In this document: positions 1 through 64,000 of the stretch, piece by piece
Layout of the letters: each line of letters begins with the position of its first letter
Numbering within the stretch: the stretch's first letter is position 1
DNA from: Rhodospirillaceae bacterium
Lineage (GTDB): Bacteria; Pseudomonadota; Alphaproteobacteria; Rhodospirillales; Rhodospirillaceae
Direction of reading: 5' to 3'
Assembly (NCBI GenBank): GCA_029245025.1
Contig: JAQWQC010000006.1
Coordinates: forward strand, 62,001-126,000
Length of the DNA stretch: 64,000 nt
Made by a program: the position numbers and the translations under genes
The notes under the pieces: generated by a model
Databases searched by the model: none
What the model was told of the DNA's origin: nothing
The model's input: the letters and a program-made list of their open reading frames with translations, nothing else

Positions 1-621
1 TAGTCCATCCAGCATTGTATCGAGATGGGCCTGCAATGCCTCAGCGGGATCTATCTCGACATTGCCGCCAAACAGATGGTTCCAGATGACCGACGCAATA
101 ACCGGACTCATCAACATCATCGGAAACTTTGAGAGACCGGTTTCGCGAAACTCACCGCGATCGACGCCCCGCTGAATGACCCCACCCAAACCTTCGATAC
201 CCGGACCAATAATTTCAGAATGATAGAAGGTCACGAGTTCTGGAAAGCGCTGGCCTTCGGAAATAAGCAAAAGCAGGATGGTACGATAAGCCGGCTTGGT
301 AAGACGCGCACTGATGCGTCTGACGATCTCCCGCAACAGGTCAGGCGCAGGACCATCAAAAGTCGCCGCCATTTTCATCGTTTCCTTCACGTGGGAACCA
401 ACGGTTTCACGCACGCAGGCTTTAAACAGCTCTTCTTTATTCTCGAAATAGAGGTAGATCGTGCCTTTGCTGATGCCGACGCGGTCGGCCACATCTTCTA
501 ACCGGGACCCGGCAAAGCCGTCGCGGGCAAAAATGGCCAGCGCCGCCTCGACAATCTCCTTCGGGCGCGCCTCTTTTTGGGCCGCTCGCACCCCTTTTTT
601 CTGCTTGGCCGCCGCTGGCAT
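1..621 (-). CDS. TetR/AcrR family transcriptional regulator (partial, runs off the left edge)
   Basis: DNA-binding repressor, likely of the divergent RND efflux genes. Reading the minus strand from the ATG at 621 gives 207 codons with no stop before the edge. A basic N-terminus is followed by a classic TetR helix-turn-helix at about residues 20-60, including RLEDVADRVGISKGTIYLYF and then ENKEELF. The rest is a helical ligand-binding domain. The first in-frame ATG is at 621; the codons just upstream contain no better start. It is divergent from the adaptor/permease pair, and a near-perfect palindrome lies in the gap, which is the usual autoregulated TetR-RND layout. The effector cannot be told from sequence. 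Confidence 0.9.
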   Translation of the reverse strand, partial: MPAAAKQKKGVRAAQKEARPKEIVEAALAIFARDGFAGSRLEDVADRVGISKGTIYLYFENKEELFKACVRETVGSHVKETMKMAATFDGPAPDLLREIVRRISARLTKPAYRTILLLLISEGQRFPELVTFYHSEIIGPGIEGLGGVIQRGVDRGEFRETGLSKFPMMLMSPVIASVIWNHLFGGNVEIDPAEALQAHLDTMLDGL

Positions 622-666
622 AACTTCAGATTCCCCATTGCCTTTTGAGCCAGGACGAATATTCTA

Positions 667-686
667 CTGACTTACTAGTCAGTCAG
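667..686. promoter_or_regulatory. Putative TetR operator palindrome
   Basis: CTGACTTACTAGTCAGTCAG is a 20-bp inverted repeat centred on CTAG, with one mismatched pair between its half-sites. It resembles operators of TetR regulators that control RND pumps. It lies between the divergent regulator (start 621) and the adaptor gene (start 717), so one bound repressor could control both. Seen directly: the palindrome and its position. Inferred: the protein that binds it. Confidence 0.7.
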
Positions 687-716
687 CAAGTTCTGGTTGA
701 GACGAAAGGGACGAAA

Positions 717-1988
717 ATGACCGAGAGCGGCTCATCAACGGATGCGGCCTACACGCAGCGCATGGCAGACCTGAACCAAAGCACCGAACCCGGTCGTAAA
801 TGGGGGCTGATTGCTGCCGGCATTTTTGCGGCCGGAGTCCTCGGCTTCATTTTATTGCAGGTGTTGTCGTCTGATCCGGTTCAAGTGCCGCGCGAAAATC
901 GTGCGTCGTTGGTTCAAGTCGTCCCGGTTGTTGTTCAACAGGGACCCATCCCTATTCGTGGTGATGGGCCGGTGCGCCCGCGCGCCCAAGTCACCATCAT
1001 TGCGCAGGTGTCCGGCGAAGTTGCGGAAACGAGCGATGCGTTAGTAACGGGTGGCAGTTTCAAAAAGGGAGACACCCTGGCGCAGATTGACTCGCGGTCC
1101 TATCGGGCGGCGCTGACTCAAGCCCAAGCGGATCGTGCCGCACGGAAAGCGGATTTAGATTTTGCAGAACGCCAACTGGAACGCGACGACAAACTGGCCA
1201 AGAGCGGCGCAGCGAGCGAGCGGCGGCGGGATGAAACTCTTAATCAAAGAGATCGTGCCCAATCGCAAATTGCTGGCCTGGATGCGTTCATCGCCATGCG
1301 CGCCATCGACCTTGAGCGAACAACAATCACCGCGCCCTTTGATGGCCGCGTCTTTACGGAGAGCATTGACGTGGGGTCTGTGGTTCAACCCGGTGCAGAG
1401 ATCGCGCGCATTTATGCCAACGACATTTTTGAAATCGTCGTGCCGATGTCAGACCGTGAGGCATCACTCATTCCAGGACTATGGGATGAAACGATGATCA
1501 ATCGCGCGCCCGCAAGCGCAACACTGCCCTATCGCGGCAACCTCTACATTTGGGATGGTTACGTTGATCGAGTTGAAGCGGGAATAGACCCGGACACGCG
1601 CACCATCGATGTGGTGGTCCGCATTCCCAATCCCACCCAACGGGGCCGACTTAAGACAACCGACGACTCAGAGGCCCCTATTACGCCCCTTGCAGATGCG
1701 CCGCCGCTTTTGGCTGGGACCTATGCCGCCATAGAAATCGAAGGCGTGACATTGTCCTACGCCATGGTCCCGCGCGCCGCACTGCGAGAAAACGATACCA
1801 TTTGGCTGGTCAACGCAGATGACACGCTAGACGTCATGACGATCGAAGTTGTTCAAGACCAGGGCGACCACATCGCCATACGCGGACCAGAACTGGCAAC
1901 AGGTGCACGTGTGGTGGTGAGCGACCTCGGGATCGCAACCGACGGCCTGGCCGTACAAGCCGTCAATGGCACGGCGCTCTCGCAGTGA
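717..1988 (+). CDS. RND efflux periplasmic adaptor (membrane fusion protein)
   Basis: The 423-residue HlyD/AcrA-type adaptor joins the inner-membrane RND pump to an outer-membrane channel. One N-terminal transmembrane segment (about residues 30-50, rich in A, G, L) is followed by a biotinyl-lipoyl-like half (VTIIAQVSGEV), an alpha-hairpin with coiled-coil character (about 120-190), the second lipoyl half (TTITAPFDGRV) and beta-barrel domains. I chose the ATG at 717 because AAAGGGA sits just upstream and the earlier in-frame ATG at 645 lies before the operator. It is followed directly by the permease gene. No outer-membrane channel gene is in the window. Confidence 0.92.
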   Translation: MTESGSSTDAAYTQRMADLNQSTEPGRKWGLIAAGIFAAGVLGFILLQVLSSDPVQVPRENRASLVQVVPVVVQQGPIPIRGDGPVRPRAQVTIIAQVSGEVAETSDALVTGGSFKKGDTLAQIDSRSYRAALTQAQADRAARKADLDFAERQLERDDKLAKSGAASERRRDETLNQRDRAQSQIAGLDAFIAMRAIDLERTTITAPFDGRVFTESIDVGSVVQPGAEIARIYANDIFEIVVPMSDREASLIPGLWDETMINRAPASATLPYRGNLYIWDGYVDRVEAGIDPDTRTIDVVVRIPNPTQRGRLKTTDDSEAPITPLADAPPLLAGTYAAIEIEGVTLSYAMVPRAALRENDTIWLVNADDTLDVMTIEVVQDQGDHIAIRGPELATGARVVVSDLGIATDGLAVQAVNGTALSQ

Positions 1989-1998
1989 GTTTGCGTCA

Positions 1999-4900
1999 AT
2001 GAGAACCCTGATCGAATGGATGACCCGGCATCGGGTCGCGGCCAATTTGCTGATGGTCTTCATGTTGGCGACGGGAATCGTCAACGCGTTCACCATTCCG
2101 GTCGAAGTTTTCCCGGAACTCAAGCTCGATACCATCACCGTCGAAGTCGAATACCTCGGTGCGTCACCGGCTGAAATTGAAGAATCGATTCTCCAACGGA
2201 TTGAGGAACGCGTTGATGGCGTCGATGGCCTGCAGGACATCACATCAACCGCCATTGAAAATCGTGGCACGGTCTCGATGGAGTTGGCCATTGGCGAAGA
2301 TAGCGCCAGCAAACTTGATGAAATCAAAGCGGAGATCGACCGCATTACCACCTTCCCGGCGGGCGCGGAAAAACCGGAAGTGCGGGAGTCGACCAACCGG
2401 CAGCGCGTCATCGAGATTGCCATCATTGGCGATATTGACGAACGCGCATTGAAGGAACTGGCGAACAAGGTCAAAGATGATCTTACCCTGAGTGATGATA
2501 TCTCCATTGTCGAAGTCACTTCGGTGCGCGACTACGAAGTATCCATCGAGATCGATAACGCAACCCTGAGGGCCTACGACCTTTCCCTCCCCTCCATTGC
2601 AAACACCGTTCGTCAAGAAAGCCTCGACCTCCCCGGCGGTGAAATCGAATCCCTAGATGAAGATGTGGTGTTAAAGACTCTCGGCCGAAACTACGCCGGC
2701 AAAGATTTCAGTGAAATTATTGTCCTCACGGGACGCAATGGCGCGCAAGTCAAACTGGGCGACTTGGCAATCGTCGATGATGGATTTCGTGACCAAGACC
2801 TCATCAGCTTGTTTGATGGCAAGCCAGCGGCTTTTGTCAAAGTATTCCGGACCGGTGACGAACAGGTATTAACAGTTGTCGATGTGGTCGGCACTTATCT
2901 GGAAGACAAACTCGCGCCCCTCCTACCGCCGGACACGGAAGTGATCATCTGGCGTAATGATGCGGAAGAACTTGAAAGTCGTTTAAGCCTGCTCCTCAAG
3001 AACGGTGCGCTTGGTCTGATTTTGGTGATTGTCACGCTGACCCTATTCTTGGATGTGCGCCTCGCCTTCTGGACATCACTCGGCATTCTGGTCGCCTTTG
3101 TTGCGGCCATTGGTGTGATCAACGGCATCGACAACACCATCAATCAGATTGCGCTGTTTGGATTTATCTTGGCCATTGGGATCGTAGTAGATGACGCGAT
3201 CGTCATTGGCGAAAATATATACACCGCCAATGAAAAAGGGGACGATCCGTTAGAAGCCGCCATTCATGGCGCTCAACGGGTATCCGTGCCGGTGCTGTTT
3301 GCGGTGGCAACGACAATTGCAGCTTTCTCTCCGCTGCTCCTGGTACCCGGCGTTGGCGGAAAATTCCTGGGGCAAATGCCGGTGGTGGTCATCATTCTGC
3401 TGCTGCTGTCCCTGATCGAAGCCATGTTGGTGTTGCCCCACCATCTCTCTCATCAGAATTTCAGCGCTCCGACCAAGCCCGGATCATTGCTCAACCGCAT
3501 TCAACGAATTCAAACCCGGTTCTCGGATGCTTTGCGTCAATTTGTGGATGGTCCGCTGGATCGAGCCCTGCGCTTTGTCACCGGCCATCCCTGGGTGATT
3601 GTCGCGTCTGGTGTCGCGATGATCATGTTATCGTTCGGCTTTGTCGTCGGAGGATACGTCAAAATACAATTCTTCCCGGTTGTCGAAGGCCGGTATGTCA
3701 CTGCCAGCATGGAGCTGAAGCCCGGCACGCCCTTAGCTCAAACCGAAGACATGGCGGAGCATATCTTAAAGATCGGCCGTGAGATCGAAGCAGAAATGCA
3801 GACCCTTCTCCCCGACAACAGCGACCCTCTCGTCTCTGCCGCGTACGTCTTGGTTGGCAGTCAAGATTTCGCCGCTCCACCCTTTGGTGGCGTCAGTATT
3901 CTTCCTGATGCCAACAAGGCGTCGGTGGTGTTGGAATTACTAGATCCCGGTTTACGAGATTTCCCCGCACAAGAGTTTCAAGATCGCTGGCGCGACGCGG
4001 TCGGAACTCCGCCGGGCATAAGCCGACTGTTTTTCTCGTCACAACTGTTCAATCTGGGTGAGCCGGTTCAAGTTGAAATCTCAGCAGATTCACCCGAGAC
4101 ATTGAGCCGCGCGGTTAAGTCAGTGCAGAACGACCTGATGGAAATCGGCGGCGTGTTTGACGTGCGCAACGACATGGACGAAGGCAAGCGGGAAATTGAA
4201 GTCCGACTTAAACCACAGGCTCGGGTCTATGGATTGACGCTGGAAAGTCTGGCCCAACAAGTGCGAGCGGCATTCTTTGGCGCAGAATCTTTGCGCGTTC
4301 AGCGTGGCCGTGAAGAGGTCCGTGTTTATGTGCGGCTGCCCGAAGAACAACGCAACTCAATTGCCGATTTGCTGGATTATCGAATCCAAATCCCGGGCAG
4401 CGGTTTTGTTCCCTTGGGTGTGGTCGCCGACCTCAGTGAAGGTTTAAGCCCATCAATGATCAAACGCCGCAACGGTCGTCGCATTGTCGCCATTACCGCA
4501 AATGTGGACAATGTTTCGATCACCGGTCAGGAAGTCACAGCGGAATTGGAAGACGTTATTCTGCCCCAGCTGGCGCAAGAACTTCCCGGATTGAAATACG
4601 ACTTTGGGGGCGAGCAGCGCGAACAGCGACGCACCTTGCCCGTGCTTGGCCGCAACTTCGTCATGGCGTTGTTTGCCATCTATGCGCTGCTGGCCATTGC
4701 GTTTCGGTCCTACGTTCAACCGATCATCATTATGGCGGCGATCCCCTTCGGAGCGATCGGCGCAATCCTTGGTCACCTTATATTGGGCATTAATCTCACC
4801 CTGCCGGGCATCTTTGGCATCGTCGGCCTATCGGGCGTCATCGTGAACGGAGCTCTCGTGATGATTGATTTCATCAACGAACAACGGGCCAACGGCAAAC

Positions 4901-5172
4901 CGGCACGCCTTGCCATCATTGACGGCACCAAGTCGCGCTTCCGTCCCATCATGTTGACCGCGATGACAACGTTCCTTGGCGTGTTTCCGCTGATCATCGA
5001 ACGCAGTATCCAGGCGCAATTCCTTGTGCCTGTGGCCTGCAGCATTGGCTTTGGCGTGCTCTTCGGAACGGCCGTCCAACTATTGATCGTCCCGGCGCTG
5101 ACCATGATTCAAGCCGAAGGCCTTAAAGCGAGCCTGGGTTTCGGACGCCCCGCTGCGCAACCAGCCGAATAA
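1999..5172 (+). CDS. RND family efflux permease (AcrB/MexF-like)
   Basis: The 1057-residue proton-driven inner-membrane exporter has the normal family length. The N-terminal start MRTLIEWMTRHRVAANLLMV is typical of the group. Two large periplasmic loops separate two six-helix bundles. The TM4 proton-relay aspartates are present in GIVVDDAIVIGENI (D398 and D399). The ATG at 1999 starts just after the adaptor stop; an ATG at 1966 would overlap the adaptor by 23 nt and add 11 residues, and is less likely. It works with the upstream adaptor. Substrates are unknown; tight linkage to a TetR gene suggests induction by a toxic small molecule. Confidence 0.93.
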   Translation: MRTLIEWMTRHRVAANLLMVFMLATGIVNAFTIPVEVFPELKLDTITVEVEYLGASPAEIEESILQRIEERVDGVDGLQDITSTAIENRGTVSMELAIGEDSASKLDEIKAEIDRITTFPAGAEKPEVRESTNRQRVIEIAIIGDIDERALKELANKVKDDLTLSDDISIVEVTSVRDYEVSIEIDNATLRAYDLSLPSIANTVRQESLDLPGGEIESLDEDVVLKTLGRNYAGKDFSEIIVLTGRNGAQVKLGDLAIVDDGFRDQDLISLFDGKPAAFVKVFRTGDEQVLTVVDVVGTYLEDKLAPLLPPDTEVIIWRNDAEELESRLSLLLKNGALGLILVIVTLTLFLDVRLAFWTSLGILVAFVAAIGVINGIDNTINQIALFGFILAIGIVVDDAIVIGENIYTANEKGDDPLEAAIHGAQRVSVPVLFAVATTIAAFSPLLLVPGVGGKFLGQMPVVVIILLLLSLIEAMLVLPHHLSHQNFSAPTKPGSLLNRIQRIQTRFSDALRQFVDGPLDRALRFVTGHPWVIVASGVAMIMLSFGFVVGGYVKIQFFPVVEGRYVTASMELKPGTPLAQTEDMAEHILKIGREIEAEMQTLLPDNSDPLVSAAYVLVGSQDFAAPPFGGVSILPDANKASVVLELLDPGLRDFPAQEFQDRWRDAVGTPPGISRLFFSSQLFNLGEPVQVEISADSPETLSRAVKSVQNDLMEIGGVFDVRNDMDEGKREIEVRLKPQARVYGLTLESLAQQVRAAFFGAESLRVQRGREEVRVYVRLPEEQRNSIADLLDYRIQIPGSGFVPLGVVADLSEGLSPSMIKRRNGRRIVAITANVDNVSITGQEVTAELEDVILPQLAQELPGLKYDFGGEQREQRRTLPVLGRNFVMALFAIYALLAIAFRSYVQPIIIMAAIPFGAIGAILGHLILGINLTLPGIFGIVGLSGVIVNGALVMIDFINEQRANGKPARLAIIDGTKSRFRPIMLTAMTTFLGVFPLIIERSIQAQFLVPVACSIGFGVLFGTAVQLLIVPALTMIQAEGLKASLGFGRPAAQPAE

Positions 5173-5185
5173 GGCGCTCTCCTGA

Positions 5186-5217
5186 AGCGGCCGTTTCCAT
5201 GGGGTGAAGGGGCCGCT
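5186..5217. terminator. Inverted repeat after the RND operon, possible terminator
   Basis: AGCGGCC (5186-5192) and GGCCGCT (5211-5217) form a 7-bp GC-rich stem with an 18-nt loop, 14 bp past the permease stop. No T-run follows, so it is a poor intrinsic terminator and could be an RNA-stabilising structure instead. Confidence 0.3.
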
Positions 5218-5255
5218 ATGCTTAGTGACTAACCACAAACGCATTTAGGACTCCC

Positions 5256-6260
5256 ATGCCAACCCTGCTTCGTGTCTTCGTCATCGTTCTTATTTCAAAT
5301 CTTTCTATTGAGAGTCAGGCCATCGTTGTCACCGTTGGTGGCACAGGCGTGAAAGACACCGCCGGCGACAAGAAGTGGTTGACCTATCAAGCCAATGTCG
5401 AGGCGGCAGGAGATCCTGATCTCGAAATGCGCATGCTGGTCTACGGCGAACTGGGCTCCGAAGATATTCTGGTTAACAGCATTAGACGCGGACGTGTCCA
5501 CGTGGCCAATTGGTCGGGGCTGGCAACAACAACCGTCGTGCCCGAAATGGCGATGCTGTATACGCCGTTTCTTTTCGACAATTACGCCGAAGCCGACTTC
5601 ATTATGGATAACTATTTGTTTGCGGCTTATTCAAAGCTGTTAGCAGAACAGGATGTTCACCTGATTCAGTGGGACGAGATCGGCTTCAACCAAGTTTACG
5701 GCAAGACACCGGTCCTGGCTCCAACCCAAGCTGAGGGGATGCGGTTCCGCACCTCATCTAGTGAGTCCGCACGCTTGTTTGCAGAAGCCATAGGCGCTGA
5801 TGCCATTCCTCTCGGCTTCATGGATATTGTCACTGGACTGCAGACCGGACTGGTCGACTCCGGCGAAAGCGCGATCATCATGTATGTGCCGACTGGCATT
5901 TCCAGCGAAGCCAAACACCTCACCATCACCGACCATTCCTTCGCCACCTCCATCATCGTCATGAGAAAACGCTGGATCGACCGATTGCCGGAAATCCAAA
6001 GGGATATTTTGTTGAATTCCTTTGTCGATGTGAACGAGGGGCGGCAATGGACCCGCGCTGAATGGAGCACCTTCCTCGACGAGCAAGACAAATGGGGTTT
6101 CACAACGCATCGCATTGATGCCCAACAACGGGATCGGTGGAAAGTAGCCACGGCGCCCGTAACCCGGCGGCTCATTGATGGCATCGGCGGTGAAGCACAA
6201 ATGATTTGGGACCTGGTGCAAGAGGGTAAGGCCGCCTTTGGGGCACAGAAAGACGACTAG
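5256..6260 (+). CDS. TRAP transporter solute-binding protein, DctP family (orphan)
   Basis: The 334-residue periplasmic ligand-binding protein has a Sec signal peptide in about residues 1-22 ending ESQA. The body matches the DctP fold: a conserved segment GELGSEDILVNSIRRGRV, then PFLFDNYAEADF, and the C-terminal lobe QTGLVDSGESA. Family members normally deliver carboxylates to a DctQ/DctM membrane pair, but no such genes lie nearby. Two paralogues (19794 and 56052) share the G-E-x-G-x-E/D...RRGR motif. It may use a distant TRAP permease or act as a sensor. It is followed at 17 bp by a truncated exported VOC gene. Confidence 0.85.
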   Translation: MPTLLRVFVIVLISNLSIESQAIVVTVGGTGVKDTAGDKKWLTYQANVEAAGDPDLEMRMLVYGELGSEDILVNSIRRGRVHVANWSGLATTTVVPEMAMLYTPFLFDNYAEADFIMDNYLFAAYSKLLAEQDVHLIQWDEIGFNQVYGKTPVLAPTQAEGMRFRTSSSESARLFAEAIGADAIPLGFMDIVTGLQTGLVDSGESAIIMYVPTGISSEAKHLTITDHSFATSIIVMRKRWIDRLPEIQRDILLNSFVDVNEGRQWTRAEWSTFLDEQDKWGFTTHRIDAQQRDRWKVATAPVTRRLIDGIGGEAQMIWDLVQEGKAAFGAQKDD

Positions 6261-6277
6261 TAGCGGAGAGCAGAGTC

Positions 6278-6502
6278 ATGGTGAGACTTTGGGTCAAAGA
6301 ATGCCTTGGAGTGTTCGCCTTGCTTACTCTGTTGATCTCATCGTCCGCGATTGCCCTGGAATCCGTTGTTAAACCAACGACGTTTCTGGTGTTCGCCATC
6401 GAGCGGTCTATACCTTTTTATAGGGGTATTGGTTTTTCGACCTGGCTTGGCCGAACGGGACCATATGGCCCCAACAGCGCTGTCGGCATGCAGGCTCCCT
6501 AA
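6278..6502 (+). pseudogene. Truncated exported VOC (glyoxalase-fold) protein
   Basis: The 74-codon frame has a hydrophobic signal-like N-terminus (about residues 8-26). The first beta-alpha unit of a VOC domain follows, with KPTTFLVFAIERSIPFYR, then the run GFSTWLGRTGPYGPNSAVG. It stops after 74 codons, where a VOC domain needs roughly 110 more residues. The next gene ends in the opposite direction 14 bp later, so the rest is lost. It lies 17 bp after the TRAP-binding protein. I read it as a remnant; a functional short peptide is possible but not supported. Confidence 0.55.
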
Positions 6503-6516
6503 CGTTTCGCCGCGTC

Positions 6517-7299
6517 TCAGCGTTTGTTGAAATTAGGTGCGCGCTTGGAGGCAAAGGCCTCAAAACCTTCGCGGAAATCATCTCCAGAGAAAGCATCGAC
6601 AAACAGTGAGCGCGTCTCAGGGGTATCGTCCTCAGCGCCATCAAGAATCATACGAGTGATCTTCTTTGTTGCCTCTGCAGAGAACTGTGACGCTGCACAA
6701 ATTTGATCGGCGAAAGACTGCACCTCGACCTCAAGGGTCTCGCTCTCGACCAGACGATCTAATAGACCCAAGGTTTGCGCTTCTTCGGCCCCAACAATGC
6801 GACCGGTATATAGAATGTCCTTAGCCGTCGAAGCGCCGACGGCATCAACCAGCCGCTTGGTGTCTGCAAGACTGTATACTAACCCCAACTTCCCCGGCGT
6901 GATCCCCATTTTGGCACTGTGGTCCCCAAAACGGAGGTCGCAGCACAGAGCGATGCCACACCCACCCCCGACACAAGCACCACGAACCATGGCAATGGTC
7001 GGTTTTGGGAATCTATGTAATGCCTTCTGCGCTTGATAGGTGACCTCGGCAATGGTGTCCACCGTCTCGGGGTCGTCGAAGACTACTTGCATCTCATCAA
7101 TGTCTGCGCCCGCCGCAAATGATGGCCCCTCCCCTGTCACAATCAGTAAGCGAATAGCGGGATCAGACTCCGCCTCGGCCAACAAATCAATTATGCGCTT
7201 CCACATGGACAAATTGAGAGCATTGCGCTTGTCCGGACGGTTCAAGCGCAATACCGCATGAGGACCCGTTTTATCTAGATAAATGGCGTCGTCGGGCAT
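6517..7299 (-). CDS. Enoyl-CoA hydratase/isomerase (crotonase family)
   Basis: The 260-residue cytoplasmic crotonase-fold enzyme would act on an acyl-CoA thioester. The oxyanion-hole segments are visible: SFAAGADIDEM near residues 60-70 and GACVGGGCGIAL near 105-116. The region that carries catalytic glutamates in true hydratases reads PGKLGLVYSLADTKRLV, without the usual glutamate, so a hydratase reaction is not assured; isomerase or another crotonase activity fits as well. It stands alone on the minus strand and shares little with the crotonase at 44090. Confidence 0.85.
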   Translation of the reverse strand: MPDDAIYLDKTGPHAVLRLNRPDKRNALNLSMWKRIIDLLAEAESDPAIRLLIVTGEGPSFAAGADIDEMQVVFDDPETVDTIAEVTYQAQKALHRFPKPTIAMVRGACVGGGCGIALCCDLRFGDHSAKMGITPGKLGLVYSLADTKRLVDAVGASTAKDILYTGRIVGAEEAQTLGLLDRLVESETLEVEVQSFADQICAASQFSAEATKKITRMILDGAEDDTPETRSLFVDAFSGDDFREGFEAFASKRAPNFNKR

Positions 7300-7379
7300 T
7301 AAAGCTCTCTAGTTGATCAATCAAAGGTGCAACAGTTTTACCCTAGGGCGTTGGAAATCTCCACACAGGGGTGGCGCAA

Positions 7380-7997
7380 CTATTTCTTTTTCCTTGCCGC
7401 TTTAGCTTCCTTGGCCTCGATCTTTTTCTGCTTCGCGATGAGCTTGTCTTCGGGGGTTGCGCTCCGACCGATAAAGAAGCGGTCCTCGAATAAGAGCTTT
7501 TTGGTTCCTTCCCGATACCAACTCATGACCATTGGAATTTTCGCCATGCGGAACAGTCCGATTTGCGGGCAACGTCGGTCCGTTTCCTTAGCAAGCGCCT
7601 TGACCCGGGCGACGCTCTCCTTGCTATCAACATAGAGGTCAAAGTTGATCTGTTCGTACTGGGGCTGAAGGTGCAGATCAAAAAAGAAACCGCGAATATC
7701 GATCAACGATCGAATTTCAGTGCGAATACCTTTGTATTTAAATCCTTGGTCGCGGGCGACTACACGCACGGTAATCGACGTACAGGCCGCGAGGGCAGAC
7801 AGTTGGGCGTGAACCGGGGTCCACCCGCGAGACCGTCCCTGCAGATCAGGCGGGTCACCGATGTCAAACCCTTCGGGCTCGTCATACATGATGGATGGCT
7901 GGCCCTCGAAATATCCTTCAACACGCATTTGCTCAAATGACTGTGAACTGACATCGGAAATTCCAATGTAACCGGGATATGTGGCGTTGATTTTCAT
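7380..7997 (-). CDS. OsmC family protein
   Basis: The 205-residue OsmC/Ohr-like protein belongs to a family that reduces organic hydroperoxides through two cysteines. The first candidate, Cys72, lies in SALAACTSITVRVVARDQG, the OsmC helix motif. The second, Cys143, is in DRRCPQIGLF, matching the C-P pattern of the family. Residues about 183-205 form a Lys/Ala-rich tail (KKIEAKEAKAARKKK) not needed for the fold. No partner reductase is adjacent. The substrate is unknown. Confidence 0.8.
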   Translation of the reverse strand: MKINATYPGYIGISDVSSQSFEQMRVEGYFEGQPSIMYDEPEGFDIGDPPDLQGRSRGWTPVHAQLSALAACTSITVRVVARDQGFKYKGIRTEIRSLIDIRGFFFDLHLQPQYEQINFDLYVDSKESVARVKALAKETDRRCPQIGLFRMAKIPMVMSWYREGTKKLLFEDRFFIGRSATPEDKLIAKQKKIEAKEAKAARKKK

Positions 7998-8076
7998 TTG
8001 TGTCTCCCCACCTATTTCTGCATCTCTTGTTGCGACAGGCTTCCCAAAACCAACTTAAGTATGGCACCAATCAGAC

Positions 8077-8940
8077 ATGGAGTCGGTATCCGAAATAAAA
8101 ACTTCGGCGATTGACCACCTTGGTGTGGTCGGCCGTGATATCACCGCCATGGTGGCGGCATACATACGTCTCGGATTCGCACCAACGGAGCCGGTCTCAT
8201 TGATGGGTGTGGCTGATGATGAACCGGCCCCTCTAGGACAGGATTCAGCTCACCTCATTTTTGCAGATAGTTATGTGGAACTTTCTGGGGTGACCAGCTC
8301 CGACCCAGCGCATCATCTCGCTCCCTTTCTCAAGCGCCGAAACGGTTTGCACATTCTGGCATTCAGGTGCGACGACGCGGACAATGCCCACGATCAACTG
8401 TTAGCGCAGGGCCTGGACGTCCCTGCCGTTCAAGGCGCCAGTCGCACCGTCACCTACGGGTCGCGGCACGGAGATGCCCAATTCAAATGGTTTAAGGCGC
8501 CCGACAGCCTGAGCGATGAAGGATTCGTTTGCTTGGTTGAACAAGTCACTCCCGCGCTGGTGTTTCAACCACCCGCCAGTGGCCACCCCAATGGCGCATT
8601 GAGCGTCACGGGCGTGACAATACTGACCGAGGACCCTGTCGCGGCGACCACTCAGTACAGCGCATACCAGGGCGCACACCCATTAGGGGGCAATCAAGTC
8701 GATTTTGATGGCCAAAGACTGATATTCCTGAATCAAACTTCTTTTGCACAGCAGTTTGAGGTTTTGCCTGACCTAATTCCACCGGCCTTTGCCGGGTTCA
8801 CAGTCCGTGTCGAAGATATGGACACAACACGCGGGATACTATCGGAGAACAGTGTCCCCCTTCATGAAGGCACGTCAGGCGAAATATGGGTCAGCCCATC
8901 GGATGCCTGCGGATCTCTGCTGATCTTCAGCCCGACCTGA
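8077..8940 (+). CDS. VOC family protein (glyoxalase-like, two half-domains)
   Basis: The 287-residue cytoplasmic protein has the VOC paired beta-alpha-beta3 fold. The N-terminal strand AIDHLGVVGRDI with its His is the usual start of a metal-binding VOC module; the middle reads RRNGLHILAFRCDDAD, a second His-bearing strand. The C-terminal half repeats the fold in a weaker form. Its size and pattern suit the Glyoxalase-like family of unknown substrate. It is divergent from the OsmC gene (80-bp gap) and convergent with cfa, which ends 7 bp away. Confidence 0.75.
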   Translation: MESVSEIKTSAIDHLGVVGRDITAMVAAYIRLGFAPTEPVSLMGVADDEPAPLGQDSAHLIFADSYVELSGVTSSDPAHHLAPFLKRRNGLHILAFRCDDADNAHDQLLAQGLDVPAVQGASRTVTYGSRHGDAQFKWFKAPDSLSDEGFVCLVEQVTPALVFQPPASGHPNGALSVTGVTILTEDPVAATTQYSAYQGAHPLGGNQVDFDGQRLIFLNQTSFAQQFEVLPDLIPPAFAGFTVRVEDMDTTRGILSENSVPLHEGTSGEIWVSPSDACGSLLIFSPT

Positions 8941-8947
8941 GCCAACA

Positions 8948-10141
8948 CTATGCTCCCGCATACATGTAGTCGCGGGTCAGCGGTACAGCCTCCAACTTGG
9001 GGCTCATCTGAATATGGAAATTGACGTGATAGGCGTGATGGAAACTTGATTCCGCACTGGCCATGAAGAATTCCCACATCCGGCAAAAGCGAGCGTCATA
9101 GATTTTTTCCATTTCGTCACGGTGGTCCATGAACCGGCGGCGCCATTCCCTAAGCGTATAGGCATAGTGAAGCCGCAAGGTTTCAACATCTGTAATGTAA
9201 AAACCAGCCTTCTCAACGTGAGGAACAATCTCAGATAGAGCGGGGGCGTACCCACCGGGAAAGATGTATTTCAATGTCCATGAGTCAGACGCGCCGGGAC
9301 CGTCGGACCGGCCGATGGTGTGCAGCAAGGCTACTCCATCATCGACCAAAAGTTCCCGCATGGTCTTAAAGAAGGTGCGGTACATCGGCAGGCCGACATG
9401 CTCGAACATACCGACCGAAACAATACGATCAAACGTACCTTCAACTTCGCGATAATCTTTGTATAGAAACTTAATCGCATCTCCAGCGTCAGCTTCCTCG
9501 GCGCGCCGATTGGCCACCTTGAGTTGTTCTTCAGATAAGCTGATCCCGGTCACGTTGACGCCATGGCGCTGATGCAGAGCCAGTCCGAGACCACCCCAAC
9601 CGCAGCCGACATCCAACACGGACATCCCCGGCTCCAAACACAACTTGGTTGCAATGTGATCAACCTTGTTGCGTTGAGCCTGCCCTAACGTATCGTTAGG
9701 CGAGCGGTAGTAGGCCATGGAGTAATGCATGTCCTCATCAAGAAAGCGCTCGTACAAGGTTGAAGACAGGTCGTAGTGATGGGCCACATTTTTGGCAGCA
9801 CGAGAGATGGGATTGTAGGTTCGCAACAGGCCACCAAATCGCTCGATAGATTTTAGTGTCCGGGCGGCCCAATGACCATGAGTCGACCGAATATTCGACA
9901 TTACCAGATCAAGCATGTCGAATAGATTACCGTCCTCGACCGTCAGAGTGCCATCCATATAGCCCTCGCCGGCATAAAGTGCCGGATTGAGGAACAGTTT
10001 CGTGCCCAAATTGGGGTCATGAAAGGTCACAGTGACCTTGGGGTCAGACCCAGTCCCGACGTCATGACGGCGGCCGGCGTGATCGATAATGACTAAGGTC
10101 CCTCTTTTCATGAGGGGTTTGAGAAATCGGGCAAAAAGCAC
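8948..10141 (-). CDS. cfa: Cyclopropane-fatty-acyl-phospholipid synthase
   Basis: The 397-residue SAM-dependent methyltransferase adds a methylene bridge to unsaturated acyl chains of membrane phospholipids. The N-terminal lipid-binding part (about 1-120) includes FHDPNLGTKLFLNPALYAGE. The SAM site is VLDVGCGWGG (residues 175-184). Further family landmarks are FEHVG, the segment IFPGGYAPALSEI and TLREWRRRF near the C-terminus. Length and order match Cfa. It is encoded alone; its start faces the monooxygenase gene across about 107 bp. Confidence 0.93.
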   Translation of the reverse strand: MLFARFLKPLMKRGTLVIIDHAGRRHDVGTGSDPKVTVTFHDPNLGTKLFLNPALYAGEGYMDGTLTVEDGNLFDMLDLVMSNIRSTHGHWAARTLKSIERFGGLLRTYNPISRAAKNVAHHYDLSSTLYERFLDEDMHYSMAYYRSPNDTLGQAQRNKVDHIATKLCLEPGMSVLDVGCGWGGLGLALHQRHGVNVTGISLSEEQLKVANRRAEEADAGDAIKFLYKDYREVEGTFDRIVSVGMFEHVGLPMYRTFFKTMRELLVDDGVALLHTIGRSDGPGASDSWTLKYIFPGGYAPALSEIVPHVEKAGFYITDVETLRLHYAYTLREWRRRFMDHRDEMEKIYDARFCRMWEFFMASAESSFHHAYHVNFHIQMSPKLEAVPLTRDYMYAGA

Positions 10142-10248
10142 AGCAGTGGCTCCAGGGATCGTGATCGAACAAATATTTGTTAGAGTATTTCACAAAGCGC
10201 GGCGAATATCCGCCGCCAGTCATTCACAGGCACGTTGGATTTTCGATA

Positions 10249-11460
10249 ATGGCAGACCTTAACCCTTCCGACCATGAGCGCGTCATCATTGTCGGGGCAG
10301 GGCCAGTAGGGCTAGTTGCGGCTTTGCGGCTCGCCCGCGCGAATATTCCCGTGATTGTTCTTGAAGCCGCTGATCTGCCCCATGCCGAACCCCGCGCCTC
10401 GACCTTTCACCCTCCTACAGTTGATCTCTTAGACGAACTTGGCCTCGGCGAACGGCTCGTTGCCCTCGGGCGGCCAGCACCCACCTGGCAATACTGCATG
10501 TTTGAAACCGGAGACCGGGCGGTGTTTGACCTCAGCGTGCTGGCCAAGGACACCAATCACCCATATCGCCTGCAGTGTGAACAACTGAATCTAGTGATCG
10601 AAGCCGGCAAGATGCTGGAAGCGGAGCAACCGGGCGTTCTTATTCACAAAGCCAATGTGACCAAGGTCGGTCAAAGCGAAACGGGTGTTGTTGTCGATGT
10701 CGACATTGAAGGTGAAAAAACACGACTGGACGGGCTTTGGCTGATCGGCGCTGATGGCGCCAGCAGTGTGGTGCGCAAGGATCTCGGCCTGGCTTTCAAT
10801 GGGGAAACCTATCCGACAACATCCATATCCATTGGCACGCCCTTTCCCTTTGAAAGGCACATCGATGGTCTTTGTGGGGTTAACTATTTCTGGGCTGACG
10901 GCTGGTCGTTCAGCATGTTTCAAACCAAAAATATGTGGCGGGTCGGCTACTCGCCGCCAGTACACATGAATGATGAAACAGCGATCTCGGATGAAGAGGT
11001 CCAGTCCCGGTTGTCCCGCATTCTACCTGGTGCCGGGCCCTTCGAGATTGTCACGGCGCGCCTCTATAGCGTGCACCGCCGCTTGGTCGAGAGCATGCGG
11101 GTCGGCCGGATTCTATTGGCCGGTGATGCCGCACACTTAAATAGCCCGTCCGGCGGGTTTGGCATGAATGGGGGCGTCCATGATGCCTTCAATCTCACCG
11201 ACAAATTAATTCGTGTGTGGAATGGAGAGGATGGCCGTCTTCTCGATCTTTACGCCAGACAACGCCACCTCGCCGCCAGCGCCGATATACAGAAAACATC
11301 AGATGCCAATCACAAACGGCACCGCGAAAAAGACACCTCGAAACGCAAAGCGGCTCTCAAGGAGATGCAAGATATCATTGCAGATGATGCAAGGGCGTAT
11401 AAATTTTTAAGGGAGTCCTCACTGATGGACTCGATCGAACAGGCCAATGCTATTACGTAG
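10249..11460 (+). CDS. FAD-dependent monooxygenase (class A, MhpA/PheA-like)
   Basis: The 403-residue flavoprotein hydroxylase uses NAD(P)H and O2, typically on phenolic substrates. The FAD-binding GxGxxG is VGAGPVG (residues 15-21), and the second flavin motif is ILLAGDAAHLNSPSGGFGMN. Family members such as MhpA run to 550 residues with a C-terminal thioredoxin-like domain; this one lacks it and ends in a charged helix. I chose the ATG at 10249 because VIIVGAGPVG begins ten residues later, as usual; a TTG at 10177 would add 24 unlike residues. The substrate is unknown. Confidence 0.85.
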   Translation: MADLNPSDHERVIIVGAGPVGLVAALRLARANIPVIVLEAADLPHAEPRASTFHPPTVDLLDELGLGERLVALGRPAPTWQYCMFETGDRAVFDLSVLAKDTNHPYRLQCEQLNLVIEAGKMLEAEQPGVLIHKANVTKVGQSETGVVVDVDIEGEKTRLDGLWLIGADGASSVVRKDLGLAFNGETYPTTSISIGTPFPFERHIDGLCGVNYFWADGWSFSMFQTKNMWRVGYSPPVHMNDETAISDEEVQSRLSRILPGAGPFEIVTARLYSVHRRLVESMRVGRILLAGDAAHLNSPSGGFGMNGGVHDAFNLTDKLIRVWNGEDGRLLDLYARQRHLAASADIQKTSDANHKRHREKDTSKRKAALKEMQDIIADDARAYKFLRESSLMDSIEQANAIT

Positions 11461-11489
11461 AGTTTGGGCGTCCCGCCTATTGGGTTTGC

Positions 11490-12041
11490 TTACGCTGTGT
11501 ATGCGCCTGGGCGAGATCTTAAGGGTTGCGCTAATTCGAAGTAATTCTCATCGGTAAACGGCAATTCTTCTCCGGTCTCAGAGTCCCGTAAACTGCGGCG
11601 AACGACCGGCAGGGTTCTATAATGCACATGCAACGCCATTGATCTCTGAGCACCCGAATTGCCGACTGCATGAATTACATCGGATGTGAGAAACACTAAG
11701 TCTCCGGCAGTGTATGTGCGGGTTAGGGTTGCCTGAGGCTTACCCTGACGTGATCTAAAATAAGCCGCCGATTCTGCTCCACTGCACAGTGCGATCGTGG
11801 TCGCCATGTTGTGATTTTGCGGTGAGTATCTGAGATTAGGAATTAATTGAATAAGGAGAATCGTGATGCTGTTGTCCGCATGCAACATCACCTCTTCGTC
11901 ATCATATTGTGGAAGAGCGGCGGCCGCTGAAACGTGGTTGCTCAACTCGTATCGCAACTAGACACTAACATAAACAGCACAAGTCAGCTCACCTCGGGCC
12001 TGCTCACAGTCCTCCACAAATCGATTGAGATCGAAGACCAA
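11490..12041 (-). pseudogene. Cysteine-dioxygenase-type cupin gene broken by an in-frame TAG
   Basis: The minus frame downstream of 11957 encodes a cupin core: IPNLRYSPQNHNMATTIAL, then GDLVFLTSDVIHAVGNSG and MALHVHYRTLP, as in predicted cysteine-dioxygenase-like cupins. The codon before it (11958-11960) is TAG. Upstream in the same frame come VFDLNRFVEDCEQARGE and CAVYVSV, which look like the family's N-terminal helix region. A full gene would start near the TTG at 12041. The usual first metal-ligand motif (P-H-x-H) reads P-Q-N-H, another sign of decay. Initiation after the stop, at TTG 11957, would give a headless protein. Confidence 0.6.
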
Positions 12042-12249
12042 AACTGTCGCCCCTGCCGTAGTCTTTTTATCTTCACTGAGAGTATTTTGACTGCCCCCGT
12101 TTCGAAAATGGCATCACCATGGTCCCTATTGGCAAGCCCCTCAGATACTCAACCTTTAGACGTAGCGAAAGAAAAATTATCGCACGACCGCTTTACCAAC
12201 ATCGACCAGCAGCGGTACTGTAGTAGACCTTTTAATCCGGGAGAGGGCC

Positions 12250-13434
12250 ATGTTTTATCAAGAGCCACATGCCGTACTACCGCAATCGTCTGTGAATGAA
12301 CAAGCGCGGCAAGATTTCCTCAATCAACTCGGCAAACACGTTCTCAATGAAATCACACCCGGCAACGCTGCAGCCTATCAGCGGCGGGTCTTGCCAAAGA
12401 TCAAAGCCGAGAAAGGCCGAGATCCACAAAGCCGTCACGAAATACGCAAGGAGATGGTGCGCGATCCCTATTATCAGATGACCAGTTCATTCCAACGCAC
12501 CGTTCAGGAAATGATGTGGAATGCGGTCGACGATACAATTCAGCGGCAGCTGCCAGACTTAATTGCCACGGCAAGAACCATTCGGGATGGCGACACGCTT
12601 GGGTCTTTGCACCTGGAAGCGGATTTCGAAATCCCATCATACGTGGCCGATAACGATCATCATTGCATGCCCGGTGGATACTCGGGCGACCTAGTCGATG
12701 ACGACATCACCGCTGGGGCGCTGTACGACAAAGGCGCCTTTATCTACACACAAGGCCTTTTCGGACCGCGCATGGATGGCATTGGAAAAGCCACAGCCTT
12801 AATGGTGGCCCGCACCTTCCCCGACCTAAAACCGCAAAAAATTCTTGAGATTGGCTGTACCGCTGGTGGCTCGACCACCGGTCTAAAATCGGCATTCCCT
12901 GACGCAGAGCTTCACGCCATCGACGTTGGACCCGCCGTGCTTCGGTATGCCCATGCCAGAGCAGAAAGCATGGGGGTCGCGATACATTTCCATCAGATGA
13001 ATGGCGAAGCGATGACCTTTGAAGGCGAAAGCTTCGATCTGGTGAATTGCCCAGCGTCTTTCCACGAGATGTCGCGCAGCGCCGTCTATAACGTGTTCAA
13101 AGAGGCCCATCGCGTCTTAAAGCCAGGTGGCGTATTTTTGCTGTCCGAATTGCCGCCATACGAAGGGGTAGACCCCTGGACCCAATTCGTCCGCGATTGG
13201 GATACCTACAATAACAACGAACCCTTTTGGGGCGCCGTGCATGAAATGGATTTCTCTGACGTCGCAGAAACCGCTGGTTTTGACCGGGACGACTATTGGC
13301 AAGGCAACGGACCCGGCATCGCCGAAGCCAATCAATTGACCGGTGCAGTGGAAGTGCAGAACAAAAAGTTCATGGGCTCTACCCGAGGTGGTGGCAAGGC
13401 TTGGTACGCCTACATAACCAAACGCGAATCCTGA
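12250..13434 (+). CDS. SAM-dependent methyltransferase with novel helical N-domain, paralogue 1
   Basis: The 394-residue protein has a helical N-terminal domain (about 1-125), a motif DNDHHCMPGGY (135-144), then a class I Rossmann SAM domain with ILEIGCTAGGST (198-209), acidic AIDVG and RVLKPGG (288-294). A distinctive DWDTYNNNEPFW lies at 316-327. The substrate is unknown. Two paralogues (17035 and the minus-strand 31821) keep all these parts. GGGAGAGGG upstream fixes the ATG at 12250. It starts a + strand run that includes a bicupin, a tandem hydrolase and a flavoprotein oxidase. Confidence 0.8.
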   Translation: MFYQEPHAVLPQSSVNEQARQDFLNQLGKHVLNEITPGNAAAYQRRVLPKIKAEKGRDPQSRHEIRKEMVRDPYYQMTSSFQRTVQEMMWNAVDDTIQRQLPDLIATARTIRDGDTLGSLHLEADFEIPSYVADNDHHCMPGGYSGDLVDDDITAGALYDKGAFIYTQGLFGPRMDGIGKATALMVARTFPDLKPQKILEIGCTAGGSTTGLKSAFPDAELHAIDVGPAVLRYAHARAESMGVAIHFHQMNGEAMTFEGESFDLVNCPASFHEMSRSAVYNVFKEAHRVLKPGGVFLLSELPPYEGVDPWTQFVRDWDTYNNNEPFWGAVHEMDFSDVAETAGFDRDDYWQGNGPGIAEANQLTGAVEVQNKKFMGSTRGGGKAWYAYITKRES

Positions 13435-13447
13435 ACACTCACGCCTC

Positions 13448-13774
13448 ATGACCGATAAGATCACCACGCCCCGGCCGGCCCAAGGCAAACGCCCGCAGTA
13501 CTTCGATGATCCCAACATGGACCAGATGCATGCCATGATCATCGCTTTGGCAACCGAGGTATCGGTCCTCACAGATCGGTTTGATACCATCGAACGCGTT
13601 CTCGACGAAAAAGGAACAGTCAGCCGTTCAGACATTGAGAATTGGCAGCCCGGTGAAAAAGCGTGGGAAGAACGCAGAGACCAGAGAGAACAATTAATCC
13701 GCCGCCTGTTTCGGACCGTGCGTGAAGCCCGCACCACACTGGAAAGACAAGTCGATCAAACGGTCGACGAGTAA
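13448..13774 (+). CDS. Small charged coiled-coil protein, unknown function
   Basis: The 108-residue cytoplasmic protein has no signal peptide or membrane segment. Residues about 25-60 (IIALATEVSVLTDRFDTIE) and 75-105 (EQLIRRLFRTVREARTTLE) have heptad-like spacing typical of coiled coils. A Trp-bearing linker ENWQPGEKAWEE joins them. It lies 13 bp after the methyltransferase and 14 bp before the bicupin, so it is probably co-transcribed with both. I do not recognise the family. Confidence 0.7.
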   Translation: MTDKITTPRPAQGKRPQYFDDPNMDQMHAMIIALATEVSVLTDRFDTIERVLDEKGTVSRSDIENWQPGEKAWEERRDQREQLIRRLFRTVREARTTLERQVDQTVDE

Positions 13775-13788
13775 AGAGGACAACGGGA

Positions 13789-14637
13789 ATGCCACGGCCC
13801 CACATCGAATTCATACAGTGCCAGGCTGTCGCGTGGCGCCCGTTGGGCGATGACACCGCGCGCCCTTGTACTGAGGCAAAGCCTCTCAGTTACGATGAGG
13901 CATCCAAAGCCGTTACAGTCATTTTGCGCTACCCGCCGGGGTGGACCCTTGAACAAGATCATTACGTCGATAGCGACGAAGAGCTTTTTGTTTTGTCTGG
14001 CGCCTTGACGATTAACAGCACGACATATGAAGAGGGCGACTACGCCTATTTTCCGGCTGGATTTCAACGTGCGTCTATGACGTCGAGCGAAGGTGCCGAC
14101 GTGATAACATTTTTCGAAGGGGCACATCAGCGGGTCCAAGGGTTTGCGCCAAGCGGACTGTACGACAGCACCAAATTTGTCGAGCGCATTCCGACTAAGT
14201 CCGTAACGTGGGGCAGCGCCACCGACCCCAAAGTCGCCGCGCCAGGCGTGAAACGATTAGGTTTACGCCAAGACCCAGATACGGGCGATACCACCTGGAT
14301 GTTGGATATCGATGAAACCGGTATGACGGGAGAGGTCAACCGGCTTGAAACTCATCCTGTAGTCGAAGAAGTGTTCCTACTATCCGGCGAGTTTCACATG
14401 CCAATGGGTGTCCTGAAAAAGGGGGCCTACTTTTGGCGTCCGCCAGGTATTCCCCACGGACCGGTGGGCACCAACACGGGCGCTTTAGGTTTGTTCCGTT
14501 GCAAGGGTGGTCCACTGACGACGGAATGGTCCGATGACGCCCATCCGGTTCAATGGGACGCGCCCTATAAGCCGATTCTTCCCGATAAGCTGGCGGCAAG
14601 CCTACTGCCCGATTACGACCCCTCTCTGCCTTACTGA
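13789..14637 (+). CDS. Bicupin protein (ChrR/DUF4437-like cupins)
   Basis: The 282-residue protein has two cupin barrels. In the first, HYVDSDEELFVLSGAL carries the H-x(n)-E pattern and YAYFPAGF is the second motif. In the second, VEEVFLLSGEF and GAYFWRPPGIPHGP match cupin motifs 1 and 2, with the terminal His. Such bicupins bind a metal and often act as dioxygenases, isomerases or lyases on small carboxylates or phenols; the substrate here is not evident. GAGGACAACGGGA precedes the start. It is in the same run as the methyltransferase at 12250. Confidence 0.8.
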   Translation: MPRPHIEFIQCQAVAWRPLGDDTARPCTEAKPLSYDEASKAVTVILRYPPGWTLEQDHYVDSDEELFVLSGALTINSTTYEEGDYAYFPAGFQRASMTSSEGADVITFFEGAHQRVQGFAPSGLYDSTKFVERIPTKSVTWGSATDPKVAAPGVKRLGLRQDPDTGDTTWMLDIDETGMTGEVNRLETHPVVEEVFLLSGEFHMPMGVLKKGAYFWRPPGIPHGPVGTNTGALGLFRCKGGPLTTEWSDDAHPVQWDAPYKPILPDKLAASLLPDYDPSLPY

Positions 14638-14735
14638 TCGCTGTCTGCGATGATTTCGACCGCTAACCCCACGTGACACTCGCACCCGAGGGCGGAGAAC
14701 GCTAGTCTGCTCCTTCACGTTTGAGGGAGCACATC

Positions 14736-16433
14736 ATGTCGGCCAAAGTTCGCAAGGGTTTCGTTAATGTTGGGGCCGGCCAGGTCCATTATCGGGCGGC
14801 AGGCTCAGGCCCGCCGGTTATTCTTTTGCACGATTCCCCTCGCTCGTCAGTTCTGCATGAACCATTGGTCGAACACTTCTCAGACCGCTTCACAACCATC
14901 GCCATAGATACACCGGGATACGGCAATTCGACGGCACTCCCTCCCGAACCTCGACCAGAGATTGGAGATTTCTCTGGCGCTTTAGCAGAGACAATTCTCG
15001 GATTTGGCGTTGAGCGCTGTCCCGTATACGGCTTTCATACCAGTTCGAAAATCTTGCTGGACTTCGCTGCCAATCATCCTGAGCGCGTCGCAGTCGCGAT
15101 CATGGACGGATTGTCCTTACCCGCTGGTGATACGGATCACGCCTTCATCAACAGCTATATGCGTCCGTTTAAGGTAACGGATACAGGCAGCTATTTAGGT
15201 GAAGAATGGACTCGGGTGCGGGACTTCCAACGCTGGTTCCCGTGGTTTGCCAAGTCAGAGGCAACCCGATTGCCGATGGCCCAACGCGACATGAAATATA
15301 TGCAGGCCTACAGTATGGACCTGTTCATGGCCGGGCCGCATTTCTCCGATGCCTATTCAGCCGCCATGCGTTACAAGGCTGTGCCTGTGGTGCCGACATT
15401 GTCTGCACGCTGCGTGTTCATGGCCCGGGAAGATGACGTGCTCTACGCCTTCCTTGATTCTCTGCCCGACCCCCTGCCAGATGGCAGCACCATTGAACGC
15501 TTGTCGCCAGATCGCGATGCCTGGAAAGCGCGGCTGGGCGAGCTCTTCAACGAATATGCCGACCACAATGGTGCGGGCGATTTCTCTCCGCCCGATCCCT
15601 TGAAGGACCCACTTGGTGGCGGGGCTGTCACCCGGGGCTATGTCGACACGGGAGCTGGTCAAATCTTGGTTCGCCGCGCTGGCCGAGGCAGCGGTACGCC
15701 TATCGTATATTTACACGACCTGCCGGGCAGTTCCCGGGCCGATGAAACGTTCTTGAAAGCCCTTGGCCAGGGTCGTCCAGTTTTTGGTTTAGATCTGCCG
15801 GGCTGCAATGACTCCGACCCACTGGCAAAACCAAACGCGGGCTCTTATGCCACCGCTCTCATCACCGCATTAGATGCACTCGGCCTGGACCAAGTCGACT
15901 TGGTTGCGGACGGGATGAGCACACCGCTCGCCCTTGCATTGGCAGGTCAGGCGGGTAACCGCTTGCAACATCTTATCCTTGATGGTGTCGCCCTTCCCGA
16001 CTCAGATTTAAGCGCGGAAATGAAAGTGAACTACCTACCGGACCTACGCCCACAACTAGATGGCACGCACTTGCACCGCTGTTGGCACATGCTGCGTGAT
16101 CAAGCAGTGCATTGGCCTTGGTATGACGGTGGCGTTGGCGCGATCCGCAAGATCACTCCAGACATAGAACCACAGAATTTGTATATGCGGCTTGTTGATA
16201 CGCTGAAACAATGGGATCACGCCGGTGACGCAATCGCCGCCGCACTGAGTGTAGACGGCAAGTCCAGTCTAAAAGATGTGTCGGCTCCAACGCTGGTGTT
16301 CGAGACAGAAAATGATGTGCGATACCGCTGGACAAGTGATGCTGTTGATGGCTTGGCCAACGGAACCACTGCCGCACGGCCGGCGGACCCAACAGCGAGG
16401 GCCAGGGCCATTCTCGGATTCCTAGCGAGCTAA
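14736..16433 (+). CDS. Tandem alpha/beta-hydrolase-fold protein lacking nucleophile serines
   Basis: The 565-residue protein consists of two alpha/beta-hydrolase folds. Each begins similarly: VNVGAGQVHYRAAGSG, PPVILLHDSP in half one and YVDTGAGQILVRRAGRGSG, IVYLHDLPGSS in half two. The nucleophile elbow (usually G-x-S-x-G) reads YGFHTSS in half one, with His101 in the Ser position, and VADGMSTP in half two, with Gly393 there. Neither half has a standard serine, though some relatives do carry G-x-H-T-G. GAGGGAG precedes the ATG at 14736. It could be a lyase, an esterase using other residues, or a binding protein. Confidence 0.8.
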   Translation: MSAKVRKGFVNVGAGQVHYRAAGSGPPVILLHDSPRSSVLHEPLVEHFSDRFTTIAIDTPGYGNSTALPPEPRPEIGDFSGALAETILGFGVERCPVYGFHTSSKILLDFAANHPERVAVAIMDGLSLPAGDTDHAFINSYMRPFKVTDTGSYLGEEWTRVRDFQRWFPWFAKSEATRLPMAQRDMKYMQAYSMDLFMAGPHFSDAYSAAMRYKAVPVVPTLSARCVFMAREDDVLYAFLDSLPDPLPDGSTIERLSPDRDAWKARLGELFNEYADHNGAGDFSPPDPLKDPLGGGAVTRGYVDTGAGQILVRRAGRGSGTPIVYLHDLPGSSRADETFLKALGQGRPVFGLDLPGCNDSDPLAKPNAGSYATALITALDALGLDQVDLVADGMSTPLALALAGQAGNRLQHLILDGVALPDSDLSAEMKVNYLPDLRPQLDGTHLHRCWHMLRDQAVHWPWYDGGVGAIRKITPDIEPQNLYMRLVDTLKQWDHAGDAIAAALSVDGKSSLKDVSAPTLVFETENDVRYRWTSDAVDGLANGTTAARPADPTARARAILGFLAS

Positions 16434-16454
16434 TTGGGTACGGAGAACGGGTAG

Positions 16455-16940
16455 ATGAGCGAAGTCACCAGCACGTTGCGCCGCGCAACATTGCTGGTGC
16501 GCAACATTGACCGGTCACTCGCTTTTTATAGCGGTGTATTTGGCCTGACCGTCTACGCCGAACTTACTGTCGATATGGGACGGGTGCCCTTCTTTCCTGT
16601 CGGCGCGGAGCCCCGCAGCGGCGATGGACGTTTCATCATCCTCAAGGGTGAAAACCCACTTGTTGCCATGATCGGCCTTATGGAAATGCGCGATCCACCT
16701 CTACCGGAACCGGATCGCGACATTCGCCGCCTCGGCATTGGCAGCGTAGCCTTGGTTCTTGCGACATCAAATGCCAATGCCGCTGCGAAGGCGGTGCCAG
16801 ACCTAGGCGGCGAAATCGTTATGCCCGTGACTGAGGCCCGCAACCTTGGAGACGAGACGGGCGATTTCGTTCCGGCACGGCTGTTCATGGCCCAAGACCC
16901 AGATGGGTATTTTCTCGAAGTGTTTGAACCCCTAGCCTGA
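16455..16940 (+). CDS. VOC family protein, single domain
   Basis: The 161-residue cytoplasmic glyoxalase-fold protein starts with RRATLLVRNIDRSLAFYSG, the standard VOC opening in which His is replaced by Ala. It ends with the usual ARLFMAQDPDGYFLEVFEP, whose final Glu is the normal C-terminal metal ligand. It shares the T/ATLLVR...DPDG style with the two tandem VOC proteins at 25624 and 26610. It lies 21 bp after the tandem hydrolase, with CGGAGAACGGG before the start. The substrate is unknown. Confidence 0.8.
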   Translation: MSEVTSTLRRATLLVRNIDRSLAFYSGVFGLTVYAELTVDMGRVPFFPVGAEPRSGDGRFIILKGENPLVAMIGLMEMRDPPLPEPDRDIRRLGIGSVALVLATSNANAAAKAVPDLGGEIVMPVTEARNLGDETGDFVPARLFMAQDPDGYFLEVFEPLA

Positions 16941-17034
16941 ACGCTGCTTTCAATGCTCAGGGTTTAACGGGCACATACAATGATTTATCCTGCTTTCGAA
17001 TTATACGGCCCTTCTAAGCTGGAGCTTGGTGACG

Positions 17035-18210
17035 ATGCGTGAACAGGCCTCCCACCCGATGATGCCGGTGCCGACTCATGACGAGGCGGCCCGCACGGAT
17101 TTTGTCTACCATCTGTCGAATTTTATTCGCAGCGACATCACGCCACACAACAAAACGGTCTACGAACAAACAGTGCGCCCCGCGTTTATGAAGAGCCACG
17201 GGCGCGCACCGGAGACCCGCCAAGAAGTCCGCAAAGCCATGTTGCCAACCCGCGAATACCGCATGTCCAGCGCCCTGCAGCGGTGCTCCCAAGAAATGAT
17301 GTGGAGTTCGGTTGCTGAGACTGTCGAGCGACAGTTGCCTGACATGATCACCAATTTCCGCCATATTGCCGATGGCCCAGTCAAAGGCAGCCTGACGCTC
17401 AACCCAGACATGCCGATTCCGGCTTACCTAGATGAGAACCATCATCACTGTATGGCCGGCGGCTACCACACGGAAGTAACTGAAGACGATGTAGGCATGG
17501 GCGCTGTATATGATCGCGGCGCTTTTATTTATGTGGACGGCAATTTTGGTCCGCGCAACGATGGCCTCGGCGTCGCCCTGACAAAATACATTCAAACCCG
17601 ATTCCGGGATTTTAAACCGACCCGCATTCTCGACATGGGATGCACGGTTGGCGCCTCAACCGTTGCCCTTAAAGAGGGCTTCCCAGACGCAGGGGTGTGG
17701 GGCATCGACACCGGGGGGCCTTGCCTTCGCTATGGCCATGGACGCGCAGAACATCTCGGAGTCGCGGTCCATTTTTCTCAACAAAATGCTGAGAAAACAG
17801 ATTTTGAGAATGAGAGTTTCGACCTCGTGGTGTCTGCTGGCTTCCTGCACGAGACCGGCCGTCAGGCAACATTCAACGTGCTTAAGGAAAGTCGGCGCCT
17901 GCTGAAGCCAGGCGGCAAGATGGTCCATCAGGAGATTCAACCCTATCGCCATGAAGACCCCTGGCTTGACTTCACCCGTGATTGGGATTCCTTCAACAAC
18001 AATGAACCGTTCTGGGGCACGGTTTTGGATATGGACTTGCCTGCCGTTGCAAAATCCCATGGCTGGAGAAACGACGATGTCTTTTCAGAGATTGGGTTTG
18101 GCCCTGCTGAATCCCATAGCATCCAGCCAGAAGTGGAGGCCGAAAAAGTAATGGGTGCGTCGCGGGGTGCGCGGGGCATGAGTTATCTTTGCGGCACCAG
18201 GTCCAGTTAA
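17035..18210 (+). CDS. SAM-dependent methyltransferase with novel helical N-domain, paralogue 2
   Basis: The 391-residue paralogue of the protein at 12250 keeps every landmark: helical N-domain, DENHHHCMAGGYH, the SAM motif ILDMGCTVGAST, LLKPGGKMVH and DWDSFNNNEPFW. The ATG at 17035 has GGAG about 11 bp upstream; a TTG at 17026 is less likely. The next gene, a VAO-type FAD oxidoreductase, starts 9 bp after the stop, so the two are almost surely in one transcript. The methyl acceptor is unknown; a phenolic product of the oxidase is one possibility. Confidence 0.82.
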   Translation: MREQASHPMMPVPTHDEAARTDFVYHLSNFIRSDITPHNKTVYEQTVRPAFMKSHGRAPETRQEVRKAMLPTREYRMSSALQRCSQEMMWSSVAETVERQLPDMITNFRHIADGPVKGSLTLNPDMPIPAYLDENHHHCMAGGYHTEVTEDDVGMGAVYDRGAFIYVDGNFGPRNDGLGVALTKYIQTRFRDFKPTRILDMGCTVGASTVALKEGFPDAGVWGIDTGGPCLRYGHGRAEHLGVAVHFSQQNAEKTDFENESFDLVVSAGFLHETGRQATFNVLKESRRLLKPGGKMVHQEIQPYRHEDPWLDFTRDWDSFNNNEPFWGTVLDMDLPAVAKSHGWRNDDVFSEIGFGPAESHSIQPEVEAEKVMGASRGARGMSYLCGTRSS

Positions 18211-18219
18211 GACCCTCTC

Positions 18220-19797
18220 GTGAATATACAAACTGCTGACGTCGCCCTCGCTACGCTAGCTGAGTCACTCGGCGCCGAGCACGTATTGACCGACGAAGCA
18301 GTACGGGCATTTTTCTCTACAGACTTGTTCTATAAAGGCACACCACCCTGTGCCGTAATCAGCCCGGGCTCTGTCGAGCAACTGGCCGCTGCGGTAAAGA
18401 CGATTGTAGAGTCGGGATTGGCGGTTGTTCCGCGTGGCGGAGGACTTTCCTACTCTGCAGGATATGTCGCGGACCACAGCGATGCTGTGGTTGTCGATAC
18501 ACGACGGCTCAATCAAATCATTGAGATCAATCAAGAGGATATGTTCGTCACTGTTGAGACGGGCGTAACTTGGCAAGCCTTAGACGAGGCACTAGAGAAA
18601 CACGGGCTACGCACTCCGTTTTGGGGCACTGGCTCGGGCAAGCACGCCACAGTTGGTGCAACTCTATCGCAGAACGGGATCAACTATGGCTCGGGGCAGT
18701 ATGGATTTGCCGGGCAATCTGTCATTGGTCTTAGCGTGGTGGTTGCCAATGGCAACGTCATTAAAACTGGAACTGGTGGCAACGACCAGGCGGCAACCCC
18801 TTTCCTTCGGCACTACGGTCCAGATTTAACGGGACTTTTTGTCGGCGACTGCGGCGCACTGGGCATCAAAGTAACCGCGACACTGCAGTTGATAAAGCGG
18901 CCAGCCGTCACACGCTACGCAGCCTACGAGTATGGGTCGTCGGATTTGTTTTGCGAGGCGCTCAGCGAAATTGCCCGTTGCCAAGTGGTCTCAGAATGTT
19001 TTGGCTTCGACCCTGGATTTACGTCCATGCGCACGACCTACGCGGGGGTTAAAGACGGCCTTAAACTGCTGAGCGGCGTTGCCACGTCTGCGGAGTCTCT
19101 CGGCCAAGGGATAAAAGAAGCGATCAAAGTCGCGGCAGCAGGGCGGGCGTACCTCGATGGCATTCAGTATTCGATCCACATCACCGTTGATGGCTGTGAC
19201 GAAGACGACGCTACGCTACGCTTAGCTACCGCAGACAAAATATTGAGCGCGCAGGGTACAGAAATCGAGGCCAGTGTGCCTAAAGTCATGCGCGGCACGC
19301 CCTTTCCTGACCCGACAATCATTCTGGGTCATAATGGCGAACTGTGGGTACCGATGCATGGCATCGTTCCTCATTCTCAACTCAAGGCGCTGCTCAAGAA
19401 CTTGGATCAATACATGAATGATCAAGAACAGGTCATCCAAGAGCACGGTATCGCTTGGGCGATTACCGCGGTTCCCGCAGGACCATCGGGTATTTTGGTT
19501 GAGCCCAATCTGTACTGGCGCGATGAACGATCTGCCATGACGGAGAGTTATTTGCCCGACACTTACCTCAGTCAAAAACAACGCTACCCGGCCAATGCCG
19601 AGACCAAAGCGACGGTGCGACATCTGCGCGAAGGCATGATCGATGTGTTTCGCGCCTTGGGGGCGGCACATCTCCAAATCGGGCGGGTTTATCCTTTTTT
19701 GGAAAGTCGCAGCCCCGACGTACAAGCCTTGCTCAAAACTTTAAAAGCCCAACTTGATCCACAGGGTCGCATCAACCCAGGGTCACTCGGATTATGA
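18220..19797 (+). CDS. FAD-binding oxidoreductase, vanillyl-alcohol-oxidase (VAO) type, paralogue 1
   Basis: The 525-residue flavoenzyme has the PCMH-type FAD domain in its N-terminal half: CAVISPGSVEQL, PRGGGLSYSAGY (71-82) and GTGSGKHATVGATLSQNG. The C-terminal cap has the family ending LDPQGRINPGSLGL. VAO-type enzymes oxidise para-substituted phenols or related alcohols. The start is GTG at 18220, 9 bp after the methyltransferase. The stop overlaps the ATG of the following TRAP-binding protein (ATGA). A close paralogue is at 27967. Confidence 0.88.
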   Translation: MNIQTADVALATLAESLGAEHVLTDEAVRAFFSTDLFYKGTPPCAVISPGSVEQLAAAVKTIVESGLAVVPRGGGLSYSAGYVADHSDAVVVDTRRLNQIIEINQEDMFVTVETGVTWQALDEALEKHGLRTPFWGTGSGKHATVGATLSQNGINYGSGQYGFAGQSVIGLSVVVANGNVIKTGTGGNDQAATPFLRHYGPDLTGLFVGDCGALGIKVTATLQLIKRPAVTRYAAYEYGSSDLFCEALSEIARCQVVSECFGFDPGFTSMRTTYAGVKDGLKLLSGVATSAESLGQGIKEAIKVAAAGRAYLDGIQYSIHITVDGCDEDDATLRLATADKILSAQGTEIEASVPKVMRGTPFPDPTIILGHNGELWVPMHGIVPHSQLKALLKNLDQYMNDQEQVIQEHGIAWAITAVPAGPSGILVEPNLYWRDERSAMTESYLPDTYLSQKQRYPANAETKATVRHLREGMIDVFRALGAAHLQIGRVYPFLESRSPDVQALLKTLKAQLDPQGRINPGSLGL

Positions 19798-20825
19798 CCA
19801 CACGCACCTGGACTCTTTTGAGGCAGCTCGCTCTTTTTGTCGGCCTTTCCGCGATTATACCGGTGCACGGTATGGCGGCCGACCAGATACCGACCACCAT
19901 CGGCGCGTTCTCGACCCCAGCCCTGTCGTCAGACAAATTCTATCGTGACATGGGGGCATACATTGCCGATGCATCTGGCGCACCCTTTGATGTCAAACTT
20001 CTTGTGCGTGGAGAAATTGGGTCTGACGAAGCCCATTTTTATGCGTTACGTCGCGGTCGTATTCAAATTGCGGGCGTTGGGTTTCAATCGGTCGCAACAG
20101 CGGTACCAGAACTCACCGTACTGAACGCGGCCTATCTGTTCGGATCATGGGCCGAAGTGGATTTCGTATACGAAACTGCGGTTGTGCCTTTCATCAATGC
20201 ACTGTTGGCGGGGCAAGGTGTCGTAGGTATCCGTTTATTTGGCGCTGCATGGCATGGCCTCTACGCCAAAACACCAATTTACCTACCAGCCGACGCAGCA
20301 GGTCGGCGATTCCGGGCGTTGATTGATCCGGCGTCTCAATTGTTCGTTCAAGCCCTGGGTGCAGATACCTTCCAAGTTGCCTCCACAGAAGTAGTGACAG
20401 CGTTGCAAACAGGGCTGATCGAAGCCGGTGAAACCAACTCCCATGTCTACAACATGACGGGCACCTCCATGGATGCACCCTACTTTACGCGCACGCGGAA
20501 CACACCGACCGTGATCGCCGTCTTGGCCAACAAAAAATGGTTCGACGGACTCACCCCAGATCAGCAGCAACGGGTGATGGACTCCCATCCTTCAATGCAA
20601 GAATCCGGAATGGCGTTGCGGGCCGATGAAGAACGCATGTTGGCTGAGTCGGCGGCCAGCCACGTCACGATCATCGAACCCACTCCCGATCAACTCACGG
20701 CATGGCGCACGGTTGGTCAGTCCACCCATCGGGCGTTGATTGACCAGGTCGGGGGACGCGCCCAAGAGCTGTACGATATGGTTCTCCAGGCAAAAGCAGA
20801 CTTCCGCACCCAAACAGCGAAGTGA
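19794..20825 (+). CDS. TRAP transporter solute-binding protein, DctP family (orphan), paralogue 2
   Basis: The 343-residue periplasmic protein has a signal peptide in about residues 1-26 ending GMAA. Its core reads VRGEIGSDEAHFYALRRGRI and later LQTGLIEAGETNSHVY, as in the homologue at 5256. The gene overlaps the upstream oxidase stop by 4 nt, so translation is probably coupled and the ligand may be the substrate or precursor of that pathway. No DctQ/DctM genes are adjacent; the next gene is an MFS carrier. Confidence 0.85.
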   Translation: MTTRTWTLLRQLALFVGLSAIIPVHGMAADQIPTTIGAFSTPALSSDKFYRDMGAYIADASGAPFDVKLLVRGEIGSDEAHFYALRRGRIQIAGVGFQSVATAVPELTVLNAAYLFGSWAEVDFVYETAVVPFINALLAGQGVVGIRLFGAAWHGLYAKTPIYLPADAAGRRFRALIDPASQLFVQALGADTFQVASTEVVTALQTGLIEAGETNSHVYNMTGTSMDAPYFTRTRNTPTVIAVLANKKWFDGLTPDQQQRVMDSHPSMQESGMALRADEERMLAESAASHVTIIEPTPDQLTAWRTVGQSTHRALIDQVGGRAQELYDMVLQAKADFRTQTAK

Positions 20826-20869
20826 GCCTCCAGTAGGGACGCGTTAACACGTCCGTGCCATAAGACAAC

Positions 20870-22111
20870 ATGACTTCTTTGTTGCCAGATTTTTCCGCTA
20901 CCCGGCGGGTGCTGTCCAATCGGAATTTCGCCCTATACACCGCGGGCAATTTCGTCTCGTTGGTTGGCACGTGGATTCAACGCCTGGCCCAAGGCTGGTT
21001 GGTTTGGCAGCTTACCGAGTCAGGAACATGGCTCGGGGCAGTGGCTGTTGCAGAGTTCTTACCAACGCTCATTGTCACCCCCATCACAGGGGCTCTGGCT
21101 GATCGGTTCGACCGCCGGATACTCGCCGTCATCGGACAGTTTCTCGCCTGCTTCCAGGCCGTCGCGTTGTGCACGATCACCGCTCTTGGCCTGGCCACTC
21201 CGGAGTTGATATTCGGCCTCGCGACCATCGGCGGCATCGTCTATCCGCTGGTGCAAACGGCACGCCTCACGCTCATTCCATCATTACTAGACAAAGAGGA
21301 TTACACATCGGCAATCGCCATCACCGCCGTCTCTTTTAATGTGACCCGCATTGCCGGACCCGCCATTGCCGGAGTGGTGATTTCAGCCTTAGGAATCGCG
21401 CCGGCTTTTGGCCTTAATGCCGTAAGTTATCTGGCTGTGATTTTCGCACTGCTCGCTCTGAGAATTCCCAAGATGGAAAAGAAAGAAAAAGAGAGCGCGA
21501 GCATTCTCGCCGACCTGATTGAAGGCTGGCGCTACATGGCACGGCACAAAGCTCTTGGTCCGCTTCTATTGTTGTGGGGCATCGCGTGTATGTTTGCGCT
21601 TCCGCTGCAACACCTGCTGCCAGGGATTATCGACACCTACTACGGCGGCGGCCCTGAAATGCTTGCGACCTTTACCGCCACCATGGGCATCGCCGCGGTG
21701 TTCACCGGGGTCTACATGGCGCAACGGTCCGGCCCGCGTGGCCTCACTCGGATGACCCTCATCGCCACCGTGTTTTGCGGATTGGCCACAGCTGGTTTTG
21801 CTGCCACCCACACCGAAGTTATTGCTTACATCATGATCGGCGTATTGGGCTTGTTTGGCGTTGCGCTCGGCACCACCTCCCAGACCTTGGTGCAAACCGC
21901 AGTAGACGAATCTTATCGCGGCCGCGCGCTCAGTGTCTGGTACACCGTGATAGGTGGTGGCCAAGCGTTGGGGGCACTAATCCTCGGCGCCCTGGCCGAA
22001 CTCTACGGCTTTGGCCCGCCGCTTATTGTAGCAGGCCTCTTTACCGCACTGGCCGCCGTAGCGATGCTGCCCAAACGCAGCCGCTACGCCAACCTTCTCG
22101 AACAGACTTAA
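20870..22111 (+). CDS. MFS transporter (EntS/MFS_3-like)
   Basis: The 413-residue inner-membrane carrier has about 12 hydrophobic helices. The family opening is RNFALYTAGNFVSLVGTWIQ, and the loop after TM2 carries the motif A signature GALADRFDRR. The second half has MFS spacing, with a conserved DESYRGRALSVW near TM10. Members of this group usually export small molecules. It lies 44 bp after the TRAP-binding protein and ends 3 bp from the convergent DUF1838 gene. The substrate is unknown; export of an aromatic product would fit the context. Confidence 0.88.
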   Translation: MTSLLPDFSATRRVLSNRNFALYTAGNFVSLVGTWIQRLAQGWLVWQLTESGTWLGAVAVAEFLPTLIVTPITGALADRFDRRILAVIGQFLACFQAVALCTITALGLATPELIFGLATIGGIVYPLVQTARLTLIPSLLDKEDYTSAIAITAVSFNVTRIAGPAIAGVVISALGIAPAFGLNAVSYLAVIFALLALRIPKMEKKEKESASILADLIEGWRYMARHKALGPLLLLWGIACMFALPLQHLLPGIIDTYYGGGPEMLATFTATMGIAAVFTGVYMAQRSGPRGLTRMTLIATVFCGLATAGFAATHTEVIAYIMIGVLGLFGVALGTTSQTLVQTAVDESYRGRALSVWYTVIGGGQALGALILGALAELYGFGPPLIVAGLFTALAAVAMLPKRSRYANLLEQT

Positions 22112-22114
22112 GCC

Positions 22115-23110
22115 TTAGCTGCCGCCGGGCTGCACCGGCTCCTGTTCAATCGCATACATTTCCAAGCTGGAGAGACTCGGTTCTTCAAGAGTGGCCGGTG
22201 GCTCCAGGTATTTGGGGAAATTCTTTGCCGTGTACTCGACAATATTGGCGGGCAATTCTTCAACGGTTTCAACGCCACCAGCCGTGAGACAGTTGTACAA
22301 GCAATGCCCTGGCGCTTGTCCCATAAGCATCCACGGTAGCCACGGCGTCACCCGGTTCCACGAACCGTAGTCCCGAACGGCCGTCAGCTCCTCGTTCTGC
22401 ATGTCGTCCAACGAAATAATATGCAGGAACATTTCGGACACCCGATTCATGGGGCCGGAGCTTTCTCGAATCCACTTCTTGGGATCGAGTGCATTCTTGT
22501 AATAGAGATGGATGTGCTCCTCCATCATCAGCCGGTCACCTTCAACCCGCCAAGACTTTATGTAGGGCTTGCGCTCCACATTGTCGTCATTCAGCCCACC
22601 GTAGTTGGGGGGTAAGGGGTAAAACTCTTCGTAGATTGTATTGAACGGATCATTGGCGACATGAACCACCCGCACCTTCTCTTCGGTGTAGGGGTTTATC
22701 ATTTCCTCTATGATTTCCCCGGTCGCAAGATCGTAGTAGTAGCCAACCTCGCGGTGCAGTTTCTGCCAGCCCGGGCGATCCGTGAGAGGCACCAACTTGG
22801 TTGCCCCAAAACCACGAAACCCACAGATGTTTTGGAGCGGACGTCCGGGTGCCACCCCCATAACGATTCCGTCGTACCAACCGAAGCGGGACTTACTTGG
22901 ATCAATGTTTCCGTGCATACGCGCGGCAGCGATCATATTGCCCGTCTTATCCGTCAGGTCGATATACGGGCCGTTGAGACCAGCACCTTCAATTTTGCGC
23001 ACGGATGCTTGGGCTGGCATCGCCCCACCCAAAGTGGCTGCAGCCGCAGTGGCACCTGCCACGCCAATTGAGGCTAGGACTTCGCGACGTTCGAGCAGAG
23101 ATTCTGTCAT
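22115..23110 (-). CDS. DUF1838 family protein, Tat-exported
   Basis: The 331-residue protein has a twin-arginine signal, ERREVLASIGVAG, then an Ala-rich stretch and a cleavage site near AQA (about residue 36). The body matches DUF1838: REVGYYYDLATGEIIEE followed by NPYTEEKVRVVHVANDPF. No enzyme activity is established for this family. The ATG at 23110 places the Arg pair at residues 8-9; an upstream in-frame start would add 15 residues before the signal and is unlikely. It lies 22 bp downstream of the nitrilase gene and is probably co-transcribed with it. Confidence 0.85.
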   Translation of the reverse strand: MTESLLERREVLASIGVAGATAAAATLGGAMPAQASVRKIEGAGLNGPYIDLTDKTGNMIAAARMHGNIDPSKSRFGWYDGIVMGVAPGRPLQNICGFRGFGATKLVPLTDRPGWQKLHREVGYYYDLATGEIIEEMINPYTEEKVRVVHVANDPFNTIYEEFYPLPPNYGGLNDDNVERKPYIKSWRVEGDRLMMEEHIHLYYKNALDPKKWIRESSGPMNRVSEMFLHIISLDDMQNEELTAVRDYGSWNRVTPWLPWMLMGQAPGHCLYNCLTAGGVETVEELPANIVEYTAKNFPKYLEPPATLEEPSLSSLEMYAIEQEPVQPGGS

Positions 23111-23132
23111 GGGATATTCCTTTTGTTGAGTG

Positions 23133-24884
23133 CTATGCCGCTTTTGACGGCGCACGATAGACGCCCGTTTCGCGATAGCGGGCCATGGTTTCTAGGACGA
23201 TTTTAATACCTTCATCGGCGGTCTCGGTGGGCTTCTCTAACGCCCAATCCATTGGAAAGCCGTTGTGATTGCGATACATCGCCGCCGCCGTGTCAAAGTC
23301 GATCTTATCAATAATGGATAGGTCCGTGTCGCGACGGGCACGACGTAGCGCTTCAATATCTACCTTGGCAACCAACGGCACTTCACCACCTGTATCGGCC
23401 ACGGCGACGGCGCGCCCGTCAGGACCGATCAACTTTGAATATCCCCGATGGAAAAAAGTCGTCGGTGCATCGGGGGTTACCGCCTCACACCCCGCATTGG
23501 CGCTGGCAATGTAAATTTGATTTTCTGCGGCATGGGCGCGCTTGGCCACATCCCATGCCGTGCGGTGACCGTTGTGAGGCTCGCCCGTGGGATACACAAT
23601 CAGCTCAGCGCCACGCAGGGTGAGTGAGCGCCACAGTTCGGGAAAATTCGTGTCGTAGCAAATGCACGCGCCAAGACGTCCAATGTCCGTATCAACGACG
23701 GGGAAGATGCCGTCTTCGCCATAGCGTTGAACATATTCCGAGTAGACATTTCCGGGCGTGGTGTTGTTAAGGAGCCCGTTGATATCGCCGCATTGCAGCT
23801 TACGGTATTTGAGAATCACATCGCCCGACGGATTAATAATGAAGGCCGTGTTGAACCAACGACGCGGCCAGTCCGGATCGTATTCAAAAATTGCGCCACC
23901 GACATAGGACCCAATCTTAGAGGCAAATTCTTGCAAGCGGGCAAAATGCTGGCCGTCCATACGGATACCGACGTTGGGCCAAAAATCATCGACCGATTTC
24001 CCGAACGCAGCACCAGTCATCCAATACTCTGGAAAGACCACAAGTTTGATGCCCGGCTGCATAGCAAACTTGCCCGCAAGGCCAAGGCTGCGATCAAGGT
24101 TTGCAGAAATAACCTCATCGGCCTGTTCAACGCTGGGCACGGTGGTAATATGGGCTTGCGCGATAAGCACTTGATAAGGCGCTATGGGTTTAGCTGGCTC
24201 TGTCGCCCAATCCTTGGCACGGGCGGCCGCACGATCGTATTCCACCGCATAAAGTTTAGTACGCAGTTGCGCCGGAAAATTGAGCATCGGTGCGGTGCGC
24301 GAGGTCCGTAAAGTTTCCAGATCAATCTTAGTTGCAATGGCGTCGGTCTCTGCGCCACCAGAGACAAGAGTCTCGCCGTGGGAATCCCAAACACCTGACG
24401 TGCCACCGGCAGATGCCGTTAGCAGAGCCGCCAAGTTTTCGTAAGCGCGGCCTGACCGGGCCAACTCGCGTGCACCGGACAAAGCGTCTGGTCGTTCGCG
24501 CGATGGGTTGAGGATGATCTCAGCTCCGCCAAGCGTATGACCACGCACCACTTCATGAATGCGCACATCGTCACCAACCACAACAGCCAGATCGCCGATA
24601 TTGGACCGGACCACTGGATAGGACTCCGCGGCATCGGCCAAAAGATTTTTACCGGTCGGAGACAATAGGAATGCTGTCGATCCAATGGCTCCGGCTAGAT
24701 GCACCTTATAGTCCCGCGCAACGTCAGCGAGCCCACCTATACCAATGTCTGTGGAACCTGGCATTTGCGGCAGAACGACTAGCTGGAGATCCGCATAATC
24801 ATCTGAAAGTCCTGTGATCCGCTCACCCCAATCTTCTCCGGTCGGCGTCGGTCCATCGGTCAAGCAAGCGGCCGTATAGCGCAT
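23133..24884 (-). CDS. Tandem nitrilase-superfamily hydrolase with a degenerate N-terminal domain
   Basis: The 583-residue protein consists of two carbon-nitrogen hydrolase folds. The C-terminal one (about 240-520) has the full triad: Glu286 in VFPEYW, Lys362 in KYRKLQ and Cys409 in ACICYD. The N-terminal one (about 1-225) keeps the strand pattern but has Gln40 in VVLPQMPG where Glu should be and Gly104 in VVVGDDV where Cys should be, so it is almost certainly inactive. A single nitrilase domain is near 270-300 residues. The substrate is an amide or nitrile of unknown kind. It precedes DUF1838. Confidence 0.88.
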   Translation of the reverse strand: MRYTAACLTDGPTPTGEDWGERITGLSDDYADLQLVVLPQMPGSTDIGIGGLADVARDYKVHLAGAIGSTAFLLSPTGKNLLADAAESYPVVRSNIGDLAVVVGDDVRIHEVVRGHTLGGAEIILNPSRERPDALSGARELARSGRAYENLAALLTASAGGTSGVWDSHGETLVSGGAETDAIATKIDLETLRTSRTAPMLNFPAQLRTKLYAVEYDRAAARAKDWATEPAKPIAPYQVLIAQAHITTVPSVEQADEVISANLDRSLGLAGKFAMQPGIKLVVFPEYWMTGAAFGKSVDDFWPNVGIRMDGQHFARLQEFASKIGSYVGGAIFEYDPDWPRRWFNTAFIINPSGDVILKYRKLQCGDINGLLNNTTPGNVYSEYVQRYGEDGIFPVVDTDIGRLGACICYDTNFPELWRSLTLRGAELIVYPTGEPHNGHRTAWDVAKRAHAAENQIYIASANAGCEAVTPDAPTTFFHRGYSKLIGPDGRAVAVADTGGEVPLVAKVDIEALRRARRDTDLSIIDKIDFDTAAAMYRNHNGFPMDWALEKPTETADEGIKIVLETMARYRETGVYRAPSKAA

Positions 24885-25008
24885 GGCAGTTATTTCCTAT
24901 TATGTGGGCCGTATGAAAAACTTTGGTTGAGTATAAGATATTCTGCGGCGGGTCAGCGCAGATTCGAATGGGCGCGCCCGTCCTGTTCAACTAGCGACGG
25001 TTACAAAG

Positions 25009-25612
25009 CTAAAGCCCGGGCATGGCCGTGTATTGCGGCAGCGGTTTGATTCGTTCAATCTACGCCTGCACGTTGGGATAATCGCTCAACGCCACCTCCC
25101 CCTGCTCTGCCATTCCAGCATAAGGATAACACGCGATATCCCCGATTGTGGGATGCGCGGTTCAGGCGACACAATTCGACTCGCCAAGCGCATCTTCAAG
25201 CACAGCGAGACCGGCCCTACCTTTTTCTTGCAACTCACCCAGACGCTCCCGCGACTGTTGCATCAATATTGTAACCCGGGCCCACGCCAAGGCTGCGATT
25301 TCTTCGTTGGCGAGCATTAGAAACTGCATGACCCTGGTCATGGTCATCGGCTCGCCGGGAAACCACACTCCAGCGTCATCGTAGTGACGCGCCAAATAAA
25401 CCAGTATTGCCTGACTGTCCCAAATGACTCTGCCGTTGTCGTCGAGCGCCGGAAGTTGAGCCCGCAGATTGATATCAGTGAAGCAACTCTCTTTCATTTC
25501 GCCCTTGGCCCAGTCCACAGGTACGATATCGTGCGCAAGAGCAAGAACGCCGAGCATCATGCGCACCTTGTGTGCAGTTGCGCGACAAGGCAGAGTCGTA
25601 AAGTTTTATCAT
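25009..25612 (-). pseudogene. Glutathione S-transferase pseudogene with three lesions
   Basis: The gene would start at the ATG at 25612 with MIKLYDSALSRNCT, a GST beginning with the active-site Ser/Cys region. A 1-bp shift in the CACACAAGG run then moves the frame to VRMMLGVLALAHDIVPVDWA. This continues through PALDDNGRVIWDSQAILVYL to about 25165, where the frame shifts again to HPTIGDIACYPYAGMAEQG, SDYPNVQA, a TAG in the expected Trp position, and IERIKPLPQYTAMPGL with its own TAG at 25009-25011. The pieces together make a normal 200-residue GST. All three lesions are read directly from sequence. Confidence 0.8.
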
Positions 25613-25623
25613 GTGTACGCGAC

Positions 25624-26589
25624 CTACTTCCCGTCTTCGCGCTGGTTCACTTCCCAAACAAAACCGTCGGGGTCATGAAATCCCATGGAGTGCATCGCGG
25701 TCTCGCCCTGACCGCCGGTTTTGGGCACGGCGCGGCTGAACAGGTCGCGGGTGACTTTGACACCCGAGGCTTTGATTTTGTCGAACATGCCAGTTGCATC
25801 TCTGGTGCCGGCAACAAACACAGCGGACCCGATGCCGGTCTTCCAGGTCGCGTCGCCTGGGTCATCCAGCGGGTCTTTGAGGAATTGCAAGCCAGCCGCC
25901 ATGCCGTAGTAGTCGTGCTCGGCCTTGCACACGGCGAAGCGCACCGTGTCCCCCGCCTTGCCCGCCGCAAGCATGCCTTCAAGATCCATGGTGGAGTCCT
26001 GAATTTTTTGCAGGCCCAACGTGTTGGTAAAGAAATCGAGTGTACGATCGAGATCACGGACGATGCAGGTGGTGCGCCTAATGAGAAACTGCTCCGGATT
26101 GGGGCGGTTGTAGCGGTAATAGAGCTCGTAGAAAAACCCCTCGGGATCAAACATGGCCGCGTTGGAGAATTCGATCGTGCCTTCACCGCGCGGATCGGGG
26201 AAGGTGCCGTCTTCAGGCGCGAAATGAATTTTGGCGCCGGGGAAAGCATCAACCTTTTCCATCAGCGCTGTCATATCGGGCACATCGGCGACCAGCACAA
26301 CATTACCGATGCCGAGCCGATGAGGTGGCGGACCGGGATCAGGCAACTTCGGATCTAGCCATTCCAACAAGCCTATCTTGGCAATCTCCGGATCAGCGCC
26401 CTGCATCATGTAGAGCTTCACCCGGTCGCCCGGCTTACCGCAGGGCAGTATGCCGCCCGAGAGTTCCATTTCAGAACTGTAGGAAACCGTCCAGCCGAGA
26501 ACCTGTTCGTAAAAATCCTTCATGCGCTCCGCATCGCGGACAATGAGTGTGGTGCGCTTCAAAATAATATCGGAAATAGAATCCGTCAT
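25624..26589 (-). CDS. Tandem-domain VOC protein, copy A
   Basis: The 321-residue cytoplasmic protein has two VOC modules. The first opens LKRTTLIVRDAERMKDFYEQ and closes MFDPEGFFYELYY; the second opens IRRTTCIVRDLDRTLDFFTN and closes GFHDPDGFVWEVNQ. In both, the usual first-strand His is Thr, and the closing Glu is kept, so the metal site is partial. It resembles its neighbour at 26610 and probably arose with it by duplication. It lies 20 bp downstream of that gene, so the two likely share one transcript. The substrate is unknown. Confidence 0.82.
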   Translation of the reverse strand: MTDSISDIILKRTTLIVRDAERMKDFYEQVLGWTVSYSSEMELSGGILPCGKPGDRVKLYMMQGADPEIAKIGLLEWLDPKLPDPGPPPHRLGIGNVVLVADVPDMTALMEKVDAFPGAKIHFAPEDGTFPDPRGEGTIEFSNAAMFDPEGFFYELYYRYNRPNPEQFLIRRTTCIVRDLDRTLDFFTNTLGLQKIQDSTMDLEGMLAAGKAGDTVRFAVCKAEHDYYGMAAGLQFLKDPLDDPGDATWKTGIGSAVFVAGTRDATGMFDKIKASGVKVTRDLFSRAVPKTGGQGETAMHSMGFHDPDGFVWEVNQREDGK

Positions 26590-26609
26590 GGCGTGCGTCC
26601 TATTCAGGC

Positions 26610-27581
26610 CTAGCCCACTTCTTTGCGGGTGTTGAGTTCGTAAAAATATCCATCGGGATCAAAGAACGACATGGTCGTCAGCTCGATGGTTTTGCCGTCC
26701 GCGCCGGGGACCTCGTCGTGGTCGGGCGGGCAATGAATGGTATGGGCATAGGTATCGCTCGTATTGAGCATGCGGCTGTTGATATCATTCACATTCTCGG
26801 CGCTGGCGACAAACATCGCGGTGCCAATGCCGATGGTGCGCGGATACGACCCCGGATCGGCCACGGCCGGATCCAGGAATTGCATCAACCCGAGCATACC
26901 GACCTCAGGGTCATTGCCCTGCATAATCGCAACTCTCACCCGAGCACCGGGCTCACCGGCCGGCAACACCTCTCCACCAACGGACATCTCTTGGTCGTAC
27001 CACACAGCCATGCCCATGACGTTTTTATAAAAATCAATCGACGTTTGAATGTCGCGCACGATCAACGTTGTCCGCTTGATGCCAAAGGCATCAATGTTCG
27101 GCGCGTTGCGTTTGTGATTGACCTCGAAGAATAAACCATCGAGATCAAAGAAAGACAGCGTGGTCATTTCAATCTCACCCTTGCCGTCAGGGGTCGGCAC
27201 CGTCCAGTCATGGGGCGGGCAATGAATACGGCAGTCGGGCGACGCCTCGAGGCGTTTAATCAATGGGTCCATGTCAGGCGTTTCACATACAAACACGACA
27301 TCGCCAATCCCGAGACGGGTGCGGTCGGCAAAGCCGGGGTTCTGGGGCAAGCGGGGTCCAGTCCACTCGAGAATGCCCAGCTTGGCCACATCTGAACGAT
27401 TGCCCTCCATGATGCCAAGGTGAACTTCCGCACCGGGCTCTCCCGTGGGAATGATCTTACCGCCGACAGACATGGTTTGGTTGTAGTATTCGGTCATCCC
27501 CACAACATCACGGTAAAACGCGATGGACCGGGCACAGTCGTTGACTAAGATGGTGGTGCGCTTCAGGTGTGTGTCGGTCAT
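26610..27581 (-). CDS. Tandem-domain VOC protein, copy B
   Basis: The 323-residue protein has two VOC modules: LKRTTILVNDCARSIAFYRD to FFDLDGLFFEVNHK and IKRTTLIVRDIQTSIDFYKN to FFDPDGYFYELNTR. Each half includes SVGG and the phrase TGEPGAEV or AGEPGARV. I chose the ATG at 27581 since it sits directly before the first module; an in-frame start at 27644 would add 21 unrelated residues. It is the first gene of a two-VOC unit transcribed away from a small + strand gene. Confidence 0.82.
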   Translation of the reverse strand: MTDTHLKRTTILVNDCARSIAFYRDVVGMTEYYNQTMSVGGKIIPTGEPGAEVHLGIMEGNRSDVAKLGILEWTGPRLPQNPGFADRTRLGIGDVVFVCETPDMDPLIKRLEASPDCRIHCPPHDWTVPTPDGKGEIEMTTLSFFDLDGLFFEVNHKRNAPNIDAFGIKRTTLIVRDIQTSIDFYKNVMGMAVWYDQEMSVGGEVLPAGEPGARVRVAIMQGNDPEVGMLGLMQFLDPAVADPGSYPRTIGIGTAMFVASAENVNDINSRMLNTSDTYAHTIHCPPDHDEVPGADGKTIELTTMSFFDPDGYFYELNTRKEVG

Positions 27582-27758
27582 GGTGTCCCCGGACGTGACA
27601 AGTGTTTGCCCGAGTGTGAGACCAAGCGCGGGGTTTGACCACACCTGGTGCGTGGAATTTTTTTCTAAAGTTTTATCTATAAGAAAAATTACGCCGGTGT
27701 ATCGAGAACAATCGTGCCATCTCTGGCGAACGAGGTTTGGATTGTATATCCTTCGCCC

Positions 27759-27953
27759 ATGGCCGCTTTATTTCGTCATCTATCACGCTATGTGACCCAG
27801 AAAATCGCGTCGGACCCTCGAGCACGCGAGATGGCTGCCAAGGCTGCTCAAGGCGTCGTTAATGAAGCCAAACAAATCGCCAAAGAAGACGACCCAGCCT
27901 ATGCGGCTGGACGCGCCGTAAAGCGCGCCCTCAACAAACTACAAAACAAGTAG
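27759..27953 (+). CDS. Small alanine/lysine-rich conserved protein
   Basis: The 64-residue basic, mainly helical protein has no signal peptide. It begins MAALFRHLSRYVTQKIASD and ends AVKRALNKLQNK. The ATG at 27759 is preferred; a frame from 27714 adds 15 residues with a poor context. The function is unknown. It sits between the divergent VOC pair and a convergent oxidase gene that ends 14 bp away. Confidence 0.6.
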   Translation: MAALFRHLSRYVTQKIASDPRAREMAAKAAQGVVNEAKQIAKEDDPAYAAGRAVKRALNKLQNK

Positions 27954-27966
27954 TTGCGGCTGAGCC

Positions 27967-29565
27967 TCAGCGCTCCTTGAAGCCCAGTGCACCGGGATTC
28001 ACAGTGCCCTCCGGGTCGAGCAAGTTCTTAATGCCACCCATGACCTTCGCCGTCTCCGGTAAGAGAGAGTCGAAATACGGGTAGGTCTTGCCGATTTGGT
28101 TTGAGGCTGCACCGTGCTTGGTGAAAATGGCCACCACCTTTTCTCTCATTTCAGCAACCAACGCCTCAGCCTCCGGATTCTTCTCCGGTTCTTTAAGCGT
28201 TTTAAGGTGGCTCGGCTCCGGTGTGCGTTTGTGCACCGGGTACCATTCATCAAACCAATGGAAGACGGGCTCATAGGAAAAGAAGTTCTGGCCAATGGCG
28301 ATCATCAAGCGCGTCATGAACACGCCACAGGCGTCCATCTTTTCTTGATAGGAGTCGAGCAGCGCTTCGGTCTCTTGCATGAGAGCAATAGCCCCTGAAT
28401 GACCGAGTTTGGCGTTAAGGGCCGCCCACCTATCACCGTCGGGCCCAAGAATACCGTTGAGCGGTTTAAAGGGATTAGCCCGCACGGCTTTAGGAATCGA
28501 ATTGGGAATCTCTTCACCGCCAAACTTAGCCGTGGCGGCGCGAATGGTTTCTAAATCTTTGTCGGTCGCTTCTCGACAATTGCCCGACACCACACAGTGC
28601 ATGGAGAACGCGCCTTCTTTCATAAAGTCGCGGCCGGCCACCACCAGCTTGGCGCCCTCGACCAGCCCCTTGAGCCAGCCGGACTGACCCTTCACGACAG
28701 CGCCAAGGGTTTTGATGTCCTCAACAATATCGGCGGCAGCCATGTTCTTTTTTGTTGAGCCGGGATCAAACACATAGGCTTCTTCGGCAGCGCCCGTGCG
28801 CGCTACCTCCGACAATGCTTTGGCCGTCGATTCCATATCGGGAAAACAGAACGACCCAAAATCCGTAATGGCGGGCGGGCGAATCATTCTAAACGTCGCC
28901 TGCACTTTAAAACCGAGGGATCCGGCGTCGTGGACGAACAAGCCAGTCAGGTCCGGCCCGTAGGTCCGGTAGAACGGTTTGTCGACATTCTTAAAACCGG
29001 GCTGGCCGGTCTTCAGCAACGTCCCGTCGGCCAACACCACTTCCATACATTGGACGATTTCAGCCGAAGTCCCGTAGCGCCCGGTGCCCATGAACAACGC
29101 CCCGTTGGACAAACCACCGCCAATTGTTGCCACCGAACCGGAGAAGGTACCAAAGAACGGCAACCGAAGGCCGCGCGGTTTCAGCTCTTCGTAAATCTGT
29201 TGCCACGTCACACCGGCTTGAACAGTGATGTAGAGATCTTCTTCATTGACCTCGATAATCTTGTTCATCGCGCTCATATCTAGCGTCACGGTATCCTCTC
29301 GTATGGGACGATAGCCGCCGGTGTAAGACATGCCGCCACCTCGGGGGACAACCGCATACCCCTCTTTGGTCGCCGCCGCGACAGCTTGAGCAAGTTTGGT
29401 TTTATCCGTGGGTTTAATCGCAACCGTGGGTGTTGACCCAACGGAGTAGACATCCGTCGCGTAAAACGCGCGTTCGGCTTCATCTGTGATGACCTGATCA
29501 GCACCGAGAATCTCGGTTAGCGTTTCTGCCAGTCGGTCATTCTTTGCAGAGGGGTCAACATTCAT
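27967..29565 (-). CDS. FAD-binding oxidoreductase, VAO type, paralogue 2
   Basis: The 532-residue paralogue of the enzyme at 18220 has VAIKPTDKTKLAQAV, PRGGGMSYTGGY (74-85), the GTFSGSVATIGGGLSNGA segment, and the ending LLDPEGTVNPGALGF. It belongs to the p-cresol methylhydroxylase/vanillyl-alcohol oxidase group by motif order. GGGAG lies 7 bp before the ATG. The YCII gene is 33 bp upstream on the same strand, and GcdH is upstream of that, suggesting one transcript gcdH-YCII-oxidase. Confidence 0.88.
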   Translation of the reverse strand: MNVDPSAKNDRLAETLTEILGADQVITDEAERAFYATDVYSVGSTPTVAIKPTDKTKLAQAVAAATKEGYAVVPRGGGMSYTGGYRPIREDTVTLDMSAMNKIIEVNEEDLYITVQAGVTWQQIYEELKPRGLRLPFFGTFSGSVATIGGGLSNGALFMGTGRYGTSAEIVQCMEVVLADGTLLKTGQPGFKNVDKPFYRTYGPDLTGLFVHDAGSLGFKVQATFRMIRPPAITDFGSFCFPDMESTAKALSEVARTGAAEEAYVFDPGSTKKNMAAADIVEDIKTLGAVVKGQSGWLKGLVEGAKLVVAGRDFMKEGAFSMHCVVSGNCREATDKDLETIRAATAKFGGEEIPNSIPKAVRANPFKPLNGILGPDGDRWAALNAKLGHSGAIALMQETEALLDSYQEKMDACGVFMTRLMIAIGQNFFSYEPVFHWFDEWYPVHKRTPEPSHLKTLKEPEKNPEAEALVAEMREKVVAIFTKHGAASNQIGKTYPYFDSLLPETAKVMGGIKNLLDPEGTVNPGALGFKER

Positions 29566-29598
29566 CGATATGCTCCCATTTTAAGTGTTTCGTTTTGC

Positions 29599-29955
29599 TT
29601 AAAGGCCATGCGGCTCGGCCCGAACCATTTTCTCATCTTCGATTCGCCATGTTTTTCCACCGACCATCTGCCCGGCCACCGGTGTAAACGGCATCACGCG
29701 CACCTTCTGCCACACTCCATTTTTGACGTAAGGATCACCATCAAAAAGGGCTTGGGCCTCGGCCTCACTGTCCGCTTCATAGACCATGATCGACCCCTGG
29801 AAATGTCGCTCTTCATTCTCGTCAGAGGGCGTGCACGGCCCGGCGACGGCAATTTTGTCGAGCACACTTTCGACATAGCGCAGGTGCTCCAATAGATAAC
29901 GGGCTCGGGTTTCGTCCTGATTGCCATCATCGGTGCAGATAAAAGCGTAATTCAT
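29599..29955 (-). CDS. YCII-related domain protein
   Basis: The 118-residue YciI-like protein starts MNYAFICTDDG. His in LLEHLRYVES and Asp in LFDGDPYVKNGVW are the conserved His-Asp pair of the family, which has a ferredoxin-like fold and is suspected of catalysing small dehalogenation or isomerisation steps. I start it at the ATG at 29955 because AGGAG lies 6 nt upstream; a TTG two codons earlier is less likely. It is 9 bp downstream of gcdH. Confidence 0.82.
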   Translation of the reverse strand: MNYAFICTDDGNQDETRARYLLEHLRYVESVLDKIAVAGPCTPSDENEERHFQGSIMVYEADSEAEAQALFDGDPYVKNGVWQKVRVMPFTPVAGQMVGGKTWRIEDEKMVRAEPHGL

Positions 29956-29964
29956 TTCCAACTC

Positions 29965-31188
29965 CTAAAAGAAGGCCTGCAATCCGGTTTGCGCGCGCCC
30001 AAGTATAAGAGCATGCACGTCATGGGTGCCTTCATAGGTATTCACGGTTTCCAAATTCATGGAATGACGCATGACATGAAACTCATCGACAATGCCATTG
30101 CCCCCATGCATGTCTCGCGCCATCCGGGCAATGTCCAGCGCCTTGCCGGCGTTATTGCGTTTGATCAGTGAAATATCTTCAGGAGCGCACGTCCCCGCAT
30201 CAACCTTACGGCCAACGTGAAGCGCTGCCGTCAGACCGAGTGTGATCTCGGTTTGCATGTCAGCGAGTTTCTTTTGAATCAGCTGATTCTGCGCCAAAGG
30301 TTTGCCAAACTGTTTGCGGTCCAAGGTGTATTGCCGCGCTGCATGCCAACACGCTTCTGCGGCGCCCATGGTGCCCCAGGCAATACCGAACCGTGCTTTG
30401 TTGAGACAGCCGAACGGACCCTTTAGTCCCTGGACGTTGGGCATCAGCGCGTCGTCGCCAACCTCGACATCTTCCATGACAACCTGCCCTGTGATAGACG
30501 CCCGCAAGCTGAGTTTGCCTTCAATCTTCGGTGCTGACAGGCCTTTCATCCCCTTCTCTAGAATGAAGCCTCGGATAACGTCATCCTCGGTTTTCGCCCA
30601 TACGACAAACACATCGGCCACCGGAGAATTTGAAATCCACGTCTTGGTGCCAGACAGAACGTAACCGCTGTCAGTTTTCTTAGCCCGGGTGGTCATACTG
30701 CCTGGATCAGACCCGGAGTCAGGCTCGGTGAGACCGAAGCAGCCAATCAGATCCCCTATGATCAACCCTGGCAGATACTTTTGGCGTTGCTCTTCGGTGC
30801 CATAAGCCGAGATGGGATAGATGACGAGAGACGACTGAACGCTGATCATTGAGCGATAGCCTGAGTCGACCTTCTCTAGCTCCCGCGCAATCAGCCCATA
30901 CGCCACATGACCGAGCGCGGAACCGCCGTAGGCTTCCGGTGCGGTCGCTCCAAGCAAGCCCTGGGCGCCCATTTCCGGGTACAGGTCGGGGTTGAAGGTT
31001 TCGCCACGATAAGCCTCAGTGATCCGGGGCAACAACTTGTCCTGGGCATAAGCCCGCGCGCTGTCGCGCACCATGCGCTCCTCTTCTGTGAATTGCTCTT
31101 CGAGGAGAAGCGGGTCTTCCCAGACAAACTTTCCCCATTTGGTAGCGTAGGAGACGGGTTGCGTCTCCGCTGACGCTTCTGCGGCCAT
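29965..31188 (-). CDS. gcdH: Glutaryl-CoA dehydrogenase
   Basis: The 407-residue acyl-CoA dehydrogenase oxidises and decarboxylates glutaryl-CoA to crotonyl-CoA, a step in lysine, tryptophan and aromatic catabolism. Diagnostic segments are [27 protein letters not shown], and [17 protein letters not shown], whose Glu386 is the catalytic base of GcdH. The N-terminal extension of about 35 residues before [10 protein letters not shown] is a little long but seen in the family. AAGGGA precedes the ATG. It likely heads a transcript with YCII and the VAO-type oxidase. Confidence 0.92.
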
Positions 31189-31300
31189 GTGGTGCGATCC
31201 CTTATTATATTATTTAGACGACTTTACCGGGGATCACGGACCGCAAACAAGCGCCGGTGACAACTTATTTCGGCACTTACTCGTAAGTTTATGGCTCTTG

Positions 31301-31324
31301 GCGAAGCGACCAGCTAGGCTTCGC
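31301..31324. promoter_or_regulatory. Inverted repeat between gcdH and a divergent gene
   Basis: GCGAAGC (31301-31307) and GCTTCGC (31318-31324) form a perfect 7-bp inverted repeat with a 10-bp spacer, in the 162-bp gap between the start of gcdH and a small + strand gene at 31351. It could be a regulator site or an RNA hairpin in the + transcript. No regulator gene is adjacent. Confidence 0.3.
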
Positions 31325-31350
31325 GAATGGTCGACAGCTAGAATACTCTA

Positions 31351-31803
31351 GTGAGCGTACTAAAACGCATTGGCGCCGCTGCCGTTGTAACAGCCGTTGG
31401 TGCTTTGGTTTTATTCTTAGACTACAGGCAGGCCCAGGAAGAAGCGCATGCGCTGTCGTTTATAGAACCGTCAGACATCAGAATTGAGGATGCAGTATTA
31501 TCGGGCAGGTTCGACAAGCTTACCGCACGAATTTCAAACCAATCAGATTTTACGATCAATAGAATTACGATAGATATATTGCTGTCAGACTGCCCGCAGC
31601 CCGCCGAAGATGCGCCACCCTTGCCAAAAGGTTTCATCCTTGACGATTGTGAAGTTATCGGCGCATCGGAAGTAATCGAATATATTCTGGTTCCGCCGAG
31701 TCAAGTTCGGCAAATAGATACTTACGTAATGTTTGAAGACCGCCCACCTGTAAAGGTCGTGTGCGCTGGAGCTATAATATCCGGTCAATTAGAGCGGCCG
31801 TAA
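31351..31803 (+). CDS. Hypothetical membrane-anchored protein
   Basis: The 150-residue protein has one N-terminal hydrophobic segment (about 7-24, VVTAVGALVLFLDY) acting as a signal anchor. A periplasmic domain rich in beta-strand residues follows, with four Cys in the mature part that could form disulfides (SDCPQ, DDCEV, VVCAG and neighbours). The start is GTG at 31351. I do not recognise the family. It stands alone and converges with the methyltransferase gene, whose end is 17 bp away. Confidence 0.65.
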   Translation: MSVLKRIGAAAVVTAVGALVLFLDYRQAQEEAHALSFIEPSDIRIEDAVLSGRFDKLTARISNQSDFTINRITIDILLSDCPQPAEDAPPLPKGFILDDCEVIGASEVIEYILVPPSQVRQIDTYVMFEDRPPVKVVCAGAIISGQLERP

Positions 31804-31820
31804 ACGATTAGAAATCTTAC

Positions 31821-33062
31821 CTAGCTCTGTTTAAGCGCCCCAAACATGTACATGCCGCCGGATTTCTTAGGATTCGGCTTTTCCGCACCTTCGCGCATCT
31901 TAGCTTCATGGGCGTGCCGACTGAATGAGCCGCACCAGTCTGGATAGGTTGGGTCGTGGCGATTGACCGGTTGTGATGTCTCAAAGGTATCTGCGCGATC
32001 AAAGCCCGCGGACACCATTTCCTCGATCACATCCATGGTGTGCAGCTTGGCCCAGAAGGGTTCAGCGTTGTACCAACAATCCCAATCGCGAACGAACTTC
32101 TCGAATGGCGTGGTGTCAGGATCAAAATTGGGCTGCTCCATGTGCAGCATCAACCCACCGGGCTTAAGTAAGGTGTGGGATTGCTTGAGGATGGTATGCA
32201 TCGCCTTCGTCGATGTCTCATGAAAGAACATCGCCGATAGAACCAAGTCGACACTACCCGGCTCGATCGCAACAGATTCGACGTCAGCTTGCTGAAAGAT
32301 GATGTTTTCAATCCCCATCTCCTTGGCGCGGGCATGACCATACCTCAGCATCGGCGCGGCAATATCCACGGCCCAGACCTCGGCATCTGGATAGGCCTCG
32401 GCCAACGGAATGGTGTTGAACCCGGCTCCGGCACCAAAATCAACGATACGCTTCGGGGCAAAATCTGGGTGATTGTCTTTCAGCCACTCGGCCATGGTGC
32501 GTCCGACCAGGTCGCTTTTCGGACCCGTACCGCCAGCAACAGTGACAAAGTGGCCGGACTCGTAATTGGCGGGCGCTGAGACATCATCCGGAACAACCTC
32601 GGTGTAATAACTGCCGGGCATGACGTGATTGTCTGCCGCAGAAATATAGCGCGGCACTTCAACGGACGAATCCAACCGCAACCGGTTGCTACCCGCGTTC
32701 AATGTCTTGGCCCGCTCAACCAGACCGTCGATCTGGCGATAGACAAAAGACCGACCAACCTGCTGGCGCGCTTCTTGGGTATTCCGGCGCAATGCGGACC
32801 AGGCCTGAAACACGGGATCTGGTTTCATGGCGTCGCGCACCTCAACGGAAGACTCTGGTGCGCGGCCATGTTCTTTCTCGAACGCTGGCTTCACCTTGAC
32901 TTCAAACGCCGCCGAGACACCAGGAAACAACACAGCCCCAACATGAACATTCATATTGGCGAGAAAATTCATCCGCGCCGCATCGTCGTGACTGGGAACA
33001 GGCAATAATGAATGCCGGTTCAAACGGTCATAGGGCGGTGGCAAAGGGACGAAACTACTCAT
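31821..33062 (-). CDS. SAM-dependent methyltransferase with novel helical N-domain, paralogue 3
   Basis: The 413-residue protein is the most divergent of three paralogues (12250 and 17035). The helical N-domain is kept (PVPSHDDAARMNFLANM, HGRAPESSVEVRDAM). The His motif reads ADNHVMPGSYY and has lost its Cys. SAM motif I is RIVDFGAGAGFNT. The late signature reads DWDCWYNAEPFW. It is transcribed away from the hydratase-lyase operon at 33227 across 164 bp. The substrate is unknown. Confidence 0.8.
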   Translation of the reverse strand: MSSFVPLPPPYDRLNRHSLLPVPSHDDAARMNFLANMNVHVGAVLFPGVSAAFEVKVKPAFEKEHGRAPESSVEVRDAMKPDPVFQAWSALRRNTQEARQQVGRSFVYRQIDGLVERAKTLNAGSNRLRLDSSVEVPRYISAADNHVMPGSYYTEVVPDDVSAPANYESGHFVTVAGGTGPKSDLVGRTMAEWLKDNHPDFAPKRIVDFGAGAGFNTIPLAEAYPDAEVWAVDIAAPMLRYGHARAKEMGIENIIFQQADVESVAIEPGSVDLVLSAMFFHETSTKAMHTILKQSHTLLKPGGLMLHMEQPNFDPDTTPFEKFVRDWDCWYNAEPFWAKLHTMDVIEEMVSAGFDRADTFETSQPVNRHDPTYPDWCGSFSRHAHEAKMREGAEKPNPKKSGGMYMFGALKQS

Positions 33063-33102
33063 GGCGCTCTCGGCTTTGGTTAGGTTAGGCGGCTATAGAG
33101 CA

Positions 33103-33112
33103 TACTATAGTA
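33103..33112. promoter_or_regulatory. Perfect 10-bp palindrome in a divergent promoter region
   Basis: TACTATAGTA lies between the minus-strand methyltransferase start (33062) and the + strand hydratase start (33227). Its AT-rich palindromic form and position make it a candidate for a regulator site or a -10-like element for one of the two genes. Nothing in sequence says which protein binds it. Confidence 0.3.
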
Positions 33113-33226
33113 CGAAATATGGTCGGTTCGCCTTTGATCTCAAGCAATTTCATCGGAAAATTGAGAGTGCGACGGTCCACGTGACCCATTACAGTCGGGC
33201 CAAACGACAGAGCGCATAGGGACGGC

Positions 33227-34498
33227 ATGGGCGAGACACTGATACAGAAAATCATGGCGCGGGCATCGAGCAAGGAGTCCGTAAGCCCTGGAGAAATCGT
33301 CACCTGCGCCGTTGATCTGGCAATGATTCTGGATTCTGGCGGACCCCGTAAGATCTGGCCACGCTTAGAGCAGCTTGGGGTCGGTGTTTACGACAACGAA
33401 AAGGTCGTGGTGGTCGCCGATCATTTTGTGCCCGCCGCCGACCCGCAAAGTGCGGCCATTTTGAAATTGACCCGCGACTTCGTGAAAAAGTTCGACATCA
33501 AACATTTTTACGACATGGAAGGCATTTGCCACGTCCTAATGGCCGAGAACGGCCACCTGCAGCCGGGCATGTTTTGTTGCGGCGGCGACAGCCACTCAAC
33601 AATGGGCGGCGCCTTCGGGTGCTACATGGCAGGCTTTGGCGCAATCGAGATGAGCGGTGTCGTCGTAACCGGCAACATTTGGTCGGTGGTTCCCGAGACG
33701 ATCAAAGTCGACTGGTCGGGAACATTCGGCGACGGCGTGGCAGCAAAAGACATCATGCTGTTCCTCGCGCGTGAATTGGGCATGGAGAACGCCTTTAAGG
33801 TTGTCGAGTATGGAGGACCGACCATTCGCGAGATGTCGATGATGGAACGCATGGTGCTGACTAACATGGCGGCTGAACTGGGCGCCGAAACAGGTTTGAT
33901 TGCCCCGGATGAGATCACCCTAGAGGCTATCCGAGCCGGAGGGACAGAACCTTCAGAGGATGCACTGGACTGGCGCAGCGATGACGACGCGACTTTCTGT
34001 GCTGAACATTCTTTCGATGCTGACACACTTGCGCCACAGGTGGCCGCGCCGCATAAGCCATCTAACTCCGCACCCGCAGAAGACTACGAGAAAGATAAAA
34101 TTCATGTGGATCAGGCCTACATTGGCGCCTGCGTCGGCGCCAAGCTGACAGACCTGCATATGGTCGCGTCGGTGCTTAAAGGGAAGCAAGTTAAGTCGGG
34201 CACGCGCCTTATGGTTGCACCGTCCTCCAAAAAAATTATGACGGAGGCTGCGGCAGACGGAACACTGGCAACCATCACCGAAGCCGGTGGCATGATCTTG
34301 CCGTCGGGCTGCGGAGCCTGTGCAGGTTTGGGGGCTGGCATCATCGCCGACGGCGAAGTGTGCATTTCGTCGACCAACCGTAATTTCCAAGGCCGCATGG
34401 GATCAAATGAGTCACTCGTTTACCTTGGGTCGCCCTATACCGTGGCGGCAGCGGCAGTCGCTGGACATATTGTTGACCCTCGGGAGCTACTGTCATGA
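33227..34498 (+). CDS. Aconitase-family hydratase large subunit (LeuC/HacA/DmdA-like)
   Basis: The 423-residue iron-sulfur hydro-lyase subunit has cluster ligands Cys302 (GACVGA), Cys362 and Cys365 (SGCGAC), and substrate motif GGDSHSTMGGAFGCY. Its length fits the split homoaconitase/isopropylmalate type. No leuB or leuA is nearby; instead a small subunit and an isocitrate-lyase-family enzyme follow with overlapping ends. That order matches the dimethylmaleate hydratase plus dimethylmalate lyase pair known from anaerobic nicotinate breakdown, so hydration of a substituted maleate is my best guess. Citraconate or isopropylmalate chemistry cannot be excluded. Confidence 0.85.
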   Translation: MGETLIQKIMARASSKESVSPGEIVTCAVDLAMILDSGGPRKIWPRLEQLGVGVYDNEKVVVVADHFVPAADPQSAAILKLTRDFVKKFDIKHFYDMEGICHVLMAENGHLQPGMFCCGGDSHSTMGGAFGCYMAGFGAIEMSGVVVTGNIWSVVPETIKVDWSGTFGDGVAAKDIMLFLARELGMENAFKVVEYGGPTIREMSMMERMVLTNMAAELGAETGLIAPDEITLEAIRAGGTEPSEDALDWRSDDDATFCAEHSFDADTLAPQVAAPHKPSNSAPAEDYEKDKIHVDQAYIGACVGAKLTDLHMVASVLKGKQVKSGTRLMVAPSSKKIMTEAAADGTLATITEAGGMILPSGCGACAGLGAGIIADGEVCISSTNRNFQGRMGSNESLVYLGSPYTVAAAAVAGHIVDPRELLS

Positions 34499-35016
34499 GT
34501 GCGGTCACGGGCAAGGCGTGGGTCTTTGGTGATGAGATCAACTCAGATGTCATGGCACCAGGGATTTACTTCAAGGAATCCGTCGAGGTGATGGCCAGCC
34601 ATTGCCTCGAAGCAGTCGACCCGGACTTTGCGTCAAATGTGCAACCGGGAGACATTGTCGTTGCCGGGCGCGCATTCGGCGTCGGCTCCGCGCGTGAACA
34701 GGCGGCGTTGTCATTTGCCCATATGAAAGTGGGCGCAATTCTGGCCAAGTCCTATGCGCGTATTTTTTACCGCAATATGCTGAACTTCGGTGTACCGGCT
34801 TTGGTTTTTCCAGAAGCAGACGAGATCAGCGCCAAAGACGAAGTGACTGTTGACGCCATAGCGGGCACAGTCGAAAACAAAACGACAGGCAAAAGCTATT
34901 CCGTCTCGCCGATCCCCGAACATCTCATGGAGATGATCTCAATGGGCGGATTGATGCCTTACCTCAAAAAGAAAATCGACGCCGGGGAACTCAAAACAGG
35001 AGCCATGCCAAAATGA
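34495..35016 (+). CDS. Aconitase-family hydratase small subunit (LeuD/DmdB-like)
   Basis: The 173-residue swivelling domain partner of the 33227 product carries the substrate-gripping motif GRAFGVGSAREQAA with its Ser-Arg pair, and SYARIFYRNMLNFGVPAL downstream. The ATG overlaps the large-subunit stop (ATGA), and its own stop overlaps the ATG of the lyase, so all three are translationally coupled. It would form the catalytic heteromer with the large subunit. A selectivity loop that separates LeuD from related enzymes cannot be judged by eye. Confidence 0.88.
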   Translation: MSAVTGKAWVFGDEINSDVMAPGIYFKESVEVMASHCLEAVDPDFASNVQPGDIVVAGRAFGVGSAREQAALSFAHMKVGAILAKSYARIFYRNMLNFGVPALVFPEADEISAKDEVTVDAIAGTVENKTTGKSYSVSPIPEHLMEMISMGGLMPYLKKKIDAGELKTGAMPK

Positions 35017-35915
35017 CAGCCACTGGAAGTCATACAAAACGCCTGCGAGAAATCCTCGCCGCGCCAAAGACGGCAATCGCGCCCGGAATGTACGACGGCT
35101 TGACTGGACTGCTTGTCGAGCAAGCAGGGTTTGAGTGCGCCTACATTGGGGGCGCCAGCATTGCCTACTCTCGTTTAGGACGATCCGACATTGGACTCAC
35201 CACATGCACCGAGGTTGCTGACACGGTGTCTAAGATTCGCGATCGTATTGAAATTCCGTTCGTTGTCGACGCAGATACGGGGTTCGGCAACGCGCTTAAC
35301 ACGCAACGGACGGTGCGCATGTTTGAGCGCGCAGGAGCCTCGGGCATTCAGCTCGAAGATCAAACGATGCCAAAGCGATGTGGTCATCTCGATGGCAAGA
35401 CCTTGGTCTCGACAGACGAAATGACGGGCAAGATCAAAGCCGCCTTAGATGCGCGACTGGACGACAACACGGTGATCGTTGGACGCACCGATGCGATTGC
35501 CGTTGAAGGGTTCGATGCGGCTCTCGACCGGGCAGAAGCCTACATGGAGGCCGGAGCCCACATGTTGTTCATCGAGGCGCCGCGCTCTCTGGACGAATTG
35601 AAAACCATCGGCGACCGCTTTGCTGGTCGCGTGCCTTTGCTGGCCAACATGGTCGAGGGTGGCAAAACGCCCCTCTCCTCAGCCGAAGAATTGGGCAGCC
35701 TTGGATTCAAGTTTATTATTTTCCCCGGTGCGATGATTCGCATGGTTGCCAAGGCCGGACAGGACTACCTAACCGCCCTTAAACAAGACGGCTCGACCAA
35801 ACAAGTTAGGGACCGGATGTTCGATTTTAATGGCCTCAACGACCTTCTCGGCACGACCGATCTGCTTGAAAGCGGCAAGCGCTACGACCCGGACGTGAAA
35901 AAAGCCGCAGAATAG
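35013..35915 (+). CDS. Isocitrate lyase/PEP mutase family enzyme (dimethylmalate or methylisocitrate lyase-like)
   Basis: The 300-residue TIM-barrel lyase cleaves C-C bonds next to a carboxylate, releasing pyruvate or glyoxylate from malate or citrate derivatives. The catalytic signature K-R-C-G-H is in MPKRCGHLDGK (Cys123). Mg-binding and substrate segments are PFVVDADTGFG and GIQLEDQ. It is coupled to the hydratase subunits by a 4-nt overlap. Together they would hydrate a substituted maleate and cleave it, as in dimethylmalate lyase yielding propionate plus pyruvate. Methylisocitrate lyase is the main alternative, but prpC/prpD are absent here. Confidence 0.87.
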   Translation: MTATGSHTKRLREILAAPKTAIAPGMYDGLTGLLVEQAGFECAYIGGASIAYSRLGRSDIGLTTCTEVADTVSKIRDRIEIPFVVDADTGFGNALNTQRTVRMFERAGASGIQLEDQTMPKRCGHLDGKTLVSTDEMTGKIKAALDARLDDNTVIVGRTDAIAVEGFDAALDRAEAYMEAGAHMLFIEAPRSLDELKTIGDRFAGRVPLLANMVEGGKTPLSSAEELGSLGFKFIIFPGAMIRMVAKAGQDYLTALKQDGSTKQVRDRMFDFNGLNDLLGTTDLLESGKRYDPDVKKAAE

Positions 35916-36074
35916 CGGCGTCACAACGCGAACGAGAGACTGCGAGCACCCTCGCCACACCACCTGTATGGTTTGATTCTCTCGGACTCAACGCTATTCT
36001 CTGTTCCAAGCACACCGCGTCTGCGGTGAAAACAAGGCAACGCACGCCATATAAGATATAGGGGACGCATCACC

Positions 36075-36737
36075 ATGGAGATGTCAGACAAGACAGCTCG
36101 TCAGCTCTACGAAGACGTTAAAGCCAATCCAGCGCGAGCCAAATTCGGATTCGGCAATAAAGCCGCTCTGGTCAATATCGACATCCAAAAGGCCTACACC
36201 CGGACGGACCTATTTAAGACCGCCTACGAGACCGACCCCAACCAATTGCAATACGTCAATGAAGTCGCAGAATTGATGCGCGCCTGTGGCTGGCCAGTGA
36301 TCTGGACCTATGTGGCTTACGTCGAATCAGGTGAAGACTGTGGTGTTTGGGGCACGCGAACAGACACCCCCGACAGCTTGCAAAACATCAAGTATGGCTC
36401 TGAGCGATCCGAGTTTGATGATCGTCTCGACATCAAAGACAGCGATATCGTCATGGACAAGAAAATGCCGTCGCCGTTCTTTGAAACAAACCTTCAGTCG
36501 CTTCTCGTGTACCACCAAGTTGATACAATCTTGGTCACCGGAGGGTCGACATCCGGTTGCGTGCGCGCGATGGGTGTTGACAGTTTGTCACGTGGTTATC
36601 GCACAACCATCATCGAAGAATGCGTTGCCGACAAACATGAGAGCTATCACTTCGCCAATTTGACAGATCTCGCATTGAAGTATTGCGATGTTGAGTCCGT
36701 TGATACCGTTAAAGCCTGGCTGAAGGGTCAAAGCTAA
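36075..36737 (+). CDS. Isochorismatase-family amidohydrolase (N-carbamoylsarcosine/maleamate amidase-like)
   Basis: The 220-residue cysteine hydrolase has the triad Asp36 (VNIDIQKAY), Lys129 or Lys130 (DKKMPSPFF) and Cys162 (STSGCVRAMGVD). The run EECVADKHESYHFANL is typical of the carbamoylsarcosine/maleamate branch rather than true isochorismatase. It would hydrolyse an amide or ureido group. Its setting between a putative maleate hydratase operon and PuuE-like hydrolases suggests half-amide hydrolysis. AGGGGA lies before the ATG at 36075; an ATG two codons on is possible. Confidence 0.85.
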   Translation: MEMSDKTARQLYEDVKANPARAKFGFGNKAALVNIDIQKAYTRTDLFKTAYETDPNQLQYVNEVAELMRACGWPVIWTYVAYVESGEDCGVWGTRTDTPDSLQNIKYGSERSEFDDRLDIKDSDIVMDKKMPSPFFETNLQSLLVYHQVDTILVTGGSTSGCVRAMGVDSLSRGYRTTIIEECVADKHESYHFANLTDLALKYCDVESVDTVKAWLKGQS

Positions 36738-36785
36738 GCGGTACGCAATTGTTTTCGTTTATCCGATAAATATAGGGAGGGGTGC

Positions 36786-37703
36786 GTGAAGCCCGATCTC
36801 GAACTCTACGACTATTGGCCCTACGAAGGCCGTCCGAAAATCACCTGGCCCAACGGGGCGAAGGTCGCGTTTTGGGTCGCGCCAAATATTGAGTTCTACG
36901 AACTCGACCCGCCGGTTAATCCTTTGCGCAAAGCTTGGCCGCGCCCCAGCCCTGACGTGCTGATGGCCGCGAGCCGGGACTACGGCAATCGTGCCGGGCA
37001 TCGCCGGGTGATGGATGTGATGGACAAGTATAATGTCCGCGGCTCTGTCTCCTTAAACATCGGACTGATTGACCATCACCCCGAGTTGATCGAAGAAGCC
37101 AAAGAGCGTGACTGGGAGTTTTTCTCGCACGGCATTTACAACACGCGCTATTCCTACGAGATGGACGAAACGCAAGAGCGCGCCATCCTGGAAGACAGTC
37201 TTGAGTCCGTGATGAATGCCACCGGGCAAAAGCTCGCGGGATACCTCGCTCCCGCCCTCACCCATACAGAACGCACCATCGACTTGCTGGCTGAGTACGG
37301 CTTTCTCTATAGCTGCGACTTGTTTCAAGACGACATGCCGCAACCGATCAACGTGAAGAGTGGGCGTTTAATTTCCATGCCCTACTCGTTGGAGATCAAC
37401 GATATCATTGTCTACAACGCCTATCTCGGTACACCACGCCGCTATGGGCAGATGATCAAAGACCAATTTGATCAACTGCTCCTTGAAGGCGAAGACTGCG
37501 GCACAGTGATGTGCATACCGTTGCACGCCTATGCGGTCGGCCATCCTCATCGCATACGGGGCTTTGAAGAGGCACTGGAATACATCACCGGGCACGCCAA
37601 AGAAGATGTCTGGGTCGCCACCGGCCGCGAGATCGCTGAGTACTATTACGAAAATTACTACGATGCGTGCGCCGCAGACATTGCCGCACGGAAGGGGGGC
37701 TGA
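36786..37703 (+). CDS. PuuE-like polysaccharide-deacetylase-fold hydrolase, copy 1
   Basis: The 305-residue NodB-fold metal hydrolase belongs to the cytoplasmic allantoinase/cyclic imidase branch. It has no signal peptide. Opening WPNGAKVAFWVAPNIEFYE, then RDYGNRAGHRRVMDVMDKY and FSHGIYNTRYSY carry the conserved His region; the end reads DVWVATGREIAEYYY. Branch members open cyclic amides, not sugars. The start is GTG at 36786, with GGGAGGGG upstream. It is followed 3 bp later by a paralogue. Activity on an imide ring is inferred from relatives and context. Confidence 0.8.
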   Translation: MKPDLELYDYWPYEGRPKITWPNGAKVAFWVAPNIEFYELDPPVNPLRKAWPRPSPDVLMAASRDYGNRAGHRRVMDVMDKYNVRGSVSLNIGLIDHHPELIEEAKERDWEFFSHGIYNTRYSYEMDETQERAILEDSLESVMNATGQKLAGYLAPALTHTERTIDLLAEYGFLYSCDLFQDDMPQPINVKSGRLISMPYSLEINDIIVYNAYLGTPRRYGQMIKDQFDQLLLEGEDCGTVMCIPLHAYAVGHPHRIRGFEEALEYITGHAKEDVWVATGREIAEYYYENYYDACAADIAARKGG

Positions 37704-37706
37704 GCC

Positions 37707-38630
37707 ATGACCCTTGATAAATCCTACTTGGAATACCCCAATCGCCGTCAAGGCATGGATCACGACCTGTATGACTTCTCCATGCTGGATCGACGCAAAC
37801 CTGTCGCCTGGCCTAACGGCGCCAAGATGGCAATTTGGGTCAGCTACTCTTTGGAGTATTTCCCCCTCGATCAACCGTCGAAACCGTTCAAGGTGCCGGG
37901 CGGCATGGTCACGCCCTACCCTGACCTGCGTCACTACACGACACGGGATTACGGAAACCGGGTTGGTATTCAGCGCATCTGGAAAGTATTGGACAAACAC
38001 GGGATCAAAGCGTCAGCGGCCGTAAACTCAAAAGTGGCTGAGCGGTATCCGTATTTGATCGATAAGATCAATGCGCGAGGTGATGAAATTCTTGGCCACG
38101 GCGTTGATATGGGCAAAGTCCATCACGGCGGCATGGACGATGCGGAAGAGCAAGCGCTGATCAAAGAGAGTTTAGATGTACTGCGCAAAACGTCTGGCCA
38201 GGCGGTCACGGGCTGGTGGTCTCCGGGTAAATCGGAAAGCTGGAACACCGGTAAGCACCTGACCGCTAACGGTGTTGACTACAGCTGCGACTGGGGCAAC
38301 GACGACATGCCCTACCAGATGAACGAAGCCGCCGGAAATATATGGGCGATGCCTCATGGTGACGAAGTGTGGGATCGCACCATCATCATGGATAAAAAAC
38401 ACAACGAAGAAGAGTTCTGCGAACAAGTCGAAGATGCGTTTACCGTGCTGAATGGTGAAACTGATCAATACGGCGGGCGTGTGCTGTCGATTATCCTCAC
38501 GCCTTACATCATGGGTCAGCATTACCGGATCAAATATTTGGATCAAATATTAGGTTGGATCATGGCGCAGGACGGCGTGTGGTCCGCTAACGGTGCTGAA
38601 ATCCTAAGCGCATTCAAAGAACAGGCATAA
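37707..38630 (+). CDS. PuuE-like polysaccharide-deacetylase-fold hydrolase, copy 2
   Basis: The 307-residue paralogue of the preceding gene has WPNGAKMAIWVSYSLEYFPL, RDYGNRVGIQRIWKVLDKHG, and ILGHGVDMGKVHHGG in the His region. The middle WWSPGKSESWNT and SCDWGNDDMPY align with the first copy's APALTHTER and SCDLFQDDMPQ. It starts 3 bp after the first copy and ends 4 bp before the VOC array, so it is in the same transcript. The pair could be two specificities or a heteromer. Confidence 0.8.
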   Translation: MTLDKSYLEYPNRRQGMDHDLYDFSMLDRRKPVAWPNGAKMAIWVSYSLEYFPLDQPSKPFKVPGGMVTPYPDLRHYTTRDYGNRVGIQRIWKVLDKHGIKASAAVNSKVAERYPYLIDKINARGDEILGHGVDMGKVHHGGMDDAEEQALIKESLDVLRKTSGQAVTGWWSPGKSESWNTGKHLTANGVDYSCDWGNDDMPYQMNEAAGNIWAMPHGDEVWDRTIIMDKKHNEEEFCEQVEDAFTVLNGETDQYGGRVLSIILTPYIMGQHYRIKYLDQILGWIMAQDGVWSANGAEILSAFKEQA

Positions 38631-38634
38631 GACT

Positions 38635-39636
38635 ATGGCAGACAGCACTTCTGGCGTTTCTCGGAGGTCCGCACTCGGCACTGCAGGAGCCGCTGCCGCT
38701 GTCGTGACATCAACCGCTTCATGCTCTGAGGACTCGCCTGTGACCACACCAGTACCAAAACTAAAACGCATCAAGATGGCAACGATTGCCGTGCCAAACC
38801 TCGACGCGATTGAGCCGCTATACAAGGATTGGCTTGGTTACGTGGTTGTAGAACGGGGTAACGTTGAGGAGGCTTTGGCCGTATCTTGGGGGGCGCCGAA
38901 ATCAGCGGGCCGTCGTTACATTATGATGCAGCCCGAGAGCGGCACGGATGTATATATTCGTGCTGTCGAGATTGACCCCGTGCCTGACTACAAGGCGATG
39001 ACCACCTGGGGCTGGAATGCCATCGAACTCATTGTCGATGATCCGGATGCTCTCTACGACAAACTAAAAGACTCACCGTTTACGCTCCTCGGCAAGCCGG
39101 CAGGCCTCAAGAACTATCCATCTATTCGTGCCACGCAGTTTCAAGGCCCTGCTGAAGACGTGTTGTACCTGACAGCGGAAACAGGTGACCGGACCAACTC
39201 TCTACTGCCGCGACCGGGCGCTTTTGTTGGTCGCATCTTTATTATGGTTGTCGCGGGGCCTGATATTAATGCCTTGCAGGATTGGTACGCTGACACCTTC
39301 GACATGGCCCGTGGCCCAATCAACAATTCGCCGATCGACCTCATCAATAAAGCTCAAGGCCTGCCATCCGGTAGTGAACGGCCGTTGACCATCGTCGGGA
39401 TGTCCGACCACGGTAATATTCTTGAGTTAGACGGCTATGGTGCGCACACCGGACCACGCCCACGCGGCGAAGGAGAGCTTCCGCCGGGCATCGCCATGAC
39501 CAGTGTGACCGTACCCAATCTTGATGATCTCGATATCGAGACGATCACGGATCCGATTGCTGCTTACGGAAGCCGGTCGGCTGTGGCAATTGGTCCCGCT
39601 GGCGAATTGCTCGAATTGATAGAAGAGCCCACTTAA
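38635..39636 (+). CDS. Exported two-domain VOC protein 1 (Tat, possible lipoprotein)
   Basis: The 333-residue protein has a twin-arginine signal, SRRSALGTAG, and Cys30 after STAS, which may be lipid-modified although the lipobox is weak. The first module begins LKRIKMATIAVPNLDAIEPL, holds SWGAPKSAGRR and VEIDPVPDYKAMTTWGWNA; the second begins GRIFIMVVAGPDINALQDWY and ends GPAGELLELIEE. The first-strand metal His is absent. It heads five homologues (to 44086). A binding role or a metal-independent reaction is more likely than glyoxalase activity. Confidence 0.8.
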   Translation: MADSTSGVSRRSALGTAGAAAAVVTSTASCSEDSPVTTPVPKLKRIKMATIAVPNLDAIEPLYKDWLGYVVVERGNVEEALAVSWGAPKSAGRRYIMMQPESGTDVYIRAVEIDPVPDYKAMTTWGWNAIELIVDDPDALYDKLKDSPFTLLGKPAGLKNYPSIRATQFQGPAEDVLYLTAETGDRTNSLLPRPGAFVGRIFIMVVAGPDINALQDWYADTFDMARGPINNSPIDLINKAQGLPSGSERPLTIVGMSDHGNILELDGYGAHTGPRPRGEGELPPGIAMTSVTVPNLDDLDIETITDPIAAYGSRSAVAIGPAGELLELIEEPT

Positions 39637-39651
39637 CTGATAGGACGTTCC

Positions 39652-40566
39652 ATGACAGATGCGCCCACCCCGTTACTCAAACGTCTAAAAATTAACACGG
39701 TTGCAGCACCGGACATCGGGCTAGTTGAAAGTTGGTATACGGAGTGGTTGGGCTACAGTGTCTGCGAACGCAGCACCATCAGTGCCGACCTTGCTACATC
39801 TTGGGGCACACCAGCGATGGCAGGCCGTCCTTCCATTTTGCTCCAACCAGAAAGCGGTGATGCGGTTTTCCTTCGCGTATGTGAAATCGACCCCGTGCCC
39901 GGCTACAAGCCGATGAATACACTGGGTTGGAACGCGTTCGAAATCATCATCGATGATGTTTACGAGCTCAACGAAATGCTACTCAAAAGTCCGTTTAAAA
40001 TTATCGGCGAGCCCGCCAGCCTAGGCGGTGACTTAGACTTCATTCACGCCATGCAAGTTGAGGGTCCGGCTGGAGATGTTTTGTACCTGACATGTGACAG
40101 AGTTCGCGCGCCCGACACGCTGCTGCCGCCACCGGGTGCATTTGTTGGCCGCCCCTTTATCGTCATCTTGGCGGGCAATGGGGTTGAAGCAACTCAGAAG
40201 TACTACAGCGAGACATTTGCGATGAAACGCGAGGACGACATGCAAACGTCCATTGGTGTTGTCGCTAACGCGCAAGGTCTGCCCGACGACCACATCTTCG
40301 ATATGGGTTTCATGGCCCTGGCAGAAACCGGCAACTTTATAGAATACGATGGATATGCTGACAGTTTTGGGGCACGTCCCTGCACTGACGGGCAGTTACC
40401 ACCCGGGTGCTCGACGGTCTCTATCTCCGTCGACAGCATCGATGCTCTAGACCTGGACTATGTGGGTGACGCTGTCAGTGATCCCTCGATGGCCTATGGA
40501 GGCGGGCGCTGTAGAACAGCACGAGGTCCTGTCGGCGAACTCATCGAGTTGGTCGAAGACCCATAA
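39652..40566 (+). CDS. Two-domain VOC protein 2 (no signal peptide)
   Basis: The 304-residue homologue of its neighbours lacks an export signal, so it should be cytoplasmic unless it has lost its leader. Shared parts are LLKRLKINTVAAPDIGLVES, SWGTPAMAGRPSILL, CEIDPVPGYKPMNTLGWNA and the ending RGPVGELIELVEDP. It starts 15 bp after protein 1 and its stop overlaps the next ATG by 1 nt (TAATG). This is the only member of the five without a leader. Confidence 0.8.
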   Translation: MTDAPTPLLKRLKINTVAAPDIGLVESWYTEWLGYSVCERSTISADLATSWGTPAMAGRPSILLQPESGDAVFLRVCEIDPVPGYKPMNTLGWNAFEIIIDDVYELNEMLLKSPFKIIGEPASLGGDLDFIHAMQVEGPAGDVLYLTCDRVRAPDTLLPPPGAFVGRPFIVILAGNGVEATQKYYSETFAMKREDDMQTSIGVVANAQGLPDDHIFDMGFMALAETGNFIEYDGYADSFGARPCTDGQLPPGCSTVSISVDSIDALDLDYVGDAVSDPSMAYGGGRCRTARGPVGELIELVEDP

Positions 40567-41561
40567 TGTCAAAGGACTCCGATCTCTCAAGACGGAGCGT
40601 CATTACCGGCGTAGGAGCGGCTGCCGCTGTGACAGCTTCTTCTGCACAAGCGCAAAAAGGCGAACGCAAGAATCTTATAATTGGCCATGCCATCGCCACT
40701 ATAGGTGTGCCCAACGTCTCTGATGCTCAAATCATGTATGAAAAAGGCATCGGAATCTACGAGGTCAACAAAGGCACGGTCAGTGAAGGCGTTGCAACTT
40801 CCTGGGGAGCACCGGCGATGGCCGGCCGGCCGTGGGTTATGATGCGGTGTGAGAGCGGAGATGAGACCTTCCGCATTCGTATAGTCGAAGTTGACCCCGT
40901 ACCCGGTTATCGCGCCATGGCGACCTGGGGCCTTAACGCCATCGAAATGATTTCGGAAGACATCTACACCGTCAATGAACGGGTTTTATCCGCCGGCTTT
41001 GATGTCATCGGGGAGCCTCGCCCCTTGAGTGAAGCCTATGCGAGCGTCCATGCCATGCAGGTCAAAGGCCCTGGTGAAGAGCTATTTTATTATGCCAGCG
41101 ATATGACCGGTGAAAACGAATTTGATCTCATCACACCAAAGTCGTTGGTTGATCGTATTTTTAATGCCGTGATCGGCACGCCGAATATTCGGGCCAGCCG
41201 TGCCTTCTATGAGCAGACCCTAGGCATGAGCCTGGGGAAAATTCAAGAATTCAAGGTGCGCATGGTTGCTGATGCACTTGGATATTCCAGAGATCAAGCT
41301 ATCGAAATGGGCGGCGCACGCGGACGTCGGCCCGGCAGTTCACTGGAGTTTGATGCCTACCCTGTCGGCCTGTCTGGCCCACGCCCACGTGCTGCCGGGC
41401 AATTGCCGCCGGGTGTTTCTATGATCAGTATGACCACGGACGACTTTGACGCCATTGATGTATCCTACGCAGCACCTCCTGCAGTATTGTATGGCGAGGG
41501 TCGTGCCGCGACTTTCGTTGGACCGTCTGGTGAATGGGTCGAGATTATTGAGGACACGTAA
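40566..41561 (+). CDS. Exported two-domain VOC protein 3 (Tat)
   Basis: The 331-residue protein has signal SRRSVITGVGAAAAV with a cleavage site near AQAQ (about residue 24). Its body reads GHAIATIGVPNVSDAQIMYE, SWGAPAMAGRPWVMMR, VEVDPVPGYRAMATWGLNA, and ends GPSGEWVEIIED. It is the most divergent member in the second module. The ATG overlaps the previous stop. It is followed by a periplasmic RidA homologue, whose start lies 24 bp away. Confidence 0.8.
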   Translation: MSKDSDLSRRSVITGVGAAAAVTASSAQAQKGERKNLIIGHAIATIGVPNVSDAQIMYEKGIGIYEVNKGTVSEGVATSWGAPAMAGRPWVMMRCESGDETFRIRIVEVDPVPGYRAMATWGLNAIEMISEDIYTVNERVLSAGFDVIGEPRPLSEAYASVHAMQVKGPGEELFYYASDMTGENEFDLITPKSLVDRIFNAVIGTPNIRASRAFYEQTLGMSLGKIQEFKVRMVADALGYSRDQAIEMGGARGRRPGSSLEFDAYPVGLSGPRPRAAGQLPPGVSMISMTTDDFDAIDVSYAAPPAVLYGEGRAATFVGPSGEWVEIIEDT

Positions 41562-41585
41562 TGCAAAATGAAAGGGAGACGCATA

Positions 41586-42050
41586 ATGATCAAAATACTG
41601 ATACCTCTATTTGCCATCGTTGCCATGGCGCCCGTTGCAATGGCTGAAGTTGAGATCAAACGTTGGAATCCAGAAGGCCTGGGCCAGCCTATCGGATATT
41701 CCCAAGTCGTCACGATAGAAGGCACCGGTAAAATGGTGTTGCTCGGCGGCAAAGCTGGCTTGACAGCTGATGACTACATCCCGGAAACCCTAGCCGAACA
41801 ATCAAAGCTTACCTGGAAGAACGTCGACCTGGCTCTGAAAGCCGCCGGTGCAAAGCGCGAAGATGTGGTTGAGATCGAGATCTTTATTGTTGATCTGGCA
41901 AATATTGACCCCAACCCCGCATATCAAGACGTCCGCGATTTCTTTCCCGCAGGACACAAACCTGTCTCCATGGTGATTGGGGTCAGCGCCTTGGCTATTC
42001 CCGAGCTCAAAATGGAAGTCAACGTTCGCGCCATAGTGGCCAACGACTAG
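41586..42050 (+). CDS. Periplasmic RidA-family (YjgF/YER057c) protein
   Basis: The 154-residue protein has a Sec signal peptide in residues 1-20 ending AMA. Mature RidA fold segments are GYSQVVTIEGTGKMVLLGG, WKNVDLALKAAGAKREDVVE and MEVNVRAIV. Cytoplasmic RidA hydrolyses reactive enamines using an Arg in an A-R-S motif; here that place reads HKPVSMVIGV, without the Arg, so deaminase activity is doubtful. GGGAG precedes the ATG at 41586. Export and position within the VOC array suggest a shared small-molecule role. Confidence 0.8.
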   Translation: MIKILIPLFAIVAMAPVAMAEVEIKRWNPEGLGQPIGYSQVVTIEGTGKMVLLGGKAGLTADDYIPETLAEQSKLTWKNVDLALKAAGAKREDVVEIEIFIVDLANIDPNPAYQDVRDFFPAGHKPVSMVIGVSALAIPELKMEVNVRAIVAND

Positions 42051-42104
42051 GGTCACCGGATAAGGTTATCGCATCACGCAATTGATTCACATGAGGACGC
42101 TTTC

Positions 42105-43079
42105 ATGACCCTCTCTCGCAAGCAATTCCTTTCCCTCATCGGTGCTGCCGCTCTAGTTCAGCCTAGCATGGTCCGCGCACAAGCACCCGCAACCAACATG
42201 AGTAGAATTAAGTATGCGACCCTTGGCGCACCCGACCTGGGTGCTGTTGAACAGGCCTATACAAAATGGTTGGGACACACCATTGTTGAACGCTCCACGG
42301 TCAGCCATAGAATGGCGAACTCTTGGGGCACACCGAAGATGGCCGGCCGACCCTTTGTGTTGATGCGCCCCATGACCGGTGAAGACGTGATGATTCGTGC
42401 CGTCGAAACGGACGCGCTTCCCGGATACAAAGCGATGACAACGTTAGGCTGGAATGCCTTTGAGATAATCGTCAATGACCCGGATGATTTGCACAGTCGG
42501 TTGATGGACGGATCTCCGTTCGAGCATATTGGTGGACCGGCAAACTTAGGCGGGGGCTCCACAATTCGTGCCGCTCAATACATCGGCCCTGCTGGCGAGG
42601 TCCTGTACTTCAATAGCGAGACCGGCGATCGGGAAAAATCAAACCTGCCATTGCCAGGTGAAGATGTGGGCCGCACCAATATTGTCATTCTCGCCAGCAA
42701 AGACCTGGATGAAACCATGCCGATCTACCGCGCTGCGTTTGGATTAGGGCAAGGATTTGTTATGCCAACACCAAACAAATTGGTGGCTGAGGCGCAAGAG
42801 CTAGAAGACGGGGCAATGTTAAGGCTCGGATTTATCACGTTGCGCGAGCGGGGCAATGCGATCCACTTTGACGAATACACGGACGGCAGCGAACCTCGCC
42901 CAACCACTGACGACATGCTGCCTCAGGCCTGCGCCATGGTCTCCTTTAATGTCGACAATTTAGATGCCGTTGATGCTGATTTTGTCGCGGAACCAATTAC
43001 TGAATATAGCGGCATGCGTTCAGCTGTTTTCAAAGGACCAGCCGGTGAACTGGTCGAACTCATAGAAGCGGACCGCTAG
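42105..43079 (+). CDS. Exported two-domain VOC protein 4 (Tat-like)
   Basis: The 324-residue protein has a Tat-like leader SRKQFLSLIGAAALV (Arg-Lys in place of Arg-Arg) and a cleavage site after VRAQ (about residue 26). Body: SRIKYATLGAPDLGAVEQAY, SWGTPKMAGRPFVLM, ALPGYKAMTTLGWNA and GPAGELVELIE. It is most like protein 5, which follows 2 bp later. It shares the loss of the first-strand metal ligand with the rest of the array. Confidence 0.8.
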   Translation: MTLSRKQFLSLIGAAALVQPSMVRAQAPATNMSRIKYATLGAPDLGAVEQAYTKWLGHTIVERSTVSHRMANSWGTPKMAGRPFVLMRPMTGEDVMIRAVETDALPGYKAMTTLGWNAFEIIVNDPDDLHSRLMDGSPFEHIGGPANLGGGSTIRAAQYIGPAGEVLYFNSETGDREKSNLPLPGEDVGRTNIVILASKDLDETMPIYRAAFGLGQGFVMPTPNKLVAEAQELEDGAMLRLGFITLRERGNAIHFDEYTDGSEPRPTTDDMLPQACAMVSFNVDNLDAVDADFVAEPITEYSGMRSAVFKGPAGELVELIEADR

Positions 43080-43081
43080 GT

Positions 43082-44086
43082 ATGACAGACGCAAGACGCA
43101 TTGATTTGAGCCGTAAGGCTTTTCTTAGCCTCACCGGGGCAGCTGCCGTAACGACTGTTCTGCCCCATTCCCTACTAGCCCAGGAGTCCAAACCTTTGCT
43201 GAGCCGAATCAAGATGGCGACCGTCGGTGCGCCAGACCTCGATGCCATTGAACGCTGGTACACCACATGGCTGCATTACACCGTGATGGAACGATCTACT
43301 GTTAGCGCAGAGATAGCAGCGTCTTGGGGAACGCCAAACACTGCTGGCCGTCCCTTCATCGTCATGCAGTCAGCCGCAAAGGATGACGTCTATATCCGCG
43401 CAGTCGAGATTGACCCCGTTCCCGGATACAAAGCCATGACAACTTGGGGCTGGAACGCCATTGAAATTATCGTCGATGACGTTGACGCTCTGCATGAGGG
43501 TTTGAAGACATCGGAGTTTGCCCATCTTGCCGGTCCAGCAAATCTATTCGGGGGCACATCTTCTATCCGGGCCGTTCAATACGCCGGCCCAGCGCAAGAA
43601 GTCCTCTATTTGACTTGCGAGACCGGCGACCGTTCGAAATCGACCTTGCCCCTACCTCGCGGCTCGGTCGATCGGCCGTTCATTATGGTCCTCGCCGGCC
43701 CTGATTTGAGTGCCATGGAATCGTTTTACAAAGAGGCCTTCAACATGGGCGACGACGGGTTCCGATTCACCTCAACGGGTGGACTTATTTCAAAAATGCA
43801 GGGCCGTCCTGATGATCAGGTCTATAATTTAGGCCTCATTCGACTCAATGAGCCGGGCAACAATATTGAGCTGGATGAGTACCCCGATGACACGGGTCCG
43901 CGACCTAGCGCCGATGGACAACTTCCGCCTGGCGTTGCCATGACTACCTTTAATGTCGAAGACCTGGACGCAACGGGTATAGACTTTATCTCAGCTCCGA
44001 TACTCGAATATGGCGGCAAGCGGTCGGCAACCTTCGTTGGGCCAGCTGGAGAGCTGACTGAATTAATCGAAGATAAGCGATCTTAG
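43082..44086 (+). CDS. Exported two-domain VOC protein 5 (Tat-like)
   Basis: The 334-residue protein has leader SRKAFLSLTGAAAVTTV and cleavage near LLAQ (about residue 35). Body: SRIKMATVGAPDLDAIERWY, SWGTPNTAGRPFIVMQ, VEIDPVPGYKAMTTWGWNA, second module VDRPFIMVLAGPDLSAMES, end GPAGELTELIED. It is the last member of the array and lies 3 bp before a crotonase gene. It strongly resembles proteins 1 and 4 over the first 180 residues. Confidence 0.8.
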   Translation: MTDARRIDLSRKAFLSLTGAAAVTTVLPHSLLAQESKPLLSRIKMATVGAPDLDAIERWYTTWLHYTVMERSTVSAEIAASWGTPNTAGRPFIVMQSAAKDDVYIRAVEIDPVPGYKAMTTWGWNAIEIIVDDVDALHEGLKTSEFAHLAGPANLFGGTSSIRAVQYAGPAQEVLYLTCETGDRSKSTLPLPRGSVDRPFIMVLAGPDLSAMESFYKEAFNMGDDGFRFTSTGGLISKMQGRPDDQVYNLGLIRLNEPGNNIELDEYPDDTGPRPSADGQLPPGVAMTTFNVEDLDATGIDFISAPILEYGGKRSATFVGPAGELTELIEDKRS

Positions 44087-44089
44087 GTC

Positions 44090-44875
44090 ATGGTTGGTGA
44101 GATAGGACCACTGGTAATCCGGCACGATAACAATGGTGTCTGCACGCTGACGCTTAATCGTCCGAAAGCGCGCAACGCGTTATCGCTATCCATGATTGAT
44201 GCCTTCCTAGAACACGTTAAAGCAATCGCAGAAGATGTTTCAATACGAGCCGTGGTTCTGGCAGGGGCCGGGCCTGCCTTTTGTGCAGGTCATGACTTAA
44301 AAGAACTCAAAGACAACTCCGATCTGAGAGCAACGCAGGCCTTATTCAGTCGCTGCTCAGACATGATGATGCATTTGGTGCGCCTCCCGCAGCCGGTCAT
44401 TGCCAAGGTCCACGGCGTTGCCACGGCCGCGGGGTGTCAATTGGTAGCGACGGCCGATCTAGCGGTAGCGAGTGAGTCCGCGACCTTTGCCACACCCGGG
44501 GTAAACATTGGCTTGTTTTGCACGACACCGTCTGTTGCAGTCAGTCGCACCATATCACGCAAAAAAGCCATGGAGATGTTGTTGACGGGAGAGCCGGTAA
44601 AAGCTGCGGCAGCGGAGGCTATGGGTTTGATCAATTCCGCAGTGCCGGATGGCGATCTAGACGATACGGTTAATACCCTCGCCAAACTGATCACATCGAA
44701 GTCGGCACATATTCTGTCCATCGGGAAAAAGGCATTCTACGAACAGATCGAGAAACCGATGGCCGACAGCTACGTTTATGCGTCAGCCGTCATGGCGCAG
44801 AATATGCTTGAAGACGATTGCACCGAAGGCATCGCAGCGTTTGTTGAGAAACGAGATCCCAAATGGGGCTTATAA
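44090..44875 (+). CDS. Enoyl-CoA hydratase/isomerase (ECHDC3-like crotonase)
   Basis: The 261-residue crotonase-fold enzyme has oxyanion-hole segments PAFCAGHDLKEL and HGVATAAGCQLVATADL. The active-site region reads GVNIGLFCTTPSVAVSR, the ECHDC3-like pattern, which lacks the two classic hydratase glutamates. It lies 3 bp after the VOC array and ends the + strand run that began at 33227. It would handle a CoA ester, perhaps downstream of the C-C cleavage step, though no CoA ligase or transferase sits in the same run. Confidence 0.83.
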   Translation: MVGEIGPLVIRHDNNGVCTLTLNRPKARNALSLSMIDAFLEHVKAIAEDVSIRAVVLAGAGPAFCAGHDLKELKDNSDLRATQALFSRCSDMMMHLVRLPQPVIAKVHGVATAAGCQLVATADLAVASESATFATPGVNIGLFCTTPSVAVSRTISRKKAMEMLLTGEPVKAAAAEAMGLINSAVPDGDLDDTVNTLAKLITSKSAHILSIGKKAFYEQIEKPMADSYVYASAVMAQNMLEDDCTEGIAAFVEKRDPKWGL

Positions 44876-45028
44876 AGGATACGGAGGCTGCTCGATGCCA
44901 CAGGGTCTAATCCGCATCGTCATGCCCCTTACTCATGTTGTTATGTTTACTATTGCGCTATTTCCACATGGGTCATCTGTCATCCTCTCTTTAGAAAGAT
45001 TTGAATCTGTTGTTTTTATTAAGACAAC

Positions 45029-45047
45029 ACTGAAGTCATTCAGTTTT
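45029..45047 (+). terminator. Weak intrinsic terminator candidate after the VOC-crotonase run
   Basis: ACTGAA (45029-45034), loop GTCA, TTCAGT (45039-45044), then TTTT. The stem has only two G-C pairs. A second inverted repeat GTTGT/ACAAC (45009-45013, 45024-45028) lies directly upstream. Position and T-run suit a terminator, but it is 150 bp past the crotonase stop. Confidence 0.3.
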
Positions 45048-45075
45048 ATCTGAAAACACATGAGGAGAAAGACAC

Positions 45076-45102
45076 ATGACGAAAATTAGTCGGTTGCCAT
45101 AG
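45076..45102 (+). other. Eight-codon mini-ORF with a strong Shine-Dalgarno
   Basis: AGGAG (45063-45067) stands 8 nt before ATG at 45076, and the frame reads MTKISRLP then TAG. Such a good ribosome site before a tiny frame suggests the head of a lost gene or a leader peptide; no gene on this strand follows for 1.6 kb, so a remnant is more likely. Confidence 0.25.
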
Positions 45103-45360
45103 AACGCTATAACAAACGAACTGATATTAGAGTGTATTGCATGTTTCGGAGTGTTTTCATTATTACAGGGTAATACAGGGGGTGTGAGAACTATTTTTAG
45201 TGGTTTTCAAGATCAGAGTCTTTAGCTCCTTCATCGGGCTGGTTAGCTCTTCGGGGCGGGGTCCCATAGTCGTTACCCAAGTTTCATGAACAGTGCTGGT
45301 GAATATTACAGCACATCCAGGCGATTGCGCTAACCATGCCGAGCACTGCGCCTAGCCAGG

Positions 45361-45831
45361 TCACGCCTTCGAACGTGGCGGCAATCCCTCTTTAGCCTCG
45401 GGATGAGCACTGGGTGGCTGACGCTCCAACGACTTGTCGCCAGAAGAAATGGCACCGGTCGTCAAACAAATGAAGCCCAATATCGCACACAACCCTCCAA
45501 AGGGTGCTGTGTTAACTGGCCCGTTAAACGACAAAGAGTAAAGCGCTCCTGAAAAACAGAAAATGCCGATACCAAACAGCACGCCGGTTGTGAGCATCAG
45601 CTTACGCGGACGACCTTCTGCAACCCGGTCATGCAATAGCGCAACTAAAATAATGCCGAACGCCATTTTCATTTGGAAATCGCTGCCATCGTAAAACCAA
45701 CTTACGGCTTGCTCACCCGCCGGGGCCATACTCTCAATACCGTGCGCCGCAAGAGACCCGGTGATCACAGCGAGCAATCCGTTGAATGCAGCAAATACAA
45801 TTAAGTAGATTGCGGTGCGACTAAGAAACAT
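45361..45831 (-). CDS. DUF423 family membrane protein (YgdD-like)
   Basis: The 156-residue inner-membrane protein has four hydrophobic helices. DUF423 signs are GSLAAHGIESMAP near the start of the family motif, FQMKMAFGIILVALL, and the closing PFGGLCAILGFICLTTGA. The function is unknown in the family. The C-terminal 25 residues are hydrophilic and extend past the usual end. It lies 63 bp downstream of the HD-domain gene on the same strand. Confidence 0.8.
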   Translation of the reverse strand: MFLSRTAIYLIVFAAFNGLLAVITGSLAAHGIESMAPAGEQAVSWFYDGSDFQMKMAFGIILVALLHDRVAEGRPRKLMLTTGVLFGIGIFCFSGALYSLSFNGPVNTAPFGGLCAILGFICLTTGAISSGDKSLERQPPSAHPEAKEGLPPRSKA

Positions 45832-45894
45832 AACGCCACCCTCCTATCTCTGTGACTAACAGCATGCTGTGCACGCCACGCCTCCACCAAAATG

Positions 45895-46626
45895 TTACCG
45901 ATTCTGCAAAGTCATAGCCGCTTCGAGAACACGAAAACCATCCAAAAACGCTTTCTCAGCGTCGGCCACTGGAACTGGCACAAGCTTAACATCGTGTAGT
46001 GGCTTTTCCCTAAACTCGAGCACGGAACGCACCTCTTGCGGAGAAAAGCCCGCTAGTTGAACAGCTTCCGTAGCCGCAGCTATTTTATCAGCACTTTTAA
46101 TTAAGGTCTGGGTGCCCGCCGACAACGACGGTGCCAGGCCGAATCGCAGTCTGATAGCCTGGAGTAGACGCTCCTCTACCTCCGCAAAAACATCACCGAC
46201 CACAGCCTTAAGCGGTGTGATAAGGTCATGAGTGACGTATTCAGATGCGTCATGCAACTTGGCCGCCATGAGCACCTCCGCTGAGGCTTTTGGGTTAAGT
46301 CTCCTAACGATATCGACAACAAAGTCCGAGTGCTGCGCAACGCTCCAGGCATGCGCACCTTGAGTCTGACCGTTCCAGCGCGTGTTACGCGCAAGACCCA
46401 ATGCGATATCTTCTATTTCTATGTCCAACGGAGACGGGTCAAGCAAGTTGAGTCGACGCCCAGACAGCATGCGCTGCCAGGTTCGCGGCGCATGGTCTGA
46501 CAAGCGCGTGAACACGTCTGATGCACTATGATTTGACAATGTTGTCCAGTCCAAGATTAAATTTAAGCGATGTTTTGCTAGCAAGTTGCGGTAAAATCGG
46601 CGGCATGGGATCAATTTAGTAGCCAT
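45895..46626 (-). CDS. HD-domain hydrolase (YfbR-like nucleotidase family)
   Basis: The 243-residue HD-superfamily phosphohydrolase has metal-binding His in AWSVAQHSDFVVDIV, the HD pair in AKLHDASEYVTHDLITPLK, and the later Asp in LIKSADKIAAATEA. Relatives cleave nucleotide 5-prime-phosphates. Homologues usually begin near APRTWQRMLSGRRLNLLDPS, so the first 37 residues may not be translated; a GTG at 46515 is a good alternative start. No operon partner is evident besides DUF423. Confidence 0.8.
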   Translation of the reverse strand: MATKLIPCRRFYRNLLAKHRLNLILDWTTLSNHSASDVFTRLSDHAPRTWQRMLSGRRLNLLDPSPLDIEIEDIALGLARNTRWNGQTQGAHAWSVAQHSDFVVDIVRRLNPKASAEVLMAAKLHDASEYVTHDLITPLKAVVGDVFAEVEERLLQAIRLRFGLAPSLSAGTQTLIKSADKIAAATEAVQLAGFSPQEVRSVLEFREKPLHDVKLVPVPVADAEKAFLDGFRVLEAAMTLQNR

Positions 46627-46703
46627 CTTCGAATATGCCTAGGCTATCTCCTAAGGTATTGTAATCAGGGAGTATTTCTTCCTGGGCAGACGTCGCCGAT
46701 CTG

Positions 46704-46907
46704 TTGCTGTCGAGACCGCTGAAGACGAACTCCGGGGGTAAAGGCACACCTATAACAGATGAAGAACCACCCAAGCATAGGGGCGAAGCGTTATCTCAGA
46801 ACGAGATCGACCGCGTTCTGGCTGGTGGAGATATCGCAGACGACTTATATGTCGTATTTCACCGATTCATTGCATGCTCAATTCATGCACCAAATTTCGA
46901 AAAGTGA
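46704..46907 (+). CDS. Small open frame upstream of the reductase, uncertain
   Basis: The 67-residue frame ends 9 bp before the ferredoxin reductase start. Its middle reads EALSQNEIDRVLAGGDIADD, resembling the short N-terminal SQ-x-E-I-D-x-L-L element of flagellar FliM. No flagellar gene is nearby and no strong ribosome site is seen. It may be a chance frame, a remnant or a real small protein. Confidence 0.3.
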   Translation: MLSRPLKTNSGGKGTPITDEEPPKHRGEALSQNEIDRVLAGGDIADDLYVVFHRFIACSIHAPNFEK

Positions 46908-46915
46908 AAGACCAC

Positions 46916-48124
46916 ATGACTAAACCCGTCGTGATTGTCGGTGCCGGGGAAGCTGGCGGACAAACTGCGATCTCGCTTCGTCAGGGCGGTTACGATGGCC
47001 CCATCACAGTGATCGGCGAAGAGCCTTATATCCCTTACGAACGCCCCGCCTTATCAAAACAGTTTTTGGCCGGTGACCTGGAAATGGATCGCTTGTATTT
47101 GCGAGCGGAAAACTTTTACGACGAAAGAGATATAACTTTGCTTTTGGGCGAACGGGTGGATTCCATTTCACCCGGTCGAAGCGTGTCGATAAGCGATGGT
47201 GACGTTATACTCGCTCGTTCAATCGTCTTGGCCACGGGCGGGCGCGTGCGCCAATTACCGGTCTCAGGCGCTGAGCTAAGAGGCGTTCATTATCTGCGGA
47301 CTATTGATGACGTACTCTCATTTCGTGACATGCTCAAACCGAATACCAAGCTAGCAATCGTCGGCGGCGGGTACATTGGCCTCGAAGTAGCAGCGGTTGC
47401 GAACAAAATCGGTTGCGCAGTAACCGTTCTTGAAATGACTGCGCGGGTTCTCAATCGTGTCGCCGCACCGGTTGTCTCTGAATTTTATACACGTGTTCAT
47501 CGCGAAGCCGGTGTGGATATCCGTACAGATGTCACCGTCTCGGGGTTTGAAGGTGATGAGTCCGTCAAACAGGTCACCTGCTCCGATGGCTCTAAGTTCG
47601 ATGCTGACGTGGTGATCATTGGTATCGGTATCATTCCAAATGTGGAGTTGGCAGATGCCGCCGGTCTCGCTGTTGAGAATGGCATTACAGTTGACTCAAT
47701 GACGCAAACTTCCGCTGGGAATGTCTACGCAGTTGGTGACTGCACCAATCACCCGAACGACCTTATTGGCCGCCGACTGAGACTCGAATCGGTACAAAAT
47801 GCTCTGAGCCAGGGCAAAACAGCGGCGAATGCGATTCTCGGGAAGGCGGCGCCTTATGCTGAAATTCCTTGGTTCTGGTCTGATCAATACGACATCAAAC
47901 TGCAGATGGTTGGCATTAACGATCCAGGCGATGACATCATTGTTCGGGGAGATCCGGAGACGCGGTCATTCTCGGTCTGCTACATGCGAGATGGCGTCTT
48001 AGTGGCGTTGAACGCGATGAATCGGTCGAAAGATTTCTTGCACGCCAAAAAAGCCATCGCTGCGAAAATGGCACCCGACCCGGTTCAATTGGCCGACCCT
48101 GAAACCCCCATAAGAGATTTATAA
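46916..48124 (+). CDS. FAD-dependent ferredoxin/rubredoxin reductase-type oxidoreductase
   Basis: The 402-residue NAD(P)H-FAD reductase of the rhodocoxin/putidaredoxin reductase type has FAD motif VIVGAGEAGGQTA at the N-terminus, PYIPYERPALSKQFL, the NAD-binding LAIVGGGYIGLEVAA in the middle, and NVYAVGDCTN before a C-terminal domain IPWFWSDQYDIKLQMVG. It passes electrons to a ferredoxin for an oxygenase. No ferredoxin gene is adjacent; the Rieske oxygenase at 50730 is a possible customer. I chose the ATG at 46916, seven residues before the FAD motif. Confidence 0.9.
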   Translation: MTKPVVIVGAGEAGGQTAISLRQGGYDGPITVIGEEPYIPYERPALSKQFLAGDLEMDRLYLRAENFYDERDITLLLGERVDSISPGRSVSISDGDVILARSIVLATGGRVRQLPVSGAELRGVHYLRTIDDVLSFRDMLKPNTKLAIVGGGYIGLEVAAVANKIGCAVTVLEMTARVLNRVAAPVVSEFYTRVHREAGVDIRTDVTVSGFEGDESVKQVTCSDGSKFDADVVIIGIGIIPNVELADAAGLAVENGITVDSMTQTSAGNVYAVGDCTNHPNDLIGRRLRLESVQNALSQGKTAANAILGKAAPYAEIPWFWSDQYDIKLQMVGINDPGDDIIVRGDPETRSFSVCYMRDGVLVALNAMNRSKDFLHAKKAIAAKMAPDPVQLADPETPIRDL

Positions 48125-48224
48125 GCCATTGTAATATAACACCGTTTTTTGATCACAGGGTTGTGTGTTGAAGCCAAGTGGCAATATCCGAAAACTGTGT
48201 TTCTTAAAAAATGGAGCGTCATTC

Positions 48225-48440
48225 ATGGTCGATGGGATCGGCAATATTAATGAGCATCAACCGGCTCTGCAGCAAACGCAGACCGTGAAGTAGCCAGCCA
48301 CGACCGAAGCAACGCAGGCGCAAGATCCAAACAGTGGCAACCGGACCCGCGAGCTCCTGGACGAAGCTGTGCAGAAACACATCAACGATGAAGCCGCCAA
48401 ACGCCAGGAACGCGGGCAGAACCTCAACATTGGTGTGTAA
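48225..48440 (+). pseudogene. Small gene interrupted by an in-frame TAG
   Basis: From the ATG at 48225 one frame runs 71 sense positions to TAA at 48438-48440, broken only by TAG at 48291-48293 (codon 23). Before the stop it reads VDGIGNINEHQPALQQTQTV; after it, ELLDEAVQKHINDEAAKRQE and GQNLNIGV. The tail is a convincing charged helix, so both parts look like one small protein. The frame's codon use is gene-like. It may be a pseudogene, or translation may restart. I do not recognise the family. Confidence 0.45.
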
Positions 48441-48477
48441 CGTAGGCTTGCACTTTTAGTTTGATTTAGAGAAAACG

Positions 48478-48504
48478 GGCGCACTCCTTTAAGAGAAGTG
48501 CGCC
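48478..48504 (+). promoter_or_regulatory. Hairpin just before the malonyl-CoA synthetase start
   Basis: GGCGCACT (48478-48485) pairs perfectly with AGTGCGCC (48497-48504), with an 11-nt loop, ending 6 nt before the ATG at 48511. The loop contains AAGAGA, the only Shine-Dalgarno-like stretch. It could be a terminator for the upstream small gene (TAATTTAT follows) or a structure that hides the ribosome site and controls matB translation. Confidence 0.5.
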
Positions 48505-48510
48505 TAATTT

Positions 48511-50043
48511 ATGTCTGCCAATCTTTATGCTGTTTTTCGCCAGCGTTTCCCCAGCGACTTGGACACGCCCTTCATTACCAATCGGGATGGCACATGTGTG
48601 TCCTATGGTGATGTCGAACAGCAATCCGCGCAAATTGCAAACCTTCTCCAAGACACTGGCCTACAACCAGGCGATCGGTTAGCGGCACAGGTTGAGAAGT
48701 CAGCGACTGTTCTAATTCTTTACCTGGCATGCCTACGAGCCGGCGCCACTTATCTGCCTCTGAACACCGCCTATACGGGCGACGAGCTAGATTATTTTCT
48801 GCGCGATGCCGCACCTAAACTTTTTGTCTGCGACACCGCATCTCAAGCTGAAGCTGAAGACAAAGCAACACGATACGGCATTAGTCGCTGTCTAACTCTT
48901 GGCGATAACGGCGAAGGAAGCCTGACGGAACATGCAGTCTCGCTCCCAACGACATTTGAAACGGTTTCTTCAGCACCAAACGACATGGCTGCTATTCTTT
49001 ATTCTTCAGGGACAACAGGAAAACCTAAAGGCGCCATATTGAGTCACGGCGCCCTCGCCGCCAACGCCACCGCCCTGCACACAGCATGGCGCTTCGAACC
49101 CGAAGATATTCTGTTGCATGCGCTCCCCATTTTCCACACGCATGGACTGTTTGTCGCAACCAATACGGTTCTGATGAATGGATCAGGGATGATCTTTCAT
49201 CCGCGCTTTGATCCGTCGTCTGTAATTTCAGATTTTCCCAAAGCCACCGTGTTTATGGGGGTGCCAACCTACTACACACGCCTGCTGGGCGAGAAATCAC
49301 TCACGAAAGATACATGCCAATCCGTGCGACTGTTTGTGTCAGGGTCTGCACCGCTTCTTAATGAGACGTTTCAGGCATTCACGGAACGCACCGGACACAC
49401 CATTGTCGAGCGCTATGGCATGACCGAAGCAGGCATCATCACCAGTGCCAAACCAGACAAACCGAGGCGTGCCGGCACGGTAGGGTGGCCTCTCGACGGT
49501 GTTGATATGAGAGTTGCAAACGACAGCGACGCGCCTGTTGATGCCGGCCAAACTGGCGGTGTTCAAATTAAAGGATCGAGTCTGTTCTCTGGCTATTGGA
49601 ACAAACCAGAAAAGACAGCTGAAGAATTCACGACCGATGGATTCTTCAAAACTGGTGATATTGGATGTTACGAACTTGATGGCCAACTCACCCTAATCGG
49701 ACGCGCCAAAGACATGTATATTTCTGGCGGGTTTAATGTATTTCCCAAAGAGGTTGAACAGATCATCGACTCTATGGACGGCGTCGGAGAAAGCGCCGTC
49801 ATTGGCTATCCCCATCCCGATTTTGGAGAATGCGGTATGGCAATAGTTGTCGCAGAAAACAACATCTCACTCGACGTCACAGATATCAAAACAGCCCTTA
49901 AAAGCAAAGTCGCCAATTACAAAGCCCCAAAGGTCGTGGTGCAGGCACAGTCATTGCCACGCAACGCTATGGGCAAAGTACAAAAGAATGTCTTGCTTGA
50001 GGCTTATCGTGATCAATGGGATAGATATCTGACACGTAACTAG
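48511..50043 (+). CDS. matB: Malonyl-CoA synthetase
   Basis: The 510-residue AMP-forming acyl-CoA ligase makes malonyl-CoA from malonate, ATP and CoA. It has the ANL motifs ILYSSGTTGKPKG, VERYGMTEAGIITS and GRAKDMYISGGFNVFPKEVE. The N-terminal run AAQVEKSATVLILYLACLRA and PLNTAYTGDELDYF is the signature of the MatB branch. The catalytic Lys is in RNAMGKVQKN near the C-terminus. It is convergent with the NAD(P)-binding gene (6 bp). Other dicarboxylates such as methylmalonate may also be substrates. Confidence 0.85.
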   Translation: MSANLYAVFRQRFPSDLDTPFITNRDGTCVSYGDVEQQSAQIANLLQDTGLQPGDRLAAQVEKSATVLILYLACLRAGATYLPLNTAYTGDELDYFLRDAAPKLFVCDTASQAEAEDKATRYGISRCLTLGDNGEGSLTEHAVSLPTTFETVSSAPNDMAAILYSSGTTGKPKGAILSHGALAANATALHTAWRFEPEDILLHALPIFHTHGLFVATNTVLMNGSGMIFHPRFDPSSVISDFPKATVFMGVPTYYTRLLGEKSLTKDTCQSVRLFVSGSAPLLNETFQAFTERTGHTIVERYGMTEAGIITSAKPDKPRRAGTVGWPLDGVDMRVANDSDAPVDAGQTGGVQIKGSSLFSGYWNKPEKTAEEFTTDGFFKTGDIGCYELDGQLTLIGRAKDMYISGGFNVFPKEVEQIIDSMDGVGESAVIGYPHPDFGECGMAIVVAENNISLDVTDIKTALKSKVANYKAPKVVVQAQSLPRNAMGKVQKNVLLEAYRDQWDRYLTRN

Positions 50044-50049
50044 AATGCG

Positions 50050-50721
50050 TCACTTTTTGGGCGGCATCACTTCCCGCATGGGCGGCAATTCAGACCCTTC
50101 ATCAACGATGGCTGCGATTTTGTCGCGGTCCAGGTCTTTCTCAAACGCTTCCAATACATAATGTGCGAGATCTTTGCGAGAAAGCGACAAGCCGTTAGGC
50201 AACGTGCCATCCACTGACTTAATATAACTCTGCTTCGGCACCCGATTGTGCAAACTAGGCACTCTTAGAATCGTTGCACCAGGGGAGTCCGCCGAGACCA
50301 TTTTCTCCATGTTCGCCATGTCTTGGTAATACTTTCGGCGTATCCATAGGTAGATATTGCGCCGAATTCCTTTGCGCTTAACACCCCGAGCAGCTCCAAA
50401 TGAGGAAATAGCAATCAAACGATCTTGCCCATGGGATTTCATGGCGTCGATAACGTTACGGTGTGTTGCCGTATTCAGTGGCCCCTTCTCAGATAGATTA
50501 GTTGCCCCGACTGTTGTTACGACGACATCCGCCCCCTCCAGTGCCTTTAACACCTGGGCTGCGTCATAGGCGTCAGCTTTGCGCACTTCAGTTTTAGGGC
50601 CAACAATTGGCATCTTTTCTGGGGAGCGACATATAGCAATAACCTCATGCCCTCGGCTCAACGCTTCTTCAATAATACAAGGTCCGGTTTGGCCGGACGC
50701 CCCAACAACGGCTATCTTCAT
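50050..50721 (-). CDS. NAD(P)-binding Rossmann protein (NmrA/SDR type)
   Basis: The 223-residue atypical short-chain-dehydrogenase-like protein has dinucleotide motif VVGASGQTGPCIIEEAL at the start, ADVVVTTVGATN, and RLIAISSFGAARG in the middle. The usual YxxxK is present only loosely (IRRKYYQDMANMEKMV). I chose the ATG at 50721, three residues before the motif. It is the last gene of the compact minus-strand operon, 8 bp after the Rieske oxygenase. It may reduce the oxygenase product or sense redox state. Confidence 0.8.
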   Translation of the reverse strand: MKIAVVGASGQTGPCIIEEALSRGHEVIAICRSPEKMPIVGPKTEVRKADAYDAAQVLKALEGADVVVTTVGATNLSEKGPLNTATHRNVIDAMKSHGQDRLIAISSFGAARGVKRKGIRRNIYLWIRRKYYQDMANMEKMVSADSPGATILRVPSLHNRVPKQSYIKSVDGTLPNGLSLSRKDLAHYVLEAFEKDLDRDKIAAIVDEGSELPPMREVMPPKK

Positions 50722-50729
50722 AAACAGTC

Positions 50730-51866
50730 CTATTCGGCGGCTTGGGCAACAGCATCGGGATTGATGCGGGGCACCGGCTTGTAGACCCACGCGTCAGGAT
50801 CGGTCCGCCGTGCCGGCGATGGAATAACATGGTACCCACCTGATTTCTCAGCCTGTTGCAGGGCCGACTGGTCAATCTGCCAGCCCTTCTCTCGCAGCTT
50901 GGTCATGATCGACCAGTATTCTCTGACCATTTCGTCTTCAGGGTCTGTCATCAGTGTTCGTGAGTCAGGCAACTTAGGAACTTTAGGTAGCTGCGCCTCA
51001 GCAATCTTTTGATCTTCTCTGACATTTTTTAGGTTTCGCTTGAGCGTGCCTTTGTCGACCCACTTGTGCGGCATAAAATTGCGTCCAAATAGAAACCTCA
51101 TCGCGGTGGTGTGCTCATCGATCGGCGTCGACATATCAAGAACAACAAAACGCATCCCCGTCCCAGCGCCGCCTATTTCCACATCTACTTTGATGGTGAA
51201 GCCCGAGAGGTAAAATTTCATGCGAGACTGAACTTCTGTTTCAGCCGGACGCAACCTTGACCAAAGACCCTTAGGCCGTTTTGTCTTTACGCATATCCCA
51301 GTGCCGATACTGGTCTCATCAAGGTATTCAACCTTGTGGGCCGGAGGACGAATACTGCCGTTCCATGTTTGCCCATGAACGACCGGAAGATGCACGTAGT
51401 CAAGATTAGAAATTTTTGCCCAGTGATAATTGGCGTCCCAGACTTCTTCGTACTCAATCCATCTCCACCCTTCAGCATCAAATTCGGGGACATCCGGAAT
51501 GGGCGCTGCAGCCTCTGGGTCATCGCCCAGTAAGACCCAAACCATGCCGTAACGCTCTTCAACTGGATAAGAGTCGACACGCGCCGCTTTGGGTATAGCG
51601 CTGCCATCCACCGCAGCTGGCATCATTGTGCAACGACCGTCACCAGCAAACCGCCAGCCATGCTGGCAACAAGCCAGCGTCCCATCTGTCTGGCAACCGC
51701 CCTGATCTAATGGCGCACCGCGATGACAGCAGACGTTCGACAAACAATGTGCTGCACCACCCGCATCCCGAAACAGAACGAAATCGCGATCAAGCATCTT
51801 CACATGCCTGGGCACGTCAGCAACGTCTTTTGAGAATGCCGCAGTGTACCAGACATTTGTGTACAT
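50730..51866 (-). CDS. Rieske non-heme iron oxygenase, alpha subunit (VanA/TsaM-like)
   Basis: The 378-residue O2-dependent oxygenase has Rieske ligands Cys46-x-His48 and Cys66-x2-His69 (NVCCHRGAPL, ACCQHGW). Mononuclear iron ligands Asp156, His159 and His164 lie in NLDYVHLPVVH. Size and layout match single-subunit O-demethylases and monooxygenases. No beta subunit, ferredoxin or reductase is in the operon. It lies 3 bp after the rhodanese gene; operon order is GST, sulfurtransferase, oxygenase, NAD(P)-binding protein. Confidence 0.9.
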   Translation of the reverse strand: MYTNVWYTAAFSKDVADVPRHVKMLDRDFVLFRDAGGAAHCLSNVCCHRGAPLDQGGCQTDGTLACCQHGWRFAGDGRCTMMPAAVDGSAIPKAARVDSYPVEERYGMVWVLLGDDPEAAAPIPDVPEFDAEGWRWIEYEEVWDANYHWAKISNLDYVHLPVVHGQTWNGSIRPPAHKVEYLDETSIGTGICVKTKRPKGLWSRLRPAETEVQSRMKFYLSGFTIKVDVEIGGAGTGMRFVVLDMSTPIDEHTTAMRFLFGRNFMPHKWVDKGTLKRNLKNVREDQKIAEAQLPKVPKLPDSRTLMTDPEDEMVREYWSIMTKLREKGWQIDQSALQQAEKSGGYHVIPSPARRTDPDAWVYKPVPRINPDAVAQAAE

Positions 51867-51869
51867 CTC

Positions 51870-52766
51870 TTACGCCCCCCCATCTGTCAGAGTAGACATC
51901 GGAAGACTTTCATCAGGGCCCCATTCCGTCATGGACCCGTCGTACAACACAACGTCCTCTCTACCCAGCAACATCAAAGCAAATGAGTCGGTTGTGGCTG
52001 AGATGCCTCCACCGCAATACGTAATGATCTTCTCCTGATCGAGCGCACCAACAGCTTGGAACTTCTCTTTCAATGTCGCCGCATCCGCAAACGTGTTGTC
52101 CTCTTTGTCGATTAGGTCATACGCATAGAGATTAACACTGCCCTCAATATGGCCTGGTCGCCCATAGGCCGCATTGACTGCCGCACCAGAAAATATGTCA
52201 GGCGACAAAGCGTTTATCAGACATGTGTCCTTGCGTTGCACGGCAGCCAACACTTCATCCTTACCGATAATCTGCCCTGGACGCAGGTTCGGCGTGAATG
52301 TCGCAGCCGGCCATGCCTTAACATCAGCCGTAACCGGGCGACTCTCAGCCACCCACTTCTCCCACGCGCCGTTTAGAACTCGACAATTATCGAAACCAAA
52401 TGCGCGAAACATGAGGAATAGACGGGTCGCCCAAAAATTAGCACCACGGGAATAAATCACGACATGGTGCTCGTCACCGATGCCCACGCCACCAACGACA
52501 CGTGCAAACTCTTCTTCCGTGGGCATCATGAAGCGCAACGTTGGGTGATCGCCTGACAATTCGGTCAAGAAATCGAGAAAAATCGCTCCAGGAATATGCG
52601 CGTCGTCGTAATCCGCTCGACCTGACTTAATGTCGTAACCACCACCTGGCTTTGTCCCCATCACCACATTGCAGTCTATGATGCGCAGATTATCTACGGT
52701 GAGTTCAGCTTCTAGGGCGTCCGTTTCGATCAGTAATTGGGGATTGGTGTAGCCCTTGTCGGTCAT
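51870..52766 (-). CDS. Thiosulfate/3-mercaptopyruvate sulfurtransferase (tandem rhodanese)
   Basis: The 298-residue two-domain rhodanese has catalytic Cys251 in ITYCGGGISA in the C-terminal domain. The N-terminal domain has Ser in the matching place (IYSRGANFW), as usual for the non-catalytic half. The active loop CGGGIS lacks the Arg of rhodanese and of standard mercaptopyruvate enzymes, so the sulfur donor is uncertain. The ATG at 52766 overlaps the GST stop (TGATG). Linkage to a GST and an oxygenase hints at sulfur or glutathione-conjugate chemistry. Confidence 0.87.
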   Translation of the reverse strand: MTDKGYTNPQLLIETDALEAELTVDNLRIIDCNVVMGTKPGGGYDIKSGRADYDDAHIPGAIFLDFLTELSGDHPTLRFMMPTEEEFARVVGGVGIGDEHHVVIYSRGANFWATRLFLMFRAFGFDNCRVLNGAWEKWVAESRPVTADVKAWPAATFTPNLRPGQIIGKDEVLAAVQRKDTCLINALSPDIFSGAAVNAAYGRPGHIEGSVNLYAYDLIDKEDNTFADAATLKEKFQAVGALDQEKIITYCGGGISATTDSFALMLLGREDVVLYDGSMTEWGPDESLPMSTLTDGGA

Positions 52767-53512
52767 CACGACTCTCCTGAGGTGCTTTCTTGTGGTTCTC
52801 TAAGCTCTGGATAATAGCGCGTCATCATTCGTTCGAAATGAGAGACCAGATTTCGATGCTTGCGCGTTTCCACAGCGAGCGGGCTATCCCAGGGTGGAGA
52901 GACAATCTCACCGACATGCGCGGAGAGGGAAGCATCAAAAATGGTTGGTTGATCGCCAAAACCCCACTCCTTTTGTCCGAGCCAGTGGGCCAATGCCCTT
53001 ATATCAGCGATGGCCAAATCCTGAATCGTTTTAGGAGAATGACGACCCAACCCATGCCCGCCTAACTGATTTCGAACGAGCCGTTGGGCGAACGGTTTTA
53101 CCAGCGTCACAATTGGTCCTGGCATGCCAAGAACATCTTTTAAGAACGGCGTCCAATTCTTGACAGCCGCTGGATCGATCCAACGGAAGTAAACCAGAGC
53201 CCAATACAGATGCTCTTCCATCATACGCTGAAAAGCCAGGCTCTCGGCCCTCTCCGACAAAGTGAGCTTGCCGTCCACTGGATTGCCGTTCTTGGCTTCT
53301 AGGCCAGCGATGATCAAACCACTATCGGCCACGACTTTGCCATTTTCGTCAACAATAAAGGGGCGCTTGCCAGTGGGCGCTTTTTTGCGTTTGTCAGATG
53401 CGACTACGTATTCGACGCCGGCCATACGCAGGTAAGTCTCTAACTTGAAGCAAAAGGGGCTCGGATCTGGCAAACCCATGGTTGGTCCGAACTTGTATAA
53501 GGTGACGCTCAT
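52766..53512 (-). CDS. Glutathione S-transferase family protein (metaxin/Faxc-like)
   Basis: The 248-residue protein starts MSVTLYKFGPTMGLPDPSPF. The next run FCFKLETYLRMAGVEY is typical of the metaxin/Faxc-like GST branch, followed by KRPFIVDENGKVVADSGLII. The C-terminal helical domain ends IFDASLSAHVGEIVSPPWDS. The ATG at 53512 is preferred; an in-frame start 97 codons upstream gives a non-GST extension. It is the first gene of the GST-rhodanese-Rieske-NmrA operon. Whether it binds glutathione is unproven. Confidence 0.82.
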   Translation of the reverse strand: MSVTLYKFGPTMGLPDPSPFCFKLETYLRMAGVEYVVASDKRKKAPTGKRPFIVDENGKVVADSGLIIAGLEAKNGNPVDGKLTLSERAESLAFQRMMEEHLYWALVYFRWIDPAAVKNWTPFLKDVLGMPGPIVTLVKPFAQRLVRNQLGGHGLGRHSPKTIQDLAIADIRALAHWLGQKEWGFGDQPTIFDASLSAHVGEIVSPPWDSPLAVETRKHRNLVSHFERMMTRYYPELREPQESTSGES

Positions 53513-53642
53513 GAACTTTCCTTTCGACCGCTTGAGGCCTGTCGCATCAAGTGAGTATGATCGGATCACCCCGCCGCTCACAATCCAGTGAGGGTTTTCG
53601 CAGGCTATTGTGCCTTGGTCGCAGAGAAATGACACTGCCGCA

Positions 53643-54311
53643 ATGACAGTCTTAATCCACAAACCACATATTATATTTGCCGCCGCGTTGGTCGGGGGAC
53701 TACTGGCATCTGGCCCGGCTGATGCCATTAGTGACCGTCGCATTGAGGATGCCCGGTACGCCTGCACGTCATTTATAGATGGTGACGGCAAGAGCAAACG
53801 CAAAAAGGATATGGACCGCGCCGAGCTTGCAAGATTCTGGCTGATTGGTTTCCTAACCGGGGCCTATGAAGCAGATGCGGTGCTTGAGTTCTCAGAGGAT
53901 GAAAGCGTTGCGGAAAGTGAAATTATTTCGCAGGTCAAAGCGTACTGCCAGGAGAACTTGGACAACTCCATCCACGCGGCAGCGGTTTGGACCGGCGCGT
54001 CTCCGGAGCCCCTACCAGCTTCAACCGCGATCGGCCTCGACCCCCGCCAATACTCTTGCGCGGCCTACTCTGAAGAACGTGATAGCCGAGGCGATGCGAA
54101 AACCAGGGCGAACGCAGCAGAGTTTTGGGCTTTCGCATTCGTTCAAGGCACCGTCAGCGTTCGACATCACCCTCGGCTTGTCATCTCAGTTGCTAATAAA
54201 AGAAAAATCGTTCGCGCCCTCAAACAAAGTTGTGCCCGCAACCCAACCCGGACTTTGCTAGATCAAACAGCTGAGATTGCCACCCGAGTCCGCCCTCTGC
54301 CGGAACGTTAA
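53643..54311 (+). CDS. Exported protein with two HdeA/HdeB-like repeats
   Basis: The 222-residue periplasmic protein has a signal peptide in about residues 1-28 ending ADA. Two repeats follow. The first has DARYACTSFID, ARFWLIGFLTGAYE and KAYCQENLD. The second has RQYSCAAYSEER, AEFWAFAFVQGT and LKQSCARNP. Each has the Cys pair and FW-x-G-x3-G core of acid-stress chaperone HdeA. HdeA is a single unit near 90 residues, so this is an internal duplication. The role is inferred. Confidence 0.65.
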   Translation: MTVLIHKPHIIFAAALVGGLLASGPADAISDRRIEDARYACTSFIDGDGKSKRKKDMDRAELARFWLIGFLTGAYEADAVLEFSEDESVAESEIISQVKAYCQENLDNSIHAAAVWTGASPEPLPASTAIGLDPRQYSCAAYSEERDSRGDAKTRANAAEFWAFAFVQGTVSVRHHPRLVISVANKRKIVRALKQSCARNPTRTLLDQTAEIATRVRPLPER

Positions 54312-54319
54312 ACGGCGGG

Positions 54320-55957
54320 TTAGTTTGCGCTCAGAGCGCGCGCGCGTTCTCTCAAAACGAATTTCTGAATTTTTCCCGTCGATGTTTTTGGCAAATCATC
54401 GAAAATTATGGTCTTGGGGACTTTAAACTTGGCCATATTATCGCGGCAGAACGCGATGATCTCGTCTTCTGTCGCTGATTGCCCAGTCTTCAAAGTCACG
54501 AACGCGCAGGGTGTCTCACCCCAATGGTCGTCCGGCCGCGCAACCACAGCTGCCTCCAAAACGGCAGGGTGCTTATATAAAAATCCCTCCACTTCGATGG
54601 TCGAAATATTTTCACCACCGGAGATTATGATGTCTTTCGAGCGATCTCGAATCTCGACGTATCCATCGGGGTGTTTGACCGCTAGATCGCCGGAATGAAA
54701 CCAACCGCCGTCAAGTGACTCTTGAGTGGCTTTGGGGTTCTTGAGGTAACCCTTCATCACCACATTGCCGCGGAACATGATCTCGCCGATGGTTTCACCG
54801 TCAGCCGGCACCGGTGCCATGTAGTCTGGGTCCATAACATCAAGCCCCTCCACGACAGGATACCGCACGCCCTGACGCGCTTTCAGTGCGGCCTGTTCAT
54901 CGGCAGGCAACTCATCCCACTCATCATGCCAAGCGCAAACAACGCAGGGACCATAAACTTCCGTGAGGCCGTAGGTATGGGTGATACCTATGCCCATACC
55001 CTCCATCGTGGCAATCACGGCGGCAGGAGGCGCAGCGCCAGCGGTCATGGCCTTGATTCCCGTAGGCAAGCCAGCCCGATGCTCCTCGGGCGTATTTACC
55101 AGCATATTCAGCACGGTCGGTGCCCCACAGAAATGGGTAACTCCTTCCGACTTCATCAAATCATAGATCGCAATTGGGTCGACCTTGCGCAGGCAAACGT
55201 GAGTTCCGCAAAGCGCAGTGATCGTCCACGGGAAGCACCAGCCGTTGCAGTGAAACATCGGCAGGGTCCAGAGATATACCGGGGCCGGAGTCATCCCCCA
55301 GGCCATCATGTTGCCAATTGCATTAAGGTAAGCGCCACGATGGTGGGTCACCACGCCCTTTGGATTGCCTGTCGTACCGGACGTGTAACAAAGCGCGATC
55401 GCTTGCCACTCATCCTTTACTTCTGAACTTAAGTATTCAGGATCACCGGACTCGAGGAACGCTTCATAAGCGATTTCACCAATCGGCTCCTCCTTCGGCG
55501 CAAGCGCGTCGTCGATATCGATGACCAACATGTCCCGCCCACATTCCTCTAATGCAGCTTTCGCAACACCGGACAACTCAGGGTCAACCATCAGGACCTT
55601 GGCTTCTCCATGATCTAGGATGAACGCAATCGCTGACGCGTCGAGCCGCGTGTTGATGGCATTAAGCACCGCACCGGTCATTGGCACGCCAAAATGTGCC
55701 TCGAGATGTGCGGGAATGTTTGGCGCCAGAACGGCGACCGTATCGCCAGACACAATACCCCGTTTCTCAAGGGCGGACGCCAATCGCCGACAGCGCGCAT
55801 AAAGCTCTCGATAGCTGTAGCGCACCGACCCATGCACAACCGCAACCCGGTCGGGATACACCTCGGCCGCGCGCCGCAAGAATGAGAGCGGACTTAGCGG
55901 CTCATGGTTGGCCGATGTTTGGTCAAGATCGTTGTCGTAGATGCCTGGTTGGATCAT
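54320..55957 (-). CDS. AMP-binding acyl-CoA synthetase
   Basis: The 545-residue ANL-superfamily ligase activates a carboxylic acid to its CoA ester. Motifs: LCYTSGTTGNPKGVVTHHRG, THTYGLTEVYGPCVV, GWFHSGDLAVKHPDGYVEI, RSKDIIISGGENISTIEVE, and KTSTGKIQKFVLR with the catalytic Lys. Its pattern is of the medium-chain/methylmercaptopropionate ligase group. AGGAA precedes the ATG. It converges with the HdeA-like gene and is divergent from the TRAP-binding gene at 56052. The substrate is unknown. Confidence 0.88.
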   Translation of the reverse strand: MIQPGIYDNDLDQTSANHEPLSPLSFLRRAAEVYPDRVAVVHGSVRYSYRELYARCRRLASALEKRGIVSGDTVAVLAPNIPAHLEAHFGVPMTGAVLNAINTRLDASAIAFILDHGEAKVLMVDPELSGVAKAALEECGRDMLVIDIDDALAPKEEPIGEIAYEAFLESGDPEYLSSEVKDEWQAIALCYTSGTTGNPKGVVTHHRGAYLNAIGNMMAWGMTPAPVYLWTLPMFHCNGWCFPWTITALCGTHVCLRKVDPIAIYDLMKSEGVTHFCGAPTVLNMLVNTPEEHRAGLPTGIKAMTAGAAPPAAVIATMEGMGIGITHTYGLTEVYGPCVVCAWHDEWDELPADEQAALKARQGVRYPVVEGLDVMDPDYMAPVPADGETIGEIMFRGNVVMKGYLKNPKATQESLDGGWFHSGDLAVKHPDGYVEIRDRSKDIIISGGENISTIEVEGFLYKHPAVLEAAVVARPDDHWGETPCAFVTLKTGQSATEDEIIAFCRDNMAKFKVPKTIIFDDLPKTSTGKIQKFVLRERARALSAN

Positions 55958-56051
55958 GATTTATTTTCCTGCGTCGCGTCTGGTTATTAAGATTACCCTA
56001 ATAACCCGGTAGTATGACAAGTGCCGTTCTGGACGAAAGAGTAAGCTAGCC

Positions 56052-57065
56052 ATGCTTCGATCAGTTCTTTCTATCCTCTTATTCAATCTGTGTATGGTGA
56101 CAAACGCATCATCAGAAACATTCCGCGCGGGTGCCTTAAGCACTCCCGGCGACCCCTATGACATTCTGTGGCAACGCTTTTCCCAAGATATAAAGCATGA
56201 AAGTAATAGGCGTTTAGACGCAGAACTTTTGGTTCGCGGCGAAGTAGGCGGAGAAGAAGCCCTCATGCTTGCGGTCCGCCGTGGCCGCATTGAAATGGCA
56301 ATCTTTACGTCGAGCGGAATGTCAGCCGTCGTTCCGGAGTTCGCAGTCGTGATGGCCCCGTTCATGTTCGATAGCTTAGAAGAGGCCGACTACGTGTTAG
56401 ACAATCACCTCATTGAGCCGTTATCTGCCCTAGCCGCGGAGAAAGGACTGACCGTACTCAGTTGGGCTGATGAAGGTTTCCAAAGCCTTTACAGCGTAAC
56501 ACCGCTCCGCACACCAATCGACACAGCTGGATACCGGATGCGGTCGTTTCAAGTTCCATCGTCTCCACTATTTCTTCACGCGCTCGGTGCAGATGTGGCG
56601 GCCATGCCGTTTCCAGATGTCATCCCGGCTTTGCAGACCGGATTGATTCGGGGCGGGGAAGCTGGTCCCATGACCTATGCCAGTTACGGCCTCGCACCCG
56701 TGGCCCATTATTACACCTTAACCCGACATGCCTATTCTGCAGGTGTTTACGCTGTGTACTCAAAATGGTTCAATAAACTCGATATTGAATTGCAAAACGC
56801 CATACGTCGGGCGGTACCCGGCGCTGCGGAGGTCCGCGACCGTATTCGCGCCGCAAACACGGCGGACCTCTTAAAAGCGTCACAAACTGGATCGACCGTG
56901 CATGAGCCAACAGAAAGCGAAAGAGATGCATGGCGCGCGGCTGCGCGTTCAGTGCCCGAAATTTTGATTGGTGAGATCGGTGGCCAGGCCGCCGACATTT
57001 ATGCGCATATTATTGTCGGTAAAGCAGCCTACGCCGCTAATCGAAGGGTGAGCGATGACAAATAA
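56052..57065 (+). CDS. TRAP transporter solute-binding protein, DctP family (orphan), paralogue 3
   Basis: The 337-residue periplasmic protein has a signal peptide in about residues 1-20 ending NASS. The motif VRGEVGGEEALMLAVRRGRI matches the homologues at 5256 and 19794, followed by APFMFDSLEEADYVLDN and LQTGLIRGGEAGP. The gene overlaps the following GST by 11 nt, so the two are coupled. No DctQ/DctM genes are present. The ligand may be a precursor of the pathway encoded downstream. Confidence 0.85.
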   Translation: MLRSVLSILLFNLCMVTNASSETFRAGALSTPGDPYDILWQRFSQDIKHESNRRLDAELLVRGEVGGEEALMLAVRRGRIEMAIFTSSGMSAVVPEFAVVMAPFMFDSLEEADYVLDNHLIEPLSALAAEKGLTVLSWADEGFQSLYSVTPLRTPIDTAGYRMRSFQVPSSPLFLHALGADVAAMPFPDVIPALQTGLIRGGEAGPMTYASYGLAPVAHYYTLTRHAYSAGVYAVYSKWFNKLDIELQNAIRRAVPGAAEVRDRIRAANTADLLKASQTGSTVHEPTESERDAWRAAARSVPEILIGEIGGQAADIYAHIIVGKAAYAANRRVSDDK

Positions 57066-57750
57066 TGGTATCGATAACTTGCATCTCTATGGTCAGATGA
57101 TGTCGCCCTTTGTGGCTCGCGTTTTCCTGACAGCGCACCGCCTCGGTTTAGACCTGAAACCAGAGCCCGTTCCGGGTGGCGACACATCTTCTCATGAATT
57201 TCGCGCGATAAATCCAATCGGACGCGTCCCTGCTTTGATCCATGGTGACCTGTGGTTGGCGGAGGGCGAAGTGATTTGCAGTTATCTTCGTGACCTCCAC
57301 CCCGACAAAGATGCCGACCGGGTCGACCCGGCAATTTCAGCGCGCGGACGATTGGTTGCCCGAATCGTCGATCTCTATTTGATGGGCAACTACATTCCTT
57401 TAATTCCCTTGAGACGCCAAGAAAACCCAGATCAGGGTTTTATCAAGACCAAGGTGGACGCGTTTAAAGACGGGCTGGCTGTTTTGGAAACACTACTATG
57501 CCCTGAGCCGTTTGCACTAGGGGCATCCCCTGGTCACGCAGATTGTGCGCTTGGGCCAGCAATCGATTACCTTAGCGTGAATATGCCCCGCTTCGGCATG
57601 GCCGACCTAACCGACGGACATCCGAAGCTAAAAGCCTGGTGGACCTTTATTCGCAAACAGCAGCCGTTCATGACGGTCTTCGCAGAAGGGCGTGCCGAAT
57701 TGCGCGCGTACCGGGTGGCGCACGGCTTGCCGCCGATTGATGGCCTCTAA
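57055..57750 (+). CDS. Glutathione S-transferase
   Basis: The 231-residue cytosolic GST has a thioredoxin-like N-domain beginning LHLYGQMMSPFVARVFLTA. The glutathione-site segment is NPIGRVPALIHGDLWLAEGEVICSYL in two stretches (NPIGRVPALIHGD, then EGEVICSYL). The helical C-domain holds GHADCALGPAIDYL, the N-capping region. It overlaps the TRAP-binding protein gene by 11 nt and is followed by the unknown gene at 57809. It may conjugate or isomerise a substrate taken up by the TRAP system. Confidence 0.85.
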   Translation: MTNNGIDNLHLYGQMMSPFVARVFLTAHRLGLDLKPEPVPGGDTSSHEFRAINPIGRVPALIHGDLWLAEGEVICSYLRDLHPDKDADRVDPAISARGRLVARIVDLYLMGNYIPLIPLRRQENPDQGFIKTKVDAFKDGLAVLETLLCPEPFALGASPGHADCALGPAIDYLSVNMPRFGMADLTDGHPKLKAWWTFIRKQQPFMTVFAEGRAELRAYRVAHGLPPIDGL

Positions 57751-57808
57751 AGCAAAGGCGCATTAGACTAATATCAGTTGAAACAGGAAAAACGAGGGAA
57801 CGCTAATT

Positions 57809-58552
57809 ATGGAACATTGCACAATTCGTGGTCGCATTCGTTACACGTCCAAGAAGAAAGAAATCATGGATAAGGTCCGTGGCGGCGAAACATTTGTTTA
57901 CACCACTCATGTCGACGGATCACGCAGCCTAAGGACTCACTGCTCCATTGACGAAGATTCACCGCGCACACTTCGCGACACTGTAACCAACGTCGACAAA
58001 GACTGGACGCCCACTTACGGGTTTGTCCAAATCCATGTGGATGATGCCTTTGTCGGGTCTTCTTGGTTCAGGTTCACTAAAACTATGGCGGAGTGTGAAG
58101 GGTATACGACTAAGGAAGGCCGGATCTCTCAAAGACTTGAGCTTGCGGAACGTCCCGCTATTTTCGGCACTCACCCCATTCAAGCCGACGCGATGCACAC
58201 CAACGTATATCCTCTTGAGCAAGGGCCAGGAACCTATACATCGCCCCTTTACCTAATGTGTTCCTTTCACCATCGCGGCGCCGACGGCCCCATCTTGATG
58301 CACAAGCGCGGCCTCACTGTGAATTACTTTGGTGAGGAAGACGTGACGGTAGAAGCTGGAACCTTTAAAGCCCATCACTTCAGCATCGGAACCAATACGG
58401 ACGATGACTACATGGGGACAGACAAACACCCGCCCTACCACACCTGGGTTACGGCGGATGGTGATTATGTACTTCTCAAAGCTCACTGCACCGGGTACAT
58501 GCAGACCTACTACGAGCTCACAGAGTACGAGAAACACAAGAACTTCTTCTAG
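57809..58552 (+). CDS. Conserved-looking protein of unknown function
   Basis: The 247-residue cytoplasmic protein has no signal peptide or membrane helix. It is rich in beta-prone segments with His and Cys: TTHVDGSRSLRTHC, LMCSFHHRGADGPILM, EAGTFKAHHFSIGTN and LKAHCTGYMQTYYELTEYE. The segment V-E-A-G-T-F-K resembles beta-barrel DUF3108/lipocalin-like proteins, but I cannot assign a family. GAGGGAA precedes the ATG. It lies between the GST and MmgE/PrpD genes, all on the + strand within a few dozen bp. Confidence 0.7.
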   Translation: MEHCTIRGRIRYTSKKKEIMDKVRGGETFVYTTHVDGSRSLRTHCSIDEDSPRTLRDTVTNVDKDWTPTYGFVQIHVDDAFVGSSWFRFTKTMAECEGYTTKEGRISQRLELAERPAIFGTHPIQADAMHTNVYPLEQGPGTYTSPLYLMCSFHHRGADGPILMHKRGLTVNYFGEEDVTVEAGTFKAHHFSIGTNTDDDYMGTDKHPPYHTWVTADGDYVLLKAHCTGYMQTYYELTEYEKHKNFF

Positions 58553-58582
58553 TCCGAGACAAAATCTATAAAATACTCAGGT

Positions 58583-59995
58583 ATGTCGAACACCACTCCC
58601 AGCAAGAATCCGGTCGAGAGCTACGGCGCGTGGTTGGCTCAAACGCCCGCAACTTGGCCCGATGAAGCGCTACATTCTGCCAAACGGCAATTCATCGACG
58701 TTATGGGCGTAACAGTTCTGGGTGCGGTTGCTGAGGCAACGCTACGGATATTTGCAACCGTAAAGGACTGGGGTGACGGCCCCTGCACCGTCGTGGGCCA
58801 ATCCGAGACTCTGAGTGCGCCATGGGCTGCCCTAGTCAACGGAACAGCCGCCCATGCGTTGGACTTAGACGACAATTTTGACCCGGCCAAAGCCCACGCC
58901 ACAGCCGTCCTGGTGCCGGCGATTTTGGCCCTCGGCGAAAAGGAACAGGTTTCCGGCCTCGCCTGTTTGGATGCCTATATCTGTGGCCTACAGATCATGG
59001 GCCGGGTTGGGCAAGGCGTGAACCCAACGCACCGCAACAGAGGATGGCATGCCACCGCAACCGTCGGCGCGATAGGTGCAGCTGCGGCTTGTAGCCGTCT
59101 TCTTAAATTAAGCCCTAAACAAGCCGGGCATGCTCTATCCCTCGCCACCAGCATGGCGGCGGGGTTTATGTCTCAATTTGGAACCATGGCCAAACCAACG
59201 CATGCCGGGCTGGCTGCAAAATCCGGCGTGATCTCAGCAAGCATGGCGCGACAGGGCGTGACAGCCGGGCTTGATACGCTTGACGGACTAACAGGCATGA
59301 ACCGGTTGATGGTCGGACCTGACTACGACGCATTGAGGGACGCCATCACGAAGCCCGAGCACGGTCAAACCTTGCGCTTTGAAACAGAACAGATTGGCGA
59401 GCCTCTCCTTCTGCTTGAACACGGCCTTAAGGTGAAACGGTTTGCAAATTGCGCCAGCGCACATCGCTCAATGGATGCGCTGTTACTTCTTAAAGAAGAA
59501 CACAAATTTAGCGCCATAGACGTGAGCAAGATTATCGCCTGCCTGCCGCAGACCCATCTCAACAATCTCATGCACCACAATCCGACAGACCCGATGCAGG
59601 CGAAATTTTCATTGCAATACGGGCTAGCTGTCGCATTGATCACAGGTGCCTGCACGCCTAACGATTTTCATCCGGATGCCGTAATGCGCCCTGACGTGCG
59701 CGCCATATACGACCTGATCGAAGTTCATGGCGTTGATAAATCTGAAGGGGAGTTCCCGACATCTGTGGAGATTCATCTCAAGTCCGGGGCTCGCGTTGAG
59801 AAAAGCATGGATATGCCACTTGGAAGCAAAGCCGCTCCATTCTCTGATGAGCAATACTGGCAAAAGCTAGAAGGGTGCGTGAACGACTTACTGACTGATG
59901 ACGAGGCTGATCACCTCAAAACACATCTCAATAATTTTGAGACACTCGATAGGGTTTCAGTCTTGACGGAAACGCTTCGAAGGCCGCTAGCCTAA
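58583..59995 (+). CDS. MmgE/PrpD family protein
   Basis: The 470-residue enzyme belongs to the 2-methylcitrate dehydratase/aconitate decarboxylase/iminodisuccinate epimerase family. Signs are NGTAAHALDLDDNF with conserved His and Asp, HRNRGWHATATVGAIGAAAA, and AKPTHAGLAAKSGVISASMA. The C-terminal domain has KRFANCASAHRSMDALLLL. The other prp genes are missing, so a role in propionate oxidation is not supported. It probably acts on an acid made by the upstream GST-unknown genes. It ends 5 bp from the convergent polysaccharide gene. Confidence 0.87.
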   Translation: MSNTTPSKNPVESYGAWLAQTPATWPDEALHSAKRQFIDVMGVTVLGAVAEATLRIFATVKDWGDGPCTVVGQSETLSAPWAALVNGTAAHALDLDDNFDPAKAHATAVLVPAILALGEKEQVSGLACLDAYICGLQIMGRVGQGVNPTHRNRGWHATATVGAIGAAAACSRLLKLSPKQAGHALSLATSMAAGFMSQFGTMAKPTHAGLAAKSGVISASMARQGVTAGLDTLDGLTGMNRLMVGPDYDALRDAITKPEHGQTLRFETEQIGEPLLLLEHGLKVKRFANCASAHRSMDALLLLKEEHKFSAIDVSKIIACLPQTHLNNLMHHNPTDPMQAKFSLQYGLAVALITGACTPNDFHPDAVMRPDVRAIYDLIEVHGVDKSEGEFPTSVEIHLKSGARVEKSMDMPLGSKAAPFSDEQYWQKLEGCVNDLLTDDEADHLKTHLNNFETLDRVSVLTETLRRPLA

Positions 59996-60000
59996 GGTTG

Positions 60001-61869
60001 CTAGATATCTTCGGCGCCTTGGCGGCGTGCCATGATTTCATCAAAACGAGGCATACTATCGTGGCCGGGAGCGGATACGCCTTTGCCCGAAACCACAACC
60101 CACACCGTGCGCACGAGGATTTTGATGTCAAGCCAGAGAGATCGGTTTTCCACGTACCAACAATCAAGGTCAAACTTTTCTTCCCACGTAAGGGCGTTGC
60201 GTCCGTTTATTTGAGCCCACCCGGTAATACCAGGCCGAACTGAGTGGCGGCGGGCTTGGTTCTGATCGTAGTACGGTAGATATTCCATCAATAAAGGCCT
60301 CGGCCCGACCAAACTCATCTCTCCCACCAAGACGTTGAACAGTTCGGGCAACTCATCAAGAGATGTGCGGCGCAGAATGCGGCCGAAGGGTGTCAGCCGG
60401 TCACCGTCTGGTAGCGCCTCTCCTGATGCGTCTGTGGCAACGTCCATTGTCCTAAACTTAACGAGGTGAAAGGGTTGTCCACCCAAACCCGGTCTCGTAT
60501 GGGTATACAGGACCGGCCGCCCCATGCGAATCAAGACGACGAAAGCAATCAGCATCATCACTGGCGACAGCAGCACTAACGCCGTTAACGCCAAAACAAA
60601 ATCTGTGACCCGCTTGATCGCCAGACTGCGGCGGCGGCGGCGAGAAGATGCGTTGTGGTTCTGCGCAACTGACTCTAAGATAGTGCGCAGCTCATTGGTC
60701 AACTTATCTCGATTAAAACGACTATCAGCTAGCGCAGCAGCTTGCTCAGTGGCGCGGCGCAATGCTTCGGAATCGCAAACGAAATCAGCAATGTCTTGCA
60801 CAGCAACTTTTATGTCGTCTTGTGAGATCTTTATTCCCGCACCTCGACTCTCAACCAGGTCAGCGCACCACCCACCATGGTTGCTCACCACCGGCTTACC
60901 CGAGGCCAGCGCATCAAAGATCTCAGGGAACAGTTTATGCTGCCCCTCTTCTAGAACTGGGGACAACGATGTTACCGCAGACGCAATAGACAAAAGTTCT
61001 GGCAAGCGGTGTCGCGGCAGAGCTGGCAACAGCCACAAGTTTTGCTCAAATACACCAGCGTGCATGGCATGCGCCCTTAGGTCGCTACGAACCGGCCCAT
61101 CTCCGCAAACAACAAAACGGATATTCGGATCGACCGACAGCATGACTTCTGCTACGTCGATGAGATAGCCGACGGCATTCACAGCGTCCAAAGGTCCACA
61201 GAAAACAACAAGTGGCCCACCCTTCAAGTGGGGATACACTTCTAACAGATTCGCACCGTGATCCGCAGATACACGGAATAGCTGCGTGTCGCAGCCATCA
61301 GGGATAACAGTAACCTTGGCGTCGTCCACCCCCTCGGTGATAAGCGCATCCTTGATGCCAGGTTCAAAGGCAATGACATGATGAGCAGCGCGGTAAACAA
61401 CCTTGTTCATCGCGCGTGAGACTTGGCTCGACACAGATTGCCATACTGTTCGGCGTTTTCCAGGCGCTGAGTCTTGAAAGTCAGAAACTCCAATCGCAAA
61501 CGGCGACGCGGTGGAAAGGCTCGCGACAACCCCGACCCCCATAACGCGACGAGAGGGCGGTGCGACAAAAATAATATCAACATCAGAAACGCGAATGGCT
61601 CGCCACGTCGCGGCCACAGTGAATTGTAAAGCTCTCCATATCTTTCCAAATGCGCCGGTAGGCGCCCGACGAGAGGCATGGGTGACGTTGAGCTGAATAC
61701 CATCCAACGTGTATTGGCCGACACCATAGGTATCCGGCAATTCGGCCGCTGATGTCACAATTGTCACGCTATGGCCAGACTGGACCCACCGGTGCGCGAC
61801 TTCATAGGAGCTAGTATTACCTATCCCATCGGGCGGGCGAAAGAACTGGTCCAAGTAGAGAATGTGCAT
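60001..61869 (-). CDS. Glycosyltransferase family 4 fused to a monotopic phosphoglycosyl transferase
   Basis: The 622-residue fusion has a GT4 domain at about residues 1-400: YLDQFFRPPDGIGNTSSYEV, VIPDGCDTQLF and the donor site LFPEIFDALASGKPVVSNHGG. An Arg-rich linker ASSRRRRRSLAIKRVTD leads to a membrane re-entrant segment (VLALTALVLLSPVMM). The bacterial sugar transferase domain follows, with FRTMDVATD, the catalytic Asp505-Glu506 in SLDELPELFNVL, VGPRPLLMEY and PGITGWAQINGRN. The second domain puts a sugar phosphate on undecaprenyl phosphate; the first would add the next sugar. Such fusions are known but uncommon. Confidence 0.9.
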   Translation of the reverse strand: MHILYLDQFFRPPDGIGNTSSYEVAHRWVQSGHSVTIVTSAAELPDTYGVGQYTLDGIQLNVTHASRRAPTGAFGKIWRALQFTVAATWRAIRVSDVDIIFVAPPSRRVMGVGVVASLSTASPFAIGVSDFQDSAPGKRRTVWQSVSSQVSRAMNKVVYRAAHHVIAFEPGIKDALITEGVDDAKVTVIPDGCDTQLFRVSADHGANLLEVYPHLKGGPLVVFCGPLDAVNAVGYLIDVAEVMLSVDPNIRFVVCGDGPVRSDLRAHAMHAGVFEQNLWLLPALPRHRLPELLSIASAVTSLSPVLEEGQHKLFPEIFDALASGKPVVSNHGGWCADLVESRGAGIKISQDDIKVAVQDIADFVCDSEALRRATEQAAALADSRFNRDKLTNELRTILESVAQNHNASSRRRRRSLAIKRVTDFVLALTALVLLSPVMMLIAFVVLIRMGRPVLYTHTRPGLGGQPFHLVKFRTMDVATDASGEALPDGDRLTPFGRILRRTSLDELPELFNVLVGEMSLVGPRPLLMEYLPYYDQNQARRHSVRPGITGWAQINGRNALTWEEKFDLDCWYVENRSLWLDIKILVRTVWVVVSGKGVSAPGHDSMPRFDEIMARRQGAEDI

Positions 61870-62031
61870 AGGAGTCTTATACAGCGATGAGCGTGATCAA
61901 GGAATCCCCCCGACCACGACCGTTTGAGAAAAGGCCCAAAAATGCTGAGTTCCGCCACCCTATTGAAATAAGGTATACCGGATTGCAGGGCCATTTGGCC
62001 AAACACACAACATTGGTGCCACTCACACGTC

Positions 62032-63678
62032 ATGCCTCTTGATACTTCAAAGACTGAAAATTGGCCCCTTGTGGTGGCCATCTTGTTGTTGTCAGCTTTT
62101 TATTACGGGCTCTATTTAGGCTCCGGTTTCTCAGCCGCAGATGATGGCAATTACGCCCAAATCGCCTACGAACTGTACCTGGGGCGAGCGCCTGATGACC
62201 TGTCCATAACATATGGCATCTTGTGGTTTAAGGTCGGCGAGGCTCTCTTCCATGCCTTTGGTGTGAATTACGCTCTGGTAAAAACGTTTTTCTTTACCGT
62301 AATCACAATCACCAGCATCCTAATTTTTTATACTGTTCATATGATTTCTGGCAGTCGCTTGTTCGCCTTTGCAATGACGACCGTGCCACTCCTCGTTCCG
62401 GCCTTTCCCGCCACCGGTTTCTACGGCCTGTGCATAATGATGAATGCCACAGCACAAATGCGCTTGGCTACCAATATAACTCGGGCAACTTGGGTCGACA
62501 CCGCAATTGCTGGGGCCACGCTTTCATTATCTTTTCAGATTCGCCCCGACTTTGGCTACATATGGACCATACCCTTCGCCGCACTTTTACTGTTGGCCGC
62601 ACTTAAAACCAGCCCAGCACAGAAAGCATGGTCATTATTGGGGAGCAGTCTGTTAGCATTTCTCGTTGTGCAGGCACCCATGCTGTTGAGCGCGTTAGCT
62701 GACGGTTATGCTACGATGATACTGCAACAGTATATCAGCTACCCCGCAACCATGATCGACTACACGGTGAGTGGGTTGCGCGCTGTATTGACCGGCGACC
62801 TTGCCACACCCGCTAGCCCGGGAAGCGCATCGCTGAAAAGGCCAGGACTTACGGCCATCATTTCAGGAAACACGAATGCGTCAGCTCTCGCAGTCTTGAT
62901 TTACCTTCCTATCATCGCAATCGGTGGATTTGTTCTTTACAGCGCGTTAAGGGCGGGCAAACTCTGGCGCGACGGACGGTATGAAACTATTGGCCAGGCT
63001 CTCGTCGTTCTCTTTGCTGGTGCAGCTGCATTTCCCCACTATTTTTTTTATCGGCCTGACTTGTCACATGTCGCCAATTTCATGCCTGGCTACACTGTTC
63101 TAGCCGCAGCCATTATTTATCAACTCTACAGACAGGTCCATGTGAACGCTACTCCAATGCGGAAATGGGCCATTTCCGCAGGATTACTCACCGCTCTCTT
63201 ACATCTCACGTTTTATGTTTGGATCGGATTGCAGACACCCGGCACAGGATCTATTGCAGGGCATGCCAATCGCGTAGAGCCATTCAAAGCCGGAAACGGC
63301 ATTGACGTGAGAGTCTCCGCCGCCGAGAAATCTCGGCTCGACGTCGTGCGCAACCTCATTCTCGAAAACAGTGAGCCAGGTGATCGCATCGTTTGCGTTC
63401 CGTATTGTCCAGGTTTCGCGTTTATGTCGGAACGACAGATGTTGTTTAAGAATTTCTATGTGGACGATTCAACGCCCGTTCTTGAGCCAAATTGGATCTC
63501 GAAATCCATAGCGTTAACTCAAGAAGCTCAACCAGCTGTCGTTATTGTCCAGGACTGGGCGATCAATGGAACAGAAATATCTCGTTTCAATAACTGGGCA
63601 GCCGACTATATTACCGCAGTCAATAAACTATCTCGTGAAACAGTAAATCATCCTGGCCTCACCATCTACCTGCTGTAA
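62032..63678 (+). CDS. Polytopic membrane protein, probable GT-C glycosyltransferase
   Basis: The 548-residue inner-membrane protein has about ten hydrophobic helices and a soluble C-terminal part from about residue 410. The first loop has SGFSAADDGNYAQIAYELYL, an Asp pair where GT-C enzymes (ArnT/PMT type) keep catalytic acidic residues. It lies between the phosphoglycosyl transferase fusion and rfbC, which supports a role in surface polysaccharide assembly. Fold assignment is by eye only; it could be an unrelated O-antigen membrane protein. Confidence 0.6.
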   Translation: MPLDTSKTENWPLVVAILLLSAFYYGLYLGSGFSAADDGNYAQIAYELYLGRAPDDLSITYGILWFKVGEALFHAFGVNYALVKTFFFTVITITSILIFYTVHMISGSRLFAFAMTTVPLLVPAFPATGFYGLCIMMNATAQMRLATNITRATWVDTAIAGATLSLSFQIRPDFGYIWTIPFAALLLLAALKTSPAQKAWSLLGSSLLAFLVVQAPMLLSALADGYATMILQQYISYPATMIDYTVSGLRAVLTGDLATPASPGSASLKRPGLTAIISGNTNASALAVLIYLPIIAIGGFVLYSALRAGKLWRDGRYETIGQALVVLFAGAAAFPHYFFYRPDLSHVANFMPGYTVLAAAIIYQLYRQVHVNATPMRKWAISAGLLTALLHLTFYVWIGLQTPGTGSIAGHANRVEPFKAGNGIDVRVSAAEKSRLDVVRNLILENSEPGDRIVCVPYCPGFAFMSERQMLFKNFYVDDSTPVLEPNWISKSIALTQEAQPAVVIVQDWAINGTEISRFNNWAADYITAVNKLSRETVNHPGLTIYLL

Positions 63679-63711
63679 ACTCTCTTCGATAAACCCCTAC
63701 TCGAGTGTCGC

Positions 63712-64000
63712 ATGACCGTTGTTTGCGAAAGCCTATCTATTCCAGAAGTAAAAGTTCTCCGGCCGACACGGCATGGCGATTACAGGGGATTTTTCTCTGA
63801 GGCTTATTCGCAAGCCTCGTTTTTTGAGGCTGGTATCGACATCACGTTTGTACAAGACAACCACTCCCTCTCCGCCGCGAAAGGAACCATACGCGGCCTG
63901 CATTTCCAAACCCCTCCATTTGCCCAAGATAAATTAGTACGGGTGCCACGAGGTGCAATTTTTGACGTGGCCGTCGATTTGCGCGTCGGCTCACCTACGT
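63712..64000 (+). CDS. rfbC: dTDP-4-dehydrorhamnose 3,5-epimerase (partial, runs off the right edge)
   Basis: The first 96 residues are present. They contain HGDYRGFFSEAYSQASFFEAG in part, VQDNHSLSAAKGTIRGLHFQ in the epimerase pattern (His64 is the catalytic base), Lys74 in QDKLVRVPRGAIFDVAVDL, and the run DLRVGSPT at the edge. RfbC converts the 4-keto-6-deoxyglucose nucleotide towards dTDP-L-rhamnose. The other rml genes would be expected to the right. It starts 33 bp after the membrane protein. Confidence 0.92.
   Translation, partial: MTVVCESLSIPEVKVLRPTRHGDYRGFFSEAYSQASFFEAGIDITFVQDNHSLSAAKGTIRGLHFQTPPFAQDKLVRVPRGAIFDVAVDLRVGSPT

What the first reader, a model, noticed from the sequence alone, without database searches (positions are those of the whole stretch)
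33227..38630. Candidate pathway for substituted cyclic imides or maleates
Six consecutive + strand genes encode a coupled two-subunit aconitase-type hydratase, an isocitrate-lyase-family lyase (KRCGH), a maleamate/carbamoylsarcosine-type amidohydrolase and two PuuE-like deacetylase-fold hydrolases. Known relatives: dimethylmaleate hydratase plus dimethylmalate lyase in anaerobic nicotinate breakdown, maleamate amidase, and cyclic imide hydrolases of the PuuE-like fold. Ordered as chemistry this gives imide ring opening, half-amide hydrolysis, hydration, and cleavage to pyruvate plus a short acid. Substituted maleimides, such as those made when tetrapyrroles oxidise, would be natural substrates. 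I know of no described operon of this content, but I cannot search.
Basis: partly seen in the sequence, partly recalled or inferred. Interest (0 to 1): 0.75.

Follow-up and report, generated by a model that had tools for sequence, protein, structure and literature searches.

The report
Predicted cyclic-imide breakdown operon
A six-gene bacterial operon looks like a complete route that opens a small nitrogen-containing ring (a cyclic imide), frees the ammonia and cuts the remaining acid into central metabolites; relatives carry the same set with an unrelated ring-opening enzyme swapped in, which supports the idea, but the real substrate is not proven.

Summary
The run probably continues to 44875. 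A glutaryl-CoA dehydrogenase (GCDH) gene stands divergently upstream. The same order recurs in other families. In 385 class genomes, 28 of 29 with this hydratase (own genome excluded) also hold this lyase. The best new evidence is a gene swap. Of 30 hydratase genomes, 10 hold the PuuE-like protein (E <= 1e-70). Twelve others instead carry, after the lyase, HyuB-HyuA (cyclic-amide hydrolase family) plus another isochorismatase-family hydrolase. Eight show neither. The hydratase tree needs at least 3 switches. This fits ring opening, half-amide hydrolysis, hydration and C-C cleavage. Hydratase and lyase fall outside LeuC and PrpB. My preferred substrate is a tetrapyrrole-type imide with a propionate arm (hematinic acid), giving pyruvate and glutarate. 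It rests on the GCDH neighbour and a homoaconitase-like loop, both suggestive only; simple alkyl maleimides are about as likely. No activity has been shown.

The parts
33227..34498 (+). HYDL: large subunit of aconitase-type hydratase, homoaconitase-like subfamily
   Evidence: hacA_fam 433 bits, cut-off 385.7; tree apart from LeuC
34495..35016 (+). HYDS: small subunit (LeuD/DmdB family), recognition loop Y-F-K
   Evidence: (TIGR02087 159.6 bits, cut-off 108.95)
35013..35915 (+). LYASE: PEP-mutase/ICL-family C-C lyase, KRCGH at residues 121-125, ANMVEGGKTP at 211-220
36075..36737 (+). AMID: isochorismatase-family amidohydrolase, candidate triad D36, K129 or K130, C162
36786..37703 (+). PUUE1: PuuE-like CE4-fold hydrolase, likely catalytic partner (H115, H247 invariant)
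37707..38630 (+). PUUE2: second PuuE-like protein, usually beside PUUE1 (exceptions L048, L139, L149); no invariant His; likely partner subunit
29965..31188 (-). Glutaryl-CoA dehydrogenase, divergent neighbour
38635..44086 (+). Five VOC-type paralogues (38635, 39652, 40566, 42105, 43082), four with TAT-like leaders by eye, and RidA-like gene at 41568-42050; role unknown
   Evidence: model of the 43082 gene
44090..44875 (+). Enoyl-CoA hydratase, last gene of the run; could act on crotonyl-CoA
27967..29565 (-). FAD-linked oxidase (FADox); about 50% identical genes stand in three sphingomonad clusters
31821..33062 (-). Methyltransferase-fold gene between GCDH and HYDL in most relatives; absent in L044 and L046, so probably not essential

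Best explanation
The operon encodes catabolism of a small cyclic imide. PUUE1, probably with PUUE2, opens the ring to a half-amide. AMID hydrolyses the half-amide, releasing ammonia and leaving a substituted maleate. HYDL/HYDS adds water to give a substituted malate. LYASE cleaves this retro-aldol fashion into a 2-oxo acid (pyruvate, if the hydroxyl-bearing carbon carries methyl) and a carboxylate. In this lineage I propose that the carboxylate is glutarate, passed through the divergently encoded glutaryl-CoA dehydrogenase and the enoyl-CoA hydratase; the input would then be hematinic-acid imide, the propionate-bearing monopyrrole of haem, bilins and chlorophyll, whose diacid is methyl-homoaconitate. 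Shown here: gene content, conservation, module replacement, subfamily placement. Inferred: every reaction, the PUUE1-PUUE2 partnership, the substrate and the glutarate step. The confidence is for the general pathway; about 0.3 of it falls on the hematinic reading and the rest on simpler imides.
For: Same six-gene order in L116 (f33), L118 (f89), L126 and L127 (f40) and in an Acidimicrobiales-titled MAG, L049. In 385 class genomes the hydratase (E <= 1e-110) occurs in 30, the lyase (1e-85) in 46, PUUE1 (1e-70) in 33; excluding the own genome, hydratase x lyase 28 of 29 (3.4 expected), hydratase x PUUE1 9 of 29 (2.4 expected, p = 2e-4), lyase x PUUE1 17 of 45 (3.75 expected); Fisher tests, which ignore kinship. 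Of the 30 hydratase genomes 10 have PUUE1 and 12 have HyuB-HyuA-isochorismatase right after the lyase; at least 3 switches on the hydratase tree (36 rows), and one clade for the HyuAB rows rejected (p-AU 0.005; I had seen the tree first). HyuA's nearest NCBIfam model is caprolactamase alpha, a lactam opener by name (525 bits, under its cut-off of 1000). A fumarate-reductase/flavocytochrome-c-type flavoprotein, whose next models include tricarballylate dehydrogenase (all under cut-off), stands in 12 of 60 PUUE loci and 9 of 12 HyuAB loci and could make the double bond from a saturated analogue. Precedent for a CE4-fold imidase followed by an amidase: HxnM/HxnN (PMC9304392, passages). For glutarate: GCDH divergent from HYDL within 0.15-2.1 kb in 11 of 11 near relatives where both were found, beside it in family f40 (L126, L127) and in G430 of f116 (L180); it is the only GCDH of this genome. 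The HYDS loop aligns Y-F-K and ASHC with YLRT and ASHC of homoaconitase small subunit 2pkp, against YLVY in 3vba. Hematinic acid was found in leaves as a chlorophyll product, while maleimides were not detected there (PMC7318184, passages).
Against: No enzyme has been assayed. GCDH is common without the operon: 32 of 49 relatives that lack HYDL at the threshold have it, so adjacency may be incidental; two of three f116 genomes do not show it on the short contigs seen, and no GCDH stands beside the hydratase in L116, L118, L125 or any of the 12 HyuAB loci. Over its whole length HYDS scores higher with the isopropylmalate/citramalate isomerase subunit 3vba (131.6 bits) and 1v7l (117.9) than with homoaconitase 2pkp (109.6), and a lysine at the loop position also occurs in the genome's own LeuD (FLK). 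The lyase carries the EGG motif of petal death protein, which by recall acts on dialkylmalates without a third carboxylate. Eight of 30 hydratase genomes show no ring-opening module: four with ample flank (L162, L172, L174, L175), three at contig ends or breaks (L166, L169, L173), one not fetched (G166). HyuA's next models are acetophenone carboxylase subunits, so HyuAB could be something else. Half of the 60 PUUE loci have no LeuC-type hydratase nearby, and L139 and L149 have PUUE1 without PUUE2 in the stretch seen. The VOC, FADox and RidA genes are unexplained.
Confidence: 0.65

Rival explanations
1. Same general pathway, but the substrate is a simple alkyl maleimide (citraconimide, dimethyl- or ethylmethylmaleimide), cleaved to pyruvate plus acetate, propionate or butyrate; GCDH is only a neighbour. 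(Its share is part of the 0.65 given to the general pathway.)
For: Lyase motif F(I/V)EAP...ANMVEGG matches petal death protein, not PrpB; HYDS is nearest overall to an isopropylmalate/citramalate isomerase subunit; GCDH widespread without the operon.
Against: GCDH adjacency in three families; positively charged, homoaconitase-like loop in HYDS.
Confidence: 0.35
2. Hydantoin-type route: the PuuE-like pair (or HyuAB) opens a substituted hydantoin and AMID hydrolyses the N-carbamoyl product, as in creatinine breakdown; hydratase and lyase treat something else.
For: PuuE is an allantoinase; N-carbamoylsarcosine amidohydrolase is among the nearest solved relatives of AMID; HyuAB plus an isochorismatase-type hydrolase is also the creatinine logic (recalled).
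Against: No ammonia lyase or aminotransferase was recognised by eye in the clusters L116, L118, L126, L127 to turn an amino acid into a maleate; tight coupling with hydratase and lyase.
Confidence: 0.12
3. N-acyl route as in aerobic nicotinate breakdown: a ring-cleaving dioxygenase (perhaps a VOC protein) makes an N-formylmaleamate analogue, the CE4-fold pair removes the acyl group, AMID acts on the maleamate.
For: CE4 enzymes are N-deacylases (recalled); VOC and FAD oxidase genes accompany the cluster here and in sphingomonads.
Against: The compact clusters L116, L118, L126 and L127 show no relative of the window's VOC proteins; HyuAB replaces the pair and belongs to the hydantoinase/oxoprolinase family.
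Confidence: 0.1
4. Two unrelated modules (an amide-hydrolase trio and a hydratase-lyase pair) that only happen to be neighbours.
For: Each module also occurs without the other.
Against: Same joint order in several families, significant co-occurrence, and replacement by an analogous module.
Confidence: 0.06

Closest known systems
HxnM/HxnN of Aspergillus nidulans nicotinate breakdown (PMC9304392, passages)
   Same: cyclic imidase with PuuE/HpPgdA-like structure opens an imide, then an amidase frees ammonia
   Different: six-membered hydroxyglutarimide; one imidase gene; ends at hydroxyglutarate without hydratase or lyase
Maleimide hydrolase of Blastobacter sp. A17p-4 (EC 3.5.2.16, named in a passage of PMC1940265)
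   Same: imide to half-amide, followed by half-amide hydrolysis (second step recalled)
   Different: no hydratase-lyase end known to me; sequence not compared here
Dimethylmaleate hydratase DmdAB and dimethylmalate lyase Dml of anaerobic nicotinate fermentation (recalled)
   Same: two-subunit aconitase-type hydratase followed by an ICL/PEP-mutase-family lyase
   Different: no imide step; reference sequences not available, so orthology untested
Methanogen homoaconitase HacAB
   Same: HYDL over the hacA subfamily cut-off; HYDS loop Y-F-K/ASHC like YLRT/ASHC
   Different: below the HacA_Meth and HacB equivalog cut-offs; HYDS scores higher with isopropylmalate isomerase subunits; catabolic context
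Petal death protein (1zlp), 2-alkylmalate-type lyase (function recalled)
   Same: EAP and NMxEGGKTP motifs
   Different: PrpB-type structures score higher overall

Membership tests
PuuE allantoinase (TIGR03212) | score over the equivalog cut-off 424.6 | tested here: not met
   121.7 and 90.6 bits
CE4-fold cyclic imidase | PuuE/HpPgdA-like fold | tested here: met
   model pLDDT 85.9; TM 0.76 to PuuE 3cl6, 0.68 to 3qbu
CE4-fold cyclic imidase | hydrolysis of imides | not testable with these tools
   needs an assay
Isochorismatase-superfamily amidase | domain and Asp-Lys-Cys triad | tested here: met
   PF00857; D, K and C aligned with 4l07 and 26st; triad role recalled
3-isopropylmalate dehydratase (LeuC) | LeuC score and clade | tested here: not met
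   TIGR00170 215 of 560 bits; own tree clade 100/100
Homoaconitate hydratase-like large subunit (TIGR01343) | subfamily cut-off 385.7 | tested here: met
   433.1 bits
Methanogen homoaconitase (NF040615) | equivalog cut-off 550 | tested here: not met
   389.1 bits
Methylisocitrate lyase PrpB (TIGR02317) | equivalog cut-off 354.4 and PrpB clade | tested here: not met
   298.9 bits; E. coli PrpB outside the 46-row clade in a quick tree
Dimethylmaleate hydratase / dimethylmalate lyase | orthology to DmdAB and Dml | not tested
   no reference sequences; HYDS is over the LeuD/DmdB family cut-off
Glutaryl-CoA dehydrogenase | close similarity to solved GCDH | tested here: met
   4w9u 1e-194 (deposited as acyl-CoA dehydrogenase), GCDH 3gnc 4e-179, 1sir 6e-171; below the NF045552 cut-off 470 with 211 bits

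The most novel reading that the evidence does not exclude
The operon is a bacterial pathway for the monopyrrolic end products of tetrapyrroles: hematinic-acid imide is opened, deamidated, hydrated to methyl-homoisocitrate (the one-carbon homologue of 2-methylisocitrate) and cleaved to pyruvate and glutarate, returning pigment carbon and nitrogen to central metabolism. A parallel form in other lineages (HyuAB opener plus fumarate-reductase-type flavoprotein) would handle the saturated succinimides.
Probability: 0.3. Interest if true: 0.85.

Novelty: new variant of a known kind. Interest (0 to 1): 0.62.

Why it matters
How bacteria recover carbon and nitrogen from cyclic imides, and from the last fragments of haem and chlorophyll, is to my knowledge poorly known. 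A conserved gene set, in part plasmid-borne, that can be assayed step by step, with two interchangeable ring-opening modules, would make this directly testable and would give a function to genes now annotated as polysaccharide deacetylase, isochorismatase and 3-isopropylmalate dehydratase.

Tried and rejected
Dead ends. PDB sequence search with one VOC paralogue gave no hit; the model of another matches plant glyoxalase I and other VOC folds at TM about 0.6, which does not tell its reaction. Conserved columns of these VOC proteins show no invariant His, so a classical extradiol site is doubtful. A paper search for the strains JE1, TomTYG65 and JZ-6 showed nothing on these clusters in the 10 of 26 rows listed. 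Searches for imide, dimethylmaleate, maleimide-hydrolase and hematinic-acid degradation listed no paper that I recognised as describing such an operon (titles and abstract starts only, lists capped, open-licence library). Five papers were looked at by passages only: PMC9304392, PMC7318184, PMC7308503, PMC8184944 and PMC1940265. A succinate-glutarate CoA-transferase over cut-off was not found in the genome (best 300.6 of 750 bits; none of the 14 control genomes was over it either). Rejected: leucine or lysine biosynthesis, methylcitrate cycle, allantoin breakdown. In one search the printed GCDH count 16 of 60 contains one labelling artefact (L088), so 15.

The lyase tree was a quick search without bootstrap, with several long branches. 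In the count of switches L182 was scored as a PUUE row although its PUUE1 lies on another contig, and rows with neither module were left out.
Full report
What is there. The six ORFs at 33227-38630 are real, on one strand and tightly packed; the first three overlap by ATGA. Pfam and NCBIfam give an aconitase-type large and small subunit, a PEP-mutase/isocitrate-lyase-family lyase with KRCGH, an isochorismatase-family hydrolase and two PuuE-like proteins. The run continues through five VOC-type paralogues, a RidA-like gene and an enoyl-CoA hydratase to 44875. Upstream, divergent, stands a glutaryl-CoA dehydrogenase (1e-194 to 4w9u, 6e-171 to the GCDH 1sir), the only one in the genome (next best match 31% identity).

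Subfamilies. The hydratase passes the hacA subfamily cut-off (433 against 385.7) and the small subunit that of the LeuD/DmdB family, but neither reaches a biosynthetic equivalog cut-off. The lyase is below PrpB (298.9 against 354.4), and both PuuE-like proteins are far below allantoinase (121.7 and 90.6 against 424.6). In a tree of 60 rows the hydratases form one clade of 46 (100/100) apart from E. coli LeuC and the genome's own LeuC-type proteins. The cluster lyases form a clade of 46 rows apart from E. coli PrpB in a quick tree of 58 rows, and nearly all carry F(I/V)EA and N(M/I)VEGG, as in petal death protein. The AlphaFold model of PUUE1 matches PuuE allantoinase (TM 0.76) and HpPgdA (0.68). 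PUUE1 has invariant H115 and H247; PUUE2 has no invariant His in 58 rows, so I infer one heteromeric enzyme; L139 and L149, with PUUE1 but no PUUE2 in the stretch seen, speak against a strict pair.

Spread. PUUE1 at E <= 1e-70 is in 33 of 385 class genomes and 10 of 398 genomes drawn from the phylum, the own genome counted in both. Amidase and PUUE1 travel together (57 of 60 flanked loci). The six-gene order recurs in L116, L118, L126, L127 and L049. Related sets stand on plasmids: in Sphingomonas JE1 and Sphingobium TomTYG65 with LeuCD, an ICL-family lyase, a CoA transferase and an HMG-CoA-lyase-type gene; in Burkholderia plantarii with LeuCD-type and ICL-family genes; in Acidiphilium with CoA transferase and HMG-CoA lyase and no ICL-family gene in the stretch shown.

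The swap. In 385 class genomes the hydratase occurs in 30 and the lyase in 46; leaving out the own genome, 28 of 29 hydratase genomes hold the lyase. Of the 30, ten hold PUUE1. Twelve, none with PUUE1 at that threshold, carry HyuB-HyuA and an isochorismatase-family gene after the lyase (L161, L163, L164, L165, L167, L168, L170, L171, L176, L177, L178, L179), nine of them with a fumarate-reductase-type flavoprotein whose nearest models include tricarballylate dehydrogenase, under cut-off. Eight show neither: four with ample flank (L162, L172, L174, L175), three at contig ends or breaks (L166, L169, L173) and one not fetched (G166). On the hydratase tree at least three changes between the modules are needed among 36 rows, and one clade for the HyuAB rows is rejected (p-AU 0.005, tested after seeing the tree). 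L118 shows the PUUE trio in the very context (GntR regulator, ABC transporter, flavoprotein) where others have HyuAB. That unrelated openers plus an isochorismatase-type hydrolase replace each other beside the same hydratase and lyase is the best evidence for the proposed chemistry. Caveat: HyuA's next models are ketone-carboxylase subunits.

Substrate. Three hints point to an imide with a propionate arm. First, the GCDH: in 11 of 11 near relatives where HYDL and GCDH were both found, they lie divergently within 0.15-2.1 kb, and GCDH is adjacent in f40 (L126, L127) and in one of three f116 genomes (L180). Second, the HYDS loop resembles homoaconitase; this loop sets substrate preference in isopropylmalate isomerases (PMC7308503, passages). 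The lysine is shared by both module groups, with exceptions L049, L180 and L181. Third, the diacid of hematinic acid is methyl-homoaconitate (structure, own reasoning), and its hydration and cleavage would give pyruvate plus glutarate. Against this: GCDH is common anyway (32 of 49 relatives without HYDL), it is not beside the hydratase in L116, L118, L125 or the 12 HyuAB loci, HYDS as a whole is nearer to isopropylmalate/citramalate isomerase subunits than to homoaconitase, the genome's LeuD has a similar FLK loop, and the lyase motif suits dialkylmalates. Hence 0.3 for the hematinic reading within 0.65 for the general pathway.

Precedents. HxnM of Aspergillus opens an imide and HxnN frees the ammonia (PMC9304392, passages); maleimide hydrolase of Blastobacter is listed as EC 3.5.2.16 (PMC1940265, passage). 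Hematinic acid is reported from leaves as a chlorophyll product, maleimides not detected in that study (PMC7318184, passages). I found no paper listing that joins imide opening to a hydratase-lyase end.

Noticed in passing
window 38635-44086: Five VOC-type paralogues, four with TAT-like leaders by eye, no invariant His; distant relatives (33-36% identity) stand in sphingomonad imide clusters (L086, L087, L094, L095).
   Followed up: partly
L153 (own genome C6:101001-121000): Second possible cyclic-amide cluster: HyuA/HyuB, isochorismatase-type gene (36% to AMID), CaiB CoA transferase, HMG-CoA-lyase-type gene and four copies of the window's methyltransferase family.
   Followed up: partly
L151 (own genome C34:147001-167000): Unlinked LeuC/LeuD pair with CoA transferase and HMG-CoA-lyase-type gene, 52-67% identical to those in Sphingobium TomTYG65 or Acidiphilium.
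   Followed up: partly
L155 (own genome C7:68001-88000): PUUE2-like gene (30%) near a maleate-isomerase-like gene and an FAD monooxygenase (both by eye); perhaps an aromatic N-heterocycle route.
   Followed up: no
window 12250, 17026, 31821: A methyltransferase-fold family with a shared N-terminal part; three copies in the window by eye, more around other clusters of this genome.
   Followed up: no
window 50730-52769: Vanillate-demethylase-type Rieske oxygenase beside a rhodanese; ferredoxin-reductase-type gene at 46874.
   Followed up: no
window 23133-24884: Carbon-nitrogen hydrolase (nitrilase family, PF00795); nitrilase-like genes also follow the trio in the Terrarubrum locus (annotated) and Henriciella loci (by eye).
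   Followed up: no
L047, L048: MAGs titled Candidatus Marinimicrobia carry this cluster; the L048 hydratase nests with Rhodospirillaceae (100/87), suggesting mislabelled or misbinned contigs.
   Followed up: no
L089: The plasmid cluster of Burkholderia plantarii also holds electron-transfer flavoprotein genes and a porin.
   Followed up: no
L169, L174 (genomes G216, G314, family f51): Hydratase-lyase loci without HyuAB or PUUE have a weak isochorismatase-family match (30-33%) some 2-4 kb away on the other strand; possibly a third amidase arrangement.
   Followed up: no
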